DNA from: Gammaproteobacteria bacterium
GTDB lineage: Bacteria > Pseudomonadota > Gammaproteobacteria > S012-40
DNA length: 42,996 nt
Assembly: GCA_919902765.1 (NCBI GenBank)
Contig: CAKKRP010000051.1
Location: 1 to 42,996, forward strand
Reading direction: 5' to 3'
Under the pieces are notes generated by a model that ran no database searches, had not been told where the DNA came from, and saw nothing but the letters and a program-made list of their open reading frames with translations. Shown one piece after another: positions 1 to 42,996 of the stretch. How positions within the stretch are numbered: the first letter of the stretch is position 1; each line of letters begins with the position of its first letter. Both the position numbers and the translations under genes were made by a program.

Positions 1-309
1 CACCGTGCCCAAGGCGGCCAAAAAGGCCACTTCCTCTACCGGGCCTAGTTAAAATAGCACAACTACGCCATACCTAACCAGCACGGCCAGGCCGCGTTCA
101 CCCGCGCGCACGGTCAATGGTGATACCGCAAGGCGGCTGGCGGTATCAAACACGCGCAACTGCAAGCGTTCGCCGACGAATATCGCGCGTGCGCGCAAGG
201 TTTCTAAACTGGTTAAAGGAAGGTGATCATTCACCGCATGCATGTCCGTGAACCCAGAGCTACGATCCGAGGCTAGCGACACTAGCAGGGTATTTGCCGC
301 AGAGGCCAT
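1..309 (-). pseudogene. RMD1/YagE (DUF155) family protein, N-terminal part, interrupted by an in-frame stop
   Basis: The minus-strand frame from ATG 309 reads MASAANTLLVSL and continues to RYGVVVLF. It then meets TAA at 51-49 and carries on in the same frame as LGPVEEVAFLAALGTV to the window edge. A basic/hydrophobic stretch ending in a YGxVVLF motif followed by acidic (P)EEVAFL is typical of the N-terminal part of RMD1/YagE (DUF155) proteins, whose biochemical role in bacteria is poorly defined. The residues on both sides of the stop fit the family without a gap. This points to one nonsense change or a base-call error rather than a natural end. The family is usually a few hundred residues long with C-terminal membrane helices, so most of the gene lies outside the window. 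No strong ribosome-binding site precedes ATG 309, and an upstream TTG at 387 is in frame. Family assignment is from motif memory. Confidence 0.55.
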
Positions 310-775
310 ATGCTTAGACCGATCAGTGATTGTTGCCACGTTTCTATGCCGTTGTCCATATGCATTTGCGAGCAATCCTTTTGCCAACCCCTTGCGAAAA
401 ATAAAAAATATTGATTATGGGTGGTGGATAAGTCCTGTCAAAGCGTCGTATTTTTGGCATTGCCAAGGAATGTTTTACACAAGGAGAGCGCTTGTCAAGG
501 GTTTAACGGGGGATATTGCGGCACCGTCAGAAATTTTCCCTAAGAAATATAAATTATATAAAAAACAATAGGTTATGATTAGGATAAAAAGTAACCATTT
601 TGACACTCGCGCCCGTGCGGCAAGGGCTGGAAGGGCTTGCCCCCAAATCATCCACAAAGTTATCCACAGGTTCTGTGCATAAGCAAAAATTGGTCGCTGG
701 GACAGATACTTAGCATGGGGACATAAAATAATTCGATTGCCGCGCGGGGTTGAAGCGATGTGCTAAAGTGCGCGC
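310..775. other. Intergenic stretch with DnaA-box-like sites and AT-rich DNA
   Basis: No convincing gene is seen between the DUF155 fragment and priA. The stretch holds AT-rich runs around 399-420 and 540-595. A cluster of 9-mers resembles the DnaA box TTWTNCACA: TCATCCACA at 648-656, TTATCCACA (exact) at 660-668, and TGTGCATAA at 674-682 (exact box on the minus strand). A one-mismatch site, GGTGGATAA, lies near 424-432. This could be a DnaA-regulated promoter or part of a replication origin. The sequence alone does not decide. Confidence 0.45.
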
Positions 776-2977
776 ATGAGCGACATCATCTTGCGTTTAG
801 CCATCGCCGCGCCGTTGGATCGCTTGTTCGATTACCTGCCGCCAGTGGATGCGACCGGGGGTTTACAGCCTGGTCTACGGGTGCGTGCGCCCTTTGGCCG
901 GCAAACGGTCGTGGCCTATATCGTGGCGGTGGTGGATCACACCGGCGTACCACGCGCGCAACTCAAACGCGTTGTCGAGGTATTGGACGCGCAACCGCTG
1001 TTGTCCGGTATCATGTGGGACTTGCTGGCCTGGGTTGCCAGCTATTATCACCACCCGCTGGGCGAGGTCATCGCCACGGCCTTACCGGTGCGCCTGCGTG
1101 AAGGAAAAGCGGCTACCGCCATCGCTTCCGGTATGCCGCGTTGGGTGTTGGCGGTGCCGGTCGATCAAGCCGGGCTAGCGCTGCAACGCGCACCTCAACA
1201 AATGCGCATCGCGGCGGCACTGGCCGCCCATCCGGCGGGCCTCAGCGTCGCCGCATTGACTGCATTATTGGGCGTAGGCGCAGGCGTTGCGCTACGTGGC
1301 TTGCGCGATAAATCCCTGGTAATGCAGTGCGTCGCCAGCGGGTCGTTGCCGACCGTCACGACCAGCGTCGCGCCACCGCTCAATGCTGCACAACAGGCCG
1401 CCGTGTCGCGCATCACAGCGGCCCAGGGTTTCAATGTATTCTTGCTAGAGGGGGTCACCGGTAGCGGTAAAACCGAGGTCTATTTGGCCGCTATTGTGGC
1501 GGCCTTGCAGCGCGGCCGCCAGGCCTTGGTGCTGGTGCCGGAGATCAGCTTGACCCCGCAAACCTTGGCGCGTTTTAATGATCGCTTAGGCGTACACTTG
1601 GCAGTGTTGCATTCCGGGCTCACCGATAACGAGCGTTTAAACGCCTGGTTGGAGGCGCGTAGCGGATATGCGCGCGTGGTGTTGGGGACACGTTCGGCGG
1701 TGTTCACGCCCTTGCCCGATTTGGGTCTGGTCATCGTCGATGAAGAACACGATCTATCATATAAACAACAAGACGGTTTGCGCTATTCCGCGCGCGACTT
1801 CGCCTTACGTTATGCCCAGCGTGGCAATGTGCCGGTGGTACTGGGGTCGGCGACGCCGGCATTGGAAAGCCTGGCCAACGTGCAGCGCCAACGCTATCAA
1901 CGTTTGGCATTGCCGGAACGCGCCGGCGACGCCAAGCCGCCGCAACTGACCTTGCTGGACGTGCGCCGTCAACCGATGACGGCCAATATCGCCGCGCCGT
2001 TGATCTTGGCGATACGCCACCATTTGGCGGCGGGCGAACAGGTATTGATGTTTTTAAATCGGCGTGGTTATGCGCCAGTGTTATTGTGCCACGATTGCGG
2101 CTGGGTGGCCGATTGCGCGCGCTGTCATGCGCGTTACACGCTGCATCAACAACGCAAACGTTTGATCTGTCACCATTGCGATAGTCAAGCGGTGGTTCCC
2201 GCGCAATGTCCGCATTGCACCAGCCTGGATTTGCGGCCCATAGGTTACGGCACGCAACGCCTCGCAGATGAACTTACAGCATTATTTCCGGCCGTGAATA
2301 TTTTACGCATCGACCGCGATACGATGCGCAATAAAGGCGCACTGTCCGCAGCGATGTCGGAAGTGCGCAGCGGTCAGGCGCAGTTATTGGTAGGCACGCA
2401 AATGCTGGCCAAGGGGCATGATTTTCCGAACGTGACCTTGGTTGCGGTGTTGGATGCCGATCAAGGTTTGTATAGCACGGATTTTCGCGCCACCGAACAC
2501 CTGGCGCAGTTGATTATTCAAGTCGCCGGACGCGCCGGGCGCGGTGTCAAACCCGGTCGCGTGGTCATACAAACGCACAATCCCGATCATCCGTTATTAC
2601 AAATTTTGGTACACCGGGGTTACGCCGCCTATGCGGCGGCGGCGTTAGAAGAACGCTACGCGGCGCGCTTGCCGCCATATGCGCATCTGGCGTTAGCGCG
2701 TGCCGAGGCGTCCGGCGCGCGCGCGGCGCATGATTTTTTACAGGCAACATTGCTACGCGCAGGACGTCCGCCGCTGACGCAACTCGAAATTTTAGGTCCG
2801 GTACCTGCGCCTATGGAGCGTCGTGCCGGCAGACATCGCGCGCAGATGTTATTCAGCGCAGTGGAACGTCGCGATTTGCATGCGTGGCTGAACGTGTGGC
2901 GTGCGGCCGCTGCAGAAGCGCCCGGCGCGCGCCAGGTGCGCTGGTCATTGGATGTGGATCCCGTGGATTTGTATTGA
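776..2977 (+). CDS. priA: Primosomal protein N' (PriA), replication-restart helicase
   Basis: PriA is a 3'-5' superfamily 2 DNA helicase that recognises stalled forks and loads the replicative helicase through PriB/PriC and DnaT or equivalents. The 733-residue product has the family's usual length. Visible motifs in order are: an N-terminal DNA-binding region; Walker A GVTGSGKTE; the DEEH box (VDEEHDLSYKQQD); motif III GSATPALES; a zinc-binding module with paired cysteines (CHDCGWVADCARC, then CHHC and CPHC); and helicase motifs TQMLAKGHDFPNV and QVAGRAGRG. ATG 776 gives the canonical N-terminus, although the ribosome-binding site is weak. The gene is monocistronic by appearance, with about 250 bp of non-coding DNA behind it. 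A cluster of DnaA-box matches lies roughly 100 bp upstream. Confidence 0.97.
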   Translation: MSDIILRLAIAAPLDRLFDYLPPVDATGGLQPGLRVRAPFGRQTVVAYIVAVVDHTGVPRAQLKRVVEVLDAQPLLSGIMWDLLAWVASYYHHPLGEVIATALPVRLREGKAATAIASGMPRWVLAVPVDQAGLALQRAPQQMRIAAALAAHPAGLSVAALTALLGVGAGVALRGLRDKSLVMQCVASGSLPTVTTSVAPPLNAAQQAAVSRITAAQGFNVFLLEGVTGSGKTEVYLAAIVAALQRGRQALVLVPEISLTPQTLARFNDRLGVHLAVLHSGLTDNERLNAWLEARSGYARVVLGTRSAVFTPLPDLGLVIVDEEHDLSYKQQDGLRYSARDFALRYAQRGNVPVVLGSATPALESLANVQRQRYQRLALPERAGDAKPPQLTLLDVRRQPMTANIAAPLILAIRHHLAAGEQVLMFLNRRGYAPVLLCHDCGWVADCARCHARYTLHQQRKRLICHHCDSQAVVPAQCPHCTSLDLRPIGYGTQRLADELTALFPAVNILRIDRDTMRNKGALSAAMSEVRSGQAQLLVGTQMLAKGHDFPNVTLVAVLDADQGLYSTDFRATEHLAQLIIQVAGRAGRGVKPGRVVIQTHNPDHPLLQILVHRGYAAYAAAALEERYAARLPPYAHLALARAEASGARAAHDFLQATLLRAGRPPLTQLEILGPVPAPMERRAGRHRAQMLFSAVERRDLHAWLNVWRAAAAEAPGARQVRWSLDVDPVDLY

Positions 2978-3224
2978 TGTAGAATAAAAAGTGTTCCGGT
3001 GTTTGATCGGTGTTGGACGTAAATTTGATTTATTTCGTACCGAAGCGTAGCAAATTATTGTCGGGATATTGGTTCATGAGGCCGACGTCCCAAGAATGGC
3101 CTGTTTGACTATTGTGGCTTAAGGTAAATGCATTAAAGTACCTACGATAGTAAAGGTAAGAAGGTAAGCGGTTTGCAGATGCTTGAATATTCTATTAATA
3201 TCAATATGTTGTAGGATTTAATCC

Positions 3225-3941
3225 GTGTTATACATCTACAGCGGCGACGTGCCGGCACTGGATAAGAGGTTGCGTAAAGCGCTGGGCGCGGGCCACATCG
3301 TGTTGCCCATACCTGCGCGTCCGTCCGCGACCCGTGATGCGACGGTGATGGCCGCCTGTTTGCGTGATCAGGGCCTATGCGCCCGCGTCCCCAGCGCGCG
3401 TGATTATCGTGACCCGGAGCGCCTACGCAGGGCGGTCATGAATTCTCAAGCGGTATTTTTACTGGGTGGTAATACCTACGCCTTTTTGAATTATGCGCGT
3501 GCCGTTGGCCTGTTTGAATTACTAGCGGATTTTGAGGCCCAAGGCGGTATTGTCGCGTCTGAATCGGCGGGTAGCATAGTGCTTTCCCCCACCATCGCGA
3601 CGGCGGCGATCCCGACGTTTGATGCAGACGAGCCGTCAGAGGATTGCCGCGATTATCTCGGGATGGGGCGCATACCTTTTCATATCAGTCCGCACTATGA
3701 TCCACACAGGCCATCGGCGGCCAAAGATATGTTGGAACTACGCACGTTGGCGCATGCGACGCGCACACCAGTGCTGGTATTGCGTGATCGCGAAGGCGTG
3801 GTGATGGAGGACGAGCGCATTACACATGTGGTCGGTCAACCGCTGTGGTTGTCGCCGGACGACGCGCCATCGGCAAGGGTCGTCTTGCCGGAGTGGGCCG
3901 TGCGGCCTATGCGCCTGACGGCGGCGCACGCGGTGGTGTAG
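3225..3941 (+). CDS. Peptidase S51 (dipeptidase E-like) family protein
   Basis: The 238-residue soluble protein resembles peptidase E and cyanophycinase-like S51 enzymes, which have a class I glutamine-amidotransferase-like fold. The motif FLLGGNTYAFLN around residues 80-90 and the nucleophile elbow ASESAGSIVLSP (serine in the SAG turn) are the family's hallmark. A downstream HISPHYDPH segment supplies candidate histidines. Peptidase E cleaves dipeptides starting with Asp, but homologues have diverse substrates, so the substrate here is unknown. The start is GTG 3225, preceded by an AGGA ribosome-binding site about 8 nt upstream. No signal peptide is seen. The gene stands alone between priA and an oppositely oriented lipoprotein gene. 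Confidence 0.75.
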   Translation: MLYIYSGDVPALDKRLRKALGAGHIVLPIPARPSATRDATVMAACLRDQGLCARVPSARDYRDPERLRRAVMNSQAVFLLGGNTYAFLNYARAVGLFELLADFEAQGGIVASESAGSIVLSPTIATAAIPTFDADEPSEDCRDYLGMGRIPFHISPHYDPHRPSAAKDMLELRTLAHATRTPVLVLRDREGVVMEDERITHVVGQPLWLSPDDAPSARVVLPEWAVRPMRLTAAHAVV

Positions 3942-4005
3942 CGTCGCGGCGGACGTTCCGCTTATGCAATAAATAACGCGTAAGATGATAATTTTGTAGT
4001 CACTC

Positions 4006-4524
4006 TTAGCCGTCTATTGGGGCAATTGACGGTCCGCTGTTTATAACAGAAATTTTCGGGCTATGCTCTCGGTTGGGAAATTTAACACGGTCTTCTTGCG
4101 TTGCGCCGTCCTTGCATTCGCCGCGCATTTGGGTGTGGCGGTGATCGAAATAATGATCCAGTTCCATGTATCCCGCATGGCAATAGCCGGTTTCAATTAA
4201 CTTCGCCTCTAGCATTTGTGCAAATTGTTCGCGCATAGGATTTTTGATGAAATGAGCCGGTTTTGGATTGCGGCCACTGTATTTTACGTGCCCGCCCTTG
4301 CCGTTTTTATTTCTGCGCATACTTCCGGCGCGCCTCTCATTGTCACCCTCTGGATCTTGGCCGGCGACGCTTACCACCACACTATAATTGAAAAATTTCA
4401 CGCCATTGGGCTTTATGGCGGTGGCGAATGTATCTTTAACAGGCATGGGTTTTTCCTGCATACTTGCGCAGGCCAACAAGCTTATCGAACCCAAAAATAA
4501 CAATATGCGATTTTGGTATCTCAT
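4006..4524 (-). CDS. Small hypothetical lipoprotein
   Basis: The 172-residue product starts with a short basic segment and a hydrophobic stretch ending in the lipobox LLAC at Cys19. It is therefore predicted to be exported and lipid-anchored. The mature part is hydrophilic and rich in Lys, Arg, His and Asn, with a central segment containing ARRAG-like basic patches and a HYFDHRH motif. I do not recognise the family. It is the only gene on this strand between priA and the large lipoprotein gene at 9103, and appears monocistronic. Confidence 0.6.
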   Translation of the reverse strand: MRYQNRILLFLGSISLLACASMQEKPMPVKDTFATAIKPNGVKFFNYSVVVSVAGQDPEGDNERRAGSMRRNKNGKGGHVKYSGRNPKPAHFIKNPMREQFAQMLEAKLIETGYCHAGYMELDHYFDHRHTQMRGECKDGATQEDRVKFPNREHSPKISVINSGPSIAPIDG

Positions 4525-4924
4525 GCCTTAACTCTCGAGTGTCTAGTACTGGGATGGTTAAATCTCAGGAATTTTCTAATTCAGTAGCAATTCTGTTGCC
4601 ACGCTGGGCGGGGGATGATGGGGGCTGATGCGACGCCAGCCGGCGCTACCGCTACCTACGCAATCGTCGAAGATCGTTCTATTGCGGCAATTATTCTGCT
4701 AGCAACCAATTTTTCATGTGCGCAAGGTTTTGCCATGCGAGCGGCAAGCGTCAGGTAAGAAGCCAATAGCGCTTTTGTTAAAAGCGGTTTGGCGTTAATA
4801 TTAGGCTTAGCGCTACGATTAATACAAATAACCAATGCGGTATCACTTGGTCGCCTCAATTTCGGCTCTGAATGGGTGGTGGAAATTCTAAATATTTCAG
4901 AAAGATGTCAGGATTGGGGGAGCT
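4525..4924. other. Intergenic, no gene recognised
   Basis: About 400 bp lie between two divergently transcribed exported-protein genes. Short reading frames occur on both strands, but none shows a family motif or a good ribosome-binding site. The stretch presumably holds the promoters of both neighbours. A purine-rich ribosome-binding site (GGGGGAG) at its right end serves the gene starting at 4925. Confidence 0.4.
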
Positions 4925-5545
4925 ATGAAGACGTGGAGTTGCGCGGTTTGGATGATCGCGGTGCTGACCGGTGCAATCGTCGCTTGCGCGCAAGCAGGCG
5001 CGCAGCGCGATTCGATTTCCATAGATAAATTTCAATCCCCAGAGCCCCCGGCGACGTTACCTGTTGTATCGCCCGCCGCACAGCAGGTATTACGCGCGTT
5101 GCAAGGCCACGCCGCCGCCTACGGATTGTCAGATCCGCATGCGCAGTTAAAACTCGTTGATGAACAAACGGATACGCAAGGGCGCAAACATCTACGCTTT
5201 ATGCAAATTCAAGAGGGTGTGCCGGTGTGGGGCGGGCAATTGCTCGTCCAGATGGAGACTGATGGGTCGCTGGAGTTTACCAACAACGCTCTTGTCCGTC
5301 TAAGCAAACAAATAAGTGTCCATCCTCGCCTCACACCGCCGGAGGCCCATGCCGCCGCGCAACGAATTATCGGTGAGGGCTGGCAAGCGGACACTGCGGA
5401 ATTGTTCATCTATGCCGTTGGTGACGATGTACGTTTGATTTACAACATTGCGCTGACGCAAGGGTTTTACAAAGAAATTTATTTTATCGACGCGCAAACC
5501 GGCGTATTGGTCAAACGATTTGCGGGTATCCAGAGTACCCGATAA
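4925..5545 (+). CDS. Stand-alone FTP/PepSY propeptide-domain protein, putative M4 protease inhibitor or chaperone
   Basis: The 206-residue product has a signal sequence with a possible lipobox (IVAC, Cys21). It is followed by the FTP (fungalysin/thermolysin propeptide) and PepSY domains that normally precede an M4 catalytic domain, and no catalytic domain follows. It closely parallels the propeptide of the next gene: LKLVDEQTD...GVPVWGGQLL here against LKLVREETD...GVPVWGKQLL there. It then ends with the PepSY-like YFIDAQTGVLVKRF motif. FTP and PepSY segments fold and inhibit their protease in cis. A separate copy could act in trans as inhibitor, chaperone or periplasmic tether. GGGGGAG just before ATG 4925 gives a strong ribosome-binding site. 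The next gene begins 32 bp downstream, so the two are probably co-transcribed. Confidence 0.8.
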   Translation: MKTWSCAVWMIAVLTGAIVACAQAGAQRDSISIDKFQSPEPPATLPVVSPAAQQVLRALQGHAAAYGLSDPHAQLKLVDEQTDTQGRKHLRFMQIQEGVPVWGGQLLVQMETDGSLEFTNNALVRLSKQISVHPRLTPPEAHAAAQRIIGEGWQADTAELFIYAVGDDVRLIYNIALTQGFYKEIYFIDAQTGVLVKRFAGIQSTR

Positions 5546-5577
5546 CGACAACGAAAGAAGTTTGGAGGAGTGTTTAT

Positions 5578-8500
5578 ATGATAAAACCGCGTATTTTCAA
5601 CAAATATCGTGTGGCGTTAATTTCCGCCTGGGTGGCACTAGGGGTCATTACAGTTGCGGACGCTACGACCGCTCCGTCGGCGTTTTCAGCACGCACGCCC
5701 ATGGTAGTCACGGGGTTGACGGCGCCCGCAGGCGCCACCTTCACTCCAACGCCGCGTAGCGAGGAGTTGCATCCTCGAAAATCTTTTGTCACTAGCGCTG
5801 TATTGCAAAAACCCGGGGCGTCTGGGATCGCACAGCAAATGTCCGCGCTGGTATCTGCGCAAGAGCAGCCGCAACCGTTGATTTCTAATAAACAACAGGC
5901 GCAAATGCAGGATTTGCTCGCACAACAAGGCGGTCAATTCAAGATACATTTTGATCATCGCAACGGCACGCCAAGCTATTTGGAAGGGCGTTTCGCAGCA
6001 GCCGCAGGTGCAAAGGCAAAAGGCCGCGCGGGCGGGCGGGACACGGTGCGCGCCTTTCTTGGTACACATCGGGCGTTATTCAAACTGAAAAATCCAGATG
6101 CCGAACTCAAACTCGTACGCGAGGAAACTGATTCCGGCAAGCGCACCCACTTGATATATCAACAGACTTATCAAGGCGTGCCAGTGTGGGGTAAGCAATT
6201 GCTCGCACATTTGGAGGCTGACAACACCTTGTATTTGGTCAACGGTCGCTATTTACCGTCACCGGCGCTGCTAAACACTACGCCAAAATTGGATGCAGCG
6301 AGTGCGCTGGCGGTAGTTACACAGGCGTTAAACGCGCCCAACGCCGAGGTGTTGGAAAGTGAATTAGTAATCTATCCCGGCGCAGACGGCCAACAAACCT
6401 TGGCTTATCGTATTGATGTCCGCCCCTCGATTTTAGATCGTTGGGTATATTTCGTCGATGCGATGACCGGCACGGTGGTGCATACGATACACAATATCCA
6501 TGCAGCCGGATCGACAGTTGACGGAGGCGGCACAGATTCGCACAAGAACGCGGTGACGTTCAAAGTGTGGTCCGAGAATAACAAATTTTACATGGTAGAT
6601 CCCACGTACCCGTCCGCGACCGTGCCCGCAGATCCTCTGCAAAGCCCAAGTCCATCGGGCGACACCTATGTGCTTGACGCGAAAAATGGCGATGGCAAAA
6701 GTTTGAGTTTTATCACCAGTAACAGCGCAACCAGTGGTTGGGATGAAGCGGCCGTGAATGCGATGCACAACACCCGCGTGGTATACGATTATTATAAGAC
6801 CACCCATAGCCGTGACAGTATCGACGGTGAAGGAAAAAATCTATTGGTGATGATCCACACGGGATCAAAAATGAATAATGCATTTTGGACCGGCACTTTT
6901 ATGGTATACGGTGACGGCGATGATGCCTTTTTGTCGCAAACGACCAAGTGTTTAGATGTGGCGGGCCACGAAATGACGCATGGCGTGATCCAGTCCACCG
7001 CAGGGTTGATTTACGAAAACCAAAGTGGCGCCTTGAACGAATCCTTCGCCGACGTGTTTGGTGCGATGGTCGATCGCAGTAATTGGACTATGGGCGAAGA
7101 TTGTACCGCAGCGGCTCCGCATTATTTGCGTAGTTTGCAAGATCCTCACTTGGGTGTTGATTCACAGCCCGCCAAGATGAGCGAATATAAAAATTTGCCA
7201 GCGACGGAGGCCGGTGACAATGGCGGCGTACACGCCAACAGCGGCATCCCTAATCATGCAGCGTACTTGACGTGGCAAAATTTGGGTGGCGACGAGATCG
7301 CCAAACAAAAGTTGGAGAAAATCTATTACGCAGCACTAACGCTATATCTCGCGCCTTCTTCGTTATTTGTCGATGCGCGACGGGCATTGTCTAAAGCGGC
7401 GCAAACTATTTATGGTGTGGTTGCAGCCAAGGCGGTGGACGATGCGTGGGACAGTGTGGAAGTGACCAGCGCAACGGTGGCGACGCCTAACAAAATCGGA
7501 CCCACGGCCGCTGATCCGGTGACTGGCCCGGACATCATGTTGTTTTTGTCGCCGACTTCAGTGGCGGGCGGGCAAAAATATGAGTTGTACATGCAGCACA
7601 TGACCAACCCCGCAAGCTTTGATGGACCGCTAAATGCGGGTGATAAATATTTGGCGTACACCCGGCCGGTCGCATATACCGGGCAAAATGGCACAGTGGT
7701 GTTTTTTGTTGGCGAGGATCACAACCTCTATGCCAATGCCGTGGGTGGCGTACCACAGCTAGTGAATAATTCCGGGAAAATCGCGAGCATTGCGTTGGCG
7801 CCTAACGGGCACTATTTTGCGTATACCACGACCGATGCCGCTGATAAGAATATTCATGTAGTGGATTTGAACAGCGCCACAGAAACAGAGCAAGCATGGC
7901 CGTTGGCGCCACCCAATTATCAACAAGGGCAGGTAACAGTCGCCAATACCATTTACTATGCGGATGCAATGTCGTTCGATTATACCGGCAGGACACTGGT
8001 GTTCGACGCGTTGAATTGTGTCTCCACCCCACAAAGCGTGTGTACGGCCGATCAGACGGGTGGATACCAGTTTTGGTCTATAGGGCTTATGGATATCGCC
8101 ACCGGCGAACAATTTTATCCGTTCCCCAGTCAAGACCCCGCGATAGATATCGGCAACCCTGCATTTGCGGCGAATAATTCGTATATCATCGCCTTCGACG
8201 TGATTAATTATACCGACCCCAACGCGCCATTTAGCCGAGTATTGTCGGCGAATTTAGATAAAAATACTGCGGCGGAAATTATCAGTTATAGCGGCGTCGC
8301 GCAGTCCGGAGTGGCCAGTTTCTGGGGCGACGATACGGCGGTGACCGTACAGTACCCAAGTACCAATGGAAATACCGCAGTGGGCATTCCGCTGAACGCC
8401 GATGGTAGCGGCGATGTGGCGCGCGCCATTACCCTTAACGATTATATTTCGGAATTGCCCGCGATGCATCGTCAAGGGGTGCGTACCGCAAGCGGTGGGC

Positions 8501-8949
8501 TGCAAAGCAGCGCCGCGATGTTGGATTTCGGCAGTGTGACGGTAGGCGTGAGCAAGGATGTGACGCTCAGTTTGAGCAATACTAGTGATAGGGATATCAC
8601 GATCAGTGGCATTGCGATCTCGAGCATCGGATTCACTCACAATGCAACCAACACCTTATTGCCGCGCGGGTCTTCACTCGATATACGTGTGACCTACACG
8701 CCTGTTGACGCGCAACCCATCGTGGGTACATTGGCTATCAACACCGATAGCGCCCCCGCAAAAATGGAAATATCTTTGGTCGCTAACGGTGGCGGCAAGG
8801 CTGCTGCGCCGCCAAATACTAATAGTGAGAGTAAAGGGCTGTTCGGTTGCACACTGGGCACGGGTGCGAACGATCCGATGTTCCCGATGCTGCTATTGTC
8901 GGCGATGGTTGCCTTGTGGCGGCGTAGTCAAAAATCAGTGCGACGCTAG
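5578..8949 (+). CDS. Secreted M4 (thermolysin-like) metalloprotease with beta-propeller-like, ASH and CTERM regions
   Basis: The 1123-residue precursor has a signal peptide (about 1-31), an FTP/PepSY propeptide (about 110-300) and an M4 zinc-protease domain (about 310-635). The zinc motif HEMTH is at 464-468, the third ligand is Glu488 in NESFAD, and the transition-state histidine is His552 in VHANSG. This set is complete, so the enzyme should be active. A long region follows with TolB/WD40-like repeats (about 650-950). Next comes an immunoglobulin-like ASH ('choice-of-anchor D') domain beginning near LDFGSVTVG. The tail has Gly-Cys, a DPMFPMLLLSAMVAL helix and a basic RR..RR end, resembling JDVT-CTERM or GlyGly-CTERM surface-sorting signals. 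These are cut by dedicated intramembrane proteases. Thermolysin itself has far fewer residues, so the C-terminal half is an accessory extension. The ribosome-binding site TTGGAGGAG is strong. Confidence 0.92.
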   Translation: MIKPRIFNKYRVALISAWVALGVITVADATTAPSAFSARTPMVVTGLTAPAGATFTPTPRSEELHPRKSFVTSAVLQKPGASGIAQQMSALVSAQEQPQPLISNKQQAQMQDLLAQQGGQFKIHFDHRNGTPSYLEGRFAAAAGAKAKGRAGGRDTVRAFLGTHRALFKLKNPDAELKLVREETDSGKRTHLIYQQTYQGVPVWGKQLLAHLEADNTLYLVNGRYLPSPALLNTTPKLDAASALAVVTQALNAPNAEVLESELVIYPGADGQQTLAYRIDVRPSILDRWVYFVDAMTGTVVHTIHNIHAAGSTVDGGGTDSHKNAVTFKVWSENNKFYMVDPTYPSATVPADPLQSPSPSGDTYVLDAKNGDGKSLSFITSNSATSGWDEAAVNAMHNTRVVYDYYKTTHSRDSIDGEGKNLLVMIHTGSKMNNAFWTGTFMVYGDGDDAFLSQTTKCLDVAGHEMTHGVIQSTAGLIYENQSGALNESFADVFGAMVDRSNWTMGEDCTAAAPHYLRSLQDPHLGVDSQPAKMSEYKNLPATEAGDNGGVHANSGIPNHAAYLTWQNLGGDEIAKQKLEKIYYAALTLYLAPSSLFVDARRALSKAAQTIYGVVAAKAVDDAWDSVEVTSATVATPNKIGPTAADPVTGPDIMLFLSPTSVAGGQKYELYMQHMTNPASFDGPLNAGDKYLAYTRPVAYTGQNGTVVFFVGEDHNLYANAVGGVPQLVNNSGKIASIALAPNGHYFAYTTTDAADKNIHVVDLNSATETEQAWPLAPPNYQQGQVTVANTIYYADAMSFDYTGRTLVFDALNCVSTPQSVCTADQTGGYQFWSIGLMDIATGEQFYPFPSQDPAIDIGNPAFAANNSYIIAFDVINYTDPNAPFSRVLSANLDKNTAAEIISYSGVAQSGVASFWGDDTAVTVQYPSTNGNTAVGIPLNADGSGDVARAITLNDYISELPAMHRQGVRTASGGLQSSAAMLDFGSVTVGVSKDVTLSLSNTSDRDITISGIAISSIGFTHNATNTLLPRGSSLDIRVTYTPVDAQPIVGTLAINTDSAPAKMEISLVANGGGKAAAPPNTNSESKGLFGCTLGTGANDPMFPMLLLSAMVALWRRSQKSVRR

Positions 8950-9001
8950 TTGCTAGATATTCAAAAACAATTCGCAATCGAGTTCGTCGCGAGATTGAAA
9001 A

Positions 9002-9024
9002 GACGGGCGAGCGCCTCGCCCGTC
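9002..9024. terminator. Bidirectional hairpin terminator
   Basis: A perfect 10-bp stem, GACGGGCGAG / CTCGCCCGTC, closes a 3-nt CGC loop. On the left is TTGAAAAA and on the right AATTAAAT. It lies between the convergent protease (+) and large lipoprotein (-) genes. On the minus strand the hairpin is followed by TTTTCAATC, so it can serve that direction too. The position and stem support a shared terminator. Confidence 0.7.
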
Positions 9025-9102
9025 AATTAAATAGCGCTCAAGCGAAATAATTAGTCGTCCCTGAAAATCACCAACATACTGTAGTCAAGCGTGTCCGCAG
9101 TG

Positions 9103-11154
9103 TCACGGTGTCACCGGCGTGTACGTGACGCCACAGCTTCGATCCGCCGACATGACTATGGTTGTCGACGTGCCCGTTGCCCCGGCGCAGTCGCCGGTCC
9201 AGGCGACGGTGTAACCAGTGCCGGTGTTGCTGGTGCGCGCGACGCTCAGCACCGCCGTGAAGCCAGACGAATAATTGAATGAGCATTGGCTTTGCGGGAA
9301 GCCTTGTATATCCCAACCGCAACTCAGAAATCCGTCGTCACTCGTGATGAGGCCGTTCGCGCCCTGGGGTTCTGTCAAGTTTAGCGACTTGCTTCCAGAG
9401 CCCGGTATCGGCTGAAATTTCGCAACGCAACTCTGGTCCTTGTCTAAGGCGAAGGTGATGGACGCATTGGTGGCGGCTCCCGCGAGTGTGCATCGACCGG
9501 CCCACTCGACAAACTCGGCGCCACTGTTAGGAATGGCGGTCAAGGTCACTGGTGTGCCGCCTGAAAAGGTGGCGTCGCAACTGACGGTGTAGTAGGGGTG
9601 TTGTGGTCCGCCGCAGTCGATGCCGCCGGGTCCTGTTACCTTGCCGAATTTATAATTCGCCGAATTAGTGATGTAGTCGCCGATGCTCAACTTGAAATTT
9701 AATTTCCATAGCGCCGAATCCCGATAGGCGCCGCTGTAACCGCGCGCGAGTACGGCCTCGACATCGCCCTCTGCCGCCAGCATGCGCCAGAAATGATCGG
9801 CGTTGGCCGCACCGGTCAGGGCCGCCGCTTCCACCGACATCTGGGCACCGTTACTCTGGGCCGGGGGGGTTCCTAGTGCGGATAAATCGGGCAATTTTAC
9901 TGCAAAAGAGCAATCCGGATCGGCGCTCGTGCCATCGCACGACGCGGGTTTCACCGCGAGTCCGCTATATAAATACCAGGCCCGGATGTCTGTCGCGCCG
10001 CTGGTCGGTAACACATTCCCCGGCACCGCCCCGGTAGGCGACCAGATGATACTGGCGCGCGCCGCGATCAAGGGTCGTACCTCGGTACCCTTGAGTGTGA
10101 AATGTAGGGCTCCTGCGTCGTAAGACAGCGCCTCTATAGTCGCGTTGGCGGTGGGGAGAGTTTGAGGCGCTACTGGAAGCGTTGGGCCGTTGATCCACAG
10201 CGCCCCACGTTTTTCCGCGCTTGAGCGTTCCTGGAAATAGTTGGTGACTTGTTGCGTCCCGCTTCCCACTGCAACAGCGCCTTGCAGCGAGAAACCCCCA
10301 GCGCCGGTAACCGCGCCGGAACTGCCGCCGATGATTCCGCTGCTAAATGCAAATGCGCAGGTGGGTCTGGTCTCCCAGGCATAAAGCGGAAACGTCACGC
10401 CCTTGCGTAAGGCCAACACGCGGCGCAGGCCCAACGCACCGCTGGTGGGCATAGTGCCAGGTATGACGCTGGTTGATACCGATGCAGGCACGGTCGCGCC
10501 GTTTGCAGGGACGGCAAAGTCTGCATAGGGGCGACAGCCAAGCAAGGTACCCATTTCGTCGTCCAGCACCCCCGCGAGCAAGGTGACTAGGCCGTCGTCC
10601 TGGATGTCGTGATCGGTAATGGGCACGTTGGCGAACGCAGTAGCATTTGGTCGGGCCATAGTGGCGTCGCCGATGCAGTCACCAGGCAAACAGGCATAGG
10701 CGCGCTCGGTGGAATTCAGCGCGGGTGACAGCGCGACATTGACCGTCGCCAGCACAGCCGCAGGCTCCAGCGGGAGCCGGTCGAGACGCACCCGGGCAGT
10801 AGTGCCCTCAGGGAGGCCGAGCAGGGTATAGGCGCGTGTCGGGCCGCCACTGGCGGGTGGTATGCGGACGATGGAGAGTGTCGTCGGTCCCGCGAGGACG
10901 CCGAAGTCGGTGCGACCGGCGGCGTCGGTGATTTTGCTATCAATATAGACCCCGGTCGTCGCATCATTGTGCAACACCTCTATACCCGCGACACCGATTA
11001 AGGTGCCTGTTACATCGCGCCGCAAGATTTCCAAAATCGTGGGCGATTGCGCAGACGCGGCGGGCGTAGGTGTCGAACCCCCGCCCCCGCAGGCGGAGAT
11101 TAGCAGCATGAAACCAAAACTTAAATGACGGAAGTCGCTGCTGATTTTAAACAT
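9103..11154 (-). CDS. Large hypothetical lipoprotein with C-terminal InlB B-repeat-like modules
   Basis: The 683-residue product begins with a signal sequence and the lipobox ISAC at Cys22, followed by the GGGGS linker common in exported lipoproteins. Residues about 40-130 look like a carboxypeptidase-regulatory-type beta sandwich (GTLIGVAGIEVLHND...DAAGRTDFGVLAG). A long central region is unassigned. The last 160 residues contain two cysteine-bearing modules of the 'bacterial repeat' (InlB B-repeat-like) kind: PVTLTAIPNSGAEFVEWAG..C...C.AKF and a second copy ending DRSCGVTYTP. These modules usually form extracellular beta structure. No enzymatic motif was found. AGGAGAATATT places a ribosome-binding site at the right distance from ATG 11154. 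It may be a surface adhesin or a structural envelope protein, and the role remains unknown. Confidence 0.7.
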   Translation of the reverse strand: MFKISSDFRHLSFGFMLLISACGGGGSTPTPAASAQSPTILEILRRDVTGTLIGVAGIEVLHNDATTGVYIDSKITDAAGRTDFGVLAGPTTLSIVRIPPASGGPTRAYTLLGLPEGTTARVRLDRLPLEPAAVLATVNVALSPALNSTERAYACLPGDCIGDATMARPNATAFANVPITDHDIQDDGLVTLLAGVLDDEMGTLLGCRPYADFAVPANGATVPASVSTSVIPGTMPTSGALGLRRVLALRKGVTFPLYAWETRPTCAFAFSSGIIGGSSGAVTGAGGFSLQGAVAVGSGTQQVTNYFQERSSAEKRGALWINGPTLPVAPQTLPTANATIEALSYDAGALHFTLKGTEVRPLIAARASIIWSPTGAVPGNVLPTSGATDIRAWYLYSGLAVKPASCDGTSADPDCSFAVKLPDLSALGTPPAQSNGAQMSVEAAALTGAANADHFWRMLAAEGDVEAVLARGYSGAYRDSALWKLNFKLSIGDYITNSANYKFGKVTGPGGIDCGGPQHPYYTVSCDATFSGGTPVTLTAIPNSGAEFVEWAGRCTLAGAATNASITFALDKDQSCVAKFQPIPGSGSKSLNLTEPQGANGLITSDDGFLSCGWDIQGFPQSQCSFNYSSGFTAVLSVARTSNTGTGYTVAWTGDCAGATGTSTTIVMSADRSCGVTYTPVTP

Positions 11155-11434
11155 AATATTCTCCTCGGATCTTAGTCGCGCGCCGGGTCACGGAGGTCTG
11201 GACGGGGGAGATGCCCGGCGTTCGAATGCGCCTGCAAATTCGATCTTCCCGGCACACCCGCCTATCTCATTAAAATATCTTCATCACTGGGCGCAGTTTT
11301 GTCATGGGAATGGCGATTTCTTGGTTATTACTCTACGCCAACAACTATTTTTTCACCATCAACCAGATGTCTAGCGTTATACTGAAAGCACTAATCCATA
11401 GGGCTTAGTCTGTGATAATTGAGGCGAGGTCGTT

Positions 11435-12085
11435 ATGACAAAAATGCTTATCGCTGACGATCACGCGGTGGTGCGCGATGGCATACGCGCGCAACTGCAC
11501 AAGCTGGATAAACAAATAACAACGATTGATGCGCGTAATTGGTTGGAAGCCCTGGATGCCGCAGTAAAGCACCCGGAACTTGAACTGGCGATGGTGGATT
11601 TACGCATGCCTGGGGGTGAGGGATGCGCGTCTCTTGCGCAATTATTGCGTATCAATCCTGGCTTGCCGGTGTTAGTGCTGTCGGCCTCCGAGGACGTATC
11701 CGACATGCGTGAGTCGTTACGTCTCGGTGCTATGGGCTATGCAACCAAGGGCGAATCATCGACCGTACTCATGAATGCAATACGCTTGGTGCTTGAGGGT
11801 GGTGTTTACATACCGCCCGCACTAGTGGGGCGCGGGCATGACGCACAATCGGCATCGCCATTGATCGACCCTACCTGCGGGCTCACGGCGCGCCAACTCG
11901 ACGTGCTGCGCTTAATCGCGGAAGGCAAATCGAATAAAGAAATCGCGCAAATTCTACAGCTCGCGCGCGCCACGGTGAAAGTACACCTCGCGGCGATTTT
12001 TCGCGCGTTAAATGTGGAAAACCGTACCCAGGCCGCGATTATCGCCGAACGTTTTGGCGTGCATCGTTCTGCGGCGGCTGACTGA
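11435..12085 (+). CDS. NarL/FixJ-type two-component response regulator
   Basis: The 216-residue product has an N-terminal receiver domain: acidic pocket IADDH near residue 8, phospho-acceptor Asp in MVDLRMPGG near residue 55, and conserved Lys in ATKGES near 105. A C-terminal LuxR-type helix-turn-helix follows (LTARQLDVLRLIAEGKSNKEIA ... RATVKVHLAAIFRALNV). It should be a phosphorylation-controlled transcription factor. It has no autoinducer-binding domain, so it is unrelated in mechanism to the LuxR protein at 14882. No sensor kinase gene lies in the window, making it an orphan here. GGCGAGG about 6 nt before ATG 11435 is a good ribosome-binding site. Confidence 0.9.
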   Translation: MTKMLIADDHAVVRDGIRAQLHKLDKQITTIDARNWLEALDAAVKHPELELAMVDLRMPGGEGCASLAQLLRINPGLPVLVLSASEDVSDMRESLRLGAMGYATKGESSTVLMNAIRLVLEGGVYIPPALVGRGHDAQSASPLIDPTCGLTARQLDVLRLIAEGKSNKEIAQILQLARATVKVHLAAIFRALNVENRTQAAIIAERFGVHRSAAAD

Positions 12086-12125
12086 CACTCACTATTTTAA
12101 TCGCCCTCTAACCGATTGCGCCGCG

Positions 12126-12147
12126 TTGCGCGCAAATATGCGCGCAA
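12126..12147. terminator. Hairpin between convergent genes
   Basis: A perfect 9-bp stem, TTGCGCGCA / TGCGCGCAA, has an AATA loop. It lies between the response-regulator gene (+) and the PAQR gene (-), which converge. No thymine run follows directly, so it would be a weak intrinsic terminator or a processing hairpin. Confidence 0.4.
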
Positions 12148-12246
12148 GCGTCCAGGAATGGTCTGGGATACGTCATTTTGCGGCGCTCACGATAATAGGA
12201 TTTTCGACTAAGCGGATTTTTCGTTGAGACATTCTTCAAAAAATTC

Positions 12247-12936
12247 TTACCGCGATTGCGCCAAAAATGCGCCCGGCTGCGCAATGCGCCACACAAAAAC
12301 AAAATGATATCCAATGCCGAATAATACGGCGATATGAAACAATTCATGCGGGCCGAGCATGCCCGGTATCAGGTCGGGCGTGCCTGAAAATTCCATGATC
12401 GCGCCTAGCGTATAGGCCAGCGCGCCATAGACCAGTGGCTTGATGCAGGCGTACCCGTGGCACCGGATTAGCCGAATGCCGGAGATGGCGCCGAACCAGC
12501 CCAGGCCCAAATAGAGCGACAAGCCTAACCACTCGGCAATCTCGTTAAAGAAAATTGTTTTGAGGGTGATGCTTGTGATGGCGATGCTCCAAATCACTGC
12601 CAACATGCCCCAGCGCCACCAACCGCTGAACAAAATCATATGCACCGGGGTGAACGTCCCGGCGATGAGCAGGAAAATCCCAGCGTGATCTAACCTTTGC
12701 AACACCATGCGCCCGCTACCGCCAGGTTGCAGCAGATGAAACACGCCGCTCATCGAGAGCAGAAAAACGGCGGAGAAAATATAGACAATCAGCGCGATCA
12801 CGCGCCCGGCGTTACCCCGGCCGTTGATAATCAGTCTGATTCCCAACGCCAGCATCACTCCGGCAGCCAATAGGTGTGAGAGCGAGCTGAACGGCTCGCT
12901 AAAACCGGGAATAGAAAAAATCGGTTGTGGGTTCAT
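12247..12936 (-). CDS. PAQR / hemolysin III family membrane protein
   Basis: The 229-residue polytopic protein has about seven hydrophobic helices. Family signatures are LSMSGVFHLL (Ser-x3-His) in an early helix, RLDHAGIFLLIAGTFTP in the middle, and GPHELFHIAVLFGIGYHF near the C-terminus. The last supplies the His pair that, with the earlier His, forms the metal site of PAQR proteins. Members include bacterial YqfA/hemolysin III and eukaryotic adiponectin receptors. Some have ceramidase-like or membrane-fluidity roles, and a haemolytic role should not be assumed. The length is normal for bacterial members. It is monocistronic and convergent with the response regulator. Confidence 0.88.
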   Translation of the reverse strand: MNPQPIFSIPGFSEPFSSLSHLLAAGVMLALGIRLIINGRGNAGRVIALIVYIFSAVFLLSMSGVFHLLQPGGSGRMVLQRLDHAGIFLLIAGTFTPVHMILFSGWWRWGMLAVIWSIAITSITLKTIFFNEIAEWLGLSLYLGLGWFGAISGIRLIRCHGYACIKPLVYGALAYTLGAIMEFSGTPDLIPGMLGPHELFHIAVLFGIGYHFVFVWRIAQPGAFLAQSR

Positions 12937-13316
12937 CGTTTTGATAATAGCAGACTATATATTTTTTTATAGGCACTTATTTCGCTTTGGATTTGAGCTT
13001 TCCAAGATCTTTGCGGGTGTTCAAGAAAACAGGCCCATTCCTGCAAAATCTATCGACCAGATAATCTTGGGCTCTAACCCCTCTCAATCCCCCCTTGGTC
13101 AATAGGGGGACAGTAGCGTTTGTAGTGGTCGCGCATTTCTAGACACATCCATGAAAATATTGTGGTCATATGCCCTCCTCTGAAAAGGGGGGTATGCAGA
13201 CAATAAACCATGCGCAATAAACAGTATATTTTAATAATTCGCCATAAAAACAACTTGCTGCGCGCCCAAGCCCATTAGAAATACTTTGCATACCACAAGT
13301 GAATAAAAAATATTTG
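12937..13316. repeat. Intergenic stretch with two decayed GC-rich palindromes
   Basis: No gene is seen. Two segments resemble the dispersed palindrome found intact at 30339 and 37396: CAATCCCCCCTTGGTCAATA followed by GGGGGA around 13085-13110 (inverted orientation), and CCCTCCTCTGAAAAGGGGGG around 13173-13192. Both are shorter and less symmetrical than the intact copies, so membership is tentative. Promoter sequences for the carbonic anhydrase gene follow at the right end. Confidence 0.35.
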
Positions 13317-13344
13317 TTGACGTACAAAATATTTTTTTTAAACT
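13317..13344 (+). promoter_or_regulatory. Candidate sigma-70 promoter of the carbonic anhydrase gene
   Basis: TTGACG (13317-13322) and TAAACT (13339-13344) are separated by 16 bp within very AT-rich DNA. They lie about 85 bp upstream of the ATG at 13428. The -35 matches consensus at 5 of 6 positions and the -10 at 4 of 6. Confidence 0.4.
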
Positions 13345-13427
13345 ATGTCATCCCTCCCATTGGGGATATATCGGGTCGGCGGTGTGTGCGCCGAGGGCGA
13401 GTTTTAACGGCAGTGTTGGAGTTTAAA

Positions 13428-14168
13428 ATGCTAAAACAGGTGTTATTGGTGGTGGGTGCTCTGAGTTTTATTCCTGCTCAGGCTGAGGAAAAGGCCGCGC
13501 ACAATCATGGCGGTATGCACTGGGATTACACAGGTGAAATGGCGCCAGAACATTGGGGCGGGGCCTGTCAATCAGGTAAATCACAATCCCCCATTAATAT
13601 TATTGGTGGCGCGCAGGCCAATCTAAAGCCCATAGAATTTAGTTACAAGTCCGCTGAAAACGCTGAAATCGTTAACAATGGGCACACAATACAAGTGAAT
13701 TATCCGGCGGGCAGCTATGCCGTGATGAATGGCAAAAAATACAATCTGCTGCAATTTCATTTTCATACGCCCAGCGAAGAGGCGATTAAAGGCAAGCGTT
13801 CCGATATGGTCGCCCACTTAGTTCACAAGGCCGACGACGGCGAACTGGCCGTGGTGGGCGTGTTGTTCAACAAAGGTGCAAAAGAGACCGCGACCCTGAA
13901 TTCCATCTGGGGTGGCATGCCCAAGGCGGAGGGTAAAGGGAGTGCCAAAAATGCGATCAATGTGGCCGATTTGTTGCCGCGCGACCAGCGTTACTTTCGT
14001 TTTGCCGGGTCGTTGACCACACCTCCTTGCACAGAAGGCGTGCAATGGCATGTGTTGCAGGCGCAGCAAGAAATATCACCACAGCAATTGAGCGCGTTTG
14101 CGGCCATATTTCCAATGAATGCGCGTCCGTTGCAGCCCTTGAATGAGCGTTTGGTCGAGGCCAACTAA
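13428..14168 (+). CDS. Periplasmic alpha-class carbonic anhydrase
   Basis: It interconverts CO2 and bicarbonate in the periplasm using zinc. From ATG 13428 the product is 246 residues with a clean signal peptide (MLKQVLLVVGALSFIPAQAEE). A GGAG site 7-8 nt upstream supports this start over the longer frame beginning at 13299, which would bury the signal sequence. Alpha-class motifs are HWGG..C..G..QSPINI, the zinc-ligand strand LQFHFHTPSEE with a further His in MVAHLVH, and the substrate-pocket segment FAGSLTTPPCTEGVQWHVL. The two cysteines at GGACQ and PPCTEG probably form the conserved disulfide. All expected active-site residues are present. It is monocistronic, with a good terminator downstream. 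Confidence 0.93.
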   Translation: MLKQVLLVVGALSFIPAQAEEKAAHNHGGMHWDYTGEMAPEHWGGACQSGKSQSPINIIGGAQANLKPIEFSYKSAENAEIVNNGHTIQVNYPAGSYAVMNGKKYNLLQFHFHTPSEEAIKGKRSDMVAHLVHKADDGELAVVGVLFNKGAKETATLNSIWGGMPKAEGKGSAKNAINVADLLPRDQRYFRFAGSLTTPPCTEGVQWHVLQAQQEISPQQLSAFAAIFPMNARPLQPLNERLVEAN

Positions 14169-14218
14169 AAATTCGCGGGTTCGCATTTTCTCTATTTTAC
14201 AGTGTGGTTTGTCCTAGT

Positions 14219-14253
14219 CCGTACTTGTTGCCCTACAAGTGCGGGCTTTTTTT
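14219..14253 (+). terminator. Intrinsic terminator of the carbonic anhydrase gene
   Basis: The stem CCGTACTTGT / ACAAGTGCGG (10 pairs, one G-U) closes a 6-nt loop and is followed by GC and seven thymines. This is a textbook rho-independent terminator on the plus strand, about 50 bp after the stop codon. Confidence 0.8.
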
Positions 14254-14313
14254 CTCTAGTCCTGCGCTGGGTTTGTCGATATAGTGAAAGAATGACCATG
14301 GCTAGGAGGCCGT

Positions 14314-14661
14314 ATGGGTACCAAACCCCCAGAGATTAAGCAAGATAATATGTATCAGTTGTTGCGCGAAGGCAAGGTCAGCGAGTTTAATAAACTGCGG
14401 GCGGCCGGCAAAAAAAGCGATTTGACGGGCGCCGATTTTCGCGGGCTGGATTTGCGCGGCTTAGATGCGGCGAATCTGGATGTCAGTAATGCGTATTTTC
14501 GGCAAGCGGATCTGCGTGGAATTGATTTCAGTCAAACCAATTTAAATGGCGCGAGCATCAATAGCTGCAAAATCTCCGGCTGTTTGTTTCCAATCGAACT
14601 GACTGCGGAAGAAATTGAGTTGTCACTGATACATGGTACGCGTATGCGATACAAAAAATAG
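14314..14661 (+). CDS. Short pentapeptide-repeat protein
   Basis: The 115-residue protein has a 35-residue charged N-terminal segment. Pentapeptide repeats of the A(D/N)LxG type follow: GADFRGLDLRGLDAANLDVSNAYFRQADLRGIDFSQTNLNGASIN. Such repeats form a right-handed quadrilateral beta helix. Roughly eight to ten repeats are present, which is short for DNA-mimicking members such as MfpA or Qnr. No target can be inferred. GGAGG 6 nt before ATG 14314 is a strong ribosome-binding site. It lies just upstream of, and on the same strand as, luxR, but 220 bp of promoter-like DNA separates them. Confidence 0.75.
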   Translation: MGTKPPEIKQDNMYQLLREGKVSEFNKLRAAGKKSDLTGADFRGLDLRGLDAANLDVSNAYFRQADLRGIDFSQTNLNGASINSCKISGCLFPIELTAEEIELSLIHGTRMRYKK

Positions 14662-14721
14662 GTGCGAAAGCGCTGTCTGTGTAGGTCGCATTTAAATTTC
14701 CTGAAATTCATTCTAGATGTA

Positions 14722-14748
14722 CGTTGCAAGTCATTGTACGCTGCAACG
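14722..14748. promoter_or_regulatory. Inverted repeat upstream of luxR-type gene
   Basis: CGTTGCA and TGCAACG form a perfect 7-bp inverted repeat with a 13-bp spacer, about 130 bp before the LuxR-type start. It could be an operator or the stem of a hairpin. No known factor is assigned. Confidence 0.35.
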
Positions 14749-14773
14749 GCAGCACGTGTTTCTGTCGAAGACC

Positions 14774-14803
14774 TTGACAGCGGAAACGGCCCTATGCTTT
14801 AAT
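14774..14803 (+). promoter_or_regulatory. Candidate promoter of the LuxR-type gene
   Basis: A consensus TTGACA (14774-14779) is followed after 18 bp by TTTAAT (14798-14803), about 80 bp before the start codon. The -35 overlaps an imperfect lux-box-like element, CTGTC (14762-14766) and GACAG (14776-14780). Its half-sites equal those of the two real lux boxes but are separated by 9 rather than 6 bp. Confidence 0.45.
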
Positions 14804-14881
14804 GAAAGTAACTCATGATTTTTATGTGGGCAAAAAAACGGACTTTACCTTGGGTGGGATTAAGAAGCGTGTGAGTGAAGG

Positions 14882-15619
14882 ATGCCAGAAATCAATCATT
14901 GCGATCTTGCGGGATTATTGGCGGCAGAATCTCTCAAGGACATCGAAGAAAAAGCGTCTCATTTAGTAAATGCACTAGGCTATGATGTTTTCGTAGCGGG
15001 TGTGCAGCGTGCTGGACGAATTCATGTTGTGAGTACTTACTCGCAGACCTGGCGGGCAATCTATGACGAACAAAATTTAATGGACAAAGATCCCACCGTC
15101 CTACACGCACGCCGTTCTACCCTGCCTTTGGTTTGGCACCCCGAACTTTTTCTACAAAAAGACGCGGCGTCGTTGTTAGAGCAGTCGCGCTGCTATGGAA
15201 TTTCCAGTGGACTCTCCATACCCGTACATGGCTCTAACGGTAGCGCTGCAATGACCAGCTTTGCCTCGGGCAGGGAATTTGGTGATGAACAGAAGCGTCA
15301 TGTGCAAGAAAATTTACCTGCCTCTATGTTACTTTCGACGTATCTATTTGAGGCTATCCAGCGCGTCGGTTCAACAATCACAGGTGAAACCGGTGCCGAG
15401 GCGTCGGCAGGTGAAACCGAAATATATTTAACTCCAAAAGAAACTGAATGTCTAAAATGGTCTGCAGCGGGTAAAAGTTCTTGGGAAATCGGTACAATCA
15501 TGTCATGTACAGAACGCACAATTAATTTTCATTTTGGGAATATTATAAAAAAATTAGGCGTTTCCAACCGGCGCATGGCCGTCGCGAAGGCCATCGCTAC
15601 AAAGTTAGTCAGCATCTAA
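14882..15619 (+). CDS. luxR: LuxR-family acyl-homoserine-lactone-responsive transcription factor
   Basis: The 245-residue regulator has an N-terminal autoinducer-binding domain and a C-terminal LuxR helix-turn-helix. The invariant ligand-pocket residues known from TraR occur at matching positions: Trp57, Tyr61, Asp70, Pro71 and Trp85, with a glycine near 110. In the DNA-binding domain the conserved Glu187, Leu191 and Gly197 lie in LTPKETECLKWSAAGKSS. All nine signature positions are thus met, so it should bind an AHL. It is convergent with a luxI gene and is the likely reader of the lux boxes at 16460 and 28786. A stop codon lies in frame 6 nt before ATG 14882. The purine run GAAGG directly abuts the ATG, so translation initiation may be weak. 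Confidence 0.93.
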   Translation: MPEINHCDLAGLLAAESLKDIEEKASHLVNALGYDVFVAGVQRAGRIHVVSTYSQTWRAIYDEQNLMDKDPTVLHARRSTLPLVWHPELFLQKDAASLLEQSRCYGISSGLSIPVHGSNGSAAMTSFASGREFGDEQKRHVQENLPASMLLSTYLFEAIQRVGSTITGETGAEASAGETEIYLTPKETECLKWSAAGKSSWEIGTIMSCTERTINFHFGNIIKKLGVSNRRMAVAKAIATKLVSI

Positions 15620-15638
15620 GTTCCTTCAGATCAATTAA

Positions 15639-15670
15639 CCTAGAAACGGCATCCAATCGCTGTTTCTAGG
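15639..15670. terminator. Hairpin between convergent luxR and luxI
   Basis: CCTAGAAAC / GTTTCTAGG is a perfect 9-bp stem with a 14-nt loop, located 20 bp after the luxR stop and 46 bp before the luxI stop. It is flanked by AATTAA on the left and ATTAAAGATTTT on the right. It could terminate both genes, although neither side has a long T run. Confidence 0.5.
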
Positions 15671-15715
15671 ATTAAAGATTTTGCCTAGTGCGTTTGACAT
15701 AGTGCGGGCTGAATA

Positions 15716-16375
15716 TCACCCATGCATGATAGCGGCGGTGTTTAAGCGTGAATTTCGACCAAATTCTGCTTGGTTAAGTTCGATCCGGGTCTGCGCGGCC
15801 AAAAATAGGGCCGCATGTGTCACGTCGTCTATTTCTATGCTCAGCGCAACTGCACGCTCTACTCCAATTTGCCGCAGTTTACCTAAACGGGCGACGCTAA
15901 CGCCCAAACGGCGCAACATTCTTTCCAGTGCCACATTAGTTACCGTAACGTAGCGACGAATATTGTTCTGTACTGCGAACGTGTATGCCGCCTGCATCAT
16001 CAAAAAAGGAACCATGCTGGTATATCCGGCAACATGTTCTCTGCTGTTGGATTCGGTAGCAAAACGAGATAGCTCCCAGATGTCATTTGATCCGGGCGCG
16101 CAGCTTCCATCCAATAATTCAGGAAAGGTATCACGCAACATGTTGGGTCCCGTGGTTGGCAACATACGCCAGGAGCCAATGACGTTTTTCCCGCCGTCAC
16201 GTACCAATAAATAGACTGGGTTTAATAAATCATAGGAGTCGAGTTCCTGCTCATTTTCGCCGCATACTTCCCAGTTAAGTCGCTGGCGAAATACACGGTA
16301 ACGCAGGTGATGCATGTTTTGTAAATCTTCTTGAGCCAGCCCGTCATATTCGCGATGTGCAATGATTACGTTCAT
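15716..16375 (-). CDS. luxI: LuxI-family acyl-homoserine-lactone synthase
   Basis: It makes an N-acyl-L-homoserine lactone from S-adenosylmethionine and an acyl-ACP. The 219-residue protein carries every classical invariant residue at its canonical number: Arg25, Phe29, Trp35, Asp46, Asp49, Arg70, Phe84, Glu101 and Arg104. A threonine in the VTVTN strand (about 144) sits where LasI/EsaI-type enzymes favour 3-oxo acyl chains, but the actual chain cannot be predicted. The start ATG 16375 has a perfect GGAGG site 8 nt upstream. A lux box and a -10-like hexamer upstream suggest positive autoinduction. The gene lies directly behind the biosynthetic operon on the same strand, so read-through from that operon could also feed it. 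It converges with luxR. Confidence 0.96.
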   Translation of the reverse strand: MNVIIAHREYDGLAQEDLQNMHHLRYRVFRQRLNWEVCGENEQELDSYDLLNPVYLLVRDGGKNVIGSWRMLPTTGPNMLRDTFPELLDGSCAPGSNDIWELSRFATESNSREHVAGYTSMVPFLMMQAAYTFAVQNNIRRYVTVTNVALERMLRRLGVSVARLGKLRQIGVERAVALSIEIDDVTHAALFLAAQTRIELNQAEFGRNSRLNTAAIMHG

Positions 16376-16430
16376 GCTAACAGCCTCCGTTGATTCGTTT
16401 AAGTTACTTTTTTAACTTGGGACGAGAGAT

Positions 16431-16475
16431 ATGTTACTCATAATGGCCGTCGGGCCATACTGTCAGATCTGTCAG
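16431..16475 (-). promoter_or_regulatory. lux box and promoter of luxI
   Basis: CTGTCAGATCTGTCAG at 16460-16475 fits the CT-N12-AG lux-box pattern and differs by one base from the box at 28786. On the minus strand a -10-like TAACAT lies at 16436-16431. The spacing between box edge and -10 equals that at the operon promoter, which puts the box centre about 42-43 bp before the expected transcription start, the classical activator position. The box overlaps the stop codon of the preceding phosphopantetheinyl transferase gene. Confidence 0.8.
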
Positions 16476-17341
16476 GACAGGATATCTATCCCGCTGACGG
16501 TAAGTGGTATATTCACGCCGGAAGGGCGTATCACTTCAATTCTCGCTTGCGGTCGGGCGGAGCACATCACCGTCGCGAAATTTGGCCAGCTTTTTAGATA
16601 ATGCAACGAATGCCCACCTAATGATTTTCGTTTGCCTGATACCAATTCTATGCTGAGCGCAAATTTAGAGAAAAGCGGTAACAATTGTTCCCAACCGTCT
16701 CCAATACCGATGCCTAACATTTTGGCGAAGGCCTCCCTTTCACTCCACGCCAACGCAAATACCTGACTGCGCATTCGTGCGTCCATGTTATGATATTGAA
16801 CGATCGCGCCGGGGCCTAATATGCGTTCCGCCAATTCATCGTATGATCGCGAGCGTATTTTTTCAATATCTATGCCTATCGTAGTATCCTGTGCAATCGC
16901 GATGACTGCGTATCCATGAGAGTGGGACAGGCTGAATTCCACTCCACCACTATTAACAAGTATCGGTTTTCCCCGCGATCCATATTCAAATACGAGTTTG
17001 GCGGGGTCTTGGTGGGCGTATTCTGCGAGTACGTATCGCAGCGCGCTGCGCGTTTGTCCCCATTTGGCGCCTGCAATTAGATTGCTAATGCGAGCGAGCC
17101 GAATCTTTTCATCGTGATCCAGTAAAGTATCTTTTAATCCTTCAAATGAAGACAACACATTTGGAGATAACAGCCAAACATGGGCATTGTCGTTTAAAAG
17201 GCAAGGGACTCTGCCCACAATCGCGCAATCGCTACGTTCGGAAAAATTCATACATGTTATGCCTTTTTGTAATGCCGAACTATTCATGATTTCATATCCA
17301 ATAGTTGCATCCGCTTGCGGTCTAGAAAAACCATCGCGCAT
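16472..17341 (-). CDS. Sfp/AcpT-type 4'-phosphopantetheinyl transferase
   Basis: It transfers 4'-phosphopantetheine from coenzyme A to a carrier-protein serine, converting apo-ACP to holo-ACP. Motifs are RGKP near 123-126, FSLSHS (136-141), the Mg-binding GIDIE (156-160, with Asp158 and Glu160) and WSEREAFAKMLGIGIG (199-214, catalytic Glu203). The obvious partner is the operon's own ACP at 27399. ATG 17341 overlaps the end of the outer-membrane protein gene by 20 bp and has AGGGG 9 nt upstream. Internal ATGs at residues 19 and 31 would remove an atypical N-terminal extension. The product is 289 residues from the first ATG. Its stop codon lies inside the luxI lux box. It is the last gene of the biosynthetic operon. 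Confidence 0.9.
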   Translation of the reverse strand: MRDGFSRPQADATIGYEIMNSSALQKGITCMNFSERSDCAIVGRVPCLLNDNAHVWLLSPNVLSSFEGLKDTLLDHDEKIRLARISNLIAGAKWGQTRSALRYVLAEYAHQDPAKLVFEYGSRGKPILVNSGGVEFSLSHSHGYAVIAIAQDTTIGIDIEKIRSRSYDELAERILGPGAIVQYHNMDARMRSQVFALAWSEREAFAKMLGIGIGDGWEQLLPLFSKFALSIELVSGKRKSLGGHSLHYLKSWPNFATVMCSARPQARIEVIRPSGVNIPLTVSGIDILS

Positions 17342-18683
17342 TGAACTGAACCCCTACGCGTTCCGGTGATGCCCCGTATTGGCTGTATTTGTCGCCAAAA
17401 CGCAACCATGTCTCCACCCAATATTCCCACGTCGTAGCCACATGTTGTGTCCAACGCGCATTCAAGATGCCACTGCCGTCGCGCGTAGCCATAAGGGAAG
17501 GTTGAATATCAATATCATGCACTACTGACATACTCATTCTTAAAAAAATGTGCGTGCCGTGCGCGATCCGTAGTGATTCCATGTCGTATCCCAGATTAAT
17601 TCCGCGCGCCGATTGGTTGGTTAAATTGTCGTGAAACTTCACGACGTTTTTCCATATCTGAAATTGATCTGAATTCATCCCCCTGTTATCACGCCACAAT
17701 TCCATGACCCACGTCGTGTTTGCCTCCGTCGTAAACGTCGCACCTGCCAGCCCTCGGGCGCGAATTTGGCCGTCGTGCGCCAACCAAGGTTGGACGGGGC
17801 TCTGGTATATATAAACATCTGCTGCGCCGAGTTGATCGCCTCTATTCAGATAGACGTTTTTATGTACGGGATAGGGATTGCCACGGTTCGCAAATCCTGC
17901 GACATAAAATGACCATGCCGCCGTTGGCACATAACTTAGCGCGACGCCCCCACCGGGATTCCCGGCCTCTATATATTGAAGAACGGCTGTGGCGGTTAAT
18001 TGATCAATACTTTTACGTCCGGTGGCGACCCATTGACGAAATCCGCGATTGAATCCCGGGTTAGTTCCACCGTATTCATATGAGTAGGAAGAAATAGTGT
18101 CATCCGAATAAATAAGGCGATACGCGGACAGCGCGTTCGCATAGGTTATATTAACCATCGGGAACCCTACGAATTTACCGGCACGATCTTCAAAATCACT
18201 TCCACGTATGCCATCTTCTAAGATGTCAATCGCGTGAAAAGATTGCCCGTCATCTAACGTCAGGTTGAGTCGCCCGATCGTAAAGGATGTTTGATCCGAA
18301 AAAATATATTTCCAAGACACTTGCGGGATATCCGCCGCAAATTTATTGGCCTCGTCTGCGGTGTTTTGCCGCTTCGTGGGAATATATTTTCTTTCAGCCG
18401 TTAGACGCGTGCGTAGCCATAGAGAGCTGTAACGCATATCGATAGCCCCTGCCAATTCCGCTGTCTGTACGGGCACGCCCGCGCCATTGTCAGCGTTGAG
18501 TGCATGGTTGATCTCGCGTTGCGCGAATTGACCATATACGAACCCTGAAAATAATGGAGCCACGGGCGATTCTACGTCTTGCATTTCTTCGGCACCAGCG
18601 GTGTGGGCAATCGTCAGCGAGACACAGATAATGACTGCTGCGCTCATCTTGTTCAGGTCGTAAACGCGGCAATTCACCGCCAT
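17322..18683 (-). CDS. Outer-membrane beta-barrel protein of the lipid-export module
   Basis: The 453-residue product has a Sec signal peptide (hydrophobic AAVIICVSLTIAHTAGAEE). It then has alternating amphipathic strands rich in Tyr, Trp and Phe and ends in ARWFF, a C-terminal aromatic typical of BAM substrates. Segments such as TIGRLNLTLDDGQSFH and GGGVALSYVPTAAWSFYVAGFANRG look like barrel strands and turns. No plug, TonB box or POTRA domain is evident. It lies in an overlapping chain with LolA-like and ABC exporter genes (10-bp overlap upstream, 20-bp downstream). This suggests it is the outer-membrane terminus of the same transport route or the receptor for the exported molecule. Family not recognised. 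Confidence 0.72.
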   Translation of the reverse strand: MAVNCRVYDLNKMSAAVIICVSLTIAHTAGAEEMQDVESPVAPLFSGFVYGQFAQREINHALNADNGAGVPVQTAELAGAIDMRYSSLWLRTRLTAERKYIPTKRQNTADEANKFAADIPQVSWKYIFSDQTSFTIGRLNLTLDDGQSFHAIDILEDGIRGSDFEDRAGKFVGFPMVNITYANALSAYRLIYSDDTISSYSYEYGGTNPGFNRGFRQWVATGRKSIDQLTATAVLQYIEAGNPGGGVALSYVPTAAWSFYVAGFANRGNPYPVHKNVYLNRGDQLGAADVYIYQSPVQPWLAHDGQIRARGLAGATFTTEANTTWVMELWRDNRGMNSDQFQIWKNVVKFHDNLTNQSARGINLGYDMESLRIAHGTHIFLRMSMSVVHDIDIQPSLMATRDGSGILNARWTQHVATTWEYWVETWLRFGDKYSQYGASPERVGVQFNARWFF

Positions 18684-19432
18684 TCTCCCAACGACTCTAG
18701 CGCGTATAATTGTTTGCTGAGTGCCTTTGGAACTGTCTGTTCAAGTACCATCTCAGTGCGATTGTCGGGCCGAATGAGGTCTTTGAACACCATACGTTTG
18801 ATACCCAATCGATCGTTAATTGTCACCGGTTTATCGAATGTCACCGATTTGAAACTTTTGCCGCTTTTCAAGAAAAAGGTTGCTTCCAACGGCCGTGCAT
18901 CGACGCGTGATACCGCCAGTTGGATGTGGGGATAAACCGCCATATCGGATTTCGCAGTGAGTTCCAATAACCACGCGGCTTCACCCGCCAACTCGATTTC
19001 GGGATGCGCGCTGTACTCCGCAGTGTAGTCATCCTGCCAGCGCATGCGGCCGATATCGCCGACCGATGCCTCGCCCAATAGACGCTGCATCGGTGTAATC
19101 CGCACGGTACGCGTACTGCGCGGAAGTTTTATCCATAATCCTTCGTTAGTCATCAACATGTGTTGGCCAGCATCCGCGCCTTCCATAACGCGAATCAACG
19201 ATTTATCCGAGCCTTGGACGGCAACCTTAAAATGACTTTCACGTTCAGATTTATCACCGTGAAACTGCACCAGGCGGACATCCATAATGGCGGCGGAATA
19301 TAACTGACGAAAATCATCTGCGCGTTTAACCAATGTCTGTGCGTCAGGTGGTGCAGCATGCACCGTACTTATTGCGAACGCCGTGATCACTAAAGCACTG
19401 CAGATTCGCTTTGGATTAGGCAATGTGCGCAT
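18674..19432 (-). CDS. LolA-like periplasmic lipid/lipoprotein-carrier protein
   Basis: The 252-residue protein has a signal peptide (ALVITAFAISTVHAAPP). The mature domain looks like the 'outer membrane lipoprotein-sorting protein' group (COG2834, LolA/TP0789-like). It forms an open beta barrel that can hold an acyl chain. Supporting segments are VKRADDFRQLYSAAIMDVRLVQF, then GLWIKLPRSTRTVRITPMQRLLGEASVGDI and VDARPLEATFFLKSGKSFKSVTF. It should ferry a hydrophobic cargo from the adjacent LolCDE/MacB-like ABC transporter across the periplasm. LolA-like proteins also occur in aryl polyene clusters. GGAG lies 8 nt before ATG 19432. The gene overlaps the downstream barrel gene by 10 bp. Confidence 0.82.
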   Translation of the reverse strand: MRTLPNPKRICSALVITAFAISTVHAAPPDAQTLVKRADDFRQLYSAAIMDVRLVQFHGDKSERESHFKVAVQGSDKSLIRVMEGADAGQHMLMTNEGLWIKLPRSTRTVRITPMQRLLGEASVGDIGRMRWQDDYTAEYSAHPEIELAGEAAWLLELTAKSDMAVYPHIQLAVSRVDARPLEATFFLKSGKSFKSVTFDKPVTINDRLGIKRMVFKDLIRPDNRTEMVLEQTVPKALSKQLYALESLGEWR

Positions 19433-19449
19433 ATCAAAATCTCCAAAAG

Positions 19450-20676
19450 TTAGTTGTGATTCAACTGTTCAAGGATAGTCATACGTCTTGAAGATATCAG
19501 TGAAAGCGCTGCGGCAAGTACACCAACAATGACCATTCCCAAAAGCGTCAATCCATAGGCCGTAGGTTCTATAAATATCAATAGCGGGTAGGAGGTGGTG
19601 CGCCCGGGCGGTGGCGGCATTTCAATTCCGGAAAAATTGATGGCCAATGCCAAAACGATTGCGAGTAATAGTCCTGAAATGCCCCCAATCATGCCCACAA
19701 TGCCGCCTTCCAGGAGAAAGTTTTGGCGAATACGCAGCGCTGGAATACCGAAGGCACGCAACGTTCCTTGTTCCCTTATGCGTTCAAACAGGCTCATCAG
19801 CATCGCGTTGGATACCGACAACAACACTACGATGAGAATAATTGCGCCAAGTACGCCGAAAATATTGCTGTATAAGGTGACCACTTGTTGATAAAACGGT
19901 GCCAGGTCTATCCAACGTTTTATCTCCAAGTCAGTCAGCCGCGCGTGCAGGCCTTGCGCAACGGCGTCTGTACGCGCGGTGTCATTGAGCACCACAACGA
20001 CGCGCGATATGCGCTGCGTATCCAATAAACTTTGTGAAGTGGCCAGCGGCATCATGATCGCACGCCGGTCTAATTCGGGAATTCCGGTGCGATATATGCC
20101 AGATACGATAAGATCAATGGCATTTAGCACACCTTTTTCCGTGGTTGCTAGCACGGTCACGCGGTCGCCGGCTTTGACACCCAGTGCCCGGGCCAAATCA
20201 ACCGCGATTATGACTTTGTTTTGATCGGCTTCACTGCTGACTGGCAGGCTATCGCCATCTACTATGGCGGCAAACACACCGGAGAGGCGAGTTTCCTGTT
20301 CCGGTTCTACACCGCTTCCAACAACCGCCAGTGTACGATCACCTGCGGCGATGAGTCCCTCGAATAAAACGCGTTGCATACTAAAGCGCACGCCAGGAAG
20401 GGCGGCGGCGTTCGTCATCGCGGCGCTCGCTTGTTGCTGGCTCAATCCGTTGTCCATGGGTGTTTTTTCGAAGCCGGCAAACTGCCCTTTTGCACCGATT
20501 TGAATGTGACCCAGTTGCCCCGCAATCGTTGCTTCACGTAGACCGTGAAAAGAGGCACTCACAAAACCTGTGGCAGATAAGATCGCCGCCGTGCCCGCTG
20601 AGAAAATTAGAACCGAAAGCAGGGTGCGACGCTTATTACGCAACACATTGCGATAGGCAAACGCTAACCATTTCAT
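19450..20676 (-). CDS. FtsX/LolC/MacB-type ABC transporter permease
   Basis: The 408-residue inner-membrane protein has the MacB/LolC topology. One N-terminal helix (RTLLSVLIFSAGTAAILSATG) is followed by a large periplasmic core of about 220 residues. Three helices then carry the FtsX domain (VVLLSVSNAMLMSLFERIREQGTLRAFGI is the cytoplasmic coupling segment). This family uses ATP to push lipoproteins, lipids or peptides out of the inner-membrane outer leaflet. It overlaps its ATPase gene by 4 bp, so the two are translationally coupled. Only one permease gene is present, implying a homodimer as in MacB rather than a LolC/LolE heterodimer. Confidence 0.9.
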   Translation of the reverse strand: MKWLAFAYRNVLRNKRRTLLSVLIFSAGTAAILSATGFVSASFHGLREATIAGQLGHIQIGAKGQFAGFEKTPMDNGLSQQQASAAMTNAAALPGVRFSMQRVLFEGLIAAGDRTLAVVGSGVEPEQETRLSGVFAAIVDGDSLPVSSEADQNKVIIAVDLARALGVKAGDRVTVLATTEKGVLNAIDLIVSGIYRTGIPELDRRAIMMPLATSQSLLDTQRISRVVVVLNDTARTDAVAQGLHARLTDLEIKRWIDLAPFYQQVVTLYSNIFGVLGAIILIVVLLSVSNAMLMSLFERIREQGTLRAFGIPALRIRQNFLLEGGIVGMIGGISGLLLAIVLALAINFSGIEMPPPPGRTTSYPLLIFIEPTAYGLTLLGMVIVGVLAAALSLISSRRMTILEQLNHN

Positions 20677-21374
20677 GAATACAAAACTCCGTCGCTCAAT
20701 GTATATACCATGCGCGCACGTTTGATGACGCGCGGATCGTGTGTAGCTACCACAAAAGTGGTGCCGAGATCGTCCGTAAGCTTTACCATGAGATCGATCA
20801 AATCCTCGGTAGTGGTACCGTCAAGATTTGCGGTAGGTTCGTCCGCCAACACCAATAGCGGCTTGCGCACCAATGCGCGCGCGACTGCGACGCGTTGTTG
20901 TTGCCCGCCGGACAATTGGTTAGGGCGGTTATTTACTCGTTCCGCCAAGCCCACGGCATGGAGGACTTCTAATGCACGCTGCCTACGTTCACGCGCGGAG
21001 ATAGGTGAGGGATACAATGGCAGCTCGACGTTTTCTACAGCGGATAACACCGGTACTAGATTAAAATTCTGAAAAATAAATCCAAGATGTTCACGCCGTA
21101 ATTTTTCGAGCTCACGCTCATCGTTCAAGGCCACCGCGTTGCCAGCGAGCGTTATTTCACCCGCTGCGGGTGGATCCAACAGACCGAGTACATTTAACAG
21201 TGAACTTTTACCGCTCCCTGACGGGCCGCAGATAGCGATAAAATCTCCGGCTGCAACGTCGATATTTACGTTATTGAGCGCCTGTACCCGTGTGTCGCCG
21301 CGTTGATGGGTTTTATATAAACCGCGACCAGATATCGCTGTTGAAGTCGCTCCGTTCATTGATAGCGCGTCCAT
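20673..21374 (-). CDS. LolD/MacB-type ABC transporter ATP-binding protein
   Basis: The 233-residue ATPase shows Walker A GPSGSGKSS (50-58), the Q-loop region FIFQNFNLVPVLSAVENV, signature LSGGQQQRVAVARAL, Walker B LLVLADEPTANLD and the switch His in VVATHDPR. These place it in the LolD/MacB/FtsE subfamily that partners with FtsX-type permeases, and it overlaps that permease gene. The first ATG (21374) overlaps the preceding gene by 19 bp, and Met6 is an alternative start. All catalytic motifs are intact. Confidence 0.93.
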   Translation of the reverse strand: MDALSMNGATSTAISGRGLYKTHQRGDTRVQALNNVNIDVAAGDFIAICGPSGSGKSSLLNVLGLLDPPAAGEITLAGNAVALNDERELEKLRREHLGFIFQNFNLVPVLSAVENVELPLYPSPISARERRQRALEVLHAVGLAERVNNRPNQLSGGQQQRVAVARALVRKPLLVLADEPTANLDGTTTEDLIDLMVKLTDDLGTTFVVATHDPRVIKRARMVYTLSDGVLYS

Positions 21375-21976
21375 ATTGTGTTGGCTGTATCGGCATTCGC
21401 AAGCCGGGCCTTTTGTAGATACGTTTGGGAATTTGACGTGTCGTTCTCACGCGCCGTCAGCACTGCCAGCCAGGCGTACGCGCTCGCTTGGTGTGCCGGA
21501 CTGATGCTGGAAAATAAAGGATGATTGATCACTGCTTTAAAATCCGCTCGGGCGGTGGATCCGCGACCAAACAACTTTGGGATGCGGGCACTGGTCGTGC
21601 CGCGTACCATGCGCACCTCGATTTCCATGCGTGTACTGGCACTCTGCCTCTCCGCTACAACTGCCGCGACCCCATCATCCATCAAGTCAATCCCTTCCTT
21701 CAGGGAGCTAAGCTTACGCCACGGCAAAATGGATTCTCGCGCAATCATTGCCGCCAACGACCCACGGTACGTCATGGCCCGGCCATCCCGTGGGTGCGCC
21801 TCTGAATATTCCGACGCGAGATCAAAAGCGTGCTCTATGGTGTCATAGTCCCCTAAACGTTGGGCACTGTCGTAGGCAGCGGTAATGTTTTCCCAGGACG
21901 GATTACCGCTGCTGTTTGCCATCATACCGGCACCGAAAAATATTATTGCAGTGAAACCAGCGTATAAAAATTTCAT
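21356..21976 (-). CDS. Hypothetical exported helical-repeat (TPR-like) protein
   Basis: The 206-residue product has an N-terminal hydrophobic segment (MKFLYAGFTAIIFFGAGMMANS), either a signal peptide or an anchor. The remainder is mostly helical, with TPR-like spacing (WENITAAYDSAQRLGDYDTIEHAFDLASEYSEAHPRD...AYAWLAVLTARENDTSNSQTYLQKARLA). It overlaps the thioesterase gene by 4 bp and the ABC ATPase gene by 19 bp, firmly linking it to the export module. TPR-like periplasmic proteins often act as scaffolds, so a role in assembling the transporter is an inference. No enzymatic residue pattern was seen. Confidence 0.65.
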   Translation of the reverse strand: MKFLYAGFTAIIFFGAGMMANSSGNPSWENITAAYDSAQRLGDYDTIEHAFDLASEYSEAHPRDGRAMTYRGSLAAMIARESILPWRKLSSLKEGIDLMDDGVAAVVAERQSASTRMEIEVRMVRGTTSARIPKLFGRGSTARADFKAVINHPLFSSISPAHQASAYAWLAVLTARENDTSNSQTYLQKARLANADTANTIWTRYQ

Positions 21977-22443
21977 GTGCGTTCTCCTACTGTAGTGTGA
22001 ATTTTGCTGAAAGATTCAGTGCGGCCTCGCGCGCCAATCTGCTGGGATTTGCGCGATAGACTTCTAAGCAACTCATCCGGTAAGCGTGAAATCTGCTTGC
22101 GCCGGGCGGATACCGCGACCACATCCGCGTTTACCTTCGCAACGATATCTTGGCCGCGCACGATATCGGTACGCCAGATGCTGCGCGCGGCGCTCACGGA
22201 TTCCAATACCGTGTGTGCGATGAGTTCATCCTCCAATCGTGCCGGAGTTCGAAAAGTCGCTGTCATTTTATGCACCACCAAGAGCGTATCATGGTCATGG
22301 GCGATCGTATCGAAGCTGTACCCCTCGCCTATCATCCATTGCAAACGCGAGCGTTCGGCCAGCTCGATATAACGGCCGTGATACATGACACCACCGGCAT
22401 CGGTATCGGCGTAAGCCACTGTCTGGCGGACGATGCCATACAT
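21973..22443 (-). CDS. Hotdog-fold acyl-CoA/acyl-ACP thioesterase (4HBT/YbgC type)
   Basis: The 156-residue protein has the 4HBT thioesterase signature YADTDAGGVMYHGRYIELAER, with the catalytic aspartate most likely Asp15 and the following HGRY pattern. The family hydrolyses acyl thioesters. In this operon it probably releases the finished chain from the ACP or edits stalled intermediates. ApeK has an equivalent place in aryl polyene clusters. The start codon shares one base with the stop of the double-ketosynthase gene, and its end overlaps the next gene by 4 bp. The basic C-terminal tail (about 130-156) is extra to the core fold. Confidence 0.85.
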   Translation of the reverse strand: MYGIVRQTVAYADTDAGGVMYHGRYIELAERSRLQWMIGEGYSFDTIAHDHDTLLVVHKMTATFRTPARLEDELIAHTVLESVSAARSIWRTDIVRGQDIVAKVNADVVAVSARRKQISRLPDELLRSLSRKSQQIGARGRTESFSKIHTTVGERT

Positions 22444-24833
22444 TAATGAACCCCCTCGGCATTGGACACTATCACTGCGCTAAATTCGCCGCCGGCGCTG
22501 GTATGTAGCACTAAAATATGGCGCGGGTTCACGATGTTGCTGGGTTTTGTCTCCTGCGCCTGGGGAGGCTCGGAATGGCGGGCAAGGATCTCCGCAGCTA
22601 ACAATATATGCATCGGAAATAACGCAGAGGGTGCCATACCGGTCGCAGACGCGGCACTCACACGCGGTGGAACAGCGCGGCCAAACAACGCTTCAAGCGC
22701 GCTTGCCTCTGCCAACAATAGATTGCGTGGTCCAGTGCCCGGCAAAACTACGGCATCGATTTCTTTCGCAGTAATCTTTGCCGCTGCGAGTGCTTGGTTT
22801 GCGGCCCGTTGTAGCCCAGTACCGGAAGGATCTACACTGTCCAACAGTCCGTCTTGCGCAAGACCGATACCGCTGATAAGCGCGGCAACGCGTGCGTTGC
22901 GCGCCCTTGCAATGGAAAGACGTTCTAACAGCACTGCACCCGCGCCTTCGCCGGGATTCACGCCGGGCGTTGCCCTAAACGGCATCACCGCATCTGTGGC
23001 CAGCAATCCGATATCTTGTAGTGCACGGATCACCAGCGGGGACAGTTCGTCACCGCCTACACTGAGCGCGCGATCTTGACGACCATCCCTGACCAGCGCG
23101 TGTGCGTACGAAAATGCGGTGACGGCGCCGCAAAAAGTCGTATTAAATCCTTTGATACCAAACTCAATTGAAATTTGGCCGCCCATCGCATTCATCGTGG
23201 TCATCGGGAAATGAATTGCACTGCCAAATTGAAGTCCTTCATCGAAAATGCTGGTCATGAATTTTTCTACACTGCGTTGGGCACCGTGGGTGATACCGCA
23301 GATTAACGCGCAACGATAGGGGTCTGCAGCGATCAATGCCCGCCCACCGGCCGCGACTATCGCTTGTTCCGCCGCTAATGCGCCGGATTTAATCATCGTG
23401 GAACTGCGTGGATTGCACGGTGCCTTGACGCCTTTTAGGACTTTTTCCGCACGCCCTGCATGTACACCCCACTGGTCGTCACGTGGAAGTGGGCCGGGTG
23501 TGTTCCAGAGTCTGTCAAACAATGCTTGTGTCGTTAAACCAAAATCACCTACCGCCCCTCCACCGACTATGGCCACCGCGTCATCAAGCAAACGGTGCGC
23601 CGCCGGGCCGGCCTTGCGCGTAACGACCAGGGAAGAATTGTTACCACCGAAACCATAGTTGTTGCAGAGAAACGCGTTTACGTTATGTTTCTGCGCCTCA
23701 TTCGGGACGTAGTTGAGGGGCGGGCAACCTGCGCGGGGCGCATTGAAATGGCGGGTCGGTGGCACCAGACCTTGCTCCGCGAATAACAGCGTGACAATCA
23801 ATTCGACGACACCGGAGGCACCCAATGTGTGGCCCAAAAAGGATTTCGGAGACGACAGGGGGGTGTGATTGCCGACGACGCGGGCGGTAGCCAGGGATTC
23901 CGGGATATCATTAGCGTCGGTTCCGGTACCATGCGCCGACACGTAATCGATGTCGGAGGCAACCATACCCGCATCGGCCAATGCAAAACGCATGGCGGCT
24001 TCTACACCGCGCCCCTCGGTATCCGTTGCCGTTTCATGGTAGGCGTCGCCTGACAGACCATAGCCCCTGATCCATGCCAGGGGTTGTTTGCTGCGCTGCT
24101 GTGCGGATTCCGTACGTTCCAATATCACCACACCCGCACCTTCACCCAGCGTGATACCAGGGGGCGTGGAAAACGGCGCAGAAGGTGAAGTACTCATCGC
24201 GCGCAATGCATTGAATCCGGCAAGTATGGACGGTGATACCGTGTCCGTACCGATTACGATGACACAATCCACCTCATTGCGGATCAACCAATCAGATGCC
24301 AACCCAACTGCGGTGTTACTGCTTGCGCACGCCGAGGAAATGGTCGATTTTGGGCCTAATGCACCCACTCGTTTCGAAACCACGGAGGCCGTATGATCGG
24401 TCGAAGCGGCCGCGAGCCATGCGGCAGGTGTCTTGCCGTTATTGGCCGCCCTGAGGTGCAGGAAACTCTTTTCAATGTGTTGGATGCCGGAATGTGAGGT
24501 ACCGACAATCACGCCTACGCGTTCAGGCGCGTACCCTGCCGTCGCAAAGGCCGCTTGCGCAAGCGCTTCTTCGGTCGCGGCAATAGCGAACCACGCGCCG
24601 CGATCAAAATGGCTGCGTTCTTTTTCGGTTAGGCCAAAATCCTTGGCTTCCGGGGCAAACTCCGATACCCAATCGCTGGCCAACGCGGTGCCGTCAAAGC
24701 TCTTAACGTGGTCTATCGCATCGCCACCCGCGATAAGTGTTCGCGCCACTGCCTCGCACCCGCGCGCCACCGGCAGGCAAATTCCCATGCCAGTGACACA
24801 CACCCCTTCTGCACTTCTATATTGAGGTAACAT
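22443..24833 (-). CDS. Fused tandem beta-ketoacyl-ACP synthase (active KS plus degenerate, CLF-like KS)
   Basis: The 796-residue protein holds two FabF-type thiolase-fold domains. KS1 (about 10-405) has the full triad: Cys169 in SSACASS, His301 in AHGTGTD, and His335 in FLGHTLGASG, plus Lys330. KS2 (about 418-795) keeps a cysteine (Cys568, TFCGAVTAF) and the GGDE turn, but HGTGT has become PGTGP (698-702) and the second His motif has become ASATGMAPS. KS2 should therefore be unable to decarboxylate malonyl-ACP. An active KS with an inactive mate matches the KS-chain-length-factor heterodimers of type II polyketide and aryl polyene synthases, here joined in one chain. KS2 probably fixes chain length or stabilises the dimer. 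AGGAG lies 9 nt before ATG 24833. The gene abuts fabG-like and thioesterase genes. Confidence 0.9.
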   Translation of the reverse strand: MLPQYRSAEGVCVTGMGICLPVARGCEAVARTLIAGGDAIDHVKSFDGTALASDWVSEFAPEAKDFGLTEKERSHFDRGAWFAIAATEEALAQAAFATAGYAPERVGVIVGTSHSGIQHIEKSFLHLRAANNGKTPAAWLAAASTDHTASVVSKRVGALGPKSTISSACASSNTAVGLASDWLIRNEVDCVIVIGTDTVSPSILAGFNALRAMSTSPSAPFSTPPGITLGEGAGVVILERTESAQQRSKQPLAWIRGYGLSGDAYHETATDTEGRGVEAAMRFALADAGMVASDIDYVSAHGTGTDANDIPESLATARVVGNHTPLSSPKSFLGHTLGASGVVELIVTLLFAEQGLVPPTRHFNAPRAGCPPLNYVPNEAQKHNVNAFLCNNYGFGGNNSSLVVTRKAGPAAHRLLDDAVAIVGGGAVGDFGLTTQALFDRLWNTPGPLPRDDQWGVHAGRAEKVLKGVKAPCNPRSSTMIKSGALAAEQAIVAAGGRALIAADPYRCALICGITHGAQRSVEKFMTSIFDEGLQFGSAIHFPMTTMNAMGGQISIEFGIKGFNTTFCGAVTAFSYAHALVRDGRQDRALSVGGDELSPLVIRALQDIGLLATDAVMPFRATPGVNPGEGAGAVLLERLSIARARNARVAALISGIGLAQDGLLDSVDPSGTGLQRAANQALAAAKITAKEIDAVVLPGTGPRNLLLAEASALEALFGRAVPPRVSAASATGMAPSALFPMHILLAAEILARHSEPPQAQETKPSNIVNPRHILVLHTSAGGEFSAVIVSNAEGVH

Positions 24834-24850
24834 CTCTATTTTCTCCTGAT

Positions 24851-25663
24851 TTACCGTTTGAATCCGCCGTCTATGCGCAATGTGCTGCCCTGTAAATAGC
24901 CGGGAGACAATAGAAACACCACTGCTGACGCCACTTCTGCGACTTCGCCCATCCGTTTTAATGCAGTCGCTGCCAAAATATGGTCATACATTTCAGGCTC
25001 TAGGACGTTCACCATTTCGGTACGTATGAATCCTGGCGCGATTGCATTGACCCGTAGACCTTGTTCTCCGTAGCGCCTGCCTAGCCACTGCGTAAAACCC
25101 ACCAATGCACCCTTGCTTGTCGCGTAAGACACCTGCCCCTCTTTCCCGGAAATTCCCGCTAATGATGCTACGACCACGACCGAGGGATCGGGTTGGCGCA
25201 ACAACGCCGGAAGCGCGGCCAGCGTTAAGCGTGCCGTTCCGCCGAAATTGGCGTTTAACACCCGTTGCCAGCGCGCTGCGTCCATCGTTAAAAACGCGCC
25301 GTCATCGGTCAGGCCGGCGTTATTGACGAGCGCGTCTAAACGGCCGAAATGCGTCTCCACTTGAGCGGGTAGGTTGCGCACACTTTCTTCACTCGCCAAG
25401 TCCACGGCAAATGCTTGAACGCGTTGTTCAGAATCCATAATTCCTTCGCGCAAGGTTTGTAAAAATAAATCGGCGACGCTGGCCTCGCTACGATAAGTAA
25501 AGCCTACATTCCATCCGTCACTCACCAATTTTGTTACGATCGCACGCCCGATTCCACGTGTGCCGCCGGTAACGAGTACCGTTTTACGCAGTACCGGCAC
25601 CGCAGATGCGCCAACGCCACAATCGGCAGGTTGCAGCGTAATATTCGCTTGTTTGCTTGTCAT
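24851..25663 (-). CDS. 3-oxoacyl-ACP reductase (FabG-like SDR)
   Basis: It reduces beta-ketoacyl-ACP with NADPH. The classical SDR motifs are complete: cofactor loop VTGGTRGIGRA, VNNAG, catalytic Ser in SLAGISGKEG, the Tyr-x3-Lys pair in SYATSKGALVG, and PGFIRTEM. ATG 25663 (MTSKQANITL) is chosen because AAAGGA lies about 8 nt upstream and it follows the previous stop by 17 bp. A longer frame from 25705 would overlap that gene without a clear ribosome-binding site. From this start the protein is 270 residues, with a 26-residue N-terminal extension beyond the usual FabG start. It acts in the elongation cycle with the KS, ACP and dehydratase of the operon. Confidence 0.92.
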   Translation of the reverse strand: MTSKQANITLQPADCGVGASAVPVLRKTVLVTGGTRGIGRAIVTKLVSDGWNVGFTYRSEASVADLFLQTLREGIMDSEQRVQAFAVDLASEESVRNLPAQVETHFGRLDALVNNAGLTDDGAFLTMDAARWQRVLNANFGGTARLTLAALPALLRQPDPSVVVVASLAGISGKEGQVSYATSKGALVGFTQWLGRRYGEQGLRVNAIAPGFIRTEMVNVLEPEMYDHILAATALKRMGEVAEVASAVVFLLSPGYLQGSTLRIDGGFKR

Positions 25664-25679
25664 GAGTAGTCCTTTTGTC

Positions 25680-26357
25680 CTAGACGTTGTTTTCGGGATA
25701 GCCAATACCTACCGGCAATACCATACCCGCCAGAGGAATACCCTTGAGCTCGATAAGCGCGCGTAGAAATTTCGCAACATCAATGCTTTTTTGCGGCCTA
25801 AATTTGATGGCAAAGGCCTTCAAGTTTGTACGCGCATCTTTCCACAACGCTGCATCCAATTGCTCCGCAAGCGGCTGGACGTGCAAAGCATTCAACTTCA
25901 CGCCAAAACAAAATACTTCTTTGGCTAAGCTCTTAATGGCACCCACAAGCGCCCGCGAACGCATAGGTTGGGCGGCGACAGGGAGGTAATATTGCATGCT
26001 ATCTTCTTGTAGAAGCACCCATACCTGCCCGTCATCACGACGTGACAACATCTGAACACTGGCCTTTATCTCGCCCAAAGTACGTGCAAGATCATGTTGA
26101 ATCTTGCCAATATCCTCAGGTGTCTCTGCCACCTCAGCGCCGTCCTGCAGGCCGAACACAATGCGCTCGAAAGGCCCGTAGGCAGAATCCCATTTTAATA
26201 ATTCGTTTGGAATGTCGTTTCCTACGATATCAATTCCCGGCTCAGACTTACGAGCGTGGGTGGTAACCGAATGACCCGCTTCCGCAAGTTCCTTTGAAAG
26301 CGCTAAACCTAGCGAATGATCAGCATCTACAATAAGAACCCGTTGTTTTTTGTCCAT
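25680..26357 (-). CDS. Degenerate SDR-family protein, probable non-catalytic partner of the ketoreductase
   Basis: The 225-residue protein looks like a Rossmann-fold short-chain dehydrogenase. An N-terminal beta-strand/helix (QRVLIVDADHSLGLALSKELAEAGHSV) stands where the glycine-rich cofactor loop would be, and a later helix reads RSRALVGAIKSLAKEV. The TGxxxGxG loop is altered to DADHSLG, and the catalytic Tyr of YxxxK is absent from the aligned helix. NADPH reduction therefore seems unlikely. Being next to an intact FabG-like gene, it may form a heteromer with it. A regulatory or scaffolding role is possible. GAGGT lies about 7 nt before ATG 26357. Assignment as SDR rests on fold-like pattern only. 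Confidence 0.6.
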   Translation of the reverse strand: MDKKQRVLIVDADHSLGLALSKELAEAGHSVTTHARKSEPGIDIVGNDIPNELLKWDSAYGPFERIVFGLQDGAEVAETPEDIGKIQHDLARTLGEIKASVQMLSRRDDGQVWVLLQEDSMQYYLPVAAQPMRSRALVGAIKSLAKEVFCFGVKLNALHVQPLAEQLDAALWKDARTNLKAFAIKFRPQKSIDVAKFLRALIELKGIPLAGMVLPVGIGYPENNV

Positions 26358-26366
26358 AACTATACC

Positions 26367-27384
26367 TCAATGTAAGAGTGCGACGCCGTAATTCCACGAC
26401 GCCGTTTCTATGCCCAACACGCCGACATAACTCTCGCCGGGATGGATATTTCCACGCTCTACGGCCCTTGCCATAGCGCGAAAAATCGCCGGCGCAGGAC
26501 AATTTCCGATTTCGTGTCCAACATAGAAGCGTTTACTATCCATGCTGTCATTTCCGGCGACGCGAATCATGGAGCGATTTACCTGCGGTACGATCAAGAC
26601 ATCGATTTTATCCGCGTTCCCGTCTACCGGCCCGAGCATGTCTTTCATGGCGCGTGCCGCCACGTCCGGCAAAACGCTGCGTATGCTGCGATGGTTGTGT
26701 ATCGCGGAACCGGACGCATCCAACGAAAATCCGACGTCGCGCAAATGAAAACGCGAGGCGATATCCGCGTGTAGTACGCGCAAACCCTTTGTTTTAGGAT
26801 TCGCCTGTACGACTATCGCTCCGCCGCCATCCGCGAATGCCAGACCGTTCATCAAATTTTCACTTGATAATTTTGCATTGGCCTTTAATAAAGGTGCGAA
26901 ATACGCCGGAGAAATGCAATCCGCCGCAGTAACTAACACCGTTTTGGCGCGCCCGCTTTCAATAAGAGTACAAGCGGTGGTTAGCGCCTGCATCGCTACC
27001 GTGCAACCCCCCCCGCAAGTCCAATGTCCGAATCTCGCCTAGACCGAGTTTTCGTTGTATTTGATAAGTGAGTGGTGGCAGCCGGTCATCCGGAGTGGAA
27101 GAGGATGTAATCAGAAAATCCACTTCGCCTACCTCTACGCCTGCCTGTTTCAAAGCACGTTGCGCCGCACGCACGGACATCTCGGTGGTGCCTAAACCAG
27201 GTTCGCGGCGCTCGCCGGTGGCCGGATCAATCACGTAGTGACGTGACTCAACGCCGAAATAATTCATAAGCGTAGTGACTGGCGTCTGCAACGCGACCTC
27301 TAATTCCGCGTTAGTCACCGGCGGCCCCGGGGAATAGTCCGCGACACCGGTGATCGCGATTTCCTTGCTGTCTCTGAATGTCAC
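26367..27384 (-). CDS. KAS III-like 3-oxoacyl-ACP synthase, reading frame shifted at a G8 tract
   Basis: The gene starts at GTG 27384 (AGGAG 8 nt upstream) and reads MTFRDSKEIAITGV to TLDLRGG. A run of eight G on the coding strand (C8 at 27007-27014) throws it out of frame. With seven G it reads on as RGGCTVAMQALTTA and continues to the stop at 26367, about 338 residues, the normal KAS III length. The catalytic cysteine is the first residue after the tract. Downstream, the usual HQAN motif is PQVN, so the catalytic His is lost, while the GN of the Asn motif (IGNCPAPA) is kept. It may prime the pathway, act as an acyltransferase, or be a second chain modifier. The frameshift is a sequencing error, a real mutation or a slippage switch. 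The sequence cannot tell which. Confidence 0.8.
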
Positions 27385-27398
27385 GAATTTCGCTCCTA

Positions 27399-27704
27399 TT
27401 ATGCGACCTTGGTCAGCGCGGTTTCCGCCAAATTATTTAAAATAAAGGCGGCCAACGTACGCACGCTATGGCATGCGGATTCGATCAGATCTTTATCGAT
27501 TTCCTTGATTTGAAAGCCATACGTCTTCTCCGAACCGACGAGCAAATCAAGCGCTTCGACGGAATCCAGGCCCAACCCGGCGCTATCCAATAGCAGGTGG
27601 TCGTCACCGATATCTTCATAGGTCAACCCCGTGTCTTCCAGTTCCAGGCGCACTAATAGCAAATTACGCTTGATATGCTCGATTACTTCGCTCTCACTCT
27701 TCAT
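27399..27704 (-). CDS. Acyl carrier protein
   Basis: A small acidic carrier protein with the phosphopantetheine attachment motif GLDSVEALDLL. The modified serine is residue 48 from the chosen start. ATG 27704 is preferred to the ATG at 27710 because AGGAG sits 8 nt before it but only 2 nt before the other. At about 101 residues it is longer than typical FabA-pathway ACPs (about 78), with an extended helix I and a C-terminal tail. It carries the growing chain among the operon's KS, KR, DH and TE, and is presumably activated by the transferase at 16472. It is the only ACP in the window. Confidence 0.92.
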   Translation of the reverse strand: MKSESEVIEHIKRNLLLVRLELEDTGLTYEDIGDDHLLLDSAGLGLDSVEALDLLVGSEKTYGFQIKEIDKDLIESACHSVRTLAAFILNNLAETALTKVA

Positions 27705-27740
27705 GATCATCTCTCCTAGTTAAGTTGACGAAAGTCGCCG

Positions 27741-28280
27741 TTATACATCTATGCGCAGAACATCGCTGTTGTTTATGAACGATGCCACGGCGGCCTGCAC
27801 AATCGGTTGTTGCTCTACGTTAGCAATTGCTTGATATAAATTAATTTGAGCGCGTGCGCATCGCACGCCCTCATGATAGGCGGCGCACTTAAAGCTATGT
27901 ATGGCCCCTTTGTAATCTCCCACCGTCAATTCACCTGTGCCGCGCACGATTTTGCAATCAAAAACGATTGTTTGGTGAGGCCTTACCGTCTTATTAAACT
28001 TCGCGGTGTCCACACCGACCAAATAGCCAGGGATAATTTTTCCTGCCTGTTTATTCAAAAACAATCTGGCGGCTTGCGCCATACACTCAAGCAATACCAC
28101 GCCCGGCACTATTGGATCTCCCGGAAAATGGCCTGCAAAATACGGCTCATCCGGTCGAAAGGTATGTGTAATCCACGCGCGCCCTTGCGCCTCATCTACT
28201 ACTGCATCGTCAGCAAATAAGAATGGCGCGCGATGCGGCAAATAACTAAGTACATCAATTTTCTGTTGAACGCCCGACAT
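27741..28280 (-). CDS. FabZ-like 3-hydroxyacyl-ACP dehydratase
   Basis: The 179-residue hotdog protein has the FabZ/FabA signatures LPHRAPFLFADD and YFAGHFPGDPIVPGVVLLECMAQA. The catalytic His51 and Glu65 are both present. It should dehydrate 3-hydroxyacyl-ACP to the trans-2-enoyl form. No enoyl reductase gene was found in the operon, so double bonds may be kept, giving a polyene. Alternatively, the housekeeping reductase acts. The protein is about 30 residues longer than FabZ at the C-terminus. It follows a shorter hotdog gene lacking the histidine, and the two could form a heterodimer as reported for ApeI/ApeP. Confidence 0.92.
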   Translation of the reverse strand: MSGVQQKIDVLSYLPHRAPFLFADDAVVDEAQGRAWITHTFRPDEPYFAGHFPGDPIVPGVVLLECMAQAARLFLNKQAGKIIPGYLVGVDTAKFNKTVRPHQTIVFDCKIVRGTGELTVGDYKGAIHSFKCAAYHEGVRCARAQINLYQAIANVEQQPIVQAAVASFINNSDVLRIDV

Positions 28281-28326
28281 TTAACACCCTCCTCGACATA
28301 ATTTGAATTTCAGAATTTGAAATATT

Positions 28327-28695
28327 TTATTGGCCGTTGAATATGGTTACCGTAAAACAAAAAATGGGTGCCGCTGCTGTTTTTAATTTTACATACAATA
28401 TTAAACTGGACGGACTAGGTACCACATTCGGCAGATGCGCGTTTTCCACCCCAACCAAGTAGCCGCTGTTGTCTCCCTCGGTTTCTTCAGATGTAAGCGC
28501 GCGAAGCAGTAACCCGCTGGATTGTGCCATCGCCTCTACCAACAGGTAACCAGGAAGCCCCTGAGGATACGCATAACGATTTTGACCTTCCAAAATGGTC
28601 AAGCCGAAAGCTCCGGACTGCGTTTCACGGTTTACGGAAAATACGTCATCTATGTAGCGGAACGGCGGTTTTTGTCGTAACGAATCAATCTGCAT
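28327..28695 (-). CDS. Hotdog-fold dehydratase-like protein lacking the catalytic histidine
   Basis: The 122-residue product, first gene of the operon, aligns by eye with FabZ. KPPFRYIDDVF corresponds to the HRxPFLxxD start, and QGLPGYLLVEAMAQSS to the PxVPGVLxxEAMAQ helix, retaining Glu54. The GHFPG histidine position is Arg40 (NRYAYP), so the usual dyad is incomplete. It also stops soon after the third strand and is short for a full hotdog. It is probably a structural or substrate-shaping partner for the intact dehydratase encoded next (46-bp gap). The start at 28695 lies about 55 bp from the predicted transcription start. Confidence 0.72.
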   Translation of the reverse strand: MQIDSLRQKPPFRYIDDVFSVNRETQSGAFGLTILEGQNRYAYPQGLPGYLLVEAMAQSSGLLLRALTSEETEGDNSGYLVGVENAHLPNVVPSPSSLILYVKLKTAAAPIFCFTVTIFNGQ

Positions 28696-28756
28696 AAATA
28701 CATCCCGATTTAAATTGGAGAATTGAAATTCTCTATTGCGTCAACTCATGGTCAGG

Positions 28757-28801
28757 ATACTATGCATCGGGAGGGAAAAATGTAACTGTCAGATCTGACA
28801 G
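28757..28801 (-). promoter_or_regulatory. lux box and promoter of the biosynthetic operon
   Basis: CTGTCAGATCTGACAG (28786-28801) is a perfect 16-bp palindrome of the CT-N12-AG lux-box class. Reading leftward, a -35-like TTACAT abuts it at 28785-28780. A 17-bp spacer follows, then TAGTAT as -10 at 28762-28757. The centre of the box is thus about -42 to -43 relative to a start near 28750, the classical place for LuxR activation. The first gene starts at 28695. Confidence 0.85.
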
Positions 28802-29068
28802 CTATAGCGAAAACCAAGGCTGGAGCCGGGGCAATGAATTCTGGTCGATAAAATGTCGTAATTAATGACCTTGGCATTTATTGACGCTGGTCTTTTTGCT
28901 CAGACAAGAACGGCCAGTTGGAGTTTAGGCGTGTGGTTTTTTTTGGGATTACTGTATGTCAAAAGACAGAAAATATCGTGAAAATCATTCGTAGCGAACT
29001 GTCGATTCTACAGAAATTACGGTGGACACAAAGGTTGTCGGCTTACTTAGTATGGAATCGATATAATT
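28802..29068. other. Intergenic, AT-rich, no gene recognised
   Basis: Between the operon promoter and the end of the MFS gene only a short plus-strand frame (from 28918) occurs. It runs into the antisense of the MFS gene and shows no family motif. Nothing else was recognised. Confidence 0.4.
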
Positions 29069-30289
29069 TTATTTATGATCGTGCAATTTGGTCCTGCGAA
29101 ATGCGACCAATATCAGTACATCGTACACAATCTTCAACACGCCACACGCCACCAACGGTGCCGCCAACCATCCGGTAGCCAGCAATGCACCACCCAGCGT
29201 AGGGCTAGCCGCCGCCGCCAGGCTGCGCGGCACCGCAGTGAAACTCGCCGCCGCCGCGCGTTCGGCGGGCGTCACCGCCGCCATCACAAAGGCCGTGCGT
29301 GTCGGTACATCCATTTGCGACAACGCGCTACGCACCAATAAAAATATTAAGGCCACCGGCAGGGTCGGTGAAAAAGCCGCTAAAATCAGGCAAATATTGG
29401 CCGGTATGTGGGTGTAGACCATGGTGTTCAATAAACCTATGCGTTTGGCGAGCCACGGCGCTAACAACTGTGATAACGCAGTTAATAATCCAGCCCAAAA
29501 GAAAAATACGCCTGCCATCGCCAACGATAACTCAAAACGCTGAAACAACCACAAGGCTAATAATGCGTTGACCATCAGTCCGCCCGCAAAGGCGTCCAGT
29601 GAAAATAATGCCGCGAGCTTGAATACGATACTACGCGAGGGACCCAAGGGCGTGGGTGAGGTGTGGTGTGGCAGCGGTGTTATGGGAATTTTGCGATATA
29701 GCCACCAAATAATGCCGCCGACGACGCCATAAAAAACAAACATGCCACGCAAGGCCCATAGTGCGTCGATGGCGTAGGTGTGCGTGATCCATTGCGGCGC
29801 GGCGGCCGCCAGCGCGCCGAATGCCGCGCACAATGTGCCTAATAAACTATAGCGCGCGTATAGGGCCGTGCGCGCATTGCCGCTAGCGCCGGCTGCGAGA
29901 CGTGCGTGCTCCAATGGTAAAAATACGCTTACGTCGCCCGCGCTGGGGTTTAGCGTGCCGATAAAGGCGATTATAAATAACGGCCAGAATTCCGTTTGAA
30001 AAGCGAATAATAATCCGGTGGAAAACATCAATACCGCCGCGCCGCGCAACAAACGTTGCTGCGAAAAGCGGTGGCCCCATATACCCACTGCAATAGTGAG
30101 CAGCGCAGACCCCAATAGCGTAGAACTCGCGAGAAAACCCACTTCCCAGGTGCCCAGGCCCAGCGCCAACAAGTAGGCGGGGAGTAATACGGCGACATAT
30201 CCATCGACGAAGGCGCGCAGACTGCGGCCGATTAACAGGCGTAGCGCGACGGGTTCTGTGTGCGGGGGAAGTAGCCATTTTTCTAGCAT
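29069..30289 (-). CDS. Major facilitator superfamily transporter
   Basis: The 406-residue membrane protein has about 12 hydrophobic helices and an MFS-like loop between helices 2 and 3 (GHRFSQQRLLRGAAV, a weak form of G-x3-D-R-x-G-R-R). It also has a central cytoplasmic loop near 200-220 and a second half opening with FKLAALFSLDAFAGGLMV. Substrate is not predictable; a drug-exporter-like or sugar-exporter-like role is possible. It lies upstream of the quorum-regulated operon on the same strand, but 370 bp containing the lux promoter separates them. It is therefore probably not part of that unit. The stop at 29069 and the ATG at 30289 give a normal length. Confidence 0.85.
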   Translation of the reverse strand: MLEKWLLPPHTEPVALRLLIGRSLRAFVDGYVAVLLPAYLLALGLGTWEVGFLASSTLLGSALLTIAVGIWGHRFSQQRLLRGAAVLMFSTGLLFAFQTEFWPLFIIAFIGTLNPSAGDVSVFLPLEHARLAAGASGNARTALYARYSLLGTLCAAFGALAAAAPQWITHTYAIDALWALRGMFVFYGVVGGIIWWLYRKIPITPLPHHTSPTPLGPSRSIVFKLAALFSLDAFAGGLMVNALLALWLFQRFELSLAMAGVFFFWAGLLTALSQLLAPWLAKRIGLLNTMVYTHIPANICLILAAFSPTLPVALIFLLVRSALSQMDVPTRTAFVMAAVTPAERAAAASFTAVPRSLAAAASPTLGGALLATGWLAAPLVACGVLKIVYDVLILVAFRRTKLHDHK

Positions 30290-30338
30290 AGACGTCTCAT
30301 CACCCTACGTTAACTTTTTAGAGGTTCCCTTTAGTAAC

Positions 30339-30391
30339 TATTCAGCATGTGAGCCCCCCCTTTGAAAAAGGGGGGGGGTGGAGGGGGATTT
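30339..30391. repeat. Dispersed GC-rich palindromic repeat, copy A
   Basis: TATTCAGCATGTGAG is followed by a C7-TTTGAAAAA-G9 hairpin core and a TGGAGGGGGATTT tail. It matches copy B at 37396-37446 over almost its whole length (TATTC-GCATGT-AGC, the poly-C/poly-G hairpin, TGGAGGGGGATT). It lies between two minus-strand genes. REP-like repeats of this sort are common in proteobacterial intergenic DNA and can act as transcription attenuators. Confidence 0.7.
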
Positions 30392-30424
30392 TAATTGATG
30401 GGTACCTGGCGATGATGTTCACGC

Positions 30425-31207
30425 CTATTTAAATATCATCCGCATCATCTTGCCATGTGTCTTTTCGGCGAGCGTTTGATATTCCCATAAGGTATCCGGG
30501 TTGTCGCGTCCTAAAGGTAAGGTGAAAACGGGCGCTGGAATGCTGAAATAATGGATTTCGTCCGTTGCGGGCTCATCGCCGATCAACAAATAGGCACCCG
30601 GCGCCGGCGCGTTTTGTGCGGCGCGTTTAAAGGCGTCGCCTATGGTTTCGTTATAACCGGTAAACGGCGCGCCTTCCATCAGGTGGTCGAACATTTCACC
30701 CATGGTGCCGGAATAGGTCGCGGCATTGCCGTCGGAAAACCAGGTGATGGCGGTCAATTTTTTGCCGGAACGCGTGACGATTAAACGTAAAATGGGAATT
30801 AAAAAATTCGATATTCCGTGCATAGACCCGCTGGCATCGACGATCAAGTGTAAATCTTTGCCGGGAAGGTCGTGTAGGCCTTGCACGAACAAATCGAAGT
30901 CTTTGCGTCCCTTGCTGCCTTCCAGACCCGCGTACCCTAATACTTGATCGGCTTGAGTCTTGGGGTCGCTGGCGGCGAGATGTTCCAAGTCGCTTTTTAA
31001 ACGCGCCTCTTTCTTTTCTTCGTTTGCCAGTTGCGCGCGCAATTCTTGTATTTCGGCCTTCAATTTCGGCACTTGCTCGGTGGTTGCAAGTTTGTAGGTC
31101 ATCAGTGTAATAATGAAAATAAACAAAAACATCGTCAACATCTGCATGGCGATGTCGGCCAAGATTTGGTAGATGCCGTCGCGCGATGCCGTTTTTCTAC
31201 CCCGCAT
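30425..31207 (-). CDS. MotB/ExbD-like membrane protein fused to a von Willebrand factor A domain
   Basis: The 260-residue protein has a short basic N-terminus, then one helix with the pattern ILADIAMQMLTMFLFIFIITL. Asp18 sits at the position of the proton-binding aspartate of MotB/ExbD/TolR. A charged coiled coil (about 45-80) follows, then a vWA domain whose MIDAS motif DASGSM (124-129) is intact. Peptidoglycan-binding OmpA or ExbD C-terminal domains are absent. Lying 7 bp after a MotA/ExbB-like gene, it likely forms the stator-type proton channel's plug subunit. The vWA domain would replace the usual peptidoglycan or TonB contact and bind a partner protein in the periplasm through a metal ion. 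The function of such fusions is not known to me. Confidence 0.78.
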   Translation of the reverse strand: MRGRKTASRDGIYQILADIAMQMLTMFLFIFIITLMTYKLATTEQVPKLKAEIQELRAQLANEEKKEARLKSDLEHLAASDPKTQADQVLGYAGLEGSKGRKDFDLFVQGLHDLPGKDLHLIVDASGSMHGISNFLIPILRLIVTRSGKKLTAITWFSDGNAATYSGTMGEMFDHLMEGAPFTGYNETIGDAFKRAAQNAPAPGAYLLIGDEPATDEIHYFSIPAPVFTLPLGRDNPDTLWEYQTLAEKTHGKMMRMIFK

Positions 31208-31214
31208 GAGTGTC

Positions 31215-32252
31215 CTACCGCCAGCCTATCATGCGCGCGATATAGAGTTTTATTTTGCCCCACCACGAGCCATAGCGCATGGTTTGCAAATCCAATTCAT
31301 GGCGCAATAACGCGGCATATTCATGATGGTTTTGCAAAAATTCGCGCAGGCGTTGACGTTCTTCTTGGTTTCCCGCGACCGCTTGCATGTGTTGAATTTG
31401 TTGTTGGAATTCGGCCATAGAATTGCGTGTTTTTGCAAAGACGCCGTGCAATTGTTCGACATTATTGCTGAGCACCTGTACTTGCGCGTCGAGCAGACGC
31501 AGATCGCGTTCCAACGACGGTTCCATGTCCGTTGCGCAATGCACCAAACATATGCGCAACATCGCGTCTTGCAGCGAATCGACGCCGTTTTCATTGATCT
31601 GTGCGAACATACGCAGCAACACGCCACCAAACACCGCGCCCAATAAAGTGGTGTAAAATGCCGTACCCATCCCGGCCATGGCACTGCGCAGGCCGCGCAA
31701 TAATTCGTCTTGGTCTTGTCCTAACGCATCCAATGATCCGGTCAAGCCCGTCAAGGTCATCGTCAAACCCATTACGGTGCCGATCAATCCCATGGTGATC
31801 AAGATATTGCCCAATAACTCGACCATTTGCGACAGGCGTAAAAAATGCGCGACTTCGATTTCGATGAGGGTGCTGACATCGGGACGCGCGCCTCCGCTGA
31901 TAACCACGGTGCGCAAGGCGTGAAAAAAACGTTCTACGACACGGCGGCTAGTGGGGTTGCCGCTAATGCCGGTCAGCCCTTGATGTTCGGCGTAGGATTC
32001 CAGTTCGGTGACTTTGACATATTCTTGAGTGACCAGCCAGGTGATCGCAAAACTCAACAACACGCCGAATAAAAACAACACCAAAATGATCCACGTGACA
32101 CGGCTAGGGTCGTGTTTAATGAAATCCCAGACCTTGGTGTCTTGATACAGGCTCAGGTATGCCGCCAGCGCCGCCGCCGCCCATGCGACCCATAACATCA
32201 TGGTGCGATAGCCGCGTTGCGCCGCAAAATTTTTGTTGACCGCTTGGGTCAT
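31215..32252 (-). CDS. MotA/TolQ/ExbB-family proton-channel protein
   Basis: The 345-residue protein has two N-terminal helices (about 18-35 and 53-75), a cytoplasmic segment and the MotA/ExbB core. That core comprises the third and fourth helices, LLGNILITMGLIGTVMGLTMTLTGL and GMGTAFYTTLLGAVFGGVLLRM, including the family's conserved Gly and Thr residues. A long cytoplasmic, coiled-coil C-terminus of about 115 residues follows, longer than in ExbB/TolQ. It is expected to form a pentamer around a dimer of the vWA-fused partner encoded next, using the proton gradient. A GGGGGG site lies about 6 nt before ATG 32252. The layout recalls ZorA/ZorB of Zorya defence and other MotAB-like units, but no associated nuclease or helicase gene is present. 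Confidence 0.85.
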   Translation of the reverse strand: MTQAVNKNFAAQRGYRTMMLWVAWAAAALAAYLSLYQDTKVWDFIKHDPSRVTWIILVLFLFGVLLSFAITWLVTQEYVKVTELESYAEHQGLTGISGNPTSRRVVERFFHALRTVVISGGARPDVSTLIEIEVAHFLRLSQMVELLGNILITMGLIGTVMGLTMTLTGLTGSLDALGQDQDELLRGLRSAMAGMGTAFYTTLLGAVFGGVLLRMFAQINENGVDSLQDAMLRICLVHCATDMEPSLERDLRLLDAQVQVLSNNVEQLHGVFAKTRNSMAEFQQQIQHMQAVAGNQEERQRLREFLQNHHEYAALLRHELDLQTMRYGSWWGKIKLYIARMIGWR

Positions 32253-32356
32253 CGTTTCCCCCCTTAGGTAACGATTACTCCCGAGTGCAGGGATGCATGA
32301 GGTAGGGCAACGCCTGGAGCAGTTGCCGAAGGAATAAAAAGCGTTTCGATCTTTCC

Positions 32357-32557
32357 CTAGCGCTTAAAAAACCAAACTAAAAAACTAAAGATCAGGCTCA
32401 ACAGCAGCGATGTCATGAGCGGGAAATAAAATCGAAAACCGCCCCGCTCAATGACGATATCCCCCGGCAATCGGCCTAATCCTATGCGCTGCAACCATGG
32501 CCACAAAAATCCGACGCAGACGATGGTGAGCCCCAGGATGACCAGCCAGCGTCCCAT
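32357..32557 (-). CDS. DUF2905 family small membrane protein
   Basis: The 66-residue protein has two helices flanking the conserved motif RIGLGRLPGDIVIERGGFRFYFPL, which defines DUF2905. Function unknown. It begins 3 bp after the rpiA stop on the same strand, so it is probably co-transcribed and coupled with rpiA. The length is typical of the family. Confidence 0.88.
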   Translation of the reverse strand: MGRWLVILGLTIVCVGFLWPWLQRIGLGRLPGDIVIERGGFRFYFPLMTSLLLSLIFSFLVWFFKR

Positions 32558-32560
32558 AAA

Positions 32561-33223
32561 TTATTTTAAGGTGCGCACCCCGTTACGGGTGCCCAGTAGT
32601 AGCACATCCGCAGCGCGTCGCGCAAACAGGCCGTTGGTGACCACGCCCACGATATTATTCAATTCCGTTTCGAGCTTGACGGGATCGACGATGTTGAGGT
32701 GATGTAGATCGAGGATGATATTGCCGTTATCGGTGACAAAACCTTCGCGATAGACCGGCTGTCCGCCGAGCTTGACCAGATGGCGCGCGACATAACCGCG
32801 CGCCATCGGGATGACCTCGACCGGTAGCGGAAACTTGCCCAAGACATCGACTAATTTGCTTTCATCGGCGATGCAGACGAATTTTTTGGCCACCGCCGCG
32901 ACGATTTTTTCGCGCGTCAACGCCCCGCCACCGCCCTTGATCAGGCGTAGATGATGGTCGGATTCGTCGGCACCATCGACGTACACCGCCATTTCGTTGA
33001 CCTCGTTTAAATCGAGAACGAGGATGCCGTGGCGCTTGAGGCGTTCGGCGGTGGCCACCGAACTGGCGACCGCGCCGTCGATTTTACCTTTGATACCCGC
33101 CAGGGCGTCAATAAAAAAATTGGCGGTGGAACCGGTGCCCACGCCTATGATAGTCCCCATCTCAACGTACTCTAGCGCCGCTTTGGCCACGGCCTGCTTC
33201 ATTTCATCTTGCGTCATACCCAT
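32561..33223 (-). CDS. rpiA: Ribose-5-phosphate isomerase A
   Basis: It interconverts ribose-5-phosphate and ribulose-5-phosphate in the pentose phosphate pathway. The 220-residue cytoplasmic protein has the family motifs [42 protein letters not shown] (catalytic Asp, Glu and Lys region) and [11 protein letters not shown]. The length is as in E. coli RpiA. It is divergent from ilvA, an arrangement seen in many gammaproteobacteria. Confidence 0.97.
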
Positions 33224-33389
33224 GCTCTCATATTCATAGACGATAGTCGCGCGGCAACTGCCCCCTGCATTGCCTTTATGCCCTCGGGGTACTACCCCTC
33301 GTGCGTTCTTGCAACGGCAAGCATACCTGGGTTCGCGCGCCAGGGAAAGGGCGGGTGACGCGCGCGGGCTTTTTTGCTAAGGTGGCGGG

Positions 33390-34907
33390 ATGTTTAATGA
33401 CTACTTGCGTAAGATACTGTTGGCCCGCGTCTACGACGTGGCCCGTGAAACCCCGTTAGAACTGGCCCGTGGGCTGTCCAAGCGGCTGGACAATCGCGTA
33501 TTGCTCAAGCGCGAAGACTTACAGCCGGTGTTCTCGTTTAAGTTACGCGGGGCCTATAACAAGATGGTGCAGCTCGATGTCGAGTCACGGCGGCGCGGTG
33601 TGATTACCGCCTCGGCGGGCAATCATGCTCAGGGTGTGGCCTTGGCGGCACAGGGCATGAATTTGGTGGCGGTGATCGTCATGCCCAAGACCACCCCTGG
33701 CATCAAGGTCGAGGCGGTGCGTAGCTATGGCGCGCAGATCATCTTGCACGGTAATACCTACGACGAGGCCCTGGAGCATGCCCGTGGCTTAGAGGCCGAA
33801 CACGGCTACACCTTCATACATCCCTATGACGATCCCGATGTGATCGCCGGGCAGGGCACCGTAGCGGTCGAGATCCTGCGCCAGCATCCCGGCCCGATAG
33901 ACGCGGTTTTCGTGCCAGTGGGCGGCGGTGGTTTGATCGCCGGGGTGTCCGCCTATATCAAGCAATTACGGCCGGAAATCAAGATCATAGGCGTAGAACC
34001 CGACGATGCGGCGTGTCTGCACGCGGCCTTGCAAAAGGGCGAGCGCGTGGTGCTCGATCAGGTCGGTATCTTTGCCGATGGCGTGGCGGTGCGGCAAATC
34101 GGCGTCGAGACCTTTCGTATCGCGCAACACTTGGTCGATGAGGTGGTGTTGGCCAGCAGTGACGAGATCTGCGCGGCGATTAAAGATATTTTCGATGACA
34201 CCCGTTCTATCGCCGAACCCGCCGGGGCCTTGGCCGTGGCCGGCATGAAGAAATACATCGCCCGGCATGGTCTGAAGGACCGCACCTTCATCGCCATCGC
34301 CAGCGGTGCCAATATGAATTTCGATCGTTTGCGCCATGTTGCGGAGCGCGCCGAATTGGGCGAACAGCGCGAGGCCTTGCTGGCGGTGACTATCCCGGAG
34401 GAAGCGGGGAGTTTTAAGCGCTTTTGTCATCATCTGGGGCCGCGCGGTATCACCGAATTTAATTATCGCTATGCCGATGCGCGGGCGGCGCAGGTGTTTG
34501 CGGGCATTCAATTGCGCGAAGGCGCGCGCGAAAAAGAGGCCTTGTTGGCGCACTTACGCGCCGACGGCTATGCCGCCGTCGATATGACCGATAATGAAAT
34601 GGCTAAGTTGCATGTGCGTCACATGGTGGGCGGGCGCGCGGTGGGCGTACAGAACGAGCGCTTAATCCGTTTCGAATTTCCCGAACGCCCCGGTGCCTTG
34701 ATGCGCTTTTTGCAACATCTCGGCAGTCGTTGGAATATCAGCCTGTTTCACTATCGCAACCACGGCGCGGCCTACGGGCGGGTGTTGGCGGGGATCCAAG
34801 TCGCGCCGCAAGATGCGGGCGAATTTCGCGAGTTTTTGACCAGTTTGGGTTATCCCTATTGGGAAGAGACCGACAATCCGGCCTACACGTTATTTTTGGG
34901 GGCGTGA
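33390..34907 (+). CDS. ilvA: Threonine dehydratase, biosynthetic
   Basis: This PLP enzyme deaminates threonine to 2-oxobutanoate, the first step of isoleucine synthesis. The 505 residues comprise an N-terminal PLP domain and two C-terminal ACT-like regulatory domains that bind isoleucine and valine. The Schiff-base lysine is Lys51 in FSFKLRGAYNKM. The glycine-rich phosphate cradle is PVGGGGLIAGV, and SAGNHAQGVA lies before it. The C-terminal half shows repeated FPERPGALMRFLQHL-type ACT motifs. The length matches the long biosynthetic form rather than the short catabolic TdcB type. A purine-rich GGTGGCGGG precedes the ATG. Confidence 0.97.
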   Translation: MFNDYLRKILLARVYDVARETPLELARGLSKRLDNRVLLKREDLQPVFSFKLRGAYNKMVQLDVESRRRGVITASAGNHAQGVALAAQGMNLVAVIVMPKTTPGIKVEAVRSYGAQIILHGNTYDEALEHARGLEAEHGYTFIHPYDDPDVIAGQGTVAVEILRQHPGPIDAVFVPVGGGGLIAGVSAYIKQLRPEIKIIGVEPDDAACLHAALQKGERVVLDQVGIFADGVAVRQIGVETFRIAQHLVDEVVLASSDEICAAIKDIFDDTRSIAEPAGALAVAGMKKYIARHGLKDRTFIAIASGANMNFDRLRHVAERAELGEQREALLAVTIPEEAGSFKRFCHHLGPRGITEFNYRYADARAAQVFAGIQLREGAREKEALLAHLRADGYAAVDMTDNEMAKLHVRHMVGGRAVGVQNERLIRFEFPERPGALMRFLQHLGSRWNISLFHYRNHGAAYGRVLAGIQVAPQDAGEFREFLTSLGYPYWEETDNPAYTLFLGA

Positions 34908-34926
34908 GGGGTTGACGGGCGTTTGT

Positions 34927-35622
34927 TCAACGTCCGCGCGCCACATTGGCATTTGGCGTGGCGCGTTGATTGGTGTCTTTGTCATCTAGCCAGTTCAATA
35001 AGGGTCGCCATTCTTCGCGCTCACGACGCGCCGAATCGCCGTCCAATTCCAACATGCTAACCCCATGTTCGGCCGCCGCAATATAATTTTCATGCTCCGA
35101 CAACGAGGCGATAAACGGCAAGGATAAATTGGAAAAAATGCGTTGTAAGGCGTAAAACGCGCGGCCGCTGGTCTGTACCCGGCTCGCCACGATGCCGATA
35201 CGGGCGCGCGTCGGATAGGCCTTGATATGGGTCAATAGATCGCGAATAAAAAACGCGGACGAGCGTATGTCGATGGGCGAAGGCACGATGGGCACGATTA
35301 TATTGCTGGCGGTGCGTAAATCTTCCGCATAGCGGCTAAGTTGCAACGCCGCCGGGGTGTCTACAATGCAATATTCCGCATCGGTGGGCGCGCGCATATG
35401 CCATGCCCGCGTCACGCCTGAGACATTTTTATAGGCCGCGATCCCGAATATTTTGGCCCGATTGACCGGTCGATTGTTCAGCCATTCTATGCATGCGCCT
35501 TGGGGGTCATAATCTTTCAGCATGGTGACATAGCCTTGCGCGGCAAAATGGCCGGCGAGGCTCATAGACAGCGTGGATTTGCCACTCCCGCCTTTTCCAT
35601 TAATGATCATGATCGTTTTCAT
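34927..35622 (-). CDS. ParA/MinD-type ATPase, orphan
   Basis: The 231-residue protein has the deviant Walker A KGGSGKST (10-17) with the signature lysine of the ParA family. A DYDPQGACIEWL switch (Walker A') and an EYCIVDTPA Walker B-like strand follow. ParA-type ATPases form dynamic gradients on nucleoid or membrane to position DNA or protein cargo. No ParB gene or parS-like repeat was found, so it is an orphan. Candidates are positioning of chemoreceptors, carboxysome-like bodies or other complexes. The C-terminal tail is basic and asparagine-rich. It is convergent with ilvA and 19 bp from its end. Confidence 0.88.
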   Translation of the reverse strand: MKTIMIINGKGGSGKSTLSMSLAGHFAAQGYVTMLKDYDPQGACIEWLNNRPVNRAKIFGIAAYKNVSGVTRAWHMRAPTDAEYCIVDTPAALQLSRYAEDLRTASNIIVPIVPSPIDIRSSAFFIRDLLTHIKAYPTRARIGIVASRVQTSGRAFYALQRIFSNLSLPFIASLSEHENYIAAAEHGVSMLELDGDSARREREEWRPLLNWLDDKDTNQRATPNANVARGR

Positions 35623-36081
35623 GTATCTACCTAAAATCCAGCCGGCCTTATTCGCCTAAGGATGGCGACCGGGCGACAGCGCAATCCCTGGGAGGTCATC
35701 GTCAAAAAAGACCTAACGCTTGAGGGCTAAGCGGCCCAAGCCCATTAAATATCGCCCTACACAACCCTAGGCCTATTTTGCTAAGTGAGTTCATAGGGGT
35801 ACACGCGTGCTAAACACCTAAAAAATAAAGATATATCCCAGGTCAATGGGGAACGTGGGGTGACACCCCCTAGACCTAAGCAAAAATACGGCCGCTCATG
35901 ACTGCCTTGCAGCAGGTAATAAGCGCATGATAGATGATGTATTTAGTTTATATAATAGGGCTTAAAGGGCTCAATAAAGTCGCGCAGTTTCACGATATAA
36001 AGGCAATAGTGCTAACGGTTGACGGGCTTATGAGGGTGTAGACCTGGGCTGGATAGCCGCGTATTTCAATGAGGATTGTGC
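35623..36081. other. Intergenic stretch, no gene recognised
   Basis: About 460 bp lie between the divergent ParA and diguanylate cyclase genes. It includes a short hairpin near 35867-35885 (GGGGTG-A-CACCCC) but no clear promoter pair, terminator or repeat family. It presumably contains both promoters. Confidence 0.4.
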
Positions 36082-37317
36082 TTGAGCGCTCTACCTTCTA
36101 GCAGATTGATCACCACGATTACGCCGCCATTGGTGTTGGGGGTGGCCCATTGGGCTGCGCCTTACCTGATGCGCCTGCCCGACGTGCTGATGCAATCGAT
36201 TACCTTTGCGCCGTATCTCGTGTTTGCGGTTAGTTTCGGCCTCGGCGTGTTGTTTGAACGTAAGCGCACCGCATTGGCGTCGTTGTGGTTGTTAATTGTG
36301 TTTTGGATGGTCAATAATATTTCCAGCGATAGTAACGTGATGGGTGCCGTGCAGTTTGCGGCCATCAGTATCGCGACACTATTCATTCCGCTGAATCTTG
36401 TCGTGTTCGCGCATTTTCGCGACAAAGGGCTATGGTCGTGGCAGGGCATGCTGGGGTTTGCGATTATCGTCGCGCAAGGGGCGTTGCAGTATTGGGCGGC
36501 CAAAAATCATCCTGAGCTCGTCGTGCGCTGGTTGAATTTTGAATTTTTTGTCAACACCGGGTTTCAGCAATATTCCGCTATCTCACAGCTCGCGGTGTTT
36601 GTTTATGTAATGGGTTTTATATTATTGCTAAAAAATCTGGTGTTGGATAAAGATGTATTCGTGAGCGGATTTTTAGGTGTGATGGTGGCGATGATTTTGG
36701 CCTTCCAAGCCGGGCCGCAGCGCGATGTGTATTATGTGTATATGTCCGTCGCAGGCCTCATCCCGATCATGACCTTGGCGCAAAATTCTTATTTTCTGGC
36801 CTATTTCGACGAACTGACAAGTTTGCCTGGGCGGCGCGCCCTCAACGAAGATTTGGCGCGTTTGCGCGGACAATATACGATTGCGATGTTGGACGTGGAT
36901 CATTTCAAATCGTTTAACGATACCTTCGGTCACGACGTGGGCGACCAAGTGCTGAAAATGGTGGCCGCAAAAATTCGCAAAGTGGGCGGCGGCGGCAAGG
37001 CGTATCGTTACGGCGGTGAAGAGTTTGCGGTGATATTTACCGGCAAAACCGCCAAACAGGCCTTTCCGCATTTGTCTACGTTGCGCGAAATCATCGATCA
37101 AACGCATTTGATGATACGCAGTAAAAATCGGCCGGATAAAAAACCCGAGGTGGCGACGCCGCCGGTACCGCCGGTGCGCCAGGTGCATGTCACCCTCAGT
37201 ATCGGTTATGCCGAGAACGTCTATAATTTTGAAATCCAACCGGAAGAAGTCGTCAAAGAGGCGGATCAGGCTTTATATCGCGCCAAGCAGAAAGGGCGCA
37301 ATCGTATCAGCCAGTAA
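36082..37317 (+). CDS. Membrane-bound diguanylate cyclase (GGDEF domain)
   Basis: It synthesises the second messenger c-di-GMP from two GTP. About seven or eight N-terminal helices (residues about 10-250) form a membrane sensor. The GGDEF domain follows (DELTSLPGRRALNEDL ... MLDVDHFKSFNDTFGHDVGDQVLKMVA ... YRYGGEEFAVIF), with the active GGEEF signature. The usual RxxD inhibitory site before GGEEF is not present (IRKVGGGGKAYR), so product inhibition may be weak. The start is probably TTG 36082, because GAGGA lies 6 nt upstream, while TTG 36076 is too close. No EAL domain. The gene is followed by a palindromic repeat rather than another gene. Confidence 0.92.
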   Translation: MSALPSSRLITTITPPLVLGVAHWAAPYLMRLPDVLMQSITFAPYLVFAVSFGLGVLFERKRTALASLWLLIVFWMVNNISSDSNVMGAVQFAAISIATLFIPLNLVVFAHFRDKGLWSWQGMLGFAIIVAQGALQYWAAKNHPELVVRWLNFEFFVNTGFQQYSAISQLAVFVYVMGFILLLKNLVLDKDVFVSGFLGVMVAMILAFQAGPQRDVYYVYMSVAGLIPIMTLAQNSYFLAYFDELTSLPGRRALNEDLARLRGQYTIAMLDVDHFKSFNDTFGHDVGDQVLKMVAAKIRKVGGGGKAYRYGGEEFAVIFTGKTAKQAFPHLSTLREIIDQTHLMIRSKNRPDKKPEVATPPVPPVRQVHVTLSIGYAENVYNFEIQPEEVVKEADQALYRAKQKGRNRISQ

Positions 37318-37395
37318 GCGTTATTTGCTTGGGGCGGTTTTGCCCGGCGCGATGTCGAGATTGGGGGCGACGGAGCTTAATTTAAATTTTTGCAA

Positions 37396-37446
37396 TATTC
37401 GGCATGTAAGCATCCCCCTTTGAAAAAAGGGGGATGGAGGGGGATT
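37396..37446. repeat. Dispersed GC-rich palindromic repeat, copy B
   Basis: TATTCGGCATGTAAGC is followed by ATCCCCCTTTGAAAAAAGGGGGAT (an 8-bp palindromic hairpin core) and GGAGGGGGATTA. It is nearly identical to copy A at 30339-30391 and lies between convergent genes. It may terminate both transcripts. Decayed relatives may occur near 13085 and 13173. Confidence 0.75.
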
Positions 37447-37822
37447 ATCGCAACACACGCAACGGAAAGCGTAACACCACTTTTTCATCGCCACGTTGCA
37501 ACTGCACTTGCACATCTTGCGTGGCCGGGTCATGCACCATCACGGCCCGCCGGTAAACTCCGGTATGACCGTCTTGGATCGCCTGCCGCCACTCGTCATT
37601 ATCGTCGGCGCGTAGCGAGATCAGCGCGTCCCACACCGGGAGCTTGCGTTGTCCGGTGCGTGTGGCGATGACCAAAATTTCATTCATGCCGACGGTCGGC
37701 ATAGGCGGACGCGTTTCGAGTCGGATCTGAAAATCCTGCCAGATTTGCGGTGCGATATATAACGCCGGTTCATCGTTACACGCGCTGAGACACCAGCACA
37801 AGGCCGCGATATAATATTTCAC
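37445..37822 (-). CDS. Hypothetical lipoprotein of the ccoG operon
   Basis: The 125-residue protein has a signal sequence and the lipobox LSAC (Cys15). A beta-rich domain follows (IWQDFQIRLETRPPMPTVGMNEILVIATRT...VQVQLQRGDEKVVLRFPL). This is similar in outline to FixH/YtkA-like or copper-binding beta-sandwich proteins, but no copper-ligand pattern is clear. Its start overlaps the cytochrome gene stop by 4 bp, linking it to the ccoG operon. It is probably periplasmic, at the membrane surface. Confidence 0.65.
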   Translation of the reverse strand: MKYYIAALCWCLSACNDEPALYIAPQIWQDFQIRLETRPPMPTVGMNEILVIATRTGQRKLPVWDALISLRADDNDEWRQAIQDGHTGVYRRAVMVHDPATQDVQVQLQRGDEKVVLRFPLRVLR

Positions 37823-38127
37823 AAGGTGGCTCCGCGCGCGTGTTTGCGCAAATAATCCAGCAGTGTCGCTTGCTCATCCGGGCTCAATGGGGCATAGGCC
37901 TTGCGCATGCGGTGCGCCAACATGCGATCGACTACGCCCGGCCATGCGGCGGCGACATGTGTGGCGGGCTGCGGCGGGCCATGACACTTACCGCATTTAT
38001 CGTGCATCAAACGCGCACCTGCGGAATCCGCGTCGGGCAATGGAATAGGCGCGGGCGGTGCCGCGCACGCCGTCAACATCATGCTGGCAAGCAGCAGCGA
38101 TTTATTTTTCAACATGGTCTTGTTCAT
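37819..38127 (-). CDS. Lipoprotein monohaem cytochrome c
   Basis: The 102-residue precursor has a lipobox LTAC (Cys21) and one haem c site, CGKCH (Cys45, Cys48, His49), followed by a short class I-type fold with a likely distal Met in the HRMRK segment. It should be a membrane-tethered periplasmic electron carrier or redox sensor. The start at 38127 overlaps the previous gene by 26 bp, and Met5 (38115) is an alternative. It is co-transcribed with ccoG, which is involved in assembling copper-dependent oxidases. Confidence 0.85.
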   Translation of the reverse strand: MNKTMLKNKSLLLASMMLTACAAPPAPIPLPDADSAGARLMHDKCGKCHGPPQPATHVAAAWPGVVDRMLAHRMRKAYAPLSPDEQATLLDYLRKHARGATL

Positions 38128-38527
38128 GTTTGGATTTGTTACCTTCGGTATCCGTATCTAAGTGCCCTGCAGCGTGAGAGCCATACATGTTCACCATTTT
38201 GTAAACGAATGCGCCGAACACCGCAACATATAACAACGCGGCGCCAAAACCCCAGTCTATCCAGTCGCGTTCATAGCCCTTGCGATCACCCCAAAACGGG
38301 AAGCTTAAACCTACCGCAACCAACATCACCACCACTACCACGGCGAAAAACCATTTAGGCACGGCGCGCTGTGATTCCGGGATTTTTTCGGTCAATTCCC
38401 AATCTTCCAGACCGCGTTTGGCGCGGCGTTCTTCATCGCTGGCGTAACCGAAATTGTCGGCGGGGATTTCGCCCCATTTGCCGGTCTCGGTGGCTGTTAC
38501 GGGTTTTACTGGTGTTTCGGTAGTCAT
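38102..38527 (-). CDS. Hypothetical two-helix membrane protein of the ccoG operon
   Basis: The 141-residue protein has a 60-residue charged N-terminal region and two membrane helices (WFFAVVVVVMLVAVGLSFPF and WGFGAALLYVAVFGAFVYKMV). A His/Asp-rich C-terminal tail (about 115-141) could bind metal. It sits 3 bp after ccoG and overlaps the cytochrome gene. I do not recognise the family. The location suggests a role in cytochrome oxidase maturation or electron delivery. Confidence 0.7.
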   Translation of the reverse strand: MTTETPVKPVTATETGKWGEIPADNFGYASDEERRAKRGLEDWELTEKIPESQRAVPKWFFAVVVVVMLVAVGLSFPFWGDRKGYERDWIDWGFGAALLYVAVFGAFVYKMVNMYGSHAAGHLDTDTEGNKSKHEQDHVEK

Positions 38528-38530
38528 GCT

Positions 38531-39838
38531 TCACCCCCTGGTGACGACGTGTTGGATGCGTTGTATCTCGCGCCAGCCGTCACTGGCGGAGACCGTTACC
38601 AAAATCGGATAAATCCCCGGCGCCAAACTGGGCGCGACGGTCAATTGCACATCGGCGCGGCCGACGTTTTGCAGTGTCAGGGCGTGCGCCGACAGGCTAT
38701 ATTGTTGTGGCGCAAGCCCGGTAATCGACACCTGAAATTGCGCGGGATGATACATCTTGTTGACGACATTGATGCGATAATTCAGCGGTTGCATCACACC
38801 GGCGTCTTGCGCGCGATAGACACTCAAGTGATGCGGTGCATAATCCCACAGGCCCCATGCGAACATCGCCACGCCGATGGCGGTGATCGGCAGCGTCCAA
38901 CGCACGCGCCCTAAAATAGACCCGACATTATTCTTGAATTGGCGCGCCTTGTCGCTGGCGCGTTCGCCGACTTCAAATTTTAATAAACCGGTCTTGCCCT
39001 TTTTGGCGTGTAGATTATTGCACGCGGTGATGCATTCACCGCACACCACGCAGGCGTCGAACGTCTCGGTCTTTTTGGGGTCTATGCCGACAAAACACGA
39101 GGTCACGCACAAATTGCATTTCGCGCATTCCGCCGCGCGTGAGGCGTCATAATAGACGTGCAAGGTCTGTTTGGTTTTAAAGCCGTGTTGCCATACTTTA
39201 TAAACGCACATGAAGCGACAAAAGAAATGCCGGATAAACGCGATATTCAAAAATAGGATAATGACAAAGATCGAATAGATATAGTGTATGGAAGGCGCGA
39301 GGCGGGCATCGTCGCGCAAGGTGATGAACGACCACACGATGTCCGGCGCATAAAAATAAAACAGCGGGATCAGCGCGAAAAACATCGCCGTGACTAAGAA
39401 TATCAACCCGAGCGCCAACCAGTTCAAGAATTTATTCTTCGCCGCCGAGACCTTGACGCGTTCGCCGTCCAGCGTCAATTCGGCGCGCCGCCCCAGGAAT
39501 TTGTGCATCAGGTGGTTGGACCATTCCGACAGCGTATTCTGCGGGCAGACCCAACCGCAAAATGCCGTGCCCAGCCACGAATAGGTCAACACCAAGCCGC
39601 TGGCCACCGCTAACCAAAATCCAAACACGATAAAGAAATCGGCGAACCAGATCTGTCTATCCAGCACCACAAATGCGCCGTCCACCGGGTCGACGCGAAA
39701 CACGCCGGCGACGGGAATCAATATCGCGAGGATGATGATCCCGATTTGTAGTCCGCGCCGCGCCCAGTGCAAGCCATGTCGCGGCCGCATGGCGGCGCTG
39801 ACCACGGGGATGCCCCCTAAAGATGACCCTAATTTCAT
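38531..39838 (-). CDS. ccoG: CcoG/RdxA/FixG-family membrane iron-sulfur protein
   Basis: CcoG reduces copper for assembly of cbb3-type cytochrome oxidase. The 435-residue protein has several membrane helices, a periplasmic C-terminal IgG-like domain, and two [4Fe-4S] ferredoxin clusters (CAKCNLCVTSCFVGID and CVVCGECITACN). The membrane-embedded FCGWVCPQNTLSEW and FCRFMCVYKVW motifs of the NapH/CcoG group are also present. The length is close to the usual 460-480 residues, with a shorter N-terminus. The ccoNOPQ oxidase genes are not in the window. A 3-bp gap joins it to the downstream gene, so four genes form one unit. Confidence 0.93.
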   Translation of the reverse strand: MKLGSSLGGIPVVSAAMRPRHGLHWARRGLQIGIIILAILIPVAGVFRVDPVDGAFVVLDRQIWFADFFIVFGFWLAVASGLVLTYSWLGTAFCGWVCPQNTLSEWSNHLMHKFLGRRAELTLDGERVKVSAAKNKFLNWLALGLIFLVTAMFFALIPLFYFYAPDIVWSFITLRDDARLAPSIHYIYSIFVIILFLNIAFIRHFFCRFMCVYKVWQHGFKTKQTLHVYYDASRAAECAKCNLCVTSCFVGIDPKKTETFDACVVCGECITACNNLHAKKGKTGLLKFEVGERASDKARQFKNNVGSILGRVRWTLPITAIGVAMFAWGLWDYAPHHLSVYRAQDAGVMQPLNYRINVVNKMYHPAQFQVSITGLAPQQYSLSAHALTLQNVGRADVQLTVAPSLAPGIYPILVTVSASDGWREIQRIQHVVTRG

Positions 39839-39843
39839 AGTGC

Positions 39844-42459
39844 CTAAGGTACCACAGCTAAGGGCGCGACGGCAGCCCCTAACAACGCATCGCGATCCAG
39901 CGGCGCCACACTGAGCAAGCGCTCACGCACGCCCTGGGCCTCTGCAAGCTTTCCGGCATTGACCAGACTGCGCCACCAGGACTTGAGGGCCTCGGGGTGA
40001 TCGGGGCGCAGGCGCAACACCGCCTGTAATATCTGGTCGCGGTTGATGCCTTGCGCTGCCGCGCTGGGCAGGTTGGTCATCAGCGCGTCGGCCAAGGCAA
40101 ACCCGACCCAGCGATCTTGCGGGTTGGCGCGATAGGCCATGCGCATTAGATATAAATATTCGTTGTCGCGCCCATGCAGATTGGCCGCCCAGGCGCGATA
40201 GGCGAAATCGCTGGCGATATAGGCGCGTTCAAAGGCCGGGAAATCCACCGCCGCCACGCCCAACTGGGCCGCTGCGACATGCACCTCGGGGCGGGCTTGC
40301 AGCGTGCCGTCGAGCGTGGTCGCGAGCAGGTTTTCGCTGCGATAACGCGCGCGCGGCAAACTGAATTCTATCACCGGCGACCATTCGTCTTGCAACGCGC
40401 CGGGAGGAGGTGACAACGGGCCTAGATAACGCCCCCACCAGGTCCACACGCCTTCGCCGCCGGTCGCCGCGTCGGTGCGCGCGCGCGCTGTCGCCCGCAT
40501 GCGTCCATCGCGCACGCCCACCAAGGCCACCCGAAAGCCCTCGCCAAACCACTGCGCCTCGGGGAATACCTGTTTAAAGGTGCGCTGGATCGTGGCCAAG
40601 CCGACGGCGTCGAATTGGTTCAGCGCCAGCCATTGGCAAAACACCCCACCGGGGGCGAGGCGCGCGCGCGCGTAGTGAAATTGCTGCAAGGATAGCAGCG
40701 AACTGCGCCCGGCCAGGTCCGGGTGGAACAGATCGCCGACGATCACATCATAGGTCTGCGTGGTGGTGCGCAAATAACGCCGCGCATCGTCCTGCACCAC
40801 CTGCATGCGATCTAACACCTTGCCGTTGACCGCCGCGAACTGCGCGCGTGCCGCCTCGATGGCCCCGGCAGAAAGCTCCACGCCGGTCACCTGCAGGCCG
40901 GGCCAATCCAGCGTCGCTGAGGCCGAGATGCCGGTGCCCACGCCCAGCAATAACACGGTTTTGGGTTGCGGATGTAATAACAACGGCAAGCGTACTTGAT
41001 TGCGTTGACTGCTCACCGCCGCCGGATCGCTAGAGGCGTCCATGTGTTGCAGATCATCCAACAACACGCGCTGGCCGTCGGTGTGCTCGACGACATGCGT
41101 GATGCCATAGGCCGATTCACGCACCAATACATCGCGCGCACCCTGATGCGCGATCGGCTGCATCTGCGCGACGGCGGGCATGCGCGCGACCGGCCAGGCC
41201 AGCGCGATCAAGGCGATCGACGCAAACCCCCAACGCCCCGGCGGCGCGAACGCCCAGCCGCAGATCACCAATAGCAAGGCCGCCATCACCAGTGTCGCCG
41301 AGGTGCCCAGTAGCGGGATCAACACCGCGCCCGCCAATAAAGCGCCCACCGCCGACCCCACGGCGTTCACACCATACAACCACGCACCGACGCCGGGTTG
41401 ATCGTGGTGGCGACGCGCCAACAGCGGTAGCCAAATCCCCAATACCAGGGTCGCGGGCAGGGTGATGGGTAGCAACATCGCCGCACTGGCCATTAATGCC
41501 CCGGCCAAGGAACCGAAGTCAGCACTTGCCTGCCACTGCGCAATCCACGGCAGACACCATAGACTCAGGATTACCGCCACCCCCGCCGCCCAAGGCAACC
41601 AGCGCAGGTGATGGTCGGCCAAGCGGCGCGCCACCAGGCTGCCCAGCGCTGCGCCGCTCAAGAACACCGCCAACAAGATCGCCAACACATATTCGGTGCG
41701 CAGCAACACCATGCCGTAGAGGCGTGTCCACGCGATCTCGACGATCAAGGCCGCGCAGCCCACGCCCGCATAGGCCAGCAGCGTGCGCCACGCCGGGCGC
41801 GTGGTGGGCGTGGGTGCCCAGGCGATCAGCGAGGTTGTGTTGCTCCACACAGCCGCCAGGCCCGCGCTGACCAGGCCCAGGCCTGCCGCACAATACACCG
41901 CCGCCTGCCAACCCAAGGTCGGCAGCAACACCAGCGGTAACAACGCGCCTAACGCGCCGCCGAGGGTGTTAATGCCATATAAAACGCCGATGCCGACGCC
42001 TGCATCGCGCCCCACGCGCAATGCGGCGGCAAAGCCAAACCCCAGCAGGGCCGCAGGCACGCTCAATACCAACAAGGCCACGCCGCCTTGCACGGTGTAC
42101 CAAAAAACGAGCGAGGTATGCGCGGTAGAGGCGGTCAGCCAGGGGTCTAGGCCGCGAAACAGCGCGGGCAGTAGCAACGCAATCAAGGCCACGGCGGCCT
42201 CACAGACCGCAAACACGCGCAACGGCGGCCACGCTGCGAACGGCCAACGCACCCCCGCGACCGCGCCCCCGCCCAAGCCCAACATAAAGGCCGCGACAGT
42301 CACGATCACGCCGAATGTGCTGACGCCAAACATCGCACCCAACATCCGCGCCCACAACACCTCGTAGGCCAGCGCGGCGATACCGGAAAAAAATAATAAG
42401 GCGGGCAGGCCGATAGTCCAGCGGCGGGTATTTAAGGCGGCAGGGTTAGCATTCATCAC
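39844..42459 (-). CDS. Polytopic membrane protein fused to a spermidine-synthase-like domain
   Basis: The 871-residue protein has about a dozen or more N-terminal helices (residues about 15-430) resembling the MFS-like part of 'fused MFS/spermidine synthase' proteins. A cytoplasmic Rossmann methyltransferase-like aminopropyltransferase domain follows (VLLLGVGTGISASATLDWP...TGVELSAGAIEAAR...QVVQDDARRYL...DVIVGDLFHPDLAGRSSLLS). The C-terminal 190 residues look helical and TPR-like. Whether the enzyme makes polyamines is uncertain, since many such fusions lack a verified substrate. ATG 42459 gives an uninterrupted frame. It begins 6 bp before ccoG, so it may be the first gene of the ccoG operon. 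Confidence 0.85.
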   Translation of the reverse strand: MMNANPAALNTRRWTIGLPALLFFSGIAALAYEVLWARMLGAMFGVSTFGVIVTVAAFMLGLGGGAVAGVRWPFAAWPPLRVFAVCEAAVALIALLLPALFRGLDPWLTASTAHTSLVFWYTVQGGVALLVLSVPAALLGFGFAAALRVGRDAGVGIGVLYGINTLGGALGALLPLVLLPTLGWQAAVYCAAGLGLVSAGLAAVWSNTTSLIAWAPTPTTRPAWRTLLAYAGVGCAALIVEIAWTRLYGMVLLRTEYVLAILLAVFLSGAALGSLVARRLADHHLRWLPWAAGVAVILSLWCLPWIAQWQASADFGSLAGALMASAAMLLPITLPATLVLGIWLPLLARRHHDQPGVGAWLYGVNAVGSAVGALLAGAVLIPLLGTSATLVMAALLLVICGWAFAPPGRWGFASIALIALAWPVARMPAVAQMQPIAHQGARDVLVRESAYGITHVVEHTDGQRVLLDDLQHMDASSDPAAVSSQRNQVRLPLLLHPQPKTVLLLGVGTGISASATLDWPGLQVTGVELSAGAIEAARAQFAAVNGKVLDRMQVVQDDARRYLRTTTQTYDVIVGDLFHPDLAGRSSLLSLQQFHYARARLAPGGVFCQWLALNQFDAVGLATIQRTFKQVFPEAQWFGEGFRVALVGVRDGRMRATARARTDAATGGEGVWTWWGRYLGPLSPPPGALQDEWSPVIEFSLPRARYRSENLLATTLDGTLQARPEVHVAAAQLGVAAVDFPAFERAYIASDFAYRAWAANLHGRDNEYLYLMRMAYRANPQDRWVGFALADALMTNLPSAAAQGINRDQILQAVLRLRPDHPEALKSWWRSLVNAGKLAEAQGVRERLLSVAPLDRDALLGAAVAPLAVVP

Positions 42460-42996
42460 GAGTTACACCAGGGGACGTGGTTGGGCCAAGGCGGGGTATC
42501 ATAGCATTGTCGGGGTGGGGGAGAATGTACTTGTGGCTAGGTGGGCTCCAAATATAGAGCATTGCCGAAATTTAATCTGGTGGGACATAATTCAAATCGT
42601 GGGCACCTAATGATTTGCTCGGAAAACTTATTAATATTGATGTAGTCGTTGGGTCGATGCAACTTAACTGGACTCGAGCGGCGTAAAGCATGGCGCAAGT
42701 GGAGTAATGGTTTTATAATCTGCGACAAAGGAGTGGTTATGCGCCAGCGAAGCCTCAGGGTCATGCTAAGGTAACCCCGATTGACTTGCAAGATGGTGTC
42801 TGCCGCAGGAATTGCATCGCTCGCCATCTTCATTTACCAAGCCGGGCGCCAAATGGCGACCACGCGGGTTCGCCTATGTCCGCACCTGCGATAGAAAAAA
42901 ATTGCTTGACATGGCCATCGACCGAAACGACGGACAAGACGCTTCCCGACTTCGGCGCAAAACGTGACTAAGTGATTGATTTAATTAAAAACGCAC
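42460..42996. other. Terminal intergenic DNA, no gene recognised
   Basis: The last 540 bp contain only short frames (for example 42537-42833 minus and 42786-42971 plus) that show no family motif, no convincing ribosome-binding site and unusual residue composition. The DNA is less GC-rich than the preceding gene. No repeat or RNA gene was recognised. Confidence 0.35.

Follow-up and report, generated by a model that had tools for sequence, protein, structure and literature searches.

A probable LuxI/LuxR-controlled operon with a fused ketosynthase–chain-length factor and a Lol-like export module in a gammaproteobacterium

The operon described here, which encodes a fused ketosynthase–chain-length-factor-like protein (KS-CLF) and a Lol-like export module and is predicted to be controlled by a LuxI/LuxR pair, is part of a real, dedicated quorum-sensing (QS) circuit. 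It lies in the window, that is, the whole 42,996-nucleotide stretch of DNA that was analysed. According to the original prediction, LuxR-AHL switches on both the operon and luxI; this activation, which we infer from sequence, is well supported because two lux boxes, their -10 hexamers and the spacing between them are kept in G001, a diverged second species of the genus and the one relative available for comparison. Taken as a whole, a self-amplifying AHL circuit dedicated to one biosynthesis and export operon is probable. The host bacterium is known only from environmental DNA, and its genome yielded no 16S gene.

Biosynthetic genes of the operon

As predicted, the 14-gene operon is tightly packed, with measured overlaps of 1, 4, 19, 4, 10 and 20 bp and gaps of 9–46 bp. 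Its GC content (0.48–0.57) is like that of its flanks, so a recent transfer is not claimed. Domain content bears out the assignment to a type II lipid/polyketide and export unit: the operon combines an active KS with an inactive KS-like chain-length factor, and a stand-alone ACP with KR and DH enzymes, as in type II PKS systems. All coordinates below refer to the minus strand except those of luxR. The first gene (28327–28695) encodes a FabZ-like dehydratase partner (PF07977, 1.3e-05) that lacks the catalytic His (YPQGLPGYLL), and is followed by genes for a FabZ-type dehydratase with an HFPGDPIVPGV motif (27741–28280; PF07977, 1.7e-17; FabZ model, 4.2e-25, below cut-off), an acyl carrier protein with an LDSVEAL motif (27399–27710; NF006617 phosphopantetheine-binding, 9.9e-09, below cut-off) and a KSIII-like (FabH-type) starter ketosynthase (26367–27384). 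The next two genes encode a degenerate SDR-like protein with weak SDR matches and without YxxxK (25680–26357; dN/dS versus G001 0.038) and a FabG-type 3-ketoacyl-ACP reductase with YATSK (24851–25705; adh_short_C2, 9.9e-52), the true start of which may lie further in than annotated. The fused KS-CLF (22443–24833; 796 aa) matches both ketoacyl-synt (1.5e-40) and the FabF model in two stretches; its first half keeps Cys169, HGTGT and GHTLGAS, its second half lacks both His motifs, and the best structural match of the KS is 9s5h. A 4HBT-fold acyl thioesterase (21973–22443; PF13279, 2e-11) comes next, and the last biosynthetic gene, located beyond the export genes, encodes a Sfp/HetI-like 4'-phosphopantetheinyl transferase (PPTase; 16472–17341; Pfam ACPS, 2.3e-10; HetI model, 6.4e-24, below cut-off).

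From this gene content we infer that an acyl product would be built by type II FAS/PKS-like logic, in which the KSIII-like enzyme would provide the starter on the dedicated ACP, itself activated by the operon's PPTase, the fused KS-CLF would extend the chain and set its length, the KR and the dehydratase pair would carry out reduction and dehydration, and the thioesterase would release the acyl chain. The product is likely to be an unsaturated or polyene chain, because the operon contains no enoyl reductase.

A frameshift at a G8 run (27007–27014) splits the KSIII-like gene into two ORFs (26959–27384 and 26367–26993), so that, unless this is a sequencing error, the pathway of this strain may be incomplete. 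In G001/L004 the ORF is intact (341 aa), with the Cys present and the canonical His replaced; a programmed frameshift was rejected, the G run being absent in G001. Together with the stop codon of the first operon gene, which comes earlier than in G001, the break might point to a decaying system in this strain, with the operon heading for loss. We regard this as improbable, since both KSIII-like pieces have dN/dS values of 0.04–0.05, similar to the other operon genes measured against G001 (0.03–0.14, purifying selection), the remaining measured genes are intact, and a one-base homopolymer shift is typical of an assembly error or of reversible slippage.

Export module and the nature of the product

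Between the thioesterase and PPTase genes lie a gene for a 206-aa putatively exported protein (21356–21976), which belongs to no Pfam or NCBIfam family and matches a protein at the equivalent position in an E. coli plasmid cluster (3.5e-13), and genes for a LolD-type ABC ATPase (20673–21374; PF00005, 6.5e-33; LolD model, 1.7e-66), an FtsX/LolCE-type ABC permease (19450–20676; PF02687, 1.9e-13; LolCE model, 3.2e-30) and a LolA-like periplasmic lipid carrier (18674–19432; PF17131, 1e-27). The combination of LolD-like ATPase, LolCE-like permease and LolA-like carrier is that of a Lol-type system, and since the scores for the LolD and LolCE models fall below the NCBIfam equivalog cut-offs, it is read as a relative of the Lol system and not as the housekeeping Lol machinery. 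The module is completed by a putative outer-membrane protein (OMP; 17322–18683; 453 aa), so assigned from its signal-like N-terminus, C-terminal Phe and gene position. This protein matches no family in Pfam or NCBIfam and has no relatives in 369 genomes of the class or in plasmids; it is 77% identical in G001, and a protein of about 400–463 aa occupies its slot in related clusters. An AlphaFold model of it was uninformative (pLDDT 29) and was set aside. The LolCDE-like ABC unit, the LolA-like carrier and the putative OMP would together bring the product to or through the outer membrane.

We tentatively suggest, with well under even confidence, that fused KS-CLF systems make a class of unsaturated lipid/polyketide not described before, located in the outer membrane or secreted, that a dedicated LolCDE/LolA/OMP-like route, recurrent in Enterobacterales, delivers it, and that it has been placed here under a private AHL switch. 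Less probably still, the operon yields no envelope lipid or metabolite at all, and instead makes a second or modified signal, either an acyl chain for LuxI or a signal of its own. LuxI-type enzymes take acyl-ACP, the operon encodes a dedicated ACP and a thioesterase, and similar ATPase–permease–LolA–OMP modules of Plesiomonas and Vibrio adjoin histidine kinase/LytTR genes, all of which is compatible with a signal. A Lol-type export module, however, fits a hydrophobic envelope or secreted lipid, the LuxI is of the ordinary LasI type, and the operon contains no sensor kinase, which makes a signal an unlikely product.

The LuxI/LuxR pair and its two boxes

The luxR-type gene for an AHL receptor/activator (14882–15619, plus strand; 245 aa) is convergent with the luxI-type AHL synthase gene (15716–16375; 219 aa). 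LuxR matches Pfam Autoind_bind (1.2e-25) and GerE (2.1e-17), and LuxI matches Autoind_synth (8.9e-34; PF00765, 117 bits against a cut-off of 24); both proteins score above the Pfam cut-offs. The nearest solved structures are LasR for LuxR and LasI for LuxI (3e-44); in the alignments W, Y, D, P, W and G of the AHL pocket are all present, as are the key residues of LuxI, in agreement with the full residue sets originally proposed. Compared with G001, LuxR is 86.5% identical at the amino acid level (dN/dS 0.07), and luxI has a dN/dS of 0.066.

The perfect palindrome reported upstream of the operon and its one-mismatch copy upstream of luxI were both confirmed. Lux box 1 (CTGTCAGATCTGACAG, 28786–28801) has no mismatches, and lux box 2 (CTGACAGATCTGACAG, 16460–16475; CTGTCAGATCTGTCAG) has one. 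They are the sole matches with up to three mismatches in the 43-kb window, where 0.06 are expected. Of the three CT-N12-AG sites with at least 14 of 16 palindromic positions in the 43 kb, two are these boxes; Markov-1 control sequence held on average 0.34 such sites and no perfect one. When the 3.3-Mb genome was scanned against the perfect palindrome, the two boxes were the only sites with fewer than three mismatches, and sites with three mismatches were as frequent as in the control. The -10-like hexamers TAGTAT of the operon (28757–28762) and TAACAT of luxI (16431–16436) each lie exactly 23 bp from their box, so the claim of equal spacing held as well. No sigma-70 promoter was predicted at the two box-bearing promoters. 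Box 2 and the PPTase stop codon overlap, and luxI lies on the operon strand; luxI is therefore probably transcribed both as the final operon gene and from a promoter of its own. A third candidate box upstream of luxR (CTGTC-N9-GACAG near 14762) was rejected for its wrong spacing and lack of conservation in G001, and an Rfam search gave no match.

Between the window and G001, fourfold-degenerate coding sites are only about 53% identical (dS about 1). In G001, luxR, luxI and the sequenced parts of the operon occur in the same order, spread over four contigs, and both boxes (16/16 each), both -10 hexamers (6/6 each) and the 23-bp spacing are unchanged. The DNA upstream of box 1 is identical at just 69 of 162 positions, whereas the luxI leader downstream of the -10 hexamer is conserved throughout (49/55), so that the footprint of box 2 is less distinct than that of box 1. 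As the operon was found in only one further genome, G001, the conservation footprint comprises two species. Loss of the boxes from a relative that keeps the operon had been named beforehand as evidence against the circuit, and it was not seen.

In the proposed circuit, LuxI would make an AHL, for which a long chain is a guess from the similarity to LasI, and LuxR with AHL would bind the two near-identical 16-bp boxes, centred near -43 where a -35 element would otherwise lie, and recruit RNA polymerase. Binding at box 1 would turn on the 14-gene operon; binding at box 2 would turn on luxI and thus provide positive feedback, and read-through from the operon should raise luxI expression too. The boxes are also compatible with repression or other modulation of the operon by LuxR, for instance AHL-released as with EsaR-type regulators, and the direction of control is not readable from sequence. 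Nevertheless, boxes at -35 with a 23-bp distance to the -10 hexamer, at promoters with no sigma-70 prediction, form an activator layout, and this LuxR is LasR-like; LasR is an AHL-dependent activator. Repression is therefore quite unlikely, and activation is the preferred reading. The system resembles those of the LasI/LasR type in family domains, in key residues and in the placement of CT-N12-AG palindromic boxes at the activation position before luxI and the target operon. It differs in having only two boxes with fewer than three mismatches in the genome, and for this reason it looks dedicated to one operon and not global.

Relation to known clusters

The original prediction knew of no quorum-controlled pathway with this gene content, which stood only in part. 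Similar KS-CLF and export clusters, themselves uncharacterised, exist in Enterobacterales (E. coli N3 near ycdU, an Enterobacter bugandensis plasmid and genome G638), but no luxI or luxR is listed in the cluster stretches covered. Their fused KS-CLF is ~28–35% identical over the aligned parts, and they share KR, FabZ, ACP, ABC ATPase, the ~210-aa protein, FtsX permease, LolA-like protein and OMP-slot protein, with the gene order almost unchanged. Unlike the operon described here, they include an aminomethyltransferase-like gene, a second KS and a malonyltransferase, and adjoin a two-partner-secretion pair. The Priestia megaterium and Pseudalkalibacillus plasmid clusters encode ACP, KR and FabZ together with a fused KS-CLF that shows ~30% identity over most of its length; however, they are Gram-positive, and neither LolA-type export nor LuxI/LuxR is listed for them. 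The Dickeya Vfm quorum-sensing cluster, which has an ABC transporter and the 3-oxoacyl synthase VfmA, was weighed and rejected: in its description the signal is partly a non-ribosomal peptide and a LolA-type protein is not mentioned.

In Methylobacter, MbaI controls the tundrenone cluster (PMC6977074). There, likewise, an AHL synthase is linked to and controls one cluster in an environmental gammaproteobacterium; the present operon is of the type II KS-CLF/KSIII kind with a Lol-like exporter. The aryl polyene (ape) clusters share with the operon a KS and CLF, paired dehydratases, KR, thioesterase and a LolA-like carrier, and their genes also include an acyl-ACP synthetase, a methyltransferase, acyltransferases, an RND transporter and a LolB-like protein (PMC8253772). 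That the operon is a quorum-controlled pigment cluster of this type is very improbable, and membership was ruled out on gene content, since none of these latter five was recognised in the operon by Pfam/NCBIfam, while its KS-CLF is fused, a KSIII-like starter enzyme stands in place of the acyl-ACP synthetase, and a LolCDE-like ABC exporter with an OMP stands in place of the RND transporter.

The combination of fused KS-CLF and Lol-like exporter recurs, whole or partial, in E. coli, Enterobacter and Klebsiella; the literature searched revealed no product of this gene set. The LuxI/LuxR pair would add to it a very small, self-contained regulon with two genomic sites and a single biosynthesis and export operon as its output; with so small a regulon, signal, switch and product can be tested together. 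If the circuit operates as proposed, the product would be a density-controlled group trait, and if the tentative product class is correct, this trait would consist of either a new envelope lipid under density control or a lipid-like second signal.

Gene content and order of the operon

Fourteen genes, read from 28695 to 16472 (minus strand), make up the operon; neighbors overlap by 1-20 bp or are separated by gaps of 9-46 bp. In order, these encode a FabZ-like protein without the catalytic His, a FabZ-like protein with the motif HFPGDPIVPGV, an ACP, a KSIII-like protein (FabH-type starter ketosynthase), a degenerate SDR, a FabG-type KR, a fused ketosynthase/chain-length-factor-like protein (KS-CLF, 796 aa), a 4HBT thioesterase, a 206-aa putatively exported protein, a LolD-like ATPase, an FtsX/LolCE-like permease, a LolA-like carrier, a putative outer-membrane protein and a PPTase. 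The luxI gene (15716-16375, minus strand) lies on the same strand, 97 bp beyond the last operon gene, with its own box; luxR (14882-15619, plus strand) is convergent with luxI. LuxR contains the Autoind_bind and GerE domains, with LasR as the closest solved structures, and LuxI contains the Autoind_synth domain, with LasI as the closest (3e-44). Translations and alignments show the AHL-pocket residues of LuxR (W, Y, D, P, W and G) as well as the residues usually invariant in LuxI, both as first noted. Another luxR-luxI pair, distinct from this one, is encoded in G008 (616-2061 of sequence L036), which belongs to the same family but to a different genus and lacks the KS-CLF operon; no strong CT-N12-AG palindrome was found upstream of that luxI.

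A search of thirteen genomes of the order for the KS-CLF identified, besides the genome of the window, only G001, a second species of the same genus (a gammaproteobacterial MAG; one contig is JAOUGF010000110.1). Four G001 contigs match 14.4 kb of the window, with the order kept and consistent contig ends. Purifying selection acts on the genes measured (dN/dS 0.03-0.14, dS about 0.75-1.5), and about 53% of fourfold sites are identical (range 44-66%). G001 also keeps a gene pair found at 30425-32252 of the window: one product is a MotA/ZorA-like membrane protein of 345 aa that matches the NCBIfam ZorA model weakly, and the other, of 260 aa, carries a DASGSM motif of von Willebrand-like type.

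A frameshift at an eight-G run (27007-27014), which falls just at the active-site Cys region, divides the KSIII-like gene of the window; in G001, the gene is a single open frame without this run. Both pieces are constrained like the other genes (dN/dS 0.05 and 0.04), which leaves an assembly error, reversible slippage or a very recent event as the origin of the break; programmed frameshifting is unlikely because the G run is not conserved. FabH enzymes usually carry an HQAN-type motif, in place of which the KSIII-like protein has PQVN, so that its exact reaction is uncertain.

Uniqueness and conservation of the lux boxes

A pattern search placed the boxes where they had first been noted: a perfect 16-bp palindrome at 28786-28801 (minus strand), upstream of the operon, and a copy with one base different at 16460-16475 (minus strand), upstream of luxI. 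No third match with up to 3 mismatches is present in the 43-kb window (0.06 matches expected in all), and nothing elsewhere in the genome (3.3 Mb, 157 contigs) comes closer to the perfect palindrome than 3 mismatches, a class of site about as frequent as matches to a reversed control pattern. An independent scan for CT-N12-AG palindromes with at least 14 of 16 palindromic positions yielded three sites, including both boxes. The distance to the -10-like hexamer (TAGTAT for the operon, TAACAT for luxI) is, as claimed, equal at both promoters, exactly 23 bp, so that the boxes are centered near -43, about where LuxR classically activates (-42.5). No sigma-70-type promoter was predicted on the operon strand at either box promoter.

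The finding named beforehand as evidence against the circuit, loss of the boxes in relatives with a retained operon, does not occur in G001, the one available relative that keeps the operon: both boxes are intact there, each with 16/16 bases and 6/6 of the -10 hexamer identical and with unchanged spacing, against 69/162 for the DNA upstream of the operon box. At a neutral identity near 0.53, arithmetic from fourfold sites gives a chance of about 4e-5 per box for a 16/16 match. The luxI box is less independent as evidence of conservation, since conservation extends over the whole luxI leader (49/55 identical downstream of the -10 hexamer). This leader contains an inverted repeat, AAGTTA-N6-TAACTT (16401-16418), with arms kept and the loop different in G001, that could be an additional regulator site or a hairpin; its RNA folding is no better than that of shuffles.

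Proposed mechanism

Control of the operon and luxI by LuxR-AHL is well supported at the level of sequence, which shows the genes present and their order as well as how unique and how conserved the sites are. By family knowledge, LuxR-AHL would bind and activate at both boxes, with luxI providing positive feedback; the KSIII-like enzyme would start the chain, the KS-CLF extend it, the KR and DH process it, the thioesterase release the product and the Lol-like unit export it. The operon encodes no enoyl reductase, which points to an unsaturated chain.

Related clusters

Beyond the window's own, no KS-CLF was found in 369 genomes of the class at E<=1e-75, nor any relative of the putative outer-membrane protein in these 369; among 114 relatives, no KSIII-like protein was found outside the genus at 1e-40. 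A looser phylum-wide search returned mostly FabF-like single KS proteins, together with a fused KS-CLF (852 aa) in the comparison genome G638, whose cluster encodes, in nearly the same order, an ABC ATPase, a ~215-aa protein, an FtsX permease, a LolA-like protein and an unnamed 462-aa protein. This same cluster also appears in the annotation of an Enterobacter bugandensis plasmid (L068, 10710-25557) and of the E. coli N3 chromosome (L076, 10734-25525). These copies comprise genes for holo-ACP synthase, SDR, FabZ, ACP, an aminomethyltransferase-like protein, fused KS-CLF, KS, an ATP-binding protein, a Lol-like export module and a malonyltransferase, are uncharacterized and adjoin a two-partner-secretion pair; the E. 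coli copy has an adjacent tRNA-Ser. An SDR, an ACP and a KS-like protein are encoded on an E. coli IncK2/Z plasmid as well, together with the complete export module, in which the 206-aa protein has a relative. The module stands free of KS genes in Plesiomonas and Vibrio (L072, 8288-14296; L074, 8288-14073), where genes for a LolD-like ATPase, an FtsX permease, a LolA-like protein and an unnamed protein precede those for a histidine kinase and a LytTR regulator.

The systems compared were aryl polyene (PMC8253772), tundrenone (PMC6977074) and Vfm (PMC9306890). No paper uniting the features of such a cluster was found in the literature searched, which is weak evidence because most subscription journals are outside its coverage. 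No LuxI or LuxR is annotated in the related stretches of G638, E. bugandensis, E. coli, Plesiomonas or Vibrio; thus, the gene content of this operon type recurs, and its pairing with LuxI/LuxR is seen only in this genus.

Follow-up and report, generated by a model that had tools for sequence, protein, structure and literature searches.

Does an operon for the biosynthesis of an acyl product also carry the machinery that takes this product to the outer membrane? The question is raised by a locus in the 3.3-Mb genome of an uncultured gammaproteobacterium, analysed here in a window of 42,996 nucleotides, by which we mean the whole stretch of DNA examined. The original prediction proposed a dedicated export route at positions 17322-21976, composed of an ABC ATPase, an FtsX permease, a LolA-like protein, a helical-repeat protein, and a barrel. 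All five are present (Table 1); on the minus strand, a TPR-like protein is followed by an ABC ATPase, then by an FtsX-type permease, a LolA_like carrier, and finally the barrel. The placement of this module between a thioesterase and a phosphopantetheinyl transferase (PPTase) gene, likewise foreseen, is borne out by the gene calls and overlaps, which make a single operon. Overlaps had been put at 4 to 20 bp and are as described: 4 bp between the thioesterase and TPR-like genes, 19 bp between the TPR-like and ATPase genes, 4 bp between the ATPase and permease genes, 10 bp between the LolA_like and barrel genes, and 20 bp between the barrel and PPTase genes. The gap between the permease and LolA_like genes is 17 bp, not the 18 bp first given.

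TABLE 1 Features of the operon and the adjoining quorum-sensing genes in the window
Feature	Position	Strand	Evidence
Lux-box-like palindrome CTGTCAGATCTGACAG, upstream of operon	28786..28801		Genome-wide site scan
FabZ-like dehydratase 2, first gene of operon	28327..28695	-	PF07977
FabZ-like dehydratase 1	27741..28280	-	PF07977, FabZ models
Acyl carrier protein (ACP)	27399..27710	-	NF006617 phosphopantetheine-binding protein, score under cut-off
KASIII (FabH-like), frameshift-split	26367..27384	-	Both halves match FabH models
Degenerate SDR-like protein	25680..26357	-	SDR matches, weak only
FabG-like ketoreductase	24851..25705	-	TIGR01830 4.5e-62, under cut-off
Double ketosynthase (fused), active KS followed by a CLF-like half	22443..24833	-	PF00109/PF02801, two stretches
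YbgC/4HBT-type thioesterase	21973..22443	-	PF13279; TIGR02799 under cut-off
Exported TPR-like protein	21356..21976	-	Aligns with TPR-like gene of 21 related loci
LolD/MacB-type ABC ATPase	20673..21374	-	PF00005 (ABC_tran) 6.5e-33; best NCBIfam match LolD
FtsX-type permease, single gene	19450..20676	-	PF02687; best NCBIfam match LolCE
LolA_like periplasmic carrier	18674..19432	-	PF17131 1e-27
Outer-membrane beta-barrel	17322..18683	-	AlphaFold2 model, about 18 strands; profile match to barrels of related modules
PPTase	16472..17341	-	PF01648
Lux-box-like palindrome CTGTCAGATCTGTCAG, upstream of luxI	16460..16475		Genome-wide site scan
LuxI-type acyl-homoserine lactone synthase	15716..16375	-	PF00765 8.9e-34
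LuxR-type regulator	14882..15619	+	PF03472 and PF00196

On the 5' side of the module and on the same strand lie genes for two FabZ-like proteins, an ACP, a KASIII, an SDR-like protein, a FabG-like protein, and a double ketosynthase. By alignment, the catalytic Cys and both His of the double ketosynthase are present in its first half and none is aligned in the second, the predicted combination of an active KS with an inactive CLF-like partner that defines a KS-CLF type II synthase. A tract of eight G residues (27007-27014) breaks the KASIII frame in the window's assembly; this may be a sequencing error, as the KASIII of a sister species is an intact frame of 341 amino acids. A consensus scan within the operon found no excess of promoter- or terminator-like sites over shuffled sequences. 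Farther upstream, beyond a gene of the major facilitator superfamily (MFS), are a MotA/ExbB-like gene and then a gene with no Pfam match (30425-32252), and a GC-richer stretch at the end of the window encodes an 871-amino-acid protein with a spermine-synthase-like domain (39844-42459).

Both the ATPase (TIGR02211, 224 bits versus a cut-off of 308) and the permease (TIGR02212, 105 bits versus a cut-off of 362) miss the equivalog thresholds for LolD and LolCE, respectively. The family profile of the permease matches the structures of LolF and LolE, and in the LolF alignment the loop at what we take to be the position of the LolA-docking hook looks shorter, with conserved residues of its own. The carrier passes the Pfam gathering score for PF17131 (97.4 bits versus 30), and its model (pLDDT 88) has the fold of the uncharacterised PF17131 LolA_like protein NE2245 (3buu), with a TM of 0.90 by target length and a profile E value of 4.5e-50. 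Classic LolA, at a TM of about 0.5 by target length, is not its closest fold. A Pfam search with the TPR-like protein gave no match. The TPR-like proteins of related loci occupy the equivalent gene position, and PW and G positions are invariant in the alignment with 21 of them; matches of this protein to solved structures, mostly short alignments to designed proteins, were set aside as chance.

The barrel required a different approach. Pfam and a sequence search of solved structures gave no match, and since searching with the sequence itself reached just the sister species and one weak match, comparison of profiles was needed. This relates the window barrel to the barrel family common to the modules (97.5% probability), and the same holds for the barrel of related operons in Enterobacterales (97.1%); a direct profile comparison of the Enterobacterales and window barrels gave no match, the two joining only through the common family. 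The AlphaFold2 model, of intermediate confidence (pLDDT 66), matches OprD/Occ porins and AlgE with Z scores of 20-21 over about 300 residues, and the protein ends in FF. As modelled, the barrel shares a fold with OprD/AlgE-type barrels, from which neither family membership nor function follows.

How does this set compare with known routes? Like the Lol pathway (LolCDE or LolF, LolA, LolB), it pairs a related ABC ATPase and FtsX-type permease with a carrier of LolA fold. However, it scores under the Lol cut-offs, has one permease gene and a barrel instead of LolB, and lies in a biosynthetic operon; a Pfam and NCBIfam scan of the operon genes from FabZ2 to the PPTase found no match to LolB. The module is thus not the Lol pathway proper. 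MacAB-TolC shares a related ATPase and permease domain, whereas the window operon has the LolA_like carrier and the barrel, and the same scan of operon genes found no membrane fusion protein or TolC-type gene. Aryl polyene clusters offer a parallel in setting, since a LolA-like carrier is found there too within an acyl/polyene biosynthetic operon; in these clusters an RND pump, a LolA-like protein, and a LolB-like protein (ApeL/ApeM/ApeN set) have been proposed for a similar job (PMC8253772). Among the operon genes of the window, the scan found no RND/MMPL pump. As originally predicted, then, the ABC/FtsX and barrel set differs from the RND-based aryl polyene route (PMC8253772), and the window module is not an instance of it. 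No paper naming the module came up in a literature search judged by titles, abstracts, and term counts, an absence that is not proof.

Regulation offers a link between export and biosynthesis. The luxI gene comes after the PPTase gene, and luxR faces luxI. A 16-bp palindrome, CTGTCAGATCTGWCAG, precedes both luxI and the first gene of the operon; allowing up to one mismatch, these are exactly the two sites in the whole 3.3-Mb genome, and the count expected from shuffles of the window is 0. The generic pattern CTG-N12-CAG, unlike this longer palindrome, occurs no more often than by chance. In the sister species the palindrome stands at the two matching places, while the bases flanking the operon site differ. 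A predicted synthase, a predicted regulator, and a shared operator-like palindrome are therefore all present, and LuxR would bind both palindromes. The operon and luxI are thus likely to form a two-target LuxR quorum-sensing regulon, as predicted from these sites, and the position of the palindrome, before these two alone, ties the export and biosynthetic genes together in it. The tundrenone cluster of Methylobacter is a further quorum-controlled source of a secondary metabolite (PMC6977074). It resembles the window operon in its quorum control, and tundrenone as the operon's product is a lead only.

The sister species keeps the parts of the operon at 77-95% identity, with 77% for the barrel, 89% for the LolA_like carrier, 94% for the double ketosynthase, and 95% for KASIII. 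It was found by direct search; the search of genomes of the class with the double ketosynthase gave FabF-level matches only. The parts are spread over four contigs, which hold the MFS gene together with the box and the first part of FabZ2 (C573); FabZ2 through the TPR-like gene (C542); the TPR-like gene through the LolA_like gene (C221); and the barrel, PPTase, luxI, and luxR genes (C563). We infer that these join into one operon. The sister genome additionally carries a stand-alone copy of the module.

To what extent does the module belong to biosynthesis? Sets of TPR-like, ABC, FtsX, LolA, and barrel genes are common in Vibrionaceae and present also in other phyla. A census was taken by scanning named genomes with a LolA profile and keeping the best 80 of 149 loci, mostly from Vibrionaceae and counted as loci rather than lineages. 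Sixty-six of the 80 had enough flanking sequence, and among these the ATPase and the permease are found in 66/66, the barrel in 65/66, the TPR-like gene in 60/66, a histidine kinase in 64/66, and a LytTR regulator in 63/66. The latter two follow the module in L007, L008, and most of L060-L139. With window proteins as queries, KAS or PPTase genes were detected near 1 of the 80 best loci. Dozens of loci share this set of genes, which excludes a chance grouping of the five. The module is not confined to biosynthetic settings, and most related copies stand alone.

Related modules nevertheless occur in at least seven other acyl or polyketide gene sets, some of them located through a KAS query, so that they give no measure of frequency. 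In Enterobacter, Rahnella, and one further genome, the module lies among genes for a double KAS, KAS, ACP, FabZ, FabG, a GcvT-like protein, and a malonyltransferase, and a Klebsiella record holds an operon of the same kind. These Enterobacterales operons include KS-CLF genes, have the module in the order ABC, TPR-like, FtsX, LolA, and barrel, and adjoin a two-partner secretion gene pair. The export part is matched on E. coli chromosomes in 375 of 5,426 complete genomes (about 7%); in the one inspected (L218, 7792-24076), a KS-CLF operon with the module sits between pga and tRNA-Ser/ycdU, the annotation ycdU being that of the last gene of the set. A plasmid operon of E. coli (L219, 3137-14333; 2/5,426 genomes) combines KAS, ACP, FabZ, and a FeeM-domain protein with the module. 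Elsewhere the module accompanies a PKS and a PPTase (Paraburkholderia); two KAS, ACP, and AMP-binding genes (Aliiroseovarius); a KS-containing protein and a PPTase (Vibrio Of7-15); AMP-binding (AMP-ligase), AurF, and KASIII genes (Burkholderia arboris); and, judged from its sequence, the end of a type I PKS (G680). We presume that these settings resemble the streptococcal cyl set.

A tree of the permease and carrier was used to relate the two kinds of copy. Biosynthesis-linked copies require six label changes, four of them forced by well-supported branches, although long branches make the number of uptakes a rough guide and B. arboris, itself a long branch, is of unsure placement. A single clade of biosynthesis-linked copies is rejected (AU test, p-AU 5.7e-69). 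As the Vibrio Of7-15 copy nests within the stand-alone group, the tree gives good support to more than one uptake of the module by biosynthetic operons.

Taken with the overlapping genes, conservation in the sister species, and the shared box, recurrence in acyl operons ties the export line to biosynthesis. We consider it somewhat probable that the operon combines synthesis of an acyl product, fatty-acid-like or polyene-like, with a dedicated line for its export, both likely under quorum-sensing control. In this scheme, the thioesterase would free the acyl product of the KS-CLF, which would enter the inner membrane. By a push of the kind described for LolCDE and MacB, a permease dimer and two ATPases would move it out of the periplasmic leaflet and into the cavity of the LolA_like carrier. 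The TPR-like protein may help coupling or gating, and the carrier would shield the product and deliver it to the barrel, which, replacing LolB, would either seat it in the outer membrane or let it out. We infer the cargo, the direction, and the role of the barrel. The dedicated route of the original prediction has the lux box, the sister species, and at least seven other settings in its favour, although the module is not exclusive to biosynthesis. The final step of this route would be insertion of a lipid in the outer membrane or its exit by way of the barrel.

Neighborhood alone does not fix the cargo, because the majority of related modules are stand-alone copies accompanied by a histidine kinase and a LytTR regulator. 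Conserved synteny could also reflect tolerance of the product. The module here might then move the envelope cargo of the stand-alone copies, lipid or lipoprotein, and serve product tolerance or display rather than carriage. The majority held by stand-alone modules fits this, as does the sister genome with one module of each kind, but the repeated placement of the module in unrelated acyl and polyketide operons and the lux-box-like site common to module and biosynthesis make it unlikely. A module found mostly without biosynthetic genes and handling lipoproteins only had been named at the outset as evidence against a dedicated route. Half of this is borne out: the census found mostly stand-alone copies, several biosynthetic settings were located besides, and nothing shows a lipoprotein cargo. 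A Lol-like lipoprotein route, in which a protein carries the acyl product as a modification or the five-gene set sorts a lipoprotein, would accord with the LolD/LolE-like sequences, the LolA fold of the carrier, and the two-partner secretion genes beside the Enterobacterales operon. We regard it as improbable, given ATPase and permease scores well under the Lol cut-offs, a carrier only distantly similar to classic LolA, a scan of the operon genes that gave no LolB-like match, and an operon without acyltransferase. Slightly less credible still is exit of the product passively or through the MFS transporter, with the five genes an efflux or stress system only: the MFS gene (29069-30289), on the same strand just upstream and kept in the sister species, lies upstream of the lux-box-like site and outside the operon, whereas the five export genes overlap biosynthetic ones.

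More broadly, and tentatively, the TPR-like, ABC, FtsX, LolA_like, and barrel proteins may constitute machinery of general use for carrying lipid-like molecules from inner to outer membrane, the barrel replacing LolB. Acyl and polyketide operons would have taken it up several times, and here it would belong to a two-target LuxR regulon. The transport of hydrophobic natural products across the Gram-negative periplasm is poorly known, and the module is a compact, recurring set that ends in a barrel. The related operon on E. coli chromosomes makes the question of export testable in an ordinary genetic host.

Follow-up and report, generated by a model that had tools for sequence, protein, structure and literature searches.

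The window analysed here, a stretch of 42,996 nucleotides from a gammaproteobacterial genome (GCA_919902765.1), carries a gene cluster on its minus strand (22443-28695) whose reading frames, motifs and residues were recomputed. In order of increasing coordinates, the cluster comprises a ketosynthase fused with a CLF (KS~CLF), a ketoreductase (KR), a degenerate KR-like protein (pKR), a KASIII-like gene, an ACP, a dehydratase (DH) and a degenerate DH-like protein (pDH), the last being the first gene of the operon. The ACP (27399-27710; NCBIfam PRK09184-like) has Ser50 in an LDSVEAL motif. On the same strand follow a 4HBT/YbgC-like thioesterase (21973-22443), which would probably release the product, an export module (18674-21976) consisting of a small conserved protein, an ABC ATPase, an FtsX-type permease and a LolA-like carrier, and a segment (16472-18683) encoding a 453-aa protein, possibly an outer-membrane barrel, and a 4'-phosphopantetheinyl transferase. 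No enoyl reductase was found among the biosynthetic genes at 16472-28695. The operon combines a KS carrying Cys-His-His and a CLF without this catalytic set with discrete ACP, KR and DH genes. Judged by their sequences, these are the genes of a highly reducing type II polyketide synthase (PKS) with KS~CLF, FabG-type KR, FabZ-type DH, ACP, pKR and pDH. Together they appear to encode a small bacterial system that assembles an unsaturated fatty chain step by step, with a polyene on the ACP as the predicted product.

The downstream end of the cluster is occupied by a quorum-sensing pair, LuxI (15716-16375, minus strand) and LuxR (14882-15619, plus strand). The first gene of the operon is preceded, at a distance of about 90 bp, by the palindrome CTGTCAGATCTGACAG (28786-28801, within the minus-strand feature 28783-28804), and a second copy with one mismatch (16460-16475) lies about 85 bp upstream of luxI; these were the only such sites in the window, where 0.06 were expected. 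With its CT-N12-AG shape, the palindrome is like a las/rhl-type lux box, and the PKS operon is probably under quorum-sensing control. Export modules of the same kind (ABC/FtsX-permease/LolA-like/small protein) were also seen in other genera of the family, at 7874-11100 of locus L076 and 1949-5464 of L077, with no matches to PKS genes on the stretches read.

Intact and degenerate partners of the elongation enzymes

According to the preliminary description of this DNA, each elongation step has an intact and a degenerate partner (KS/KS, KR/KR-like and DH/DH-like), and the recomputed sequences confirmed this with all residue numbers. The two KS proteins were additionally found to be the halves of a single 796-aa reading frame (24833-22443), a fusion absent from that description. 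The KS half (23595-24833) keeps Cys169, His301 and His335, while in the alignment Pro698 and Met733 occupy the two histidine positions of the CLF half (22443-23594). The pairing of KS with CLF is well supported because both lie on one polypeptide, in the window and in relatives outside Burkholderia. Generic FabF matches to the CLF half were rejected as relatives. Fused CLFs have a conserved cysteine in common, although both histidines are gone; it is residue 568 in the fusion and precedes the aligned nucleophile position by three residues.

The KR (24851-25663, ATG at 25663) is a complete FabG-like SDR, as had been stated, with TGGTRGIG, NNAG, Ser, Tyr and Lys. The upstream pKR (25680-26357) has none of these except the last Gly of the Gly-rich loop; that it lacks this loop and the Tyr had been noted before. 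The statements on the dehydratases were also correct: the FabZ-like DH (27741-28280; Pfam FabA, 1.7e-17) has His51 and Glu65, and the pDH (28327-28695), a FabZ-like hotdog protein, has Arg40 at the His position and keeps Glu54.

Every pDH has lost the His loop and kept the Glu. This holds for the window, Vibrio and Serratia as well as for Phaeobacter, Pelagimonas and Verminephrobacter, three genomes in which DH and pDH are fused in one reading frame with pDH as the N-terminal half. Every DH compared keeps the His, and in the DH of Vibrio and Serratia, which belong to andrimid clusters, Asp replaces Glu. Since the active sites of a FabZ-type dimer each combine a His and a Glu from opposite chains, a DH:pDH dimer would retain exactly one full site. 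The complementary losses (pDH without His, andrimid DH without Glu) fit such a shared site, and the catalytic Glu most likely comes from pDH. One hotdog with His and a partner with Glu and no His is, at the level of sequence, also the arrangement of ApeI/ApeP of aryl polyene (APE) synthesis, a published heterodimeric dehydratase with a single active site (PMC8041823), in agreement with the earlier statement that such pairs exist there. The DH/pDH pairing is thus well supported by the fused reading frames, the complementary His/Glu loss in Vibrio and Serratia and the known APE heterodimers. The model of the double hotdog was too poor for use (pLDDT 43.5). As the DH/pDH pair was also found in a Streptomyces KS~CLF cluster without pKR, it is more widespread than the pKR pair.

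The same operon is present in a sister genome of the same genus, G001 (MAG record JAOUGF010000110), whose compared proteins are 80-95% identical to those of the window. The dN/dS values of the degenerate partners (pKR 0.038, pDH 0.073, CLF 0.064) lie in the same range as those of the intact ones (KR 0.061, DH 0.049, KS 0.030), all being approximate as dS, at about 0.7-1.9, is near saturation. Rough as these values are, all cluster genes compared, the degenerate ones included, are clearly under strong purifying selection. Because this range is shared and the same losses recur in other lineages, the pattern goes beyond chance or decay.

Two lesions absent from the preliminary description were found in the window. 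The pDH stops at a TAA (28327-28329) where G001 has GAA, and thereby loses the last hotdog beta-strand; the codons downstream still spell this strand. The KASIII-like gene between ACP and pKR (26367-27384) is split into two reading frames (26959-27384 and 26367-26993) by a frameshift in an 8-G run (26993-27010) at the active-site Cys codon, where G001 reads through as RGGCTVAMQ from non-homopolymer sequence. This frameshift could be a homopolymer sequencing error, decay or slippage/phase variation, whereas the pDH lesion is a substitution. Together, the lesions reflect either a cluster decay that has begun in this strain or assembly errors, and with pDH and KASIII broken in this assembly, the strain may make no product. 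KASIII itself, in a further observation absent from the preliminary description, keeps Cys and Asn, whereas its catalytic His is replaced by Pro in the window and in G001 alike, which makes a starter-loading acyltransferase more likely than a condensing enzyme.

The pKR family, its fold and its distribution

All 11 pKRs aligned have lost the Gly-rich loop, NNAG and the Ser-Tyr-Lys residues, which make up the catalytic SDR set (TGxxxGxG, NNAG, Ser-Tyr-Lys), while all 11 neighbouring KRs have kept them. The residues replacing Ser-Tyr-Lys differ in each lineage, and the family has its own invariants: Asp119, Lys142, Ser143, Lys146, Glu147, Gln161-Pro162 and Leu179-Lys180. No Pfam family assigns pKR. 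The pKR profile matched FabG/SDR chains of the PDB with E-values of 2e-6 to 1e-4. The structural search of the pKR product that had been proposed earlier (AF2 model, Foldseek, VIA-align) returned an SDR fold: the model (pLDDT 80.4, pTM 0.82) shows an SDR Rossmann fold shorter by about one unit, Foldseek placed MabA/FabG first (E 8e-11), and the best VIA-align match, tied with many FabGs, was BbsCD (7pcs_A, Z 21.2, rmsd 2.7, 212 aligned). Homology and predicted structure thus agree, and on these grounds pKR is a rare SDR family without Pfam assignment. Compared over five lineages, helix aF is as conserved in pKR as in KR (mean identity 0.52 vs 0.53), and the C-terminal strand is conserved as well. 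The NADPH half has drifted in pKR (b1 identity 0.16 vs 0.64 in KR), and helix aE is poorly conserved (0.14).

A tblastn search of plasmids with pKR found Burkholderia stagnalis (42% identity) and Vibrio coralliilyticus (29%), and a profile scan of a genome collection of 84,980 species found nine loci: the sister MAG, three in Burkholderia, and one each in Vibrionales SWAT-3, Serratia marcescens MSU97, a Phaeobacter MAG, Pelagimonas phthalicica and Verminephrobacter aporrectodeae. Among 185 relatives, matches were limited to the same genus. The profile gave no match beyond the window's own genome in 398 genomes of the phylum and none in two families (345 and 348 genomes), scans in which about eight candidates per genome were scored and misses are possible. 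Viral contigs scanned with pKR gave no match. Weak matches (E about 1e-2) in Streptomyces and Burkholderia cenocepacia were set aside as ordinary SDRs, and the B. cenocepacia sequence, when read, had all SDR motifs. In the profile search, no pKR accompanied the KS~CLF fusions that occur on plasmids of Streptomyces and Priestia, which means that a pKR cannot be predicted from the fusion by itself.

The order ACP-pKR-KR-KS~CLF is found in Vibrio, Serratia, Phaeobacter, Pelagimonas and Verminephrobacter, and in the window KASIII stands between ACP and pKR. In the relatives outside Burkholderia, pKR lies directly upstream of KR and touches or overlaps its gene. The Burkholderia loci have individual genes for KS and CLF, and their pKR follows KR, TE, DH and ACP, thus adjoining ACP three genes from KR; no pDH was detected in these loci. 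The Burkholderia loci L081, L087, L088 and L089 are clusters combining pKR, KR, DH, KS and CLF, and the annotation of L081 adds genes for a diiron oxygenase, an iron-containing redox enzyme, an aldolase and an acyl-CoA dehydrogenase.

The SWAT-3 and MSU97 loci are andrimid clusters named in PMC5216899. In V. coralliilyticus, this cluster is found again in another strain, with an aminomutase alongside. The order ACP-AdmB-AdmC-AdmD with homologous proteins was found, the window pKR, KR, KS and CLF matching loci L082, L090 and L093. By gene position and published names, the Vibrio and Serratia pKR is therefore identified as AdmB of the andrimid cluster. The role of AdmB was stated to be unknown in 2016 (PMC5216899), and in 2024 AdmB was annotated as hypothetical, with AdmE and AdmG as dehydratases (PMC11264596). 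For AdmB, we propose the role of a partner without catalytic activity that works with the KR AdmC.

A proposed polyene synthase of paired enzymes and its alternatives

The likely explanation of the locus, which we hold with reasonable though not full confidence, is a polyene synthase of the kind that makes the acyl chain of andrimid, in which KS~CLF, DH/pDH and KR/pKR would be asymmetric enzymes. On the one KS~CLF chain, KS would condense and CLF would shape the tunnel. DH and pDH would form a hotdog heterodimer with a single working site, His coming from DH and Glu from pDH. KR would carry out the reduction within a hetero-oligomer, most likely tetrameric, to which pKR, having no NADPH or catalytic site, would belong as an obligate structural or docking subunit. 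Since the operon has no enoyl reductase, a polyene would result from repeated cycles, which the thioesterase would release and the ABC/LolA-like module export.

The preliminary description had made all three activities heteromers that shape a defined chain. This fits the cluster of the window, where the KS/CLF and DH/pDH pairings are well supported and a KR/pKR heteromer is plausible, its binding being inferred. It does not hold for all relatives: no pDH was detected in the Burkholderia loci, and a pKR is missing where Streptomyces and Priestia have KS~CLF clusters. Shaping of the chain is probably not the role of every degenerate partner either, considering the catalytic Glu that pDH most likely gives. 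That an active and an inactive SDR can pair has a precedent in BbsCD of anaerobic toluene degradation, a heterotetramer with inactive pseudoenzyme SDR subunits (doi 10.1111/febs.16216, as cited in PMC10818641). The earlier claim that a pseudo-KR partner is new was consequently too broad, also because the pseudo-KR belongs to the AdmB family already named in andrimid clusters; for polyketide or fatty acid synthases, no description of such a partner was found in the freely accessible literature searched.

The pairing of pKR with KR has to be weighed against a pKR that does not bind KR and is linked to it by the operon alone, as an SDR-derived scaffold, a docking protein for ACP or KS~CLF, or a chaperone. 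SDRs are usually dimers or tetramers, and the interface elements of these are helices aE/aF and the C-terminal strand. The conservation of pKR sits in such elements, and pKR directly adjoins KR in the relatives outside Burkholderia, both of which speak against a separate scaffold; the correlation of pKR and KR distances (r 0.97) would arise between any pair of genes inherited together. However, helix aE, which makes up the remaining half of the SDR four-helix interface, shows little conservation in pKR; this tempers the interface argument, and the Burkholderia gene order places pKR beside ACP and away from KR. On balance, we consider the scaffold unlikely, while giving it some weight.

A further explanation, that the degenerate genes are functionless, decaying duplicates, draws on the premature stop in pDH and the KASIII frameshift in this genome, but pKR, pDH and CLF have dN/dS values of 0.04-0.07 when the two species are compared, G001 is intact at both lesions, and pKR occurs in several bacterial lineages with invariant residues of its own. 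This explanation is thereby largely refuted for the family and left with a very small probability. Just as improbable is a new catalytic role of pKR or the binding of another ligand: the family-specific invariants from Asp119 to Leu179-Lys180 could be read in this way, yet there is no Rossmann nucleotide motif, the Ser-Tyr-Lys site is replaced differently in each lineage, and the invariants on aF fit an interface.

The polyene synthase with paired enzymes can be extended, more tentatively and at somewhat less than even chances, to a scheme in which AdmB/pKR is the obligate inert half of a heterotetrameric ketoreductase unique to this polyene-synthase branch. The three iterating enzymes would then be pseudo-symmetric, and their inert halves would dock each other or the ACP and keep the chain from fatty acid synthesis. 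If true, this would explain the role of AdmB in andrimid. A family without Pfam assignment gains a likely identity and partner, and AdmB a proposed role. Half-dead partners have been known for ketosynthases and dehydratases; one type II PKS branch probably has them for the ketoreductase too, a reductase so far treated as a generic, interchangeable FabG. Should the KR depend on a particular partner, pKR must be included whenever such clusters are reconstituted in vitro or transferred as pathways.

Comparison with known systems

Among the closest known systems is the andrimid synthase (Pantoea, Serratia, Vibrio), which, like the window, has ACP, pKR (AdmB), KR (AdmC), KS~CLF (AdmD), DH (AdmE) and pDH (AdmG), with the order A-B-C-D shared. 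The window differs in the additional KASIII, thioesterase and LolA/ABC export module, in the position of pDH and DH upstream of ACP and in its DH, which keeps the Glu that is Asp in AdmE. Moreover, neither an aminomutase nor the beta-phenylalanine and Val-succinimide NRPS/PKS genes were found adjoining the window PKS genes examined.

The APE synthase (ApeO/ApeC, ApeI/ApeP, ApeQ) shares with the window a KS-CLF pair, a FabG-type KR and LolA/LolB-like export genes (PMC8041823), and the DH heterodimer with one site would be the same in both. In APE, KS and CLF are separate genes, unlike the fusion of the window, and the KR ApeQ is described without a degenerate partner. The window DH also scored just 17.2 bits against PF22818 (ApeI), below the Pfam cut-off of 28.5.

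BbsCD, the (hydroxybenzyl)succinyl-CoA dehydrogenase, is a heterotetramer of active and inactive SDRs, an association that for the window pair is predicted from the adjacency of the genes. BbsCD was the best structural match of the pKR model, in a tie and with 7pcs chain A being possibly either subunit. BbsCD is catabolic and acts on a CoA ester, not ACP-dependently, and pKR is shorter (225 aa). The human mitochondrial HSD17B8/CBR4, whose structure 4cql was among the structural matches of the pKR model, is a heterotetrameric ketoacyl-ACP reductase of a dissociated type II fatty acid system; both of its subunits keep the SDR catalytic motifs and, unlike pKR, are not degenerate.

Follow-up and report, generated by a model that had tools for sequence, protein, structure and literature searches.

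The locus raises the question of what a MotA/ExbB-type proton channel gene does together with a partner that ends in a von Willebrand A (vWA) domain instead of a peptidoglycan- or TonB-binding domain, given that 5:2 motors are known to power flagella, gliding, and the Ton and Tol systems. In the window, by which we mean the whole 42,996-nucleotide stretch of DNA analysed here, the two genes, which we call A and B, lie on the minus strand between rpiA and an MFS gene, with B downstream of A after a gap of 7 nt (Table 1). The sequence-only reading had described a MotA/ExbB-type gene followed 7 bp later by B, and the coordinates, strand and Pfam score agree with this. In our view, A and B probably form a proton-driven 5:2 motor. 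Its vWA axle would work on a partner in the periplasm or the inner membrane, and the motor would share a pathway with a further protein, c6.

Table 1. Positions of the A and B genes and of their main features in the window.
Feature	Position	Strand	Basis or remark
A, putative MotA/TolQ/ExbB-type proton channel subunit	31215..32252	minus	345 aa, four membrane helices
A Thr159 codon, GLIGTV motif	31776..31778	minus	aligned with first TolQ-type ring threonine; invariant
A Thr202 codon	31647..31649	minus	aligned with second TolQ-type ring threonine; invariant
B, transpore-helix/vWA subunit in MotB position	30425..31207	minus	260 aa
B Asp18 codon, putative proton-carrying residue	31154..31156	minus	invariant in 66/66 homologues
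B membrane helix, residues 15-33	31109..31165	minus	hydropathy; inside AF2 helix 10-79
B coiled-coil helix, residues 34-79	30971..31108	minus	AF2 continuous helix 10-79
B vWA domain (predicted), residues 112-260	30428..30874	minus	AF2, Foldseek, VIA
B MIDAS loop D124-A-S126-G-S128	30824..30838	minus	sequence conservation
B presumed fourth MIDAS ligand Thr188	30644..30646	minus	T 59, N 6, S 1 of 66
B MIDAS Asp211, GDEP motif	30575..30577	minus	invariant in 66/66

The A protein matches Pfam MotA_ExbB (PF01618) with 28.8 bits, above the curated cut-off of 22.9, and shows four hydrophobic segments by hydropathy and a C-terminal tail of about 125 residues, which by analogy would be cytoplasmic. In an hhalign comparison with TolQ/ExbB-type sequences from the same genomes, T159 and T202 align with the threonines of the motifs GTV and TAxG, at a modest probability of 42%. 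The first is conserved in 69/69 ungapped sequences among 70 distinct A proteins, and the second in all 70. A match over the cut-off and two invariant ring threonines support the stator-like channel proposed from the letters of the sequence.

Hydropathy analysis of B revealed a single membrane segment (residues 15-33), with Asp18 near its N-terminal end, and no second membrane helix. Profiles from Pfam, NCBIfam and PADLOC gave no vWA match in B, and since the family libraries miss this domain its fold was examined by structure prediction. AlphaFold2, run on the single chain with an alignment of 13 sequences, returned, with a mean pLDDT of 77, a continuous helix spanning residues 10-79 and after it an alpha/beta domain. 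Residues 112-260 of the model match vWA/integrin I domains (Foldseek E 1.1e-4), and comparison with vWA (VIA) gave a Z of 12.5 over 140 residues at 2.7 Å. No OmpA-type, ExbD-type or peptidoglycan-binding domain was matched in B by Pfam, and the structure search gives vWA. The proposed architecture, with one membrane helix bearing Asp18, a coiled coil and a vWA domain replacing the peptidoglycan- or TonB-binding domain, is thus borne out by hydropathy, the predicted fold and residue conservation.

The DASGSM motif had also been read as an intact MIDAS, which went beyond the family libraries, since Pfam has no vWA match in B. This reading holds except in one detail: D124, S128 and D211, as well as D18 and E187, are identical in all 66 distinct B sequences, and position 126 is always S or T, whereas the presumed ligand Thr188 is variable (Table 1). 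The net charge of B averages +1.9 before Asp18 and +0.9 after the helix, a small difference, and on the basis of this positive charge and the single membrane helix the topology is probably N-in/C-out, which would put the vWA domain in the periplasm. The alternative placement in the cytoplasm, which would speak against a stator-like device, is disfavoured by this same charge bias and single helix. As the coiled coil of 46 residues measures about 7 nm, the vWA pair would, unless extended further, be expected close to the inner membrane or to the wall, and not at the outer membrane.

Proteins of this general architecture were recently predicted (PMC12204202, June 2025): their genes lie beside a lone tolQ-like gene, and they join a vWA domain to a transpore helix whose Asp sits inside the Thr ring in AF3 models. 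The Idiomarina-type family described there consists predominantly, though not universally, of heterologous vWA gene pairs. Both families combine a MotA/TolQ-type gene with a single-helix Asp protein ending in vWA, both lack a tolR/exbD gene nearby (none was found near A-B at the loci read), and both belong to Proteobacteria. They differ in that Idiomarina-type loci mostly carry two different vWA genes and those studied here carry one, a distinction drawn from the published description only. In a search for Idiomarina-type pairs, we found no MIDAS-bearing neighbour of other MotA/ExbB-type genes in the fetched flanks of six genomes. No second vWA gene was seen at the fetched A-B loci either, and with one vWA gene per locus a homodimer of B is expected. 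The A-B family is thereby likely a variant of the vWA-tipped motor predicted in 2025. Apart from PMC12204202, we did not find the architecture described in the searched literature that names vWA with these motors. The suggestion that this might be an undescribed motor family must therefore be narrowed, because a vWA-tipped motor has been published. What is new is the simpler version with one axle gene and its association with c6, neither of which is reported in that study.

Other relatives are more distant in their domain composition. TolQR/ExbBD share with A-B the channel subunit family, both ring threonines and the Asp-bearing helix, but B has no ExbD/TolR periplasmic domain and the tail of A is longer. 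MotAB share the gene order, an Asp close to where the axle helix begins and a C-terminal periplasmic domain, which is of the OmpA-type peptidoglycan-binding kind in MotB and vWA in B. The SHLS-type vWA force transducers (PMC12204202) likewise tether a vWA domain to the inner membrane and tie it to a motor, but they are TolA/TonB-like add-ons with separate tolR-like genes, whereas B would itself be the Asp-bearing axle. No separate TolA/TonB-like transducer was noticed at the locus.

The genome survey proposed for vWA-fused MotB-like genes was carried out for B. We found B in 15 of 37 relatives, including all 13/13 members of family f1, and in 33/369 gammaproteobacterial genomes belonging to 14 families. 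It also occurs in another 43 genomes drawn from the phylum, taken as Zetaproteobacteria from the named loci there (Mariprofundaceae). Every match in the 369 gammaproteobacteria had an E-value below 1e-100, and no weaker, more distant matches to the B profile were found in them at E 1e-4; a plasmid search with B gave no match. In homologous pairs A lies just upstream of B, mostly with a gap of -55 to +30 nt. The pair is conserved at approximately 37-92% identity, which together with the invariant key residues places it far beyond chance.

The gene c6, which accompanies this pair, encodes a protein roughly 490 residues long and rich in hydrophobic segments. Its first loop, after helix 1, holds an acidic motif, in which E39 is invariant. 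It was found in the same 15/37 relatives as B. Among the 369 gammaproteobacteria, 31 genomes have both genes, two have B only (G170 and G315, both draft genomes), three have c6 only (all of family f113) and 333 have neither (phi 0.92). Counted by family, 12 have both, two B only and one c6 only. A candidate for a third component, the GldG/ABC operon that neighbours c6, was rejected as unspecific, being present in 207/369 genomes; kept as a control, its GldG-like gene gave a phi of 0.22 with B. Among the B-bearing Zetaproteobacteria, c6 occurs in 37/43, and the co-occurrence holds even where the genes are unlinked. Shared ancestry could inflate it. In an rpoB tree of 22 genomes with low support, B needs six changes and c6 five. 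Supported branches yield just three independent pairs, a number that does not allow significance; c6 followed the direction of B in about two of them and hardly ever went against it.

Gene order points in the same direction, since c6 adjoins the motor genes in four families on sides that vary by family, suggesting that more than one arrangement kept c6 and the motor together. In nine f1 genomes the order is c6, A, B on the same strand, beside a cytochrome c/oxidase cluster, and in eight of these nine a bactofilin gene lies after or close to B. Five genomes, from f34, f64 and f101, carry c6 directly after A and B instead, again on one strand, and in nine Zetaproteobacteria c6 is found about 3-8 kb from AB. 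Overall, cytochrome or NO-stress genes are neighbours of c6 more often than motor genes are.

Several further observations concern these neighbourhoods. The unlinked gammaproteobacterial c6 genes (L106-L118) have a cytochrome c/oxidase cluster on one side and a mutM/DUF4340/GldG-like/ABC operon on the other. The c6 genes of the Zetaproteobacteria (L193-L202) neighbour apparent genes for truncated haemoglobins, an Rrf2-type regulator and a flavin/ferredoxin reductase, all named from sequence. In the sister genome of the window (G001), a bactofilin gene directly follows c6 (L123, 7947-9888), with AB on another contig, and in G000 c6 is interrupted by contig ends (C156, C19). Genome G315, where AB is present and c6 was not found, carries a BepA-like M48 peptidase-TPR gene directly upstream of A (L132, 9236-12641), and a related gene lies divergently beside c6 in f113, which has c6 without AB.

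Taken together, these data are best accommodated by a rotary motor of the inner membrane, driven by the proton motive force, in which a pentamer of A would surround a homodimer of B. The Asp18 of each B helix would ferry protons past the Thr159/Thr202 ring of A, and, by analogy with characterised 5:2 motors (PMC9389320, PMC11890865), proton passage would turn A against B. The coiled coil of B would hold the paired, metal-dependent vWA domains out into the periplasm on its 7 nm of helix, where they may grip a protein partner via the MIDAS. The best fit would be a partner located at the inner membrane or close to it, which might be c6 or its product, and the motor would serve an envelope process that also needs c6.

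An alternative, which we regard as unlikely, is that B acts as a MotB-style anchor, with the vWA domain holding on to a fixed envelope structure (the cell wall, or a protein attached to it) while the A pentamer turns around B. The output would then be on the cytoplasmic side, with the tail of A acting, for example, on a cytoskeletal partner like the f1 bactofilin. That this tail is longer than in TolQ-type proteins, and that ZorA profiles match A residues 141-298, would suit such an output, as would the bactofilin genes placed near B in the eight f1 genomes and after c6 in G001. The bactofilin link is nevertheless limited to f1 and absent at the loci of the other families and of the Zetaproteobacteria, so that bactofilin was rejected as a general partner, and no peptidoglycan-binding domain was found in B by Pfam or the structure search.

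It is also conceivable, but quite improbable, that the A-B pair performs no work and is instead a regulated proton channel or a sensor, in which ligand binding by the vWA domain gates proton entry via A. A gated leak and a motor look alike in sequence, and the plugs of MotB are evidence that an axle subunit can control flow (PMC9389320), but the characterised relatives with an Asp/Thr ring are described as motors (PMC9389320, PMC11890865). A Zorya-like anti-phage sensor, with these ZorAB relatives signalling to a nuclease, can be set aside as most improbable, since, although the closest profile matches are ZorA for A (E 5e-8) and ZorB for the N-terminal helix of B (E 0.001), both from PADLOC, this assignment was rejected on neighbours and domain: ZorC, ZorD and ZorE relatives are absent among the nearest window genes examined, B occurs in 13/13 f1 genomes and many Zetaproteobacteria, unlike a patchy defence island, and ZorB has a peptidoglycan-binding domain (PMC11890865) where B has vWA. 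The tail of A also differs from that of ZorA in being shorter.

Returning to the proposed proton-driven motor acting through its vWA axle, the nature of c6 bears on what its partner may be. No family library names c6, and a PDB sequence search with its profile gave no match. Weak matches to PMT_2 were obtained for 3/32 members (best E 3.3e-5), and hhalign against GT-C gave a probability of 25%, with controls at or below 1.5%; an AlphaFold2 model built from only two rows had a pLDDT of 37 and was discarded. From this weak resemblance, c6, a polytopic membrane protein, may be a glycosyltransferase of the GT-C type. On this basis we tentatively raise the idea, doubtful as it is, that a homodimeric vWA-tipped 5:2 motor cooperates with a periplasm-facing c6 of the GT-C type, and perhaps acts on it directly. 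Proton flow would in that case power or position a step in the assembly or export of lipid-linked glycans. We know of no 5:2 motor for which such a job has been demonstrated. Until now, vWA-tipped motors have been predicted with neither function nor partner assigned; a conserved, chromosomal motor with a single axle gene, present in 14 sampled families of gammaproteobacteria and in Zetaproteobacteria and co-inherited with c6, makes the question of their function testable.

The window also contains a LuxR-type regulator gene together with a LuxI-type autoinducer synthase gene (14882-16375), bordering a fatty acid synthase-like (aryl-polyene-like) cluster that extends as far as about 28.7 kb. 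A ketoacyl synthase III-like gene at 26367-27384 appears split between two ORFs that overlap in different frames; a frameshift or an assembly error may be the cause.
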